A DNA stretch of 32,513 nucleotides, taken from an uncultured Saprospiraceae bacterium. GTDB taxonomy: Bacteria > Bacteroidota > Bacteroidia > Chitinophagales > Saprospiraceae. Position 1 is the stretch's first letter; each line of letters starts with the position of its first letter. Of the stretch, positions 1 through 32,513 are shown piece after piece. The notes beneath the pieces are model-generated. The model did not search any database, had not been told where the DNA came from, and saw only the letters and a list, made by a program, of their open reading frames with translations. The position numbers and the translations under genes are program-made. The stretch is from NCBI GenBank assembly GCA_937921555.1, contig CAKZUV010000269.1, positions 1-32,513 of the forward strand, given 5' to 3'.

Positions 1-150
1 GTAGAGAAACCAAATAGATATTTTTGATCAGATTGAGGCTCTTTTTTGAGTGCATAGCCGCGCTATGGGCGATAAAAAAGCCGAAAAGATGGACAAAAAG
101 ATCATTTGGGAGCATACAAATTATTTTGGAATAAAGTCTAATAAACGCTC
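1..150. repeat. Dispersed ~145-bp repeat, copy 1
   Basis: This stretch is repeated at 6725-6874 with roughly ten substitutions and no large indel, starting at the shared GTAGAG. It may extend left of the window. It contains a small hairpin, CATAGC-CGC-GCTATG, at about 55-69. In the other copy the loop is changed but the CATAG/CTATG arms are kept. Both strands have short open frames that I do not regard as genes. Just after it, at 148-173, lie one and a half units related to the 17-nt CTCAACAAGCGAAGCGA unit that forms arrays at 4466-4516 and 4741-4825. The nature of the repeat is unknown: a mobile-element remnant, a MITE-like element or a structured RNA are all possible. Confidence 0.75.
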
Positions 151-176
151 AACAAGTGAAGCACCTCAACACTTAT

Positions 177-482
177 TTATCTCCCGTAAGCATCAATCCA
201 GGCCAGTACGCCTCCAGTCAGATTACGAACATTTTTAAATCCAAACTGGTGGGTCAGTAACTGCTGCGCCTGACCGCTGCGTGCACCCGAGCGACAATGA
301 ATCACGATCTCCTGATCTTTCTTGTCTTCCAGATCATCGACTGCCGTCATAATACTACCCAGCGGAATTAACTTGGCACCGAGATTGAAATCTTCGTACT
401 CGTGTGGCTCCCGTACGTCAATAAAAATAAACTTTTCGCCACTATCCAGTTTTTCTTTTAATTCTTTAATATCAATATCCAT
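177..482 (-). CDS. Single-domain rhodanese-like protein
   Basis: This 101-residue protein is a stand-alone rhodanese domain with no signal peptide, so it is probably cytoplasmic. The fold markers are IDVREPHEY near residues 21-29 and the active-site loop CRSGARS starting at Cys63, the cysteine expected to carry the persulfide. Proteins of this size (GlpE/PspE-like) move sulfane sulfur to a thiol acceptor; the actual acceptor cannot be told from sequence. It is the last gene of a leftward run behind the PASTA protein, with a 95-nt gap, so it could be co-transcribed or have its own promoter. The start is an ATG with no closer alternative. Family assignment is firm, the physiological role is open. 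Confidence 0.9.
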   Translation of the reverse strand: MDIDIKELKEKLDSGEKFIFIDVREPHEYEDFNLGAKLIPLGSIMTAVDDLEDKKDQEIVIHCRSGARSGQAQQLLTHQFGFKNVRNLTGGVLAWIDAYGR

Positions 483-577
483 TTTCTAAATTTTTTTAAA
501 TAATTATTTTTCACCTGAATGTCATTGACGACAGGGCAACAAATCAACAAATAAACGATTAACAAATAAAAACAAAA

Positions 578-1402
578 TCACCGGCACTCATCCGGCTTAT
601 ACTGTGTCAGATAAATATCCACCGAACTACCAATAGACAATCGTTGGCTTTCCGTGAATGCAGGTACCTGTCGCCAGACGTACGCATTGTTTTCGTCGAT
701 CACCGTCGCATCCTTAATGATGGAACCGATATTGAGTTCAAAATTACCCACTAAAAATTCCGCTTCGTTAAATTGCATACAAACCAGTTCCGGGATAGGT
801 ACGAGGCCGCCCTTTCGTTCCGTGATGACCACTTCTACCGTACTTCCTTTGTCGACTTTGAATCCGTCCCGCAGTTTGTCAGTAATATTTTCGTCGTTAT
901 AATAAACCTCTAAAATCGTATTTGGTTCTACTGTGTTGTCAAACCGGCGTTCCTTTATTTTGGTATTAACCTTCAGACGGCTCAACTTTTTCTTGTAGGT
1001 ATATAACTCGTCGTTCCCTCCTGTGAGTCCCGGAATTTCTACTGCGTCAGCGATGGCTTTGGTCACGGTCAGATAGATTTTACGGTTTTTCTTTACCTGC
1101 GAATTGGCCGCCGGTGTCTGGGAGAGTACCGTATTGGGTGGCTGTCCCGGCAGGAAAAGGGAATCGTTGACGATGATGGAAAAATTCTGTTTATTTGCTA
1201 ATTTTTTGGCTTCGGGCAACGTCATTCCGGAAAAATCCTGTACGGCGTATGTTTTTCCATGACGGGTATAACAGTCCATCCACCAGAAGGTGAGCAGAAA
1301 TACGACCAGCAGCGTAACGATAATTCCTGCCAGATTACGGAGAAATATCCAGCTGGTCAGAAAAAGAAAAGTTTCGTGAAAAAAACGTTTTATTTTACTC
1401 AT
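578..1402 (-). CDS. Membrane-anchored PASTA-domain protein
   Basis: This 274-residue protein has a short basic cytoplasmic N-terminus, one membrane helix at about residues 25-42 (IIVTLLVVFLLTFWWM) and then three PASTA modules at about 48-115, 117-197 and 198-270. PASTA modules bind peptidoglycan stem peptides or beta-lactams in better known proteins. Here no kinase or transpeptidase domain is attached, so it is a periplasmic binding or scaffold protein anchored in the inner membrane. It begins 15 nt after the D-Ala-D-Ala ligase stop codon, so the two are almost certainly one operon; a ddl-PASTA pair is a recurrent arrangement in Bacteroidota and points to a role in peptidoglycan synthesis. 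The partner it signals to is not evident. Confidence 0.9.
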   Translation of the reverse strand: MSKIKRFFHETFLFLTSWIFLRNLAGIIVTLLVVFLLTFWWMDCYTRHGKTYAVQDFSGMTLPEAKKLANKQNFSIIVNDSLFLPGQPPNTVLSQTPAANSQVKKNRKIYLTVTKAIADAVEIPGLTGGNDELYTYKKKLSRLKVNTKIKERRFDNTVEPNTILEVYYNDENITDKLRDGFKVDKGSTVEVVITERKGGLVPIPELVCMQFNEAEFLVGNFELNIGSIIKDATVIDENNAYVWRQVPAFTESQRLSIGSSVDIYLTQYKPDECR

Positions 1403-1417
1403 AATGTGATGGTCTTT

Positions 1418-4117
1418 TTATGAAGCTGTTAAACAGCTTCTATCGTTATCGGCAAAACCGAAAGTCATGATCTGATCAATAAAATCGTATGGTTTATACC
1501 CATTGATGGCCGACTGATGAAAGATACAGGTGGCTGGCGTCATTCCGGGCAGCGAATTTACTTCGATAATAATGGTTTCTACCCGCTGGTCGGCAAAGAT
1601 ACGGACAAATGCATCAATTCTGGCGTATCCCCGGATATTTAAAATTTTAGCAGCTTTTCCCAAATCTTCTTTTACCTTTTCGGCTACCTGTTCGTAATTG
1701 ATCGTGCCGGTGGCAAATCGCGCCGGCGTAATATTCTGCCCTTCTCCGGCCAGAAATTTTTCTTCCAGCGAAAGAATTTCTCCTCCTGCCAACGCTTCGG
1801 ACGGCTCAAATATTTCGTATCTCAACGCTCCGTCTTCATAGTGCGTCAGTAATCCGCCCGTGACTTCCAAAAAGTGTTCTGCTCCCGCTGCGGTAATCAA
1901 ATCTTCGATCAGGACTGATTTTTTTTGTGGAAATTCTTCTTTGGGTTTTAAATTCAAGGTTTGTAAATCCGCGGGATTAATATCTTCTTCCTGACGGAAA
2001 AGGGCCGCCAGATAAGCACGCAATACTTTACGGGTTTTAATCACTTTGACGGCAGAACTACAACCGTCATCAACCGGTTTTGCAATGAACGGATAGTTGA
2101 ATGTTTGTTCGATCTGATCGACAAAAGCTGTTTCGTTTTCCTGATAATCATTAATGGATAACAGACTCTGTGAGGTGGTTGTAAATCCGTGCTTTTTCAG
2201 TAATTGTAATGTTTCGTATTTGTTGATGGTAATTTGGGAAGAAGCGTGGGGCGAACCATTATAGGGGAGTCCCAGTTTATCCAGTTCACGTTGCACACTG
2301 CCATCTTCTCCCGGACGTCCGTGCAGTCCGATAAAAACACCATCGGTTGTTTCTTTGAGTTTTTCGTACGTTAGTTTTTGTGGGGCAAAGACCACATCGT
2401 CGGAGGCATATTTTTTGGTAATATCCGCGCATTCCGTTTTTATAGTTTCGATGACAGGGTGTTCCTGGTAGTGGTAAATTTTGTCCCGGATATCGTCCGC
2501 ATTATCTTTTAATAACAGATTGATGGGAATCTGATAAAGTTCGTGTTCTTCGTCGCTGCCTGTCAGGAAAACCGGTATGGGTTCGTACTTGTTAGAGCTG
2601 GCCAGTTTTTCAAAAATATTCCGGCCACTCTCCACCGAAATATGCCGTTCGAAGGAATAGCCTCCGAGTAGTACCGCAATTTTTAAGCGTTCTCCTTTTT
2701 CATTTTTTAAATCATCAATCTGCTGATCCAGTTGTGTGAGTAAATTCTCAAAAGGCATTTTATCCAGACTGGTCCGGATGCGTTCCTGCAAACTGATGCG
2801 GATAATATAGGTCAGAAACTGAGAAGGATTCAACCCAATCTCCGCCGCCTGATGAAAGAAAAAAGAAGAGGGAAGCATCCCGCTCGTAGTATTTGGATCA
2901 TTTAGAAAAATCTCTTTATCCTTGGTGATAAAACCATCGATCCGGGCGTAAGTATTAAATTCCAGATAATCAAACAACTCCTGGCAGGCAGTTCTTATCT
3001 GATTAATTTCTGCGTCGGGCAAATCAATCGGCGTAACTTTTCTGGAAAGACCAGGCAGATATTTAGACCGATAATCAAATACTTCCCCGCCTTTGACGAT
3101 CTCGGTGGGGGGCAAACTAACGGTGCCGCCCGTTTCTTTTTTTAATACAATACAGGAAAATTCTTTCCCTTCTATAAATCCTTCCACAATAACCCGTTGT
3201 TCGCTCAGGTGACTTTCCAATAGCAAACTGGAATGATTCGAATTTTTAAAATAAGTATCTAAAAAAGCTAAAAAATCGCCTGGATGATAAAAGGTTTGTC
3301 TGGCGGCGTCAATCGGAAATCCCAGTCCGCTGCGAATATCCGTCAGGTCGCGCAGATAGGCAATTCGCTCTTCGGTCGTTTTATCCAACCACGTTTTCTG
3401 ATCTAACGTAACGCGAAAAAAAGCGGCATCAATAGCTTCGATAAAATCAGATAAGCGGATACCTTCCGGTAAAATTTTTACACCGATGGAAGAACCCTGA
3501 TTGGCGGGACGAATAACCATCGGAAATTTAATTGTCTTTTTTGCCTCCTTGAAAATACCGGCAGCGACCTCATCGGTCCATCCTGATTTTTCCAGTACCA
3601 GAACGGGCGGACAGGGAAAACCACCCGCCTCCATCATTTTCTTCTGGAAGGCTTTGTCCATTCCAATCGCACACGCCCGGATACCACTACCCGTATATGG
3701 AATTTTCAGACTTTCCAGCAGGCCCTGCAGTTGTCCATCTTCTCCAAAAGCACCGTGCAATGACAAAAAGGCCAAATCCATATATTTAGAGAGATCTTCC
3801 GGCAGAATCCGTTGACCAATTTTGGCGATGATGGCTTCCTGTCGTTCGGGGGATAACGCGCCAAGACTTTCTAAATAAACCTGAAAACCATAAGAATCTT
3901 CCGGCAATTCAGAAACGGGCGGATAAAAATCCCGGATGGTTCCTTTGTAAATATATTGCCAGTCGAGCAGTATAAAATTACGGTGGCTGTCCACAAAAAT
4001 CGGAACGGGTTCGAACAAAGATTTATTCAAATTATCATACACCGTTCGCCCGCCCGCAAAGGCAATTTCCCTTTCCCGCGAAGGGCCTCCAAACAAAATT
4101 CCTATTTTTAATTTCAA
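1418..4117 (-). CDS. ddl: Fused double-domain D-alanine--D-alanine ligase
   Basis: The protein is about 899 residues, roughly three times a normal Ddl, and holds two successive Ddl/ATP-grasp units (about 1-480 and 490-899). Ddl joins two D-alanines with ATP in the cytoplasm for peptidoglycan. Unit 1 has GGPSRERE, LHGAFGEDGQLQG, GSSIG, the omega-loop DYRSKY (Lys352-Tyr353), ARIDGF and DPNTTSGM. Unit 2 has GGYSFERH, LHGRPGEDGSVQ, GCSSA, SLEEKF (Lys787-Phe788), ARIDAF and EVNSLPGMT. Both therefore keep the catalytic Glu and the metal ligands, but unit 2 has Phe where Ddl has its catalytic Tyr. Frame and reading are open up to a GTG at 4189. I prefer the TTG at 4117 because it gives MKLKIGILFGG, the usual Ddl N-terminus, and because a -7 box lies at 4157-4164. 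It leads the operon with the PASTA and rhodanese genes. Confidence 0.9.
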   Translation of the reverse strand: MKLKIGILFGGPSREREIAFAGGRTVYDNLNKSLFEPVPIFVDSHRNFILLDWQYIYKGTIRDFYPPVSELPEDSYGFQVYLESLGALSPERQEAIIAKIGQRILPEDLSKYMDLAFLSLHGAFGEDGQLQGLLESLKIPYTGSGIRACAIGMDKAFQKKMMEAGGFPCPPVLVLEKSGWTDEVAAGIFKEAKKTIKFPMVIRPANQGSSIGVKILPEGIRLSDFIEAIDAAFFRVTLDQKTWLDKTTEERIAYLRDLTDIRSGLGFPIDAARQTFYHPGDFLAFLDTYFKNSNHSSLLLESHLSEQRVIVEGFIEGKEFSCIVLKKETGGTVSLPPTEIVKGGEVFDYRSKYLPGLSRKVTPIDLPDAEINQIRTACQELFDYLEFNTYARIDGFITKDKEIFLNDPNTTSGMLPSSFFFHQAAEIGLNPSQFLTYIIRISLQERIRTSLDKMPFENLLTQLDQQIDDLKNEKGERLKIAVLLGGYSFERHISVESGRNIFEKLASSNKYEPIPVFLTGSDEEHELYQIPINLLLKDNADDIRDKIYHYQEHPVIETIKTECADITKKYASDDVVFAPQKLTYEKLKETTDGVFIGLHGRPGEDGSVQRELDKLGLPYNGSPHASSQITINKYETLQLLKKHGFTTTSQSLLSINDYQENETAFVDQIEQTFNYPFIAKPVDDGCSSAVKVIKTRKVLRAYLAALFRQEEDINPADLQTLNLKPKEEFPQKKSVLIEDLITAAGAEHFLEVTGGLLTHYEDGALRYEIFEPSEALAGGEILSLEEKFLAGEGQNITPARFATGTINYEQVAEKVKEDLGKAAKILNIRGYARIDAFVRIFADQRVETIIIEVNSLPGMTPATCIFHQSAINGYKPYDFIDQIMTFGFADNDRSCLTAS

Positions 4118-4156
4118 ACCTAATTTTTTTATAAAAATCTTAAATGCACAACGTTG

Positions 4157-4164
4157 CAAAGATA
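4157..4164 (-). promoter_or_regulatory. -7 promoter box of the ddl operon
   Basis: On the minus strand this reads TATCTTTG, a full match to the Bacteroidota -7 consensus TAnnTTTG. No TTTG is seen at the -33 distance. Transcription would start near 4150, about 33 nt before the TTG at 4117, which excludes the upstream GTG at 4189 as the start for this transcript. Confidence 0.55.
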
Positions 4165-4382
4165 ACTTGTCTGTAAACCCGTATTTCACACCTTTTATTA
4201 TTCGTCAGAAGCAAACGAGTATGCGCGGACAAAAATACGCAACTGAACGGGAAAACTGGCTATGAAATGGGTTTTTAGGTTGTGAATAGGTTGAGACGCT
4301 GCGCTTGTTGAGTTCTGGTTTCGTGTAAATATGATTTTTCTTTTTTTTATGTAAATGAGTGCCTCAATGAGTAACTTCTGCA

Positions 4383-4432
4383 AAACACCATAAAATTTTA
4401 CCCTGGCCCCGATGGGAGATTTTATGATGTTT
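4383..4432. repeat. Core hairpin of the duplicated element, copy 1
   Basis: Arms 4383-4396 and 4419-4432 pair at 13 of 14 positions. The 22-nt loop contains CCC and GGG blocks that could pair further. There is no T-run after it, so it is not a standard intrinsic terminator. The same sequence recurs without change at 4658-4707. Confidence 0.65.
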
Positions 4433-4740
4433 GTCTTGTTGCTATTCATGGGAAAGTGTAAATAACTCAACAAGCGCAGCGATTCAACAAGCGAAGCGAC
4501 TCAACAAGCAAAGCGATACTGGCTATGAAATGAGTTTTTAGCTTGTTGAAATGTTGAGACGCTGCGCTTGTTGAAATGTTGAAACGCTAAGCTTGTTGAG
4601 TTCTGTTATCGTATGAATACGCTTTTTCATTTTTTATTTAAATGAGTAACTTCTGCAAAACACCATAAAATTTTACCCTGGCCCCGATGGGAGATTTTAT
4701 GATGTTTGTCTTGTTGCTATTCATGGGAAAGGGTAAACAA

Positions 4741-4825
4741 CTCAACAAGCGAAGCGATTCAACAAGCGCAGCGTTTCAACGCGCAAAGCGCCTCAACAAG
4801 CAAAGCGATTCAACAAGCAAAGCGC
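4741..4825. repeat. Array of five 17-nt units
   Basis: Five contiguous 17-nt units run from 4741 to 4825. The consensus is YTCAACAAGCRMAGCGN. The third unit has CGC instead of AAG in its middle. The array ends 10 nt before the -7 box of the MATE gene, where a -33 element would otherwise lie. A unit length of 17 is not a multiple of three, so the array is not coding. Confidence 0.75.
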
Positions 4826-4834
4826 CATTATCCT

Positions 4835-4842
4835 TACCTTTG
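4835..4842 (+). promoter_or_regulatory. -7 promoter box of the MATE gene
   Basis: TACCTTTG matches TAnnTTTG exactly. Its predicted start of transcription is about 4849, leaving a leader of only some 9 nt before the ATG at 4858. The usual -33 position falls inside the 17-nt repeat array and has no TTTG. The box supports the ATG at 4858 as the true start rather than an in-frame ATG at 4687 inside the repeat. Confidence 0.5.
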
Positions 4843-4857
4843 CCTCAAAAAACCAAA

Positions 4858-6171
4858 ATGTCCCCAAATCGCTCGATTCTGCGCATTGCCATTCCCAATA
4901 TTCTCAGCAATATCTCGGTACCACTTCTTGGAACGGTAGATACCGCCCTGATGGGACGACTCTCCGAAATGCACATCGGAGCGGTAGGCATCGGCGGAAT
5001 GATTTTCAGTTTTATGTATTGGAATTTTGGATTTCTGCGGATGGGAACGACGGGGATTACCGCCAGAGCTTTTGGGGCGGAGCGACCGGCAGAAGTATCC
5101 GCTACGCTGGGTCGGGCGTTGGTGGTAGCCATGTTGCTGGCACTGGGGATGATGATTTTTCAGTGGCCGTTGGGCGAAGCCGGATTTTTTCTGATGAATC
5201 TGACGGGGGAAGCAAAAACGCTAACCGCTCAGTATTTTTATATCCGGATGTGGGCGGCACCGGCCACGCTGGGTTTGTACGCGCTGATGGGGTGGTTTTT
5301 TGGTATGCAAAACGCGATCTATCCGTTGTTTTTGACGATTCTGATTAATGTGACCAACATGATTGGTAGTTACTGGTTTATTATCCATTGGGGAATGGAA
5401 ATAGACGGAGTAGCCTGGGGAACGGTCATTGCACAATATGCTGGATTTCTGTTGGGAATTTTTCTGCTGTTTTATAAATATCCCGAATATTTGCGTTTGC
5501 TAAAAGTGAAAATGTTATTGGAAATAAACTCGCTTACCTCCTTTTTTCGGATCAACCGGGATTTATTTTTCAGAACCCTCGCTTTGACGCTGGCTTTTGG
5601 TTTTTTCTATAGTCGTTCGGCGGCTGAAGGAGAATTATTGCTGGCGGTGAATGTGATTTTATTACAATACCTCAACTGGATGTCTTATGGAATTGACGGA
5701 TTTGCCTACGCGGCGGAAAGTCTCGTAGGAAAATACAGTGGCGCCCGAAATTTAGCGCAATTAAAACAGATTATTCGTCTATCATTCGGGTGGGGTGGAG
5801 GTCTGGCGATCTTTTTCAGTATGCTCTATTTTATTTTTGGTAACCAATTATTGGGCATTTTTACCAATCAGACAGATGTCATCACGGCGGCTCAGCCGTA
5901 TCTGGGCTGGATGATGCTCTTTCCGGTGGTGAGTTTTGCCTGTTATATCTGGGATGGAATTTTTATTGGATTGACGGCTTCGGCTGAAATGCGCAATGCA
6001 ATGGTGATTAGTTTAATTTTGTATTTAGGAATGCATTACGGTTTTTCTTACAGGTGGGAAGTACACGGAATGTGGGCGGCTTTTTTAGGGTTTATGGCAC
6101 TGAGAGCACTCTTCCTCTGGAATGCCTACCGAAAAATGTCAACCGAACAACTTGTAGAGACAGGAGATTAA
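4858..6171 (+). CDS. MATE-family efflux transporter
   Basis: The protein is about 437 residues with a dozen hydrophobic segments, the usual size and layout of a MATE (NorM/DinF-type) transporter of the inner membrane. The N-terminus, IPNILSNISVPLLGTVDTALMGRL, is the typical first helix region with the conserved P-LLG-VDTA-MG pattern. Such carriers export drugs or metabolites in exchange for protons or sodium; the substrate cannot be predicted. The open frame extends upstream to 4687, but that part lies in the repeat element and would give a low-complexity Ser/Lys/Gln tail, so I start at the ATG at 4858, just after a TACCTTTG box. It is divergent from ddl and convergent with the DUF2795 gene. 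Confidence 0.92.
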   Translation: MSPNRSILRIAIPNILSNISVPLLGTVDTALMGRLSEMHIGAVGIGGMIFSFMYWNFGFLRMGTTGITARAFGAERPAEVSATLGRALVVAMLLALGMMIFQWPLGEAGFFLMNLTGEAKTLTAQYFYIRMWAAPATLGLYALMGWFFGMQNAIYPLFLTILINVTNMIGSYWFIIHWGMEIDGVAWGTVIAQYAGFLLGIFLLFYKYPEYLRLLKVKMLLEINSLTSFFRINRDLFFRTLALTLAFGFFYSRSAAEGELLLAVNVILLQYLNWMSYGIDGFAYAAESLVGKYSGARNLAQLKQIIRLSFGWGGGLAIFFSMLYFIFGNQLLGIFTNQTDVITAAQPYLGWMMLFPVVSFACYIWDGIFIGLTASAEMRNAMVISLILYLGMHYGFSYRWEVHGMWAAFLGFMALRALFLWNAYRKMSTEQLVETGD

Positions 6172-6234
6172 AAATCAGCGAAATACAAATTGTCGGCTCC
6201 TGATTTCCGGTAAAATCTCTCGAAACACTACATC

Positions 6235-6277
6235 AAAAAACCCCGGATACAAAGAGTATACAGGGTTGCGTTTTTTT
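6235..6277. terminator. Bidirectional terminator between convergent genes
   Basis: A hairpin with arms AACCC / GGGTT (6239-6243 and 6263-6267) and an inner ATAC / GTAT pair is followed by seven T on the plus strand (6271-6277) and preceded by A6 at 6235-6240, which is a T-run on the minus strand. It can end both the MATE transcript and the DUF2795 transcript. Confidence 0.65.
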
Positions 6278-6295
6278 AGTACAAAAGACGGTAAA

Positions 6296-6517
6296 TCAAT
6301 ACTCGTCCTCATTAAAGAAGAAATCATCCTTCCGTGGATAATCAAGCCAGATATCTTCGATACCATCATAGATTTCTCCTTCATCTTCGATTTGCTGGAG
6401 GTTTTCGATCACCTCTAAAGGAGCGCCCGAACGGATTGCGTAATCGAGTAATTCGTCCCGCGTCGCGGGCCAGGGTGCATCCTCTAAATTGGAAGCTAAC
6501 TCTAATGTCCAATACAT
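6296..6517 (-). CDS. DUF2795 family small acidic protein
   Basis: The protein has 73 residues and is strongly acidic, with no signal peptide or membrane segment. The opening MYWTLELASNLEDAPWPA, then RDELLDYAIRSGAP, and the acidic end DYPRKDDFFFNEDEY are the pattern I associate with DUF2795, a small conserved family of Bacteroidota and some other phyla. No biochemical role is established to my knowledge. It stands alone on the minus strand behind a promoter-like TTG-N20-TACATTTG. Recognition is from memory of the family pattern. Confidence 0.88.
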   Translation of the reverse strand: MYWTLELASNLEDAPWPATRDELLDYAIRSGAPLEVIENLQQIEDEGEIYDGIEDIWLDYPRKDDFFFNEDEY

Positions 6518-6613
6518 AAATTTAAATTAAATATGTTGTAAAAGCTTTGGCGGAACCGTCTGGAAAATAAAGCATTGTATTAAAACCTTTTCTATAAATT
6601 CCTCAATTTCCGG

Positions 6614-6644
6614 CAAATGTAAAAAAAATAGGCAAAAGATACAA
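6614..6644 (-). promoter_or_regulatory. Promoter of the DUF2795 gene
   Basis: Read on the minus strand, TTG (6644-6642), a 20-nt spacer and TACATTTG (6621-6614) fit the Bacteroidota promoter consensus with -33 TTG and -7 TAnnTTTG. Transcription would start near 6607, giving a leader of about 90 nt. Confidence 0.5.
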
Positions 6645-6724
6645 CGAAAAAATTCATCTCTGTCACCGGTCAAAACCGGGAACTTAATTGCTGACTCTTG
6701 CTAGACTTTATTTCATAATGTTTT

Positions 6725-6874
6725 GTAGAGATCCCAAATAGATATTTTTGATCAGATTGAGGCTCTTTTTAGAGTGCATAGTCTAGCTATGGACGATAAA
6801 AAAGCCGAAAAGATGGACAAAAAGGTCATTTGGGAGCATACAAATTTTTTTGGAATAAAGTCTATATATGCTCT
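6725..6874. repeat. Dispersed ~145-bp repeat, copy 2
   Basis: This is the second copy of the repeat at 1-150. The conserved stretch includes GATAAAAAAGCCGAAAAGAT and the hairpin CATAG-TCTAG-CTATG at about 6776-6790. In this copy the inner C-G pair of copy 1 becomes T-G, which would still pair in RNA. The remainder of the gap, 6875-7141, is AT-rich, has a short palindrome CGTTCT-TT-AGAACG at 7016-7029 and holds no gene or clear promoter that I can support. Confidence 0.75.
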
Positions 6875-7141
6875 TTTAAGATTTTTTAGTAAAAGAAGCA
6901 AGACTAAAAGGTGTTTTTTATCATTTTTTATCAAAAAAGGCCATTTCTCACACCAATTCTTGTGAAAATCTTTCTACGTAATCACTTTTTATACAAAAAT
7001 GTTCAACCCCAGAGGCGTTCTTTAGAACGTGAAACGTGTATCACAGCCAACAATTTTAATAGTTTTTTGATTTTAAGTAGTTTTTTGTACGCAACTATCT
7101 CCGATTTTATCGTTTTAAAAGGAAGTTATTGAGTTAACCGT

Positions 7142-10100
7142 ATGAAATTCAAACTTTTACTCTTCTTTTCTTTTCTCTTGTTTTTCGGATTTCAGGTAAC
7201 TGGGCAGGATCGTGGTCTGTCTAATTTAAAGGCAAAAAGAATAATCTGGCAGACTGGACAGACTATTTATCCACTTGATTCGCTCACTATTATCCCCGGT
7301 TCTGTGTCCTTACGGGAATATCCTTCGGAAAAAATCATAGAAACAACCCGCTATCAGATTATAAAAAATCAAATCCACCTCACGGATACCCTGTTTTTCA
7401 GCCAGCTACAAAGCAAAACTTTTACCGCTGCCTACCGGGTGCTGCCGTACGATCTTTACAAAAATTTTGTTCGTCTTGATACCACCAAAATTGGCACCAG
7501 CGAAAACGGGGATTATATCGGATTTACCATCAATCCCTACGATGATGAGGAAGAGATCATCAAATTCAAAGGACTGGATTATAACGGAAGTTTTGCGCGT
7601 GGTATCTCGTTCGGTAATAGTCAGAATCTGGTACTCAATTCCAGTTTTAATTTACAACTGGCGGGCGAACTCGGTGATGATATCGAAATCCTGGCGGCCA
7701 TTACCGACAATAGCATTCCACTCCAGCCGGAAGGAAATACCCAGCAGCTTCAGGAGTTTGACCGAATTTTTATTCAATTAAGTAAAAAGGAAAATGTCCT
7801 GATTGCCGGAGATTACGAACTCAACCGGCCCGACAGCTATTTTATGAATTATTATAAAAAATTGCAGGGCGCTACTTTTCGTAATCAGGTCACTCCTTTC
7901 AAAGATGCTACCTTACGGTCGCGGGCCAGCGTGGCTGTAGCCAGGGGGAAATTTGCGCGCAACAATCTTCCCAGTGAAGAAGGCAATCAGGGCCCTTACC
8001 GGCTACAGGGTAATCAGGGCGAACAATTTATTATCGCACTGGCAGGTACTGAAAAAGTTTTTTTTGATGGCAAATTGTTAACGCGTGGACTGGAAGAAGA
8101 CTACGTCATTGATTACAACCGGGCGGATATTATTTTTACCAATAAAGTGCTGATCACCAAAGATGTCCGGATTATCGTAGAATTTGAATATGCCGATCAG
8201 CAGTTTTTGCGCTCCATGTATGCGTTTGATACCGAACTGAATTATAAAAAATGGCGATTGCATTTGAATCTTTTTTCGGAACAGGACAGTCGCAATTCTA
8301 CCGGATTGCAGGAGCTGGATTCTTTACAACAAATCCTGCTGAATTCCGTAGGAGATGAGGTTGATAATGCCCTTGCTCCTTCCATCAGCCGAACCGAAGA
8401 ATTCAACGAATTTCGGATCCAGTACGAGCAAGTCGATACACAGGTTTTAATTAATAATAATCTTGTTAATTTTGAAATTTTACGGTTTAGTACCAATCCG
8501 GATAGCGCATTTTTTACAGCCGCTTTTACAGAAGTAGGATTCGGACAAGGTAATTATTTGCTGGATCCCAATACCTCACAGAATGGTCGGGTCTTTTCCT
8601 GGGTAGCTCCTGATGCGAGTGGAAATCCGCAGGGGAATTTTGAACCGGTCATCCGTCTGGTCGCACCGACCCAAAGACAAATGTACAGTTTTGGCGCAGA
8701 CTACGAAGTGAATAAAAACGGTCGTATCCAAACCGAAGTTGCGCTTAGTCGTAACGACCTTAACCGCTTTTCAAACATCGGAGACGAAGACGATGCCGGC
8801 GTGGCTGCCTTTGCCAGTTATCAGCAATTATTTCCACTAAAAAAGAAATGGAACCTGGCCACCAAAGTAGATTACGAGTTTACCCAAAAACGTTTTCAGG
8901 CGTTAAATCCTTATCGGAAAGCTGAATTTACGCGTGACTGGAATCTCGCCAACAACCGGAATGAAATCCTGGAAATCAATCGCGAAAACGAGCACATCGC
9001 CCGCGCGGAAGTTTCCCTTTTAAAAAATAACCTGGGGAGTCTGACTTACGAATTCAGCAGTTTTCTGAGAGGCCAAACGTACACCGGACAAAAACATTTT
9101 ACGCAGCTAAAAATCAATCGTAACAATTGGAAAGTCGATGCCCAACTTAACTGGCTAGAAGTAGACAGCGACCGCGAAGACAGCCAGTTTTTAAGACCTA
9201 AAATCGATGTCTCAAAAACGCTCCCTAAACTGGGAGGAGTCACGCTGGGAGCCTACGGAGAACAGGAAAAAAACGACCGGTTTTCGAATGGAGCGGATAC
9301 GTTGAGTCCCGTGAGTTTTTATTATAACCTGTACCGTTTTTATTTGAAAACACCGGAAGAAAAGCGTTTTACCATCGGAACAAATTACACGCAGCGGTAC
9401 GATTATGCGCCCACTGGAAAGGACTTTACGGAAAGTACCGTCGCCGACGAGTTTAATGTAAATGGCAGTTGGACGGAAGGAAATGTTTCCCGCCTCAGTT
9501 GGAATTTTACCTACCGGAAATTAAGAATTTCCGACGACCAGCTCACCACTCAAACGCCACAAAATGCTTCGCTGGGCAGACTGGATCACCGGCTCACCCT
9601 TTGGAAAGGAGCGGTTCGTTCGACAACCAATTATGAAATCGGTTCCGGCCAGGAACCACGGGTCGCCTTCAACTATTTGCCCGTCAATCCGGGAGATGGT
9701 ATTTTCTTCTGGGATGAAACACTCGACTTCAATGGAGACGGTGTTCCGCAGGTCAATGAAATCCGGGAAGAGGCATTTGCGGGCGAAGGTAACATAATCC
9801 GGATAACCCTTTTTACCAACGAGTTTATCCGTACCAATAACGTTACATTTAACGAAAGTTTACAAACCAGTTTAAAAAGAGTTTTTCAGGGAAAGAAAGG
9901 ATTTAAAAAATTCCTGGGTAAGTTTTCTACGCAGTCTACGGTCCGCGTTGTCCGGCGGACGCGGGAGGCAGAAGGGGTGTCGGCCTACAACCCATTTCAG
10001 AACAATATTCCCGATACGGCGCTGGTGGCGGTAAATTCGAATGTTCGGAATATTTTATTTTTTAACCGGGGTGATCAGAAATACGACTTACAAATAGGTC

Positions 10101-10675
10101 AGACAACTGCGCGTAACAAAATAGTGCTGACCAGTGGATTTCAAATCCGTCGCAACGATGAGCAGTTTTTCCGGAGTCGCTGGAATATCAGTAAATCGGT
10201 CAGTACTCAGTTTGAGATAGCCACGGGACTGAATTTAAGTGATAGTGAATTTTTTGAAAATCAGGATTACACCATCAAATTTTTTCGGTCGCGCCCGCAG
10301 TTGACTTTACAACCTTCCAATAATTTCAGAACGATCTTTTCTTACGAATTTAAAGAAAGTAACAACGAATCCCTCCTGCGGGAAAAAGCCATTAAGCACG
10401 ATTTTTCTCTGGAGACTACCTTTAACCAAAATACAGCAACTTCTATCCGCTCCCGTTTGTCTTTTGTAAATGTAAGTTTCGACGGAGAACGCAATACACC
10501 ACTGGAATTTGCTATTCTGGAAACCCTGAAAGATGGTAAAAATTACCTCTGGTCGCTGTCGCTGGACCGTCGTTTATCCAAAAATATCCTGATGAGTATC
10601 AGCTACGAAGGCAGAAAAACCGGGATTGCCAACACCGTACACATCGGCAGGGCGCAGGTACGGGCTACTTTTTAA
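7142..10675 (+). CDS. Putative outer-membrane beta-barrel protein, function unknown
   Basis: The protein has 1177 residues with a clear signal peptide (MKFKLLLFFSFLLFFGFQVTGQ, cut after residue 20 or so). The mature chain is rich in alternating polar/aromatic strands and ends in a terminal Phe (VRATF), the usual signature for insertion by the BAM machinery. It lacks a T9SS tail. Residues about 145-240 contain ARGISFGNSQNLVLNSSFNL and a GNTQQLQEFDRIFIQL segment whose style recalls SprA-like outer-membrane proteins; that link is weak. A DxNxDGxxxxxE calcium loop, DFNGDGVPQVNE, sits near residue 862. The N-terminal third may be a periplasmic or plug region. It appears to be a single-gene unit. 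I do not recognise a named family. Confidence 0.85.
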   Translation: MKFKLLLFFSFLLFFGFQVTGQDRGLSNLKAKRIIWQTGQTIYPLDSLTIIPGSVSLREYPSEKIIETTRYQIIKNQIHLTDTLFFSQLQSKTFTAAYRVLPYDLYKNFVRLDTTKIGTSENGDYIGFTINPYDDEEEIIKFKGLDYNGSFARGISFGNSQNLVLNSSFNLQLAGELGDDIEILAAITDNSIPLQPEGNTQQLQEFDRIFIQLSKKENVLIAGDYELNRPDSYFMNYYKKLQGATFRNQVTPFKDATLRSRASVAVARGKFARNNLPSEEGNQGPYRLQGNQGEQFIIALAGTEKVFFDGKLLTRGLEEDYVIDYNRADIIFTNKVLITKDVRIIVEFEYADQQFLRSMYAFDTELNYKKWRLHLNLFSEQDSRNSTGLQELDSLQQILLNSVGDEVDNALAPSISRTEEFNEFRIQYEQVDTQVLINNNLVNFEILRFSTNPDSAFFTAAFTEVGFGQGNYLLDPNTSQNGRVFSWVAPDASGNPQGNFEPVIRLVAPTQRQMYSFGADYEVNKNGRIQTEVALSRNDLNRFSNIGDEDDAGVAAFASYQQLFPLKKKWNLATKVDYEFTQKRFQALNPYRKAEFTRDWNLANNRNEILEINRENEHIARAEVSLLKNNLGSLTYEFSSFLRGQTYTGQKHFTQLKINRNNWKVDAQLNWLEVDSDREDSQFLRPKIDVSKTLPKLGGVTLGAYGEQEKNDRFSNGADTLSPVSFYYNLYRFYLKTPEEKRFTIGTNYTQRYDYAPTGKDFTESTVADEFNVNGSWTEGNVSRLSWNFTYRKLRISDDQLTTQTPQNASLGRLDHRLTLWKGAVRSTTNYEIGSGQEPRVAFNYLPVNPGDGIFFWDETLDFNGDGVPQVNEIREEAFAGEGNIIRITLFTNEFIRTNNVTFNESLQTSLKRVFQGKKGFKKFLGKFSTQSTVRVVRRTREAEGVSAYNPFQNNIPDTALVAVNSNVRNILFFNRGDQKYDLQIGQTTARNKIVLTSGFQIRRNDEQFFRSRWNISKSVSTQFEIATGLNLSDSEFFENQDYTIKFFRSRPQLTLQPSNNFRTIFSYEFKESNNESLLREKAIKHDFSLETTFNQNTATSIRSRLSFVNVSFDGERNTPLEFAILETLKDGKNYLWSLSLDRRLSKNILMSISYEGRKTGIANTVHIGRAQVRATF

Positions 10676-10716
10676 AAGCAGATTTCTCTGATAATCATTA
10701 ACAGGAGCCGACAAAT

Positions 10717-10760
10717 AAGGATTTTTACGTTTTAAATAAGGAAATCCTTTACTATCTTTG
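10717..10760 (+). promoter_or_regulatory. Promoter and inverted repeat before the protease gene
   Basis: TATCTTTG at 10753-10760 is a full match to the -7 consensus. Directly upstream, AAGGATTT (10717-10724) and AAATCCTT (10742-10749) form a perfect 8-bp inverted repeat with a 17-nt loop. It could be an operator, or the terminator stem of the preceding gene, although no T-run follows. Confidence 0.5.
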
Positions 10761-10810
10761 AAGTTGTACACTCAAAATGCTTTTTCATGATAACAATAAA
10801 ATATACAACT

Positions 10811-13800
10811 ATGCGCTTGTTTCTAGCTTTGAATTTTCTAATTTTTCTAAACCTCACGGTAACAGGACAAAATTTCTGGAAGTCCGTTGATCAAAATAAT
10901 CTGACGCAACAGCAGGATCCGGACATCACGGTAGACAAATACGCTACTTTCCAACTGAATTTCAACGAATTTCAGCAAGCGCTGCTCAGCACACCCCGGG
11001 AAGATCTGACCAACGCTTCCGCACCGGGTAAAACCATCAGCCTGCCATTACCCAATGGACAAATCAGTGAATTCAAAGTATGGGAAACCAGTATTTTTCA
11101 CCCGAATATGGCCGCTCGATATCCTCAGTTGCGATCTTACCGGGGAGTCGGCCTGGACAATCCCGGATTTGCGGTCCGGATGGCAATTTCTCCCAAAGGT
11201 GTTCATCTGGGTATTCATACCCCCGAAGGAGACATCTATCTGGATCCATACACTGGTGGAAACACAGAACTATACATCAGTTATTACACCAGGGACCACC
11301 TCGTAACGAGTCAGCCGGCGGCTTGTGGCTTTTCTAATTTTGAAAATGAACTGACCCCCGAGAGTATTGCACCGGTTGGTGGCGAGCCTCAGGCTAGTAC
11401 GCACAGTGCCGGAGGCCCTGTTGAGATGAGAGAATTCCGGGTAGCCTTGAGTTGTTCCGGTGAATTTGCGCAGGGACACGGAGGAACCGTAGAGAGTGTT
11501 CTGGCCGATTATCAAATTGCCATGAATCGGCTTAACTTAATCTACGAACAGAATCTGGCCACCCGCTTCACTTTGGTGGATGGTCTGGAAGCGGTACTTT
11601 ATCTGGATCCCAATACAGATCCGTTTTCGAATGGATCAGTAGGTACCTCTATGTTAATTGAAAATGCTACGAACCTAAATCTGGTCATTGGTGAAGATAA
11701 TTTCGAGGTCGGTCATGTCTTTACGGGTGGATGTTCGGATGTCGGTGGAGTAGCGAGCGGCCGGGTTTGCGGAGAATTTAAAGGTGCCGGTGTTACCTGT
11801 CACGCTAGTTCTAACGTTATTGCCGTAACCGCTAACATCATGGCCCATGAGATCGGGCACCAGTTATCTGCTGGTCATACGTGGAATGGTTGTCCTCCTT
11901 CTATTGATCAATACGCTTCTGGTTCTGCCTGGGAACCCGGTAGTGGAACGACAATTATGTCCTACGCAGGTACCTGTGGTAATGATAATAATGTAGATGG
12001 AGGTGGAGATGAATATTTTCACGGAGGAACCATTGATCAGATGTCAGATTATATTCGCAACGGTTCCGCAACTTGTGGAACTAACGTAGTGACTGCAAAT
12101 AATTTTCCGGACGTAACTGCTGTGGTAGAAAACGGTTTTTATATTCCTATCAGCACGCCTTTCGAACTGGATGCAGTGGCCGAGGATATGGATGGAGATG
12201 TCTTAACCTATTGCTGGGAACAACGTGATTTGGGACCTTACGGAGAATTGGGTTTCCCCGAATTAAGTGCCCCGTTATTCCGTTCTTTTCCTCCAAGATC
12301 CGTTTCCAACCGGATTTTTCCCAATATGCAAACCGTTGTTCAGGGCGGAATGGACCGGAGAGAAATCTTACCAACCTATTCCCGGGTAATGAATTTTTCT
12401 TGTACTGTAAGAGATAATAATCCCCTGATCGGTGGCGTATCGCAGGCAGACGTTAGTTTTCGGGCCACCGATCAGGCAGGACCATTTCTAGTCACTTTTC
12501 CTAACGGATCACATACACTGGAAGTAGGAAGTTACCAGCAAGTCACCTGGGACGTAGCTAATACAAACCTGGCGCCGGTTAATTGTCAGCATGTCAATAT
12601 TCTGTTATCACTGGATGGAGGTTTTACTTATCCCATTACGTTGGCCGAAAATGTAGTAAATGACGGAGATTTTGGGGTGATTATTCCCGATGAGGTATCT
12701 ACGACCGCCCGGATCATGGTGCGGGCAGCTGATAATATTTTCTTTGATATTTCAAATAATAATTTCGAGATTACTCCTCCCGCTCAGCCGGGGTATTCTT
12801 TATTTCCTTCGGATGAAGAAATAGTAATTTGTCCACCTGCATCTCAGTCAATTACCCTGACCACGGGAAGTTTGGAAAACTTTGCGGGTGATATCACGTT
12901 TTCGGTAACGGATCTGCCAGCAGGCGCGACTGCTGATTTTTCTGAAGCGACGATTACTGCCGGAGAAACAACGACGCTGGAACTGGATCTCTCTAATCTT
13001 GCCGGATTTGGCAGCGGAGAATTTAAAGTGACTGCGACCGCGGACGGTCTCGAAGACGAAGAACGGATTATCGAATATATTGCTGTTGATAATGATTTTT
13101 CTGCCCTGGTCCTGACGGGGCCTGTTAACGGCGCAACTGGTCTCGGAGGCGCACCTACTTATTCGTGGGCCACAGTCGAAAACGCAGATAGCTACGAAAT
13201 ACAAGTGGCCACTAATCCTAGTTTTAGCAATGCCAGTATCATCGAATCCGTGGCTGGAATTACCGAAGGCAGCTACGGTGCGGGTGTACAACTGGAAAAA
13301 GGCATTCCGGTTTACTGGCGTATTCGTCCGGTAAATCTTTGCGGTCCCGGACCCTATTCCACTACCTTTGCTTTCTTTACCGAATTACAAGCCTGTGGAG
13401 AATTCACTTCAACGGATACGCCTTTATCAATACCTAACGGAACGGCATCTGATCCGGTTGCTACTTCCGTAATTAATGTAGCAGACGGCGCGACCATCAA
13501 TGATTTCAATATTACCAATTTAGTCGGTGAATACGACCTCATTACCTACATAGGTGTCCGTCTTTCGAGTCCGGCGGGTACCAGTGTTTTACTATTTGAG
13601 AATTTTCCTTGCGGAGAAAAGCCTTTTGATCTGGGACTGGATGACGATGCGGCGGAAGCGATCTCCTGTCCATTAAATACCGGTATGAATCGCCGGGTAC
13701 AGGATAGCGAAGGACTGGCCAAATTTAACGGAGAAAATAGTGCGGGTGACTGGACGCTAACCTTTGAGGTAACCAATAGTTTTGGGGAAGGTGGATCACT

Positions 13801-14458
13801 GGACACCTGGAGTTTTGAGATTTGTGGAAACTTATCGCCTAATGGTCCTGAACTGGTTAATAACGAAACGCTGGAAGTACCCGTTGCGTCTGCCAATCCA
13901 ATCCAGTTTAATTTGTTACTGGCAGAAGATGTGGACAACGCCCCGGACGAGTTGGTTTATACGGTTGTGGAGGCACCTGCTAAAGGAAGACTGCTCCGAT
14001 ATGGTAATCCATTGGCTCCGGGACAAACCTTTACCCAGCAGGAAATCTATGGATCTGCCGTGGTTTATCAGCACGATGGTACGGAAGAAGAAAACGATAA
14101 ATTTACCTTTACCGTTAGTGATGGTACGGGCGGATGGCTGGGAACACCCGTTTATAATATTCAGATTTCTAACGGTGCCGTAGTGGGAACTCAGGAAGCA
14201 ATAGCGGAACAAAGCATTGGACTTTATCCCAATCCGGCGGCTGATTTAGTCAACCTTGTATTTAAGGCACCCATGGAGCGTGTGAATTTGCGTATTTATG
14301 ATATTCACGGACATAAAATTCAGGAACAACAACTGGAATCAGTCAGTCTCAACCACCGGGAGACACTGAATACAGAAAATATTCCTAATGGGTTTTATTT
14401 ACTGGAATTGCAGTCAGACACCGGACGGATCATCAAGAAAATGACTATTCAGCGGTAG
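10811..14458 (+). CDS. Secreted reprolysin-like zinc metalloprotease with T9SS tail
   Basis: The protein is about 1215 residues. The ATG at 10811 gives a standard signal peptide (MRLFLALNFLIFLNLTVTGQ); an ATG at 10787 adds eight residues and cannot be excluded. A propeptide covers about 20-195. The catalytic domain has the metzincin zinc motif HEIGHQLSAGH (encoded at about 11845-11877) and the Met-turn IMSYAG, as in M12B/reprolysin-like enzymes. Ig-like and fibronectin-like modules follow, then a P-domain-like module (about 860-1010, ending TWSFEICG), a cadherin/CSPG-like module, and a type A T9SS sorting domain beginning IGLYPNPAADLV and ending KKMTIQR. It should be exported across the outer membrane and attached or released at the surface. 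The substrate is unknown. It is preceded by its own TATCTTTG box and followed by a strong terminator. Confidence 0.92.
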   Translation: MRLFLALNFLIFLNLTVTGQNFWKSVDQNNLTQQQDPDITVDKYATFQLNFNEFQQALLSTPREDLTNASAPGKTISLPLPNGQISEFKVWETSIFHPNMAARYPQLRSYRGVGLDNPGFAVRMAISPKGVHLGIHTPEGDIYLDPYTGGNTELYISYYTRDHLVTSQPAACGFSNFENELTPESIAPVGGEPQASTHSAGGPVEMREFRVALSCSGEFAQGHGGTVESVLADYQIAMNRLNLIYEQNLATRFTLVDGLEAVLYLDPNTDPFSNGSVGTSMLIENATNLNLVIGEDNFEVGHVFTGGCSDVGGVASGRVCGEFKGAGVTCHASSNVIAVTANIMAHEIGHQLSAGHTWNGCPPSIDQYASGSAWEPGSGTTIMSYAGTCGNDNNVDGGGDEYFHGGTIDQMSDYIRNGSATCGTNVVTANNFPDVTAVVENGFYIPISTPFELDAVAEDMDGDVLTYCWEQRDLGPYGELGFPELSAPLFRSFPPRSVSNRIFPNMQTVVQGGMDRREILPTYSRVMNFSCTVRDNNPLIGGVSQADVSFRATDQAGPFLVTFPNGSHTLEVGSYQQVTWDVANTNLAPVNCQHVNILLSLDGGFTYPITLAENVVNDGDFGVIIPDEVSTTARIMVRAADNIFFDISNNNFEITPPAQPGYSLFPSDEEIVICPPASQSITLTTGSLENFAGDITFSVTDLPAGATADFSEATITAGETTTLELDLSNLAGFGSGEFKVTATADGLEDEERIIEYIAVDNDFSALVLTGPVNGATGLGGAPTYSWATVENADSYEIQVATNPSFSNASIIESVAGITEGSYGAGVQLEKGIPVYWRIRPVNLCGPGPYSTTFAFFTELQACGEFTSTDTPLSIPNGTASDPVATSVINVADGATINDFNITNLVGEYDLITYIGVRLSSPAGTSVLLFENFPCGEKPFDLGLDDDAAEAISCPLNTGMNRRVQDSEGLAKFNGENSAGDWTLTFEVTNSFGEGGSLDTWSFEICGNLSPNGPELVNNETLEVPVASANPIQFNLLLAEDVDNAPDELVYTVVEAPAKGRLLRYGNPLAPGQTFTQQEIYGSAVVYQHDGTEEENDKFTFTVSDGTGGWLGTPVYNIQISNGAVVGTQEAIAEQSIGLYPNPAADLVNLVFKAPMERVNLRIYDIHGHKIQEQQLESVSLNHRETLNTENIPNGFYLLELQSDTGRIIKKMTIQR

Positions 14459-14478
14459 ATTTCTCTATTTGTAGTCAT

Positions 14479-14517
14479 AATCCGAATTGAACTCCGTGTT
14501 CAATTCGGATTTTTTTG
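14479..14517 (+). terminator. Intrinsic terminator of the protease gene
   Basis: A perfect 14-bp stem, AATCCGAATTGAAC / GTTCAATTCGGATT, with loop TCCGT is followed by a run of T. It lies 20 nt after the stop codon. Confidence 0.92.
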
Positions 14518-14753
14518 TGAATCCTCAAAGTGTTTGTTATCTTGGCCTAACGATGAGTGATGCTCGTTGTAATTAATTTCCTGTCCCAAAACGGTTACTA
14601 GCACACCACTGATTGGCTGATTACCAACATAAATACACTGCGTAATAAATTCATTACCATTTTGAAATGCTTCTTTTGCCAATCCTGAATTACGTACTAT
14701 TCGATGAGCAATTGGATAGTGGCATCGGTTTTGCAAGCAATAAGTGTTAGATT

Positions 14754-14774
14754 TTGCTAATATGAAATTAGCAA
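14754..14774. promoter_or_regulatory. Inverted repeat upstream of the response regulator
   Basis: TTGCTAAT-ATGAA-ATTAGCAA is a perfect 8-bp inverted repeat 37 nt before the regulator ATG. Its core GCTAAT-N5-ATTAGC recurs at 16124-16140 in the leader of the adhesin operon. The stretch 14518-14753 holds no gene that I accept. Confidence 0.5.
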
Positions 14775-14810
14775 GCGTGAGAACCAAATAGCCCTAATTA
14801 AGTTTTGAAT

Positions 14811-15485
14811 ATGGAAAGTATTAAAGTGTTGATTGCCGATGACCACCGATTATTTATTGCCGGACTAAAGTCCATTCTTTCGGAAAACGAAGCGCAAAAG
14901 TGCGAAATAGTGGGAATTGCCCATAACGGAGATCAAGTAATCCAAATGTTAAAAGATACACCTACCGATTTATTGATCCTGGATTTGAATATGCCCGAAA
15001 AAGATGGCCTGGATGTCATTAATGTGATCCGGGCACAAAATAAAGAGCTCAGAATTCTTGCACTTACTGTTTATGATGAGTCAAAAATCGTAAAATCCGC
15101 TTTTAAGTCAGGAGTAGATGGCTATATTCTTAAAAATGTGGGAATGGACGAACTCTGGAAAGCGATCAGTGAAGTCATGGAGGGACGTACCTTTCTGGGC
15201 AAAGGAGTCCGTTTAAACACTACGCTCGAAGAGATAAAAAGAAAAATTGAGGCGCAGTCCCGTTTTCCTTCCGAAGATAAATTTATCAAAAAATATAACC
15301 TCACCAAGCGGGAACTGGAAATCCTCAAACTCATCACCCACGCACTCAGCAACAAAGAAATTGGCAAAGTTTTGTACATTAGCGACCAAACGGTAAGTGT
15401 TCACCGAAAAAATATTATGCGAAAACTGGGGGTTAGCAATACCGCCGGATTAATCAAATTGGCTTACGATAATAGCCTGGTTTAA
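14811..15485 (+). CDS. NarL/LuxR-family response regulator (orphan)
   Basis: The protein has 224 residues from the ATG at 14811; a TTG two codons earlier is less likely. The receiver domain (about 1-125) has the acidic pair Asp10-Asp11, phospho-acceptor Asp58 in LILDLN, Thr86 and Lys108, so it looks fully able to be phosphorylated. The LuxR-type helix-turn-helix (about 160-220) includes LTKRELEILKLI and TVSVHRKNIMRKLGV. Against NarL, where Lys188, Val189 and Lys192 touch DNA, this protein has Ser, Val and Lys. No histidine kinase lies in the window, so its sensor is elsewhere. It sits directly upstream of the cohesin/SprB operon, whose promoter carries a NarL-like 7-2-7 dyad, which makes it a candidate regulator of that operon. 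That link is inference. Confidence 0.93.
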   Translation: MESIKVLIADDHRLFIAGLKSILSENEAQKCEIVGIAHNGDQVIQMLKDTPTDLLILDLNMPEKDGLDVINVIRAQNKELRILALTVYDESKIVKSAFKSGVDGYILKNVGMDELWKAISEVMEGRTFLGKGVRLNTTLEEIKRKIEAQSRFPSEDKFIKKYNLTKRELEILKLITHALSNKEIGKVLYISDQTVSVHRKNIMRKLGVSNTAGLIKLAYDNSLV

Positions 15486-15569
15486 AGTTAACTATACATA
15501 GTATTTATCTGAATTTAATTGTCGAAATTATATGTATATTTAATATGCTTTTTTTATTTTTTTAAAAAA

Positions 15570-15615
15570 TACCATAAATAGGGTAGGAATAGGACGATTG
15601 GATGGCGTATATTTG
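15570..15615 (+). promoter_or_regulatory. Dyad promoter module of the cohesin/SprB operon
   Basis: TACCATAAATAGGGTA (15570-15585) is a 7-2-7 dyad with half-sites TACCATA and TACCCTA (second read on the other strand). After 22 bp comes TATATTTG (15608-15615), a match to TAnnTTTG. No TTTG sits at -33, so the dyad occupies the place where an activator would help. The same layout is found at 30793-30838 and, with 23 bp and a CATCTTTG box, at 26441-26487. Confidence 0.6.
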
Positions 15616-15963
15616 TTCCTGTAAACAGTTTAAAAGGACTGTGAGAACATATAGCAAAAACCGATTTAAGTAAAAAATAATAACCAATAAATGGTTATTT
15701 TCCCATGAACTGCGATATTTATTAAATTCTATTCAATATTTTTAGAATATCAGTAATTGATTCTTTTCACTGATTTTTTTATAAATATTTTCTTTCCTGA
15801 TTGCACCATCGCAGATTCTTAATAATGTTAAAATTTTGAAATCAGTAGACTGATTTCTAAGCTTTGCATCGGTTATATCTATATATCCATAGCAAGAATG
15901 AATACATACGCTTAATCCCCGTATGATTATATATTAACATTTTGTGCAACAAATTATAATCAC

Positions 15964-16119
15964 ATGAACAAAGAGAATTTTACACACCATTCTGTGTCTA
16001 ATCCGTCGTGCAGGACCATCACTTTCCCCCGTGCTGCTGCCTCTGTACCACAGTTATTTTTCAATAGTTGTGTCTCCGTATTTTATAATTTGTTGGAAAT
16101 GTTGCGCTATAAAAGATAA
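15964..16119 (+). CDS. Possible 51-residue small ORF in the leader
   Basis: An ATG at 15964 opens a 51-codon frame starting MNKENFTHHSV and ending LEMLRYKR. It has Cys residues but no clear signal peptide, helix or family that I recognise. Its stop codon falls inside the left arm of the long palindrome at 16105-16161, so ribosomes finishing it could affect folding of that hairpin, as in leader-peptide control. There is no visible ribosome-binding site, and coding potential is weak. It may equally be chance. Confidence 0.2.
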   Translation: MNKENFTHHSVSNPSCRTITFPRAAASVPQLFFNSCVSVFYNLLEMLRYKR

Positions 16120-16161
16120 TGCTGCTAATAATTCATTAGCAGGTATCATTTAATTATAGCG
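16105..16161. promoter_or_regulatory. 57-bp imperfect palindrome in the leader
   Basis: Outer arms CGCTATAA (16105-16112) and TTATAGCG (16154-16161) match perfectly, inner arms CTGCTAAT (16122-16129) and ATTAGCAG (16135-16142) match perfectly, and GATA/TATC pair between them. The inner core GCTAAT-N5-ATTAGC also occurs before the response-regulator gene. No T-run follows, so it is a regulatory hairpin or binding site rather than a terminator. Confidence 0.6.
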
Positions 16162-16269
16162 GTAGTTTCCCATGAATAGTTTTCCCTTACAAAAATTTGT
16201 AAAGCACTGATTTTTGTAAAACCAATTGTTAAAAATTACCAAAGAACTACTGTTATATTTTGCTTTGCT

Positions 16270-16314
16270 ATTATGGCATGTCGTACCTTTTTGGTACGAC
16301 ATCCATAATTTTTT
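16270..16314 (+). terminator. Strong terminator or attenuator just before the cohesin gene
   Basis: A 17-bp stem with one bulged C, ATTATGGCATGTCGTACC / GGTACGACATCCATAAT, has a TTTTT loop and is followed by a T-run (16309-16314). It ends 25 nt before the TTG start at 16340, with no TAnnTTTG box in between. Either it terminates a leader RNA, or it is an attenuator for the operon. Confidence 0.8.
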
Positions 16315-16339
16315 CTAAACTTTTTTAAAAATTAACAAA

Positions 16340-17155
16340 TTGATAATCAGGGCCTTACAATCTTTAAAACTCCCCTTTTTTCGATTTGACTCCATTTTGG
16401 CAGTCCTCTTGATTTGTGGTTTTTGCCACAGTTCACAGGCGCAGCCTACGTTCTTTTTTACGGGGCCGTCCAGCCCCGTAGCGGTAAACGATATTTTTGA
16501 AGTATCCTTCCGGGCTACTAATTTTGTGGACGTTGCAGGCCTTCAGTTTTCGCTTGGCTGGGACGCAGAAAAAGTAGAATTTCAAAATATTGAACCCTTT
16601 TTTCCAACCCCCACCGTCTCTTTTAATACCAATAATTCGGCCAGCGGCGTTATCGCAGGCTTTTGGAACGACACTGATTTTTATACCGTACCGGATACCG
16701 CACTCGTATTTGTGCTGACCTTTAAAGCCCTGGCGGATGGACCACTAAATCTTGAATTTATAAATTCACCCACCGCTACGCTGGTTATTTACCGGCTCGA
16801 CGGACAAACTTTTGAAGAACCGATTGTGATTGATACTGAAGAAGAAGTGTGTGTTGGTATTAAAACGAGTATCTTTGCGACCGATTTTGCAAATTCTGCC
16901 GTTTTTTATCAGAATAATCCAAACCCCTTTTCTAAAACCACGTATATACCGTTTGAATTGACTAATTCTGAATTAGTTACGATAAGAATCTTCGGAATAA
17001 CCGGAGAAGAAATTTACCAGTACAGCAACCGATACAGTGAGGGAACTCACCGTGTCAAAATTAAATCTGAGGTCTTTCCTAGTCCAGGTGCATATATGTA
17101 CCAGATTTCGACGACCGCTACTTCGACGACAAAAAAAATGATCTTAGCAAGATAA
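16340..17155 (+). CDS. Secreted cohesin-domain protein with T9SS type A tail
   Basis: The protein has 271 residues. A signal peptide covers residues 1-35 (SILAVLLICGFCHSSQAQ). A cohesin-like beta-sandwich follows at about 36-170, recognised by the pattern FRATNFVDVAGLQFSLGWD, VIAGFWND and ALVFVLTFKA. Residues about 190-271 are a type A T9SS sorting domain (NNPNPFSKTTYIPFEL ... KKMILAR). The start must be the TTG at 16340: the frame is closed by TAA at 16316 and no ATG precedes the signal peptide. The adhesin gene follows after 30 nt, so they are co-transcribed. In cellulosomes, cohesins bind dockerins; here the likely partner type is the dockerin in the 26692-30426 product, which is a hypothesis. 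It could serve as a small surface adaptor. Confidence 0.88.
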   Translation: MIIRALQSLKLPFFRFDSILAVLLICGFCHSSQAQPTFFFTGPSSPVAVNDIFEVSFRATNFVDVAGLQFSLGWDAEKVEFQNIEPFFPTPTVSFNTNNSASGVIAGFWNDTDFYTVPDTALVFVLTFKALADGPLNLEFINSPTATLVIYRLDGQTFEEPIVIDTEEEVCVGIKTSIFATDFANSAVFYQNNPNPFSKTTYIPFELTNSELVTIRIFGITGEEIYQYSNRYSEGTHRVKIKSEVFPSPGAYMYQISTTATSTTKKMILAR

Positions 17156-17185
17156 ATTGTCTAACATCTCAAATTCCAAGGATCG

Positions 17186-20100
17186 ATGTTTAAAAAAATT
17201 ACGTTTTTTCTCGTACTGGGGCTCGTGCTCCTGGGGCTTAATGCAAATTCCCAAACTACACGGTTTATTGCCAATCCTACTTCCAGTAATCTGGAAATCG
17301 GAGATACGCTCGTCGTATCGGTAACATCTCAGGACTTTACAAATGTCCTCGGTTTTGGTTTCTCCATAAATTGGGATCCGACTGTTCTTGAGTTTGTTAC
17401 AAACGATGATGTGGTGCAACCCGTCAATATTCCACCATTTTTTCTCTCCAATCCGGGCATGGCCAGCTCTGGCATCATTACCTGCATCTGGAATGATCCA
17501 ATCGGCATGCCGGTTTCCATCGACGATGATTTGGTGCTTTTCGATATTATCCGCTTCACCGTAATTGGTAGTGGAACCACTGAAGTATCCTTTTCCGGAA
17601 ATCCTACTCCTGCGAGTGTCGTATATGGTAACGGTGAGGAGGAGACTCCTTTGTTTACCAATGCTAGCGTGACGGTACCGGACCCTAATCAACCGACAGA
17701 CCCTGAATTCGAATGTATGTTCGATAATTTTGGGTTGGCGATTACTCCTGATTCTGCCGCCACGGGTGAGCAACTTTGCCTGGACGTTAATCTTTGTAAC
17801 GGAGACAGTCTGGTATCTTTTATATATTCGTTAAACTTCAATCCGGCCATTTTGCAATTTGATTCCATTGCCGGTATCAATCTGCCACAACCAGGAAGTG
17901 TGTTCGAAAATACGAATAACACAGATGGCTGGGTACGTATCTTGTGGCTGGATTCTCTTAATATGGGAGTAGATATACCGGATACACTGGCCTACCAACT
18001 TTGTTTTACCGTAATTGGTGCAGGGGGAGAAATGGATACGGTCAGAATTACGGGCGATCCCGGAGGTATAGAAGTACTTAAATCATCTAATCCCGGTGTT
18101 AATATAGGCATGGAGGTGCAAGATGCACCCGTCGTCGTCCGTGGAAATAGCGGCAGCGCCGTCACGGTCATAGCGGCCAACGTAGAGGGCAGTCCCGGTG
18201 ATACGGTCTGCGTGGCAGTAACCACCCAGAACTTTGAAGATGTCACCTCTTTTCAATATACCTTCAACTTTGATGAAACAAAACTCCAGTATCTGGAACA
18301 CCGCAATTTTAATAGTAATGTACCCGGATTAAGTAGTGCCATCAACGATTCCCCTATGTTTTCGGACACCGGAGCAATCCTCGTAGTGTATCCGAATCCG
18401 GGCGGTATGGGTTCTACTTTAATGGATGGTGATACGCTCTACGAAGTCTGTTTTATTATTGACCCGATGGCAACTGCTGGAACAGATGCCCTGGTTGGGT
18501 TTTCGGATGATCCGGTCGCCCGTAGTGCTTCTCAATTACTGCCGACTACTTTGTTATCCAACAATGGTAGTGTAGAAATAGTATCCCAGGAAGGTAGCGG
18601 AGATTTTGAAATAAGCATTGAAACAGAGACATTTTGTTCTGATTCTGCTATCTGTGTACCCGTAACCGTAGTGGATGGCTTTACCAGTGATGTATCAGGG
18701 GGATCATTCAGAATCAATTTCGTTCCCGGCGATCTGACTTTCGTACCGCCACTGTCGAATCCAAATCCGGCTTTTGCGGGTGCGAGCATAAGTTTTCAGG
18801 CTTTTAATCCGAATGGCACCGATAGAATTAATATTTTGATGAATAATAATTCGCTGGATCAACAAGGAGTTAATCTGGCACCGGGAGATATAATTTTTGA
18901 AGTATGCTTTACTGCAAATAGTGCGGCGGCTGTGACCAGTCCGGTAACTTTCAACACCGTGGAACTTGCCCAGCCCGATGGGGTCACCCTGATTGATCCG
19001 ATTATCACCAACGATGGAGCAGCCATCATTGATCCTGCTGCCTGTCCCGCCGGAGAAGTAGATATTACTGTGACTGAAACCATTGTCAATGTATTTTGCA
19101 ACGGCGAAGCGACGGGATCTATCTCTCTGGATATAGGAGGTGGCGACGGAGCAAATTATACCATCACCTGGACCGGACCTAACGTCAATGGTCAAAGTAC
19201 ACCGACGATTTCTAATCTGGTGGCAGGCAGTTATACGGTCAATATTACCAGCGGGATGCGGAGCTTTACCGAAACGTATATGGTAACAGAACCAAATGCA
19301 TTGACTGGAACCACTACCTTCACCAACGTAACCTGTAATGGTGACGGAGACGGTACGATTAACCTGACACCCGGCGGCGGTACCGCTCCTTATACATTTG
19401 CCTGGAGCAATGGACCGACCGATCAAAATCTTACTAATCTTGTTCCGGGTAATTATACGGTTACCATTACGGATGCGAATATGTGTACATTTATTGTACC
19501 TGCAGTCACAATCGCACAGCCTCAGGTGCTGGCCATTACCATTGACAATACCACCAATGTATCTTGTCTGGATGGAAATGACGGAGCCGTCAACACAACG
19601 GTAACGGGTGGTAACGGAGGTAATACTTATGTTTGGTCAAATACGACCCAAACAACCGGAGATATTTCCAATCTGACCGCTAATAATTACCGGGTGACCG
19701 TAACAGATAACCTTGGGTGTACTGCAGTTTCTCCGAATGTAACAATTACACAGCCCAGTACCGCAGTCGGAATCACGGTAGATGAAATAATCCCTGCTAA
19801 TTGTAATGGTGGCGGTTCTATTTTTATCACTCCGATGGGTGGAAATAATATATACACTTATTTATGGAACAACGGAGCAACCACTCAGGATCTCGAAAAC
19901 GTTATGCCCGGAGGATATACGGTGACAGTAATGGATAATGAGGACTGTAGTTTTACCAGTAGCATCCTGATCGTGGAATCTACCGACGCAATTGTTATTG
20001 ATGAAATAATCACCCAGCCAACTTGTGATTCTGAATCTAACGGAGCGATTAATATAACCGTTGGCGGTGGAACCGGAAACGGATTTACCTATAGCTGGAA

Positions 20101-23100
20101 TACTTCTTCTACCAACGAAGACCTGACCGGCTTAATGGCAGGTACTTATACCGTAACGGTAACCGACACGGAAGACGGTTGTACCGCGACGGCTACCTAT
20201 CAATTAACAAATTCTATTGATCTCAATATCGTTGAATCATCCAGTACGCCGGCCGGTTGTGCCGGAGCAACCAATGGTTCTTTAACCGTTCAGGTAACGG
20301 GTGGTGGTGGAAATTATAATTATCTCTGGGCTCCTTCGGGACAAACCACGGCTACGCTGAGCAATGTTGCTGCGGGTACGTATACGGTTACCGTAACAGA
20401 TGTTAATTCCGGTTGTACCGAAGAAGAAAATTTCACAATTGATAGTGACGGTGGAATTGTAATCACAGGAGATGCAACCGATGCGAGCTGTAGCGGCTCG
20501 GCTACGGGAAGTATAAATATTAATGTCAGTGGTGCCGGTGCAAATCCAACTTTCGTTTGGAGTAACGGTGCTCAGACAGAAGACATTTCTAACCTTATCG
20601 ATGATGATTATGTAGTTACTGTGACCAGTACGGACGGACAATGTACCCAAACTGCTGCGTTCACGGTAGAGGCCGGAGACGGTTTTGAAATCGAACTGGA
20701 TGGAATCGCGCAGGCTACCTGTGACGGCGCTGAAAATGGAACAGTTAACATTACCGTCAATGGTGCGGTAGGTACTCCTTCTTTTGCCTGGTCTAACGGA
20801 GAAACTACCGAAGATATTGACAACGCGGAAGGCGGAGAAATGGTCACCGTTACCGTAACGGATGATGCCGGTTGTGTTGAAACCGCCAGCTATACCGTCC
20901 CTTCCGGAAATGGATTTGATATTAATTTAGTAAGTATTGACAATGCCAGTTGTGGAGGCGCCGAAGATGGTGCGATTGATATCGAACTGGACGATGCTGT
21001 ATTCCCATTACAAAGTGTAGAATGGAACACAACTCCGGTAACCAATACCGAAGACCTTAGTGGTATTCCCGCAGGATCTTATACCGTTACCATTATTGAT
21101 GGTGCCGAGTGTAATGCCACGGCCACTTATACCGTAGATAACGACGGCGGCATCAGTGGTGCTGTACAAAATGTAACCGATGTAAGTTGTGAGGGGAGCA
21201 TGGATGGTTCGATTATTCTGGATGTCTTAAATGCTTCGGATGACCTTACCTTCGATTGGTCTCCCGCAGTTGCTTCCGGACAGAATCCAATCGGTTTACC
21301 CGCAGATACCTACTCGGTGACGATTACCGACGAAGAATCTGGTTGTACCGATGTCATCACGGATATTATGGTTGGCAATCCTGCGCCAATCACCTTTAGT
21401 TCAGTAGTAGAGGATGCGTCCTGTAATGGTGCCGATGATGGAACAATTACGATTACTGCTACGGGTGGAAATGGAGGATTTTCTTTCATCTGGCCGGCTC
21501 CGGTTCCTGCTACCAACACTGGGGGAGTAGCAACTGATCTGGCACCTGCTTCTTATATTGTAACCATAACGGATTCCCGTGGATGTAGTGTTACAACCGA
21601 AGGCATTATTGTAGAAGAGCCTACGGCTATCGTAGTTACTGGAAACGTTACCAATGTTTCCGGTGCTGGAAACGATGGTGAAATTACCGCCATGGCTTCC
21701 GGAGGAAGTGGAAACTACGTAAGTTACAACTGGACCGATCCCAATGGGGTCCCTCTGATGGGACAAACCATTACCGGACTCAGCCCTGGAACTTATAACG
21801 TCACCGTTACGGACGACGACGGTTGTACGGGAACCAGCAGCTTTAGTGTGAACGCAGCCGATGCGCCGAATCCTACGCTGATTAGTGTGACCGACGTAAC
21901 CTGTTTTGACGGTAACGACGGAGCGATTATGATTAATGTAACTGGTGGAGCGGGTGGTTATACTTTTAACTGGCAGGTACCATCAGGGCAACCAGCCATC
22001 GCCGATGATGTAGAGGATCCTACGGGCCTGATCGCAGGTACTTATAATGTAACCGTGACCGATGCCAGCGGTGTATCCGGAATTCTTAGTTCAATTGTAG
22101 TCGGACAACCCGAAGAACTGGATTATGATTTAATGGATTTATTATCCGTTTCATGTCCCGGATCAATGGATGGCGAAATAAATATTAACCCAACGGGCGG
22201 TAATGGAGGACCTTATGACGTGGTTTGGAATCTTCCGGTTAACGATCCGATTAACCCAACTAATTTAGCTGCTGGAAATTATATTCCAACCATCACGGAT
22301 GCGCTGGGTTGTACCGTAGAGGGTGATAATATTATCGTGCAGGAACCAGAGGCCATTGCGATCGACGCAGCAACAACTGATCCTTCCTGTTCTGCCGGAG
22401 GAGATTCCGGAAGTATCTTGCTTACGGTGACGGGAGGAACCGAGGGACCACAGGGATCAGAATATACTTATAATTGGGATGATGGAAATGGTACGCCATT
22501 CTCATCCGTCAATCCGCTAACCAATATCGGTCAGGGAAGCTACCTTGTTACTATCACCGACTCAAGAGGATGTACAGCTACAGATGGTCCATTTACGCTG
22601 AATGATCCGGGTGCCATTTTTATTCAACTGGATAGTGTCCGGCACGTACGTTGTGCAGGGATTGCAGAAGGAGGAATTTTCATTACAGCTTCTGGTGGTA
22701 CTGATCCGCTGATGCCTGTTTGGAAAAATGGACAGGGAGATACCATTAATACTGGTTTTGACCTCATCGGGTTGATTGGTGGAAACTATACCGTTTGCAT
22801 TACCGATGCGGCGGGTTGTTCTGAAACGCTCGGACCAATTACTGTTAACGAACCGCAACCGATCACGGTTGACGATATTGAAATAGACAATGCTACTGCC
22901 AGCGCCGATGATGGTGAAATCAGATTGATCGGAGTAGACGGAGGAACGCCCGCGTATACCTTTAACTGGGAAGGCCCGGATGGTACCACGCAGACGACCA
23001 ACAGTATTCCTACAATTTCTGACATTGTGCCCGGAGCGTGGCGAGTGACGATTGTAGATGCGAATGGCTGTACCGAAGTCCTCACGGATATTATCGTGTT

Positions 23101-25240
23101 GGGTAGCCTCAACGTAACCGCCATAGTAACAAATCCAACTTGTAACGGGGATATGAATGGTTCGATAGAAACGACGATTAATGCTGGTACTGGACCATTT
23201 GAATGCCAATGGAGTACCGTTGATGGAGATGGAATTGTCCAATTTGCATGTAGTCAGTTTACATTGACCGCTGGAACCTATACACTAACGGTGGAAGACG
23301 CCAACGGCGTAGTTGTTATCAACGAATATACATTAAATGATCCGGACCCAATTATGGTAACTTTTGAAGTTACCGACCAGACCGGACCAGACTGTAATGG
23401 ATTTATTAATTCTACGGTAACTGGAGGTACTGTACCTTACACTTATGACTGGAATAATGGAGCGGAGAATTCCGACCCGAATAGTCTTTGTAAAGGAGAA
23501 TACGAAGTGACGATAGTAGATGCCAACGGTTGTGTGGCGATACCACCATCGGTATTTGTAACTGCTGGACCTTTATCTTTTGCTGGTTTTGATGTCAGTG
23601 GCGCTGCTTGTAATGGCGGTATGGGTGGAAATGTAGCCGGATCAGTAATCGGTGGATGTCCACTTTATACTTTTACACTGAATCAAAATGGATCGGCCGT
23701 TTCTATCCAGAATAGCAATGATGGCGCTTATAGTTTTACCGGCCTAGGTGCTGGAACTTACGAACTCACCGTCACCGATGCGGCGGGAAGTACACCGTTG
23801 GTTACCAGTTTTGAGATAGAAGAAACGATAATTACGATTGTTGCAGATACGATTATTAATATAGTGGATGGCTGTGACGGTGCGGTAAATATTTCGGAAT
23901 TTGGAGGACAATTACCTTACAGCTATATGTGGAGTAATGGTGATACCAGTCAGGACGTCTCGGATGTTTGTGAAAATGAAAGTCCACTTAACGTGGTTGT
24001 GACGGACGCAAACGGTTGTATTGTTCAATCAGAAGAATTTACAGTTATCGCCGGAATATCCATTGATCTGGCCGTCGAAAACGAATCTTGTTTTGGTGAT
24101 GCGGACGGTTCTATTATTGCTACCGTGGAAGGAGGCGATGCCCCTTATAGTTACGCGTGGTCGAATGGAGCTACTACACAAAACCTGACGGGACTCGCGC
24201 CGGGTAGTTACACACTTACCGTGACAGATAATCAGGGTAGAATGGTTACCGCCACAGGAAACGTTAACGGATCTTCGGCACCAATTACGGTGACCAGTGA
24301 TGTAATTGTTCCCACGGGAGCCAATGCGGACGGATCGATTGAGATATCTGTTTCCGGTGGAGCCGGTGGATACGATTACCGTTGGTTACGGGATGGCATA
24401 GAATTCTCAATTGCACAGGATGTTGCAGGCCTCGTATCGGGAACCTACACTCTTGAAATCACGGATGCTTTCGGATGTATCTATTCCGAAACGTTTAACC
24501 TGGCGGGTGCAGCGATTGCGCTGGAATTTATTTCCGGAAGCACCGGTTGTCCCGGACAAGCAGGAGATTTAGGAACCTTACAGGTAGTGCCTTCCGGTGG
24601 TACCAGTTCAGATTATAGTTACTTGTGGGATGTCAATGATCAGCCAAATACCTTCGAAGTAATTGGTGGTTTAGCACCAGGTAATTACACCGTAACGGTA
24701 ACAGATGCCTCCGGCCTCACCGCCGTTGGAACGGGAACCGTGGTACCTTTAGAAGAGATCATGATTGACCTGGCCGTTGACGAAGTAAACAGTAACATCA
24801 TTTCTACGGTAACAGGTGGAACTGCTCCCTATACTTATAGTTGGAACGATCCTGATTTTTCTGCTACTAGAGATTTGATGGATGTACCTTCCGGAACATA
24901 CACGTTAGTTATTGTAGATGCCAATGGTTGTGTCAATCAAGCTACTGCCGAATTACTGGCTGGACCTTGTGAAAAAGTCCGTAAAGTAATTTCTCCTAAT
25001 AGCGATGGATTTAACGACGAATTTATTGTGTCTTGTGCCAATCGATTTGATATTGACCTGGAAATCTATAACCGTTGGGGACAGCTGGAATTTATGGCTG
25101 CTGGCTATAACAACAACTGGGTCGGAACGGACATGGAAGGTGTGAAGTTGCCCGAAGGAGGATACTTTTATGTAATTCGCTATCAGGACAACGAAGGGCA
25201 GACACAACAAATTAAAGGATCACTGAATATTGTTTACTAG
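17186..25240 (+). CDS. Giant SprB-repeat adhesin with cohesin modules and type B T9SS tail
   Basis: The protein has 2684 residues. A signal peptide (1-22) is followed by four cohesin-like modules at about 24-165, 175-315, 320-465 and 470-612. About 25 SprB-type repeats of some 75-90 residues follow (about 620-2590), each with a CxGxxxGxI start, a Tyr-x-Trp core and a GxYTVTVTDxxGC end. Residues about 2594-2684 are the gliding-motility-associated C-terminal domain (VISPNSDGFNDEF, YNRWGQ), the type B T9SS signal. SprB-class proteins are filaments moved along the cell surface in gliding, or serve as adhesins; PorP/SprF partners help export them, and such a gene follows 35 nt downstream. The repeats are well diverged at DNA level, so this is an old array. 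It resembles SprB in architecture but is shorter and has an N-terminal cohesin block. Confidence 0.93.
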   Translation: MFKKITFFLVLGLVLLGLNANSQTTRFIANPTSSNLEIGDTLVVSVTSQDFTNVLGFGFSINWDPTVLEFVTNDDVVQPVNIPPFFLSNPGMASSGIITCIWNDPIGMPVSIDDDLVLFDIIRFTVIGSGTTEVSFSGNPTPASVVYGNGEEETPLFTNASVTVPDPNQPTDPEFECMFDNFGLAITPDSAATGEQLCLDVNLCNGDSLVSFIYSLNFNPAILQFDSIAGINLPQPGSVFENTNNTDGWVRILWLDSLNMGVDIPDTLAYQLCFTVIGAGGEMDTVRITGDPGGIEVLKSSNPGVNIGMEVQDAPVVVRGNSGSAVTVIAANVEGSPGDTVCVAVTTQNFEDVTSFQYTFNFDETKLQYLEHRNFNSNVPGLSSAINDSPMFSDTGAILVVYPNPGGMGSTLMDGDTLYEVCFIIDPMATAGTDALVGFSDDPVARSASQLLPTTLLSNNGSVEIVSQEGSGDFEISIETETFCSDSAICVPVTVVDGFTSDVSGGSFRINFVPGDLTFVPPLSNPNPAFAGASISFQAFNPNGTDRINILMNNNSLDQQGVNLAPGDIIFEVCFTANSAAAVTSPVTFNTVELAQPDGVTLIDPIITNDGAAIIDPAACPAGEVDITVTETIVNVFCNGEATGSISLDIGGGDGANYTITWTGPNVNGQSTPTISNLVAGSYTVNITSGMRSFTETYMVTEPNALTGTTTFTNVTCNGDGDGTINLTPGGGTAPYTFAWSNGPTDQNLTNLVPGNYTVTITDANMCTFIVPAVTIAQPQVLAITIDNTTNVSCLDGNDGAVNTTVTGGNGGNTYVWSNTTQTTGDISNLTANNYRVTVTDNLGCTAVSPNVTITQPSTAVGITVDEIIPANCNGGGSIFITPMGGNNIYTYLWNNGATTQDLENVMPGGYTVTVMDNEDCSFTSSILIVESTDAIVIDEIITQPTCDSESNGAINITVGGGTGNGFTYSWNTSSTNEDLTGLMAGTYTVTVTDTEDGCTATATYQLTNSIDLNIVESSSTPAGCAGATNGSLTVQVTGGGGNYNYLWAPSGQTTATLSNVAAGTYTVTVTDVNSGCTEEENFTIDSDGGIVITGDATDASCSGSATGSININVSGAGANPTFVWSNGAQTEDISNLIDDDYVVTVTSTDGQCTQTAAFTVEAGDGFEIELDGIAQATCDGAENGTVNITVNGAVGTPSFAWSNGETTEDIDNAEGGEMVTVTVTDDAGCVETASYTVPSGNGFDINLVSIDNASCGGAEDGAIDIELDDAVFPLQSVEWNTTPVTNTEDLSGIPAGSYTVTIIDGAECNATATYTVDNDGGISGAVQNVTDVSCEGSMDGSIILDVLNASDDLTFDWSPAVASGQNPIGLPADTYSVTITDEESGCTDVITDIMVGNPAPITFSSVVEDASCNGADDGTITITATGGNGGFSFIWPAPVPATNTGGVATDLAPASYIVTITDSRGCSVTTEGIIVEEPTAIVVTGNVTNVSGAGNDGEITAMASGGSGNYVSYNWTDPNGVPLMGQTITGLSPGTYNVTVTDDDGCTGTSSFSVNAADAPNPTLISVTDVTCFDGNDGAIMINVTGGAGGYTFNWQVPSGQPAIADDVEDPTGLIAGTYNVTVTDASGVSGILSSIVVGQPEELDYDLMDLLSVSCPGSMDGEININPTGGNGGPYDVVWNLPVNDPINPTNLAAGNYIPTITDALGCTVEGDNIIVQEPEAIAIDAATTDPSCSAGGDSGSILLTVTGGTEGPQGSEYTYNWDDGNGTPFSSVNPLTNIGQGSYLVTITDSRGCTATDGPFTLNDPGAIFIQLDSVRHVRCAGIAEGGIFITASGGTDPLMPVWKNGQGDTINTGFDLIGLIGGNYTVCITDAAGCSETLGPITVNEPQPITVDDIEIDNATASADDGEIRLIGVDGGTPAYTFNWEGPDGTTQTTNSIPTISDIVPGAWRVTIVDANGCTEVLTDIIVLGSLNVTAIVTNPTCNGDMNGSIETTINAGTGPFECQWSTVDGDGIVQFACSQFTLTAGTYTLTVEDANGVVVINEYTLNDPDPIMVTFEVTDQTGPDCNGFINSTVTGGTVPYTYDWNNGAENSDPNSLCKGEYEVTIVDANGCVAIPPSVFVTAGPLSFAGFDVSGAACNGGMGGNVAGSVIGGCPLYTFTLNQNGSAVSIQNSNDGAYSFTGLGAGTYELTVTDAAGSTPLVTSFEIEETIITIVADTIINIVDGCDGAVNISEFGGQLPYSYMWSNGDTSQDVSDVCENESPLNVVVTDANGCIVQSEEFTVIAGISIDLAVENESCFGDADGSIIATVEGGDAPYSYAWSNGATTQNLTGLAPGSYTLTVTDNQGRMVTATGNVNGSSAPITVTSDVIVPTGANADGSIEISVSGGAGGYDYRWLRDGIEFSIAQDVAGLVSGTYTLEITDAFGCIYSETFNLAGAAIALEFISGSTGCPGQAGDLGTLQVVPSGGTSSDYSYLWDVNDQPNTFEVIGGLAPGNYTVTVTDASGLTAVGTGTVVPLEEIMIDLAVDEVNSNIISTVTGGTAPYTYSWNDPDFSATRDLMDVPSGTYTLVIVDANGCVNQATAELLAGPCEKVRKVISPNSDGFNDEFIVSCANRFDIDLEIYNRWGQLEFMAAGYNNNWVGTDMEGVKLPEGGYFYVIRYQDNEGQTQQIKGSLNIVY
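19051..24965 (+). repeat. Array of ~25 SprB protein repeats
   Basis: The repeats are visible in the translated protein; at DNA level they are too diverged to form long identical blocks. Most carry one Cys near the start (pattern CNGxxDGxI) and one near the end (DxxGC). Repeats numbered 12, 17, 23 and 25 in order lack the first Cys, and 1, 13, 18, 20, 22 and 24 lack the second. Confidence 0.85.
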
Positions 25241-25275
25241 GAATAATTTTCCCAGAACCGCATAAATAAAATAAA

Positions 25276-26214
25276 ATGAAAAATTTATTACTACTTGTCG
25301 CCGGTCTATTTTTATTACAGACTGTATCGGCACAGGAGGAAGCGATTTATCGCCAGTATTTTTTAAATCCCATGCTGGTGAATCCCGCGACCGTTGGTGC
25401 TGACCGGGAACACCACAAACTTGGTATGAACCTGCGTACCGCTTTTTCTTCTTTCCCCGGATCTCCTAAAACGTATGTTCTGAGCTATAACGGCCCGATT
25501 GGCAAGCAGGTTGGAATCGGTGGAATGATCTTTAGTGAAAACATAGCGGACATTACGCGTTTTCGCGGGCAGATCGCCTATTCTATGGGAATAGATGTCA
25601 ATGAGGTCAAACTACGGGCTGGATTGAGTCTGGAATATCAGCGAATGGCCTTGTCCAATTCAGTGATGGATACCGACCTTTTCGATCCGGGTGATATGAC
25701 GATCATTGACAACATTAATGGCCGTAGATTTTTTGATACTTCCCTGGGACTTTACGGAGAATATAAAGATATTTATTTCGGTTATGCCGCACCTAACTTG
25801 ATTCGTACTGTAACGGATGAAATAGAAGGACTCGAAGATGAGGGTGGTAACTTTAAATACTTTATACTACAGGCTGGTGGACGTTTTGCAATCAATGATA
25901 ATAAAGTAAAACTGGAACCTTCCATTATTCTGAGAAATGTTCGTAACGTGGATACCCACGTAGACATTAGTATGATGGCTTCTTTTTTAAATGAACAATT
26001 TATCACGGGCGCGCTGTTCCGTGCGGGTGCTGGAAATAGTGTAGGATTTTTATTAGGAACCAAATACAATACCTTAAAATTCATCTATTCTTATGATATT
26101 TTAATTGATGATTTTCAGCGGTATAATGGAGGTTCGCACGAAATAATGGTAGGATTTGAATTCGGACGCAAGGAAGGTTCATTCGACCGCTCCAGAAAAT
26201 ACCGTGATAAATAA
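25276..26214 (+). CDS. PorP/SprF family type IX secretion membrane protein
   Basis: The protein has 312 residues: a signal peptide (MKNLLLLVAGLFLLQTVSAQ) and then the PorP/SprF hallmark QYFLNPMLVNPATVGA near residues 27-42. The rest is an outer-membrane beta-barrel with strand-turn repeats such as GGMIFSENIAD. PorP/SprF proteins are accessory to type IX secretion and are commonly encoded directly after a large adhesin with a type B tail, whose export or attachment they support. That is the arrangement here: it starts 35 nt after the SprB-like adhesin. The ATG start is well supported by the signal peptide. It closes the operon, with a hairpin about 95 nt downstream. Confidence 0.93.
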   Translation: MKNLLLLVAGLFLLQTVSAQEEAIYRQYFLNPMLVNPATVGADREHHKLGMNLRTAFSSFPGSPKTYVLSYNGPIGKQVGIGGMIFSENIADITRFRGQIAYSMGIDVNEVKLRAGLSLEYQRMALSNSVMDTDLFDPGDMTIIDNINGRRFFDTSLGLYGEYKDIYFGYAAPNLIRTVTDEIEGLEDEGGNFKYFILQAGGRFAINDNKVKLEPSIILRNVRNVDTHVDISMMASFLNEQFITGALFRAGAGNSVGFLLGTKYNTLKFIYSYDILIDDFQRYNGGSHEIMVGFEFGRKEGSFDRSRKYRDK

Positions 26215-26307
26215 TACAAAACTGCTATTAGCAGCAAGTATTGAAAAATAAATACTGGTGTTTGTTAACCAGTCAAGATAAAACCTTAACAATTGGTTTT
26301 TGGGATG

Positions 26308-26337
26308 GCCTCTTCCCGGCGTGAGTCGGGAGGGGGC
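26308..26337 (+). terminator. Probable terminator of the cohesin/SprB/PorP operon
   Basis: GCCTCTTCCCG (26308-26318) and CGGGAGGGGGC (26327-26337) form an 11-bp GC-rich stem, two pairs being G-U, with an 8-nt loop. The following TTCTCTGGTTTTAG is only moderately T-rich. Two smaller hairpins precede it, CTGCT/AGCAG near 26222-26236 and ACTGGT/ACCAGT near 26254-26273. Confidence 0.6.
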
Positions 26338-26440
26338 TTCTCTGGTTTTAGTGGGTTTGTGATCACCTTCCGGTAAATCATTAATATCTAAAGCTGAATG
26401 TTTTTTAATTTAATATAAAATAAAAACACAATTTGATAAA

Positions 26441-26487
26441 TACCTGAATCGGGGTATAGAACCTCTTCCGCTAATCTCCCATCTTTG
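26441..26487 (+). promoter_or_regulatory. Dyad promoter module of the HYR/dockerin gene
   Basis: TACCTGAATCGGGGTA (26441-26456) is a TACC-N8-GGTA dyad. After 23 bp comes CATCTTTG (26480-26487), one base away from TAnnTTTG. The layout parallels 15570-15615 and 30793-30838, with a weaker -7 box and one extra spacer base. The leader to the gene would be about 200 nt. Confidence 0.5.
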
Positions 26488-26691
26488 TAGTGCTGAGTAA
26501 ATACTGGTTTCCCTGACCATTTCCTCTACCTCTGCAACCTATCAAAACAGTAATAAAATTTAGCAGTATCCCTCCGATACGCACTATTGCTGTGTACAAG
26601 AACAAAACTATGAACCGCGTTTTCATTTTAAAAACCAGCGGTCATAAAAAAGGAACTACTAAATATCTGGCTTCTCAAACAACCTGGCCAA

Positions 26692-29600
26692 TTGTATCCA
26701 AACTCAAGGCGATCCGTCCTTGGGCTTTTCCTGTTTATGCTGATTACTTTTCCTGTTTTTATATCTGCCCAGTGTACCATGATCTGTCGTTCCAGTCTGA
26801 ATCTGTCGTTGCCTGCGGACGGAGAATCGATCATCACGCCTGGAATTTTGTTAGCAAATCCAGCTTGCGATCCGGCAGAATTTTATGTTGAAATAATTGA
26901 TAGTCAAGGAAATACACTGGGTGATAAAATAAACTGCGATCAGGTTGGTCAGACTTTAAACGCAGGTGTTTTCCACCAGGTGACGGGCATTTCCTGCTGG
27001 ACAATGATCACCGTATCAGACTATTTTAAACCACAGTTGACCTGTCAGGATACGATTATTTCCTGTATGAGCGACTATAGTGCAGCGGCGATTGGTAGTC
27101 CCGTGGCCACGGATAATTGCAGCATTGCGAGTTTGACTTATACGGAAGATTTTACGCCCCGAGACTGTTTTTTTACAAATCCCAGCGGAGATACGATTAC
27201 CGCTGAACTGGTCAGAATATGGACGGCGACCGACGTAAATGGCAATACCAATTCCTGTACTCAATTTATTTATCTAAAAAGAAATACCATCGACGATGTC
27301 GTTTTCCCTGCTAACCGGGACGATTTTGGACTGCCAGGATTGGATTGCAGTCAAAATCCACAGGATCTGACGCTGACCGGAGAACCGACCATTGAAAATC
27401 AGCCATTACTGACTGGCGGTCACTGTGAATTGATCGTTAGCTTTAGTGATCAGACGATTGAATTTTGTGGCCCCGGTGGATACCGTGTTTTGCGAAACTG
27501 GCGCGTGGTCGATTATTGTACAGGTAGTTTTAAAGAGCATATTCAGATTATCAGAGTTTCGGATACAACAGCTCCAGAAATCTATTGCATCACTGATATA
27601 CAGGAATTTACAAATAATTATTCTTGCAATGCAACTGTTCTGTTACCGATGGTGTCCACCACGGATGATTGTTCAGCTGTGACGGTGACCCCTTCGTGGG
27701 CATTCGGTTCCGGATTCGGACCATTTGAAGATATTCCGGTGGGTAATCATGAAATCACTTACACCGCGACGGACGAATGTGGAAATTCAAGCAGCTGTAC
27801 CGTCATGCTGACCGTATTGGATGATATAGTGCCGGCTATGGTGTGCGAAGGAAACACTCAGGTAGTTCTGACGAGTAATGGCACCGCTGATATTCAGGCA
27901 ACTGCGCTGGATGACGGTAGTCATGATAATTGTGGAATAGACCGTTTCGAAGTGAGCAGAGATGACCAGAATTATGGTGATTTATTAAGGTTTGATTGTG
28001 CCGATGTAAACGTACCGGTAGCCGTATTTTTGCGCGCTTATGATATCCACGGAAATTTCAATACCTGTGAAATTACGGTAGAAGTAGTGGACGGAATAAA
28101 GCCGGTTATTGCCTGTCCTGTATCTGTCACCATCGCTTGCAGAGAAGATTACGAAGACCTGAATGTAACCGGTTTACCCGTTGTTTTGGATGCCTGTGGC
28201 GTAGATACTTTTTTCTATTCAGACCAGGTAGCAATCAATAGCTGTCACGTAGGAAGGGTCGTGAGAACCTGGACCGCAATTGATGTAAACGGAAATGAGA
28301 GAAGCTGTCAACAGGAAATTTTAATTGAAGACAATACGGTGTTTGGTGTTAGTTTTCCGGCGAATTATCAAAGCTACGAATGTGGTGCCGATTTGTCACC
28401 TGTAGTAACCGGAGAACCGATTTTAACAAACCACAATTGTGAAGAAGTAAGTGTTGTTTCAAACGACTTTATCTTGCCAATTTCAGCACCTGCCTGCCTG
28501 AGAATTTTAAGAGAATGGACGGTCATTAACTGGTGCGAATATGAACTGAATAGTGGAAGCACAAATGGCTATTTTACGTACACACAAGAAATTATTCTAT
28601 CGGATACCATTGCGCCGGAAATAATTTGCTTTGCAGATACAGTAGTTGGAATTGTCAGTGCTGATTGTAGTGCAGGATTGGTAAATTTACCGGTTATTAC
28701 AGCACAGGATTGTAGTGATAATATTACGGTTGAAAATAATTCTCCGTACGCATTTTCTCCGGGGGCAGATGCCAGTGGAAATTATCCGGTGGGAGTACAT
28801 CAGATTGTATATACCGTCAGTGATAGATGTGGTAATACAACATCCTGCCATGTTCAGTTGACGGTGGAAGATGCACAGGTGCCCAACGTGTATTGCGTGG
28901 GGAGTATTACCTTATCTGTTGGTAATCAGGGTTTTGTGGTGGTGACGCCGGAAATGATTGATCTGGGAAGTTATGATAATTGTACGGATCAGGAAAATTT
29001 GATATTCAGTATAGACCGTGATACTTTTACTTGTGCAGATATCGGAACACAGCAAATAACCTTATCCGTAACAGATGAAAATGGTAATCGCGGTACTTGT
29101 ACCACGACGGTTGAAGTTCAAAATAACGTAGCAATCTGTCCGGTGACAACCGCTGCGTTGAGTGGAAAAATTTCAAAAGAAAATGGTGCTTACGTCGAAG
29201 GATTCTGGGTGTACCTGACGGGAGATAAAATTGATTCTGTTCAGACGGATGCGTTTGGAAACTTTATATTTCCGGAAGTTCCGGTAGGAGGAGATTATGA
29301 AGTGATACCATTTAATAACAATAAAATTATTAATGGTGTAAATACACTGGATTTGGTGTTTTTGACCCGGCATTTACTGGAGATAAATTCGTTAAATTCT
29401 CCTTATCGAAAAATAGCTTCCGACCTGAACGAATCGGGTACTATTTCCTCATTGGATATTATTATGATGCGACGTGCGATTCTGATAATTGATACACAAT
29501 TTATTAATACTGAATCGTGGAAATTTGTGGATGCCGGATTTGATTTTTCCAATGTTCAACATCCTGTGCGGGCAGACTACCAGGAGAAATTTGAGATCGT

Positions 29601-30426
29601 TGATCTACAGCAAAACATTGATACGCTGGATTTTATAGCTGTTAAAATGGGGGATATGAATGACAATGGTTCCGCACAATCATTAGTGGAAACGGGGGAT
29701 ACCCGCGAGGAAGGCCCTGAAGTAAACTTGATCGTGAAAAATCAGGAATTGATAAAAGGAAGTGAAGTCGAAATTCCAGTATACGCATCGGATTTTTCTT
29801 CCGTTCTGGGATTACAATTCACACTGGAGGCAAGCAGTGCGGTTACGATGCTGGACGTAGTTATTTCCGGACCGGGAGCAGATCTGGGATGGACCCCAGA
29901 CAATTTTGGCATAGATCAACTGGCCGGGGGCATTTTACGCGGAAGCTGGACCAACGATAATGAGCAGGAGATTCCCGGGGATGTACCATTATTTTTCTTG
30001 AAAGTAAAAGTAAATGAGCCGACAGCCGTTCGTGAAGTTTTTAAATTGAGTGATGAGCAGATAAAATCGGAAGCATACACGGGTGGTTGGAATGAACGGA
30101 TAGAAACTGGTTTGCTGAAATTGCTGGTGGAAACTCCCGTAGTTTCCGGTCCGACGCCCACAAAGGATATCAGCCTGTATCCAAATCCAGCACGTGATTA
30201 TGTACAGATTGAGTTTTCGCTCCCGGTAGACAGCGAGATCAGATGGGAGGCGTATAACTTCGCTGGCCGGAAAACGGGGCAGGGGAGTGAATACTCGGGA
30301 GCGGGAAACGTACAGATAGTGTTACCGAGAAGTTCTCTGGGAGCAGAAAGTGGTTCACGTTATCTCAAAATTACACAGACCGCAACTGGAAAAATAATGA
30401 ATACCGCCGTCATGTTGGTGGAGTAA
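26692..30426 (+). CDS. Secreted HYR-repeat, dockerin and cohesin surface protein with T9SS tail
   Basis: The protein has 1244 residues from a TTG start: signal peptide to about residue 26 (GLFLFMLITFPVFISAQ), then about five HYR/Ig-like modules (about 30-815) marked by DxxxPxIxC starts and TDxCGNxSSC ends. A carboxypeptidase-regulatory-like module follows (about 820-875). Next is a type I dockerin-like segment at about 878-933: a degenerate first half (NGVNTLDLVFLTRHLL) and a good calcium loop DLNESGTISSLD. A cohesin-like module lies at about 1000-1140, and a type A T9SS tail (ISLYPNPARDYVQIEF) at the end. The frame is closed at 26629 and has no ATG before the signal peptide. An ATG at 26610 opens another frame across the same place, so a frameshift or sequencing error near 26700 is possible. 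It is a separate unit with its own dyad promoter. Confidence 0.88.
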   Translation: MYPNSRRSVLGLFLFMLITFPVFISAQCTMICRSSLNLSLPADGESIITPGILLANPACDPAEFYVEIIDSQGNTLGDKINCDQVGQTLNAGVFHQVTGISCWTMITVSDYFKPQLTCQDTIISCMSDYSAAAIGSPVATDNCSIASLTYTEDFTPRDCFFTNPSGDTITAELVRIWTATDVNGNTNSCTQFIYLKRNTIDDVVFPANRDDFGLPGLDCSQNPQDLTLTGEPTIENQPLLTGGHCELIVSFSDQTIEFCGPGGYRVLRNWRVVDYCTGSFKEHIQIIRVSDTTAPEIYCITDIQEFTNNYSCNATVLLPMVSTTDDCSAVTVTPSWAFGSGFGPFEDIPVGNHEITYTATDECGNSSSCTVMLTVLDDIVPAMVCEGNTQVVLTSNGTADIQATALDDGSHDNCGIDRFEVSRDDQNYGDLLRFDCADVNVPVAVFLRAYDIHGNFNTCEITVEVVDGIKPVIACPVSVTIACREDYEDLNVTGLPVVLDACGVDTFFYSDQVAINSCHVGRVVRTWTAIDVNGNERSCQQEILIEDNTVFGVSFPANYQSYECGADLSPVVTGEPILTNHNCEEVSVVSNDFILPISAPACLRILREWTVINWCEYELNSGSTNGYFTYTQEIILSDTIAPEIICFADTVVGIVSADCSAGLVNLPVITAQDCSDNITVENNSPYAFSPGADASGNYPVGVHQIVYTVSDRCGNTTSCHVQLTVEDAQVPNVYCVGSITLSVGNQGFVVVTPEMIDLGSYDNCTDQENLIFSIDRDTFTCADIGTQQITLSVTDENGNRGTCTTTVEVQNNVAICPVTTAALSGKISKENGAYVEGFWVYLTGDKIDSVQTDAFGNFIFPEVPVGGDYEVIPFNNNKIINGVNTLDLVFLTRHLLEINSLNSPYRKIASDLNESGTISSLDIIMMRRAILIIDTQFINTESWKFVDAGFDFSNVQHPVRADYQEKFEIVDLQQNIDTLDFIAVKMGDMNDNGSAQSLVETGDTREEGPEVNLIVKNQELIKGSEVEIPVYASDFSSVLGLQFTLEASSAVTMLDVVISGPGADLGWTPDNFGIDQLAGGILRGSWTNDNEQEIPGDVPLFFLKVKVNEPTAVREVFKLSDEQIKSEAYTGGWNERIETGLLKLLVETPVVSGPTPTKDISLYPNPARDYVQIEFSLPVDSEIRWEAYNFAGRKTGQGSEYSGAGNVQIVLPRSSLGAESGSRYLKITQTATGKIMNTAVMLVE

Positions 30427-30465
30427 AATATTTTGTGCTTCATTTTTAAACAGCTTCTATATACG

Positions 30466-30503
30466 AGAAGGTTAAAATGAGAATTTTGCCTTCTTTGTTT
30501 TTT
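30466..30503 (+). terminator. Terminator of the HYR/dockerin gene
   Basis: AGAAGG (30466-30471) pairs with CCTTCT (30489-30494), with an inner AAAAT/ATTTT stem, and is followed by TTGTTTTTT. It lies 40 nt after the stop codon. Confidence 0.65.
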
Positions 30504-30661
30504 AGCTATACCAATAGCTGATCGACTGGCAAATCCTGTTTCGCATAGTTTTTATACTTCTTCTGTTTGTGAGAAAAGAAATCTACACAGATGTTGATTA
30601 ATAATATATTTTAATTACCTTTTTGTAGGTATAGCAAAAGGGTTGGATTGTCCTTAATTTT

Positions 30662-30751
30662 ATGAAAAAAAAGTTTATGTTCATTTCTGTACTGATACTA
30701 TTGTTTACCTTACTTTTAGTAAAAGACTGGCGACGTGAGTGGCAGGATTAA
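30662..30751 (+). CDS. Possible 29-residue membrane peptide
   Basis: An ATG at 30662 opens a 29-codon frame, MKKKFMFISVLILL then FTLLLVKDWRREWQD. The form is three lysines, one hydrophobic helix and a charged tail, as in small single-pass membrane peptides or a leftover signal peptide. It lies alone between the HYR gene terminator and the next dyad promoter, with no clear -7 box of its own. No family is recognised. It could be real, a decayed gene start, or chance. Confidence 0.3.
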   Translation: MKKKFMFISVLILLFTLLLVKDWRREWQD

Positions 30752-30792
30752 AAGTTGAAATTTAATAATATATATTTTTAATATATTAAATT

Positions 30793-30838
30793 TACCGTTA
30801 TTAGGGTATTTCAGTAGCAGCAGATAATCGTATCTTTG
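30793..30838 (+). promoter_or_regulatory. Dyad promoter module before the 116-residue protein gene
   Basis: TACCGTTATTAGGGTA (30793-30808) is a 7-2-7 dyad with half-sites TACCGTT and TACCCTA. After exactly 22 bp comes TATCTTTG (30831-30838). Spacing and right half-site are identical to the module at 15570-15615. Confidence 0.6.
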
Positions 30839-31336
30839 TATCGTAAGCTTTTTGAAAAAGCAGGAAAAGACAAAACAATATAACAAAAACATAACCCACG
30901 AAACAATATAATTTTATTGAAAAGACTTTGACACTACTCTTTTAGAAACAGTTAGCTCTTTGCCATCCCCCCGGCATATTTACAGCTGACAATCATTTGG
31001 TTTCTTGCCGTGTTATCTTCAATCTGGGTTTTCAACATATTGCACACACCACATACATTTTAGTTTTAATAACCAAAACAATGATTACCCATGAGTTGTA
31101 TTCGTTTATGCGTTTCCAATCAAACACTTCTTCTATTGAAATCTCAACAGTATATATTTAAATAATATTTTAAAAGGCATTTGATGGTCCCTTAGTCTAA
31201 TTTATTGCTTAGTAATAATGTAAGTAATATTTGAAATTAATATGTTTCAAGGTGTTGACCTAATCCATTGAAGGAAATTGTATCTATATATAAACCTTAA
31301 TTTTTTAAATTATTTTTTAACCAAAATTTTTATCTC
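30839..31336 (+). other. Long leader without a recognised gene
   Basis: About 490 nt separate the TATCTTTG box from the ATG at 31337. The stretch is AT-rich. It has a small hairpin GCTTTTT-G-AAAAAGC just after the promoter (about 30847-30861) and a 26-codon frame at 31081 that I do not regard as a gene. No terminator with a T-run, riboswitch or tRNA is recognised. A second promoter closer to the gene is possible but no TAnnTTTG box is seen. Confidence 0.35.
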
Positions 31337-31687
31337 ATGAAAAAAACATTTTTAGAAAAAAAGCGGATGCTTTTGAGTATGATGACGTTGGTAGCCTTCC
31401 TCTTTGTAGGAGTCTCCGGTGTTTCTGCTCAGGAGTCTGACCTGGAACGCTTGCAGTTGCGAGTGGAAAGAGTCAGCGCTGACATGGAAACCCTTGCGGA
31501 TGGTTCTGCTAAGAAGGTGTACTACACTGATCTGGTGTCGTACTACAATGCAATTATTGAAGACGTCGAACAAAACAATCTTCCTTACATCCGGGCTGTA
31601 AAGGCTAACATCTCAATGATGCCAGCAGGACCAGAAGGAAAGAGAATTTCTTCACACATACCAGTTGCCAAGCGGGTAACTGAGTAA
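31337..31687 (+). CDS. Small exported protein of unknown function
   Basis: The protein has 116 residues with a long signal peptide (hydrophobic core MLLSMMTLVAFLFVGVSGVSAQ, cut near residue 31). The mature part of about 85 residues is mostly helical in composition and charged (DLERLQLRVERVSADMETLA, YYNAIIEDVEQNN). It has no Cys, no T9SS tail and no family that I recognise, so it is predicted to be periplasmic or secreted by another route. It lies 27 nt before the next gene, an HYR-type surface protein, and the two probably share the dyad promoter at 30793. Its job may relate to that protein's folding or export, which is only a guess from position. Confidence 0.75.
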   Translation: MKKTFLEKKRMLLSMMTLVAFLFVGVSGVSAQESDLERLQLRVERVSADMETLADGSAKKVYYTDLVSYYNAIIEDVEQNNLPYIRAVKANISMMPAGPEGKRISSHIPVAKRVTE

Positions 31688-31714
31688 GTTTCTTAAAAAT
31701 TTAAAACTATAATA

Positions 31715-32513
31715 ATGAAAAAAATATCTAACTTATTTCTACTGTTAGTTATAGGTATGTTTGCCATCACAACCGCCTCCGCGCAGTGTGATTATACCTT
31801 AGACCTGGCAGATAGCTTTGGAGACGGTTGGAGCGGTAATACCGTTGCTGTCTCTATTGACGGTGTGGTAACTGAGTTTACCCTTGCCACTGGTGCTGCG
31901 AGCACTGAAGTAGTTTCTGTACCGGAAGGTGCTGATCTGATTATTACTTTCGGAACTGACGGAACTTTCACAGGTGAAGCATCTTTGGTAATCACTGATT
32001 GTTTCGGTAATATTGTTTATGATGGACCTCTTGATCCTAACGGAGATGAGGTGACAGGTGATGTACTGGTTGCTGTTAATCCGGTAATTGCTCCACAACC
32101 TTGTGAAATCACTTGTCCTGCGGACATTATTGAAACACTGGAGTCAGGAGAATGTACTACGCAGGTTTCCTTTGCAGTTGAAACTGCAGGAGACTGTGAA
32201 ACTATCATGGAAGTTACTCCTGGTTTTGTAAATGATTTTGATTTAGCTGGAGCTGAAACCATTACTTTCGGTGATGCTTCTGATATCATTGATATCAGCG
32301 GTGGCCCTGACCAGTTGGTTTTAACATCTGGTAATGATGGTGCATTTTCTACCAGCCTTTTACAATTTACAATAACTCAGGACGGACTATTCTCTTTTGA
32401 CTGGTCTACAGTTAATATGGATGCTGTTGCTTTTGGGTTTGACCTTTTTGGTATTCAGATTCAGGATGCTGCTGATCCATTAACTACCTTCAACGTATTG
32501 GCAGGTGGCGCAG
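31715..32513 (+). CDS. HYR-type surface protein, N-terminal part (cut by window end)
   Basis: From the ATG at 31715 the frame stays open for 266 codons to the window end. A signal peptide (MKKISNLFLLLVIGMFAITT, then ASAQ) is followed by a module starting CDYTLDLADSFGDGWSGNTV, a pattern I associate with the N-terminal part of many T9SS-exported Bacteroidota proteins. An HYR-like segment starts at CEITCPADIIETLESGECTT, and then a glycine- and aspartate-rich beta-strand region begins (FVNDFDLAGAETITFGDASD). The rest, including any T9SS tail, is outside the window. It is co-directional with the 116-residue exported protein at a 27-nt gap. Start and signal peptide are secure; total length and function are unknown. 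Confidence 0.85.
   Translation, partial: MKKISNLFLLLVIGMFAITTASAQCDYTLDLADSFGDGWSGNTVAVSIDGVVTEFTLATGAASTEVVSVPEGADLIITFGTDGTFTGEASLVITDCFGNIVYDGPLDPNGDEVTGDVLVAVNPVIAPQPCEITCPADIIETLESGECTTQVSFAVETAGDCETIMEVTPGFVNDFDLAGAETITFGDASDIIDISGGPDQLVLTSGNDGAFSTSLLQFTITQDGLFSFDWSTVNMDAVAFGFDLFGIQIQDAADPLTTFNVLAGGA

Follow-up and report, generated by a model that had tools for sequence, protein, structure and literature searches.

A candidate operator of a NarL/FixJ-type response regulator at surface-protein promoters in Saprospiraceae

Gene content of the locus

The window analysed is a stretch of 32,513 nt from an uncultured Saprospiraceae bacterium. It harbours a response-regulator gene, three gene units (A, B and C) and a short module (D), with the following features:

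14811–15485, + strand: NarL/FixJ-type response regulator (Pfam Response_reg and GerE), best candidate for the dyad-binding protein
15570–15585, + strand: dyad A, TACCATAAATAGGGTA
15608–15615, + strand: -7 box of unit A, TATATTTG, spacer 22
15616–16339, + strand: long leader of unit A; 7 genus genomes show strong conservation over large blocks
15705–15725, + strand: tiny upstream ORF MNCDIY, with start context TCCCATGA, common in Saprospiraceae leaders
15964–16119, + strand: 51-aa small ORF MNKENFT... (genus alignment), with a start context resembling that of surface genes in other genera
16270–16309, + strand: terminator-like hairpin followed by T6, shortly 5′ of the first CDS; two-sided changes preserve the stem in the genus
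16340–17155, + strand: secreted protein with cohesin domain and T9SS sorting tail (Pfam)
17186–25240, + strand: 2684-aa SprB-repeat adhesin with CHU_C T9SS signal (Pfam)
25276–26214, + strand: PorP/SprF membrane protein (Pfam)
26307–26338, + strand: intrinsic terminator-like site, end of unit A
26441–26456, + strand: dyad B, TACCTGAATCGGGGTA
26480–26487, + strand: -7 box of unit B, CATCTTTG, spacer 23
26692–30426, + strand: secreted HYR/dockerin-like surface protein of unit B (HYR and dockerin matches; signal peptide by eye)
30616–30631, + strand: dyad D, TACCTTTTTGTAGGTA
30655–30662, + strand: -7-like box of module D, TAATTTTA, spacer 23; TATTTTTA in 3 congeners
30677–30751, + strand: 24-aa TM-like peptide MFISVLILLFTLLLVKDWRREWQD after module D, in 4 of 4 genus genomes compared
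30793–30808, + strand: dyad C, TACCGTTATTAGGGTA
30831–30838, + strand: -7 box of unit C, TATCTTTG, spacer 22
31091–31165, + strand: 24-aa upstream ORF MSCIRL... in the unit C leader, with CCCATGA start
31337–31687, + strand: 116-aa protein with a signal peptide recognized by eye, encoded by the first unit C gene
31715–32512, + strand: second unit C gene, continuing past the contig end; its product has a signal peptide recognized by eye

The initial annotation had taken all three units for T9SS surface-protein units. For 16340–26214 the Pfam matches bear this out; for the other units no sorting domain was found, either by Pfam in the 26692 protein or in the 31337 and 31715 genes. A small ORF was considered as the real start of unit B and is unsupported, its frame being lost in L041.

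The 14811–15485 protein combines a receiver (PF00072) with a C-terminal LuxR/GerE helix-turn-helix (PF00196), both above cut-off, and its best sequence relative in the PDB is NarL (1a04). The phosphorylatable aspartate is present (LLILDLNMP), while in 4 of 15 aligned relatives it is replaced by E or A; across this alignment (n=15) the DNA-binding domain is nearly invariant and the receiver drifts. Among the 12 window proteins scanned, none was a sensor kinase.

Promoter modules in the window

Three modules, each consisting of a dyad, a spacer and a -7 box, had been placed at 15570–15615, 26441–26487 and 30793–30838, and all three match exactly. A fourth at 30616, with a -7 box ending in A, had been overlooked. 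The dyad is a 16-bp inverted repeat with TACC and GGTA ends, built of two heptamers and a 2-bp gap; the proposed 7-2-7 layout is that of the NarL palindrome. The NarL heptamer consensus is TACYYMT, and the left half-sites TACCATA, TACCGTT and TACCTGA of the window do not fit this strict form. The Bacteroidota primary-sigma -7 box TAnnTTTG is exact in A and C, and reads CATCTTTG in B and TAATTTTA in D.

TACCN8GGTA occurs five times in the window (shuffle mean 0.31; five reached in 0 of 100 shuffles), including once at 7997, within ORF 7142–10675 and without a correctly spaced -7 box. When a spacer of 21–24 and [TC]AnnTTTG are added to the pattern, there are three occurrences, where 300 first-order random resamplings average 0.003.

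Conservation and genome-wide distribution

All four sites are retained by every congener whose contig covers them (6, 4, 3 and 3 congeners). Dyad A is nearly completely conserved, with a single interior change in one of the 7 genus genomes (present in 7 of 7). Dyads B, C and D keep their ends and spacing constant with a variable interior; in B, fixed ends and a drifting interior were seen in 5 of 5 genus genomes compared, and the first-base C of its -7 box is likewise retained in 5 of 5.

A genome scan, set beforehand as a test that modules at random places would have failed, returned nine strict matches versus one control and did not refute the proposed regulon. One of the nine is intragenic (L002); the other eight have counterparts in at least two congeners (by eye, among the matches listed). 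On its own the dyad shows no more than mild enrichment across the genome, at 145 places versus 110 for the reversed pattern; it was therefore rejected as stand-alone evidence, and the fixed spacing carries the signal.

Linkage of the module to the regulator gene

In 80 contigs (the best 80 of 250, chosen by the sequence of the 14811–15485 regulator only, with a query alignment rich in module-linked regulators), the exact module lies ≤300 nt downstream of the regulator gene in 48 and upstream in none, and the reversed pattern was found in none; the remaining 32 regulator relatives have no adjacent module. Of allowed spacers of 21–24, the linked modules use 22 in 38 cases and 23 in 10. The linkage persists without the 6 congeners (42 of 74) and without the 14 contigs that, by length, already belonged to earlier sets (36 of 66). 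Regulator and module are also paired in a cultured relative, Phaeodactylibacter xiamenensis KD52 (L225). That the module matches reflect chance or ordinary promoter composition has a negligible probability: the mild enrichment of the bare dyad and the intragenic match L002 speak for it, whereas the spacing, conservation, strand and gene-linkage controls oppose it, and the regulator linkage in the 80-contig set refutes it.

Linkage follows regulator similarity. When 60 genomes were ranked by their best regulator relative, the module was found there in 7 of 7 genus genomes, in 8 of 10 others above 47% identity, in 1 of 9 at 40–47% and in 1 of 31 below 40%, in a non-blind ranking for which the six loci of the genus and ten further ones (L061, L072, L082, L089, L093, L101, L104, L107, L109 and L111) had originally been picked for having the module. 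Module number also differs between genomes with and without a close regulator (57 modules versus 6 controls, n=11, and 36 versus 30, n=19, respectively; Mann–Whitney P=0.0007), genus genomes being excluded from this comparison and the cut-off of 190 bits having been set after the scores were known.

A site's regulator is usually, though not always, encoded by a neighbouring gene. Another dimeric regulator might bind the dyad, with the 14811 gene lying beside the adhesin operon as no more than a conserved neighbour, and alternative binders do exist, as family genomes each yield 15–198 loose first-look regulator candidates. Moreover, modules occur in genomes without a recognizable relative: G016 and G030 have five each, with neither a regulator match at E 1e-30 nor the recognition-helix signature. 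Three are found in G033, whose sole regulator relative (38%) lacks this signature, and G013 has the signature and no module. Against another binder, module number follows regulator presence across genera, the site stands directly after close regulator relatives but very rarely follows distant ones, the dyad geometry is that of a NarL site, and the window genome holds just one other match at E 1e-30 (37%). We consider such a binder unlikely.

The family profile of 43 sites (6 congeners excluded, further near-duplicates included) reads TACC-Y-Y-W; the outer four pairs are fixed, and the inner ones are no more paired than expected from column make-up. By a home-made test, the first downstream ORF is signal-peptide-like in 40 of 43 cases versus 96 of 343 control ORFs. 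It mostly starts 285–743 nt after the module, in a list where four genus rows miss the first gene (non-ATG start) and L171 and L172 begin in the leader. A leader terminator as a general feature was rejected (7 of 32 non-redundant leaders versus 1.0 in shuffled ones), and a strong one, with a T run and near the CDS, is confined to the window and L183 among these 32. For both start-context and terminator counts 11 near-duplicates were removed, and for the latter six more leaders without a reachable ORF.

Targets beyond surface proteins

The initial annotation had proposed a surface-protein regulon driven by an activator. Module linkage supports this and the spacing fits an activator, yet the regulon was too narrowly drawn: modules also lie 5′ of a sugar-transferase operon, of the 24-aa membrane peptide and of the three stretches C94, C333 and C363, which are conserved and RNA-like. 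purK is thought an unlikely target of the C94 site because a terminator-like hairpin intervenes.

One RNA-like stretch contains 2–5 tandem GGCUUAGGAAACAGCC hairpins with AGGA in the loop. The pattern GGCTTAGGAAA[CT]AGCC is present in 2–5 copies in 5 genus genomes, resembling CsrB/RsmZ in its repeated loop GGA; in the predicted fold of one copy some, though not all, hairpins form. A family-wide distribution was rejected: among 150 family genomes the exact 16-mer occurs in two, which both belong to this genus, and it is absent from G006 of the same genus. For a CsrA partner the genome was searched with PF02599 and gave no match, whereas E. coli, B. subtilis and T. maritima each did. Hits against Rfam at E 0.69 (window) and E 0.11 (five loci) fell below the gathering score and were taken as chance.

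A candidate regulatory circuit

Based on the module conservation, the regulator linkage, the fixed spacing and the secreted-looking targets, the 14811–15485 NarL/FixJ regulator very probably has the dyad as its operator, in a class-II activator position; both binding and activation are inferred. In response to a presumed signal, the active regulator would bind the 16-bp inverted repeat as a dimer, with the dyad centre ~42 bp upstream of the inferred transcription start, and would recruit primary-sigma RNA polymerase to a promoter with a TAnnTTTG -7 box and no visible -33 element. Its targets would comprise the T9SS adhesin operon next to it, further secreted proteins, the small membrane peptide, the sugar-transferase operon and several putative non-coding RNAs. 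Judged from sequence, class-II activation of a surface/matrix regulon from this operator is the probable explanation overall.

The regulator could also act from the dyad as a repressor, since an operator that overlaps the -33 region might obstruct polymerase, and NarL is reported to repress frdA (PMC4549865). However, the fixed 22–23 bp to the -7 box, a centre near -42 and the missing -33 element point to class-II activation. Repressor sites are usually variable in position, and repression appears quite unlikely.

The regulator resembles E. coli NarL in pairing a receiver–LuxR helix-turn-helix protein with a 16-bp inverted repeat bearing TACC...GGTA ends. The engineered 7-2-7 NarL site (narG -89/-89 palindrome) is TACCCCTAAAGGGGTA (PMC4549865), nearly identical to the Saprospiraceae consensus. 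The two belong to different phyla and use different polymerases. They also differ in the layout of the linked promoters, which here have a single site placed at either of two set distances from TAnnTTTG, in targets (surface genes versus anaerobic respiration) and in the lack here of a sensor kinase among the scanned window proteins.

GacA/UvrY-type regulators belong to the NarL/FixJ family and use an upstream dyad at small-RNA (Csr/Rsm) promoters. The present case likewise has such a regulator and a dyad, and one of its RNA-like stretches carries the AGGA-loop tandem hairpins; in contrast, the dyad differs, no CsrA was found here, surface genes are apparent direct targets and the hairpin was found in this genus only. 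A two-layer switch of surface lifestyle by one saprospiral response regulator, Gac/Csr-like without CsrA, is a tentative and rather doubtful extension. In its first layer the regulator would directly activate giant adhesins with leaders of 300–700 nt and tiny upstream ORFs, to which this genus would add a terminator 5′ of the CDS; in the second it would activate non-coding RNAs with tandem AGGA-loop hairpins, which might target the adhesin leaders or some RNA-binding protein.

Our literature searches found no work on response regulators and type IX secretion in Saprospiraceae, nor on NarL-type TACC inverted repeats in Bacteroidetes; on regulons and binding motifs in the family they returned a CRP/FNR study. 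To our knowledge, little has been established on the control of giant T9SS adhesin display in Bacteroidota. The modules belong to a conserved Saprospiraceae circuit in which one response regulator most likely switches on large surface proteins, whose RNA leaders are unusually long, and several putative small RNAs. For this family, often found in activated sludge and in the sea, the analysis names a candidate regulator and an exact operator, lists targets and supplies a test set spanning the family. It also points to long leaders bearing upstream ORFs and to small RNAs that the regulator may drive, in a phylum whose post-transcriptional control is little mapped.

PorXY–SigP of Porphyromonas is similar in that response-regulator control is tied to T9SS. 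Its reported targets are secretion-machine genes such as porT and not cargo; that circuit works on the secretion machine. Reports on PorXY–SigP are divided over direct binding.

A promoter module shared by surface-protein units

The initial annotation had placed three copies of a promoter module, a TACC-N8-GGTA dyad followed by a spacer and a −7 box, ahead of surface-protein units in the window, and all three were found exactly as it gave them, together with a fourth:

15570, module A, spacer 22, ahead of unit A
26441, module B, spacer 23, ahead of unit B
30793, module C, spacer 22, ahead of unit C
30616, module D, spacer 23, box TAATTTTA (TATTTTTA in three congeners)

A 24-aa membrane-type peptide starts ~14 nt past module D and is retained in 4/4 genomes. 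TACC-N8-GGTA occurs five times in the window (0.31 expected), and the dyad followed by a spacer of 21–24 and [TC]AnnTTTG occurs three times (0.003 expected; 300 first-order resamplings). The dyad at 7997 sits in coding sequence and has no −7 box. The genome scan that the initial annotation had proposed did not refute the module: in the 5.44-Mb parent genome, where the window is one entire contig, the strict module was found nine times and the reversed pattern once, while the bare dyad was only slightly enriched (145 versus 110 in the control). One of the nine falls within a coding frame; the remaining eight have a counterpart in at least two of six congeners (by eye, among the matches listed). 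Module A is retained in 7/7 genomes (window counted), module C in 4/4 and module B in 5/5, with drifting inner bases and constant ends, spacing and unusual C of CATCTTTG. The stretch from the stop codon of the upstream regulator gene (14811-15485) to the dyad is weakly conserved, and the promoter and large leader blocks are almost invariant.

Linkage to a NarL/FixJ-type regulator

The product of 14811-15485 consists of a receiver and a LuxR-HTH, with NarL as its top PDB relative by sequence. When its relatives were ranked across 60 genomes and the module 3′ of each gene was scored with one mismatch allowed (57 loci, of which 16 were originally fetched for their module), the module followed 7/7 genes in the genus, 8/10 others above 47% identity, 1/9 at 40–47% and 1/31 below 40%. 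In a second set picked on regulator sequence alone (best 80 of 250 contigs; most bear Saprospiraceae, Phaeodactylibacter or Lewinella in their titles, and the others no more than Saprospirales, Bacteroidota, Chitinophagales or bacterium), an exact module lay within 300 nt downstream in 48/80, and neither an upstream nor a reversed one was found; the bare dyad lay downstream in 49 and upstream in 2. Among the 48 linked sites the spacer was 22 in 38 and 23 in 10, the permitted 21 and 24 being absent. Removal of 14 contigs present in earlier sets left a linkage of 36/66.

Thirty family genomes outside the genus were split at a regulator match of 190 bits: the 11 at or above it held 57 modules versus 6 controls, and the 19 below it 36 versus 30 (Mann–Whitney P=0.0007, with the cut-off set after scores were known). 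Two genomes (G016 and G030) carry five modules apiece, yet no recognisable regulator, and one (G013) has the helix signature and no module. In all likelihood the dyad is a genuine operator, through which a NarL/FixJ response regulator controls a regulon of surface and matrix genes in Saprospiraceae. This kind of system is already known, and the present one differs by the targets it would control, by its leaders and by a possible RNA arm.

The phosphoacceptor aspartate is replaced by E or A in 4 of 15 aligned relatives (L072, L082, L093 and L111), and the module still follows each of these genes.

Site architecture

The 43-site profile (one site from the window and 42 from beyond the genus) reads AAAWW-TACC-YYW-TTT-A-G-GGTA-(T/G). 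The engineered NarL palindrome, bound by an output-domain dimer according to PMC4549865, is TACCCCTAAAGGGGTA. If the −7 box is set at −12 to −5, where PMC9723704 maps it in Flavobacterium psychrophilum, the dyad would lie at about −50 to −35, centred near −42. On this predicted placement it is in a class-II activator position, and we infer activation. The −33 element of B. fragilis is TTTG in PMC7366714, and no element of that type was seen beside the dyad.

Putative target genes

A downstream + strand ORF of at least 90 aa is on the contig at 43 of the 48 linked sites, and the first such ORF is signal-peptide-like in 40 of the 43 by a home-made test. By that test the downstream ORF is also positive at 42 of the 60 distinct modules of the family that have one, versus 96/343 control ORFs. 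Five linked proteins were scanned for domains: four carry HYR, mostly plus other Ig-like domains, and the fifth has a cohesin domain, its match to the T9SS tail falling under the curated cut-off. Unit A of the window, ended by a terminator-like site at 26307, encodes cohesin/T9SS-tail, SprB/CHU_C and PorP/SprF proteins. Further sites lie on other contigs of the parent genome:

C173, precedes a T9SS-tailed protein
C330, precedes a protein that looks exported and matches no Pfam family
C386, precedes a receiver plus sugar-transferase operon
C94 (L001 1501-1880; G000:C94:4690 onward), apparently non-coding stretch behind the module
C333 (L007), apparently non-coding stretch behind the module
C363 (L008), apparently non-coding stretch behind the module

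In unit B, an in-frame ATG is absent ahead of the signal peptide of the surface protein (window 26640-26700), and its counterpart in L039 lacks ATG, GTG and TTG alike, with only GTCATAAAAAAG conserved; a non-AUG start is possible.

Long leaders

Between the −7 box and the first ORF of at least 90 aa lie 285–743 nt at 38 of the 43 linked sites and 968 nt at one; the four genus rows (1566–1615 nt) pass over a first gene whose start is non-ATG. These leaders are far longer than the median 5′-UTRs of two other Bacteroidota, 24 and 32 nt in PMC9723704. TCCCATGA is present in 29 of 38 non-redundant leaders (12 for the top 8-letter word in shuffles) and mostly opens a short ORF of two (MN*) to ~38 codons, the body of which is not conserved. 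In the window genus the leader terminates in a hairpin plus T6, four pairs of which are preserved by two-sided changes. Since a terminator-like site is present in just 7/32 leaders (1.0 in shuffles), attenuation was rejected as a general rule and is considered a lineage-specific possibility.

The unit A leader (15616-16339), otherwise conserved, has insertions of ~90 nt in G002 (L043) and ~55 nt in G005 (L042). TACTGTTATATTTTGCTTTGCTATT, at 16248-16272, is the same or almost the same, even at silent positions, in nine of the 11 other cohesin-group loci (L174-L183 and L199; exceptions L181 and L182), where it mostly codes for signal peptide. Its ATG has turned into ATT in the window genus, where the element sits in the leader.

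RNA-like stretches

Behind the C94, C333 and C363 sites, conserved stretches of ~300–500 nt end in terminator-type hairpins; for C333 the hairpin is an alignment reading that the terminator script did not flag. No ORF of at least 90 aa was found on the same strand, where mechanical ORFs of 60–89 aa are present and may be genuine. For C94 the alignment covered five genomes of the genus, for the other two stretches three each. The tandem GGCUUAGGAAACAGCC hairpins of C94 differ in number among species (2–5), with GGCTTAGGAAA[CT]AGCC copies numbering two in G000, five in G004, three in G002, two in G005 and two in G003; the G000 copy of the stretch has a folding z-score of −2.5. The exact hairpin occurs in 2/150 family genomes, both members of this genus, and no CsrA was found in the parent genome. 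A terminator-like hairpin is present at five of nine other-genus sites that have no clear next gene, and all but one of the five (L066, L070, L081 and L100) look like further stand-alone RNAs. Leader-like start contexts were found at L078, L101, L103 and L112.

Elsewhere in the window, 1418-4189 encodes a 923-aa protein with several D-Ala-D-Ala ligase domain matches (two N-terminal and four C-terminal stretches), as if two ligases had been fused.
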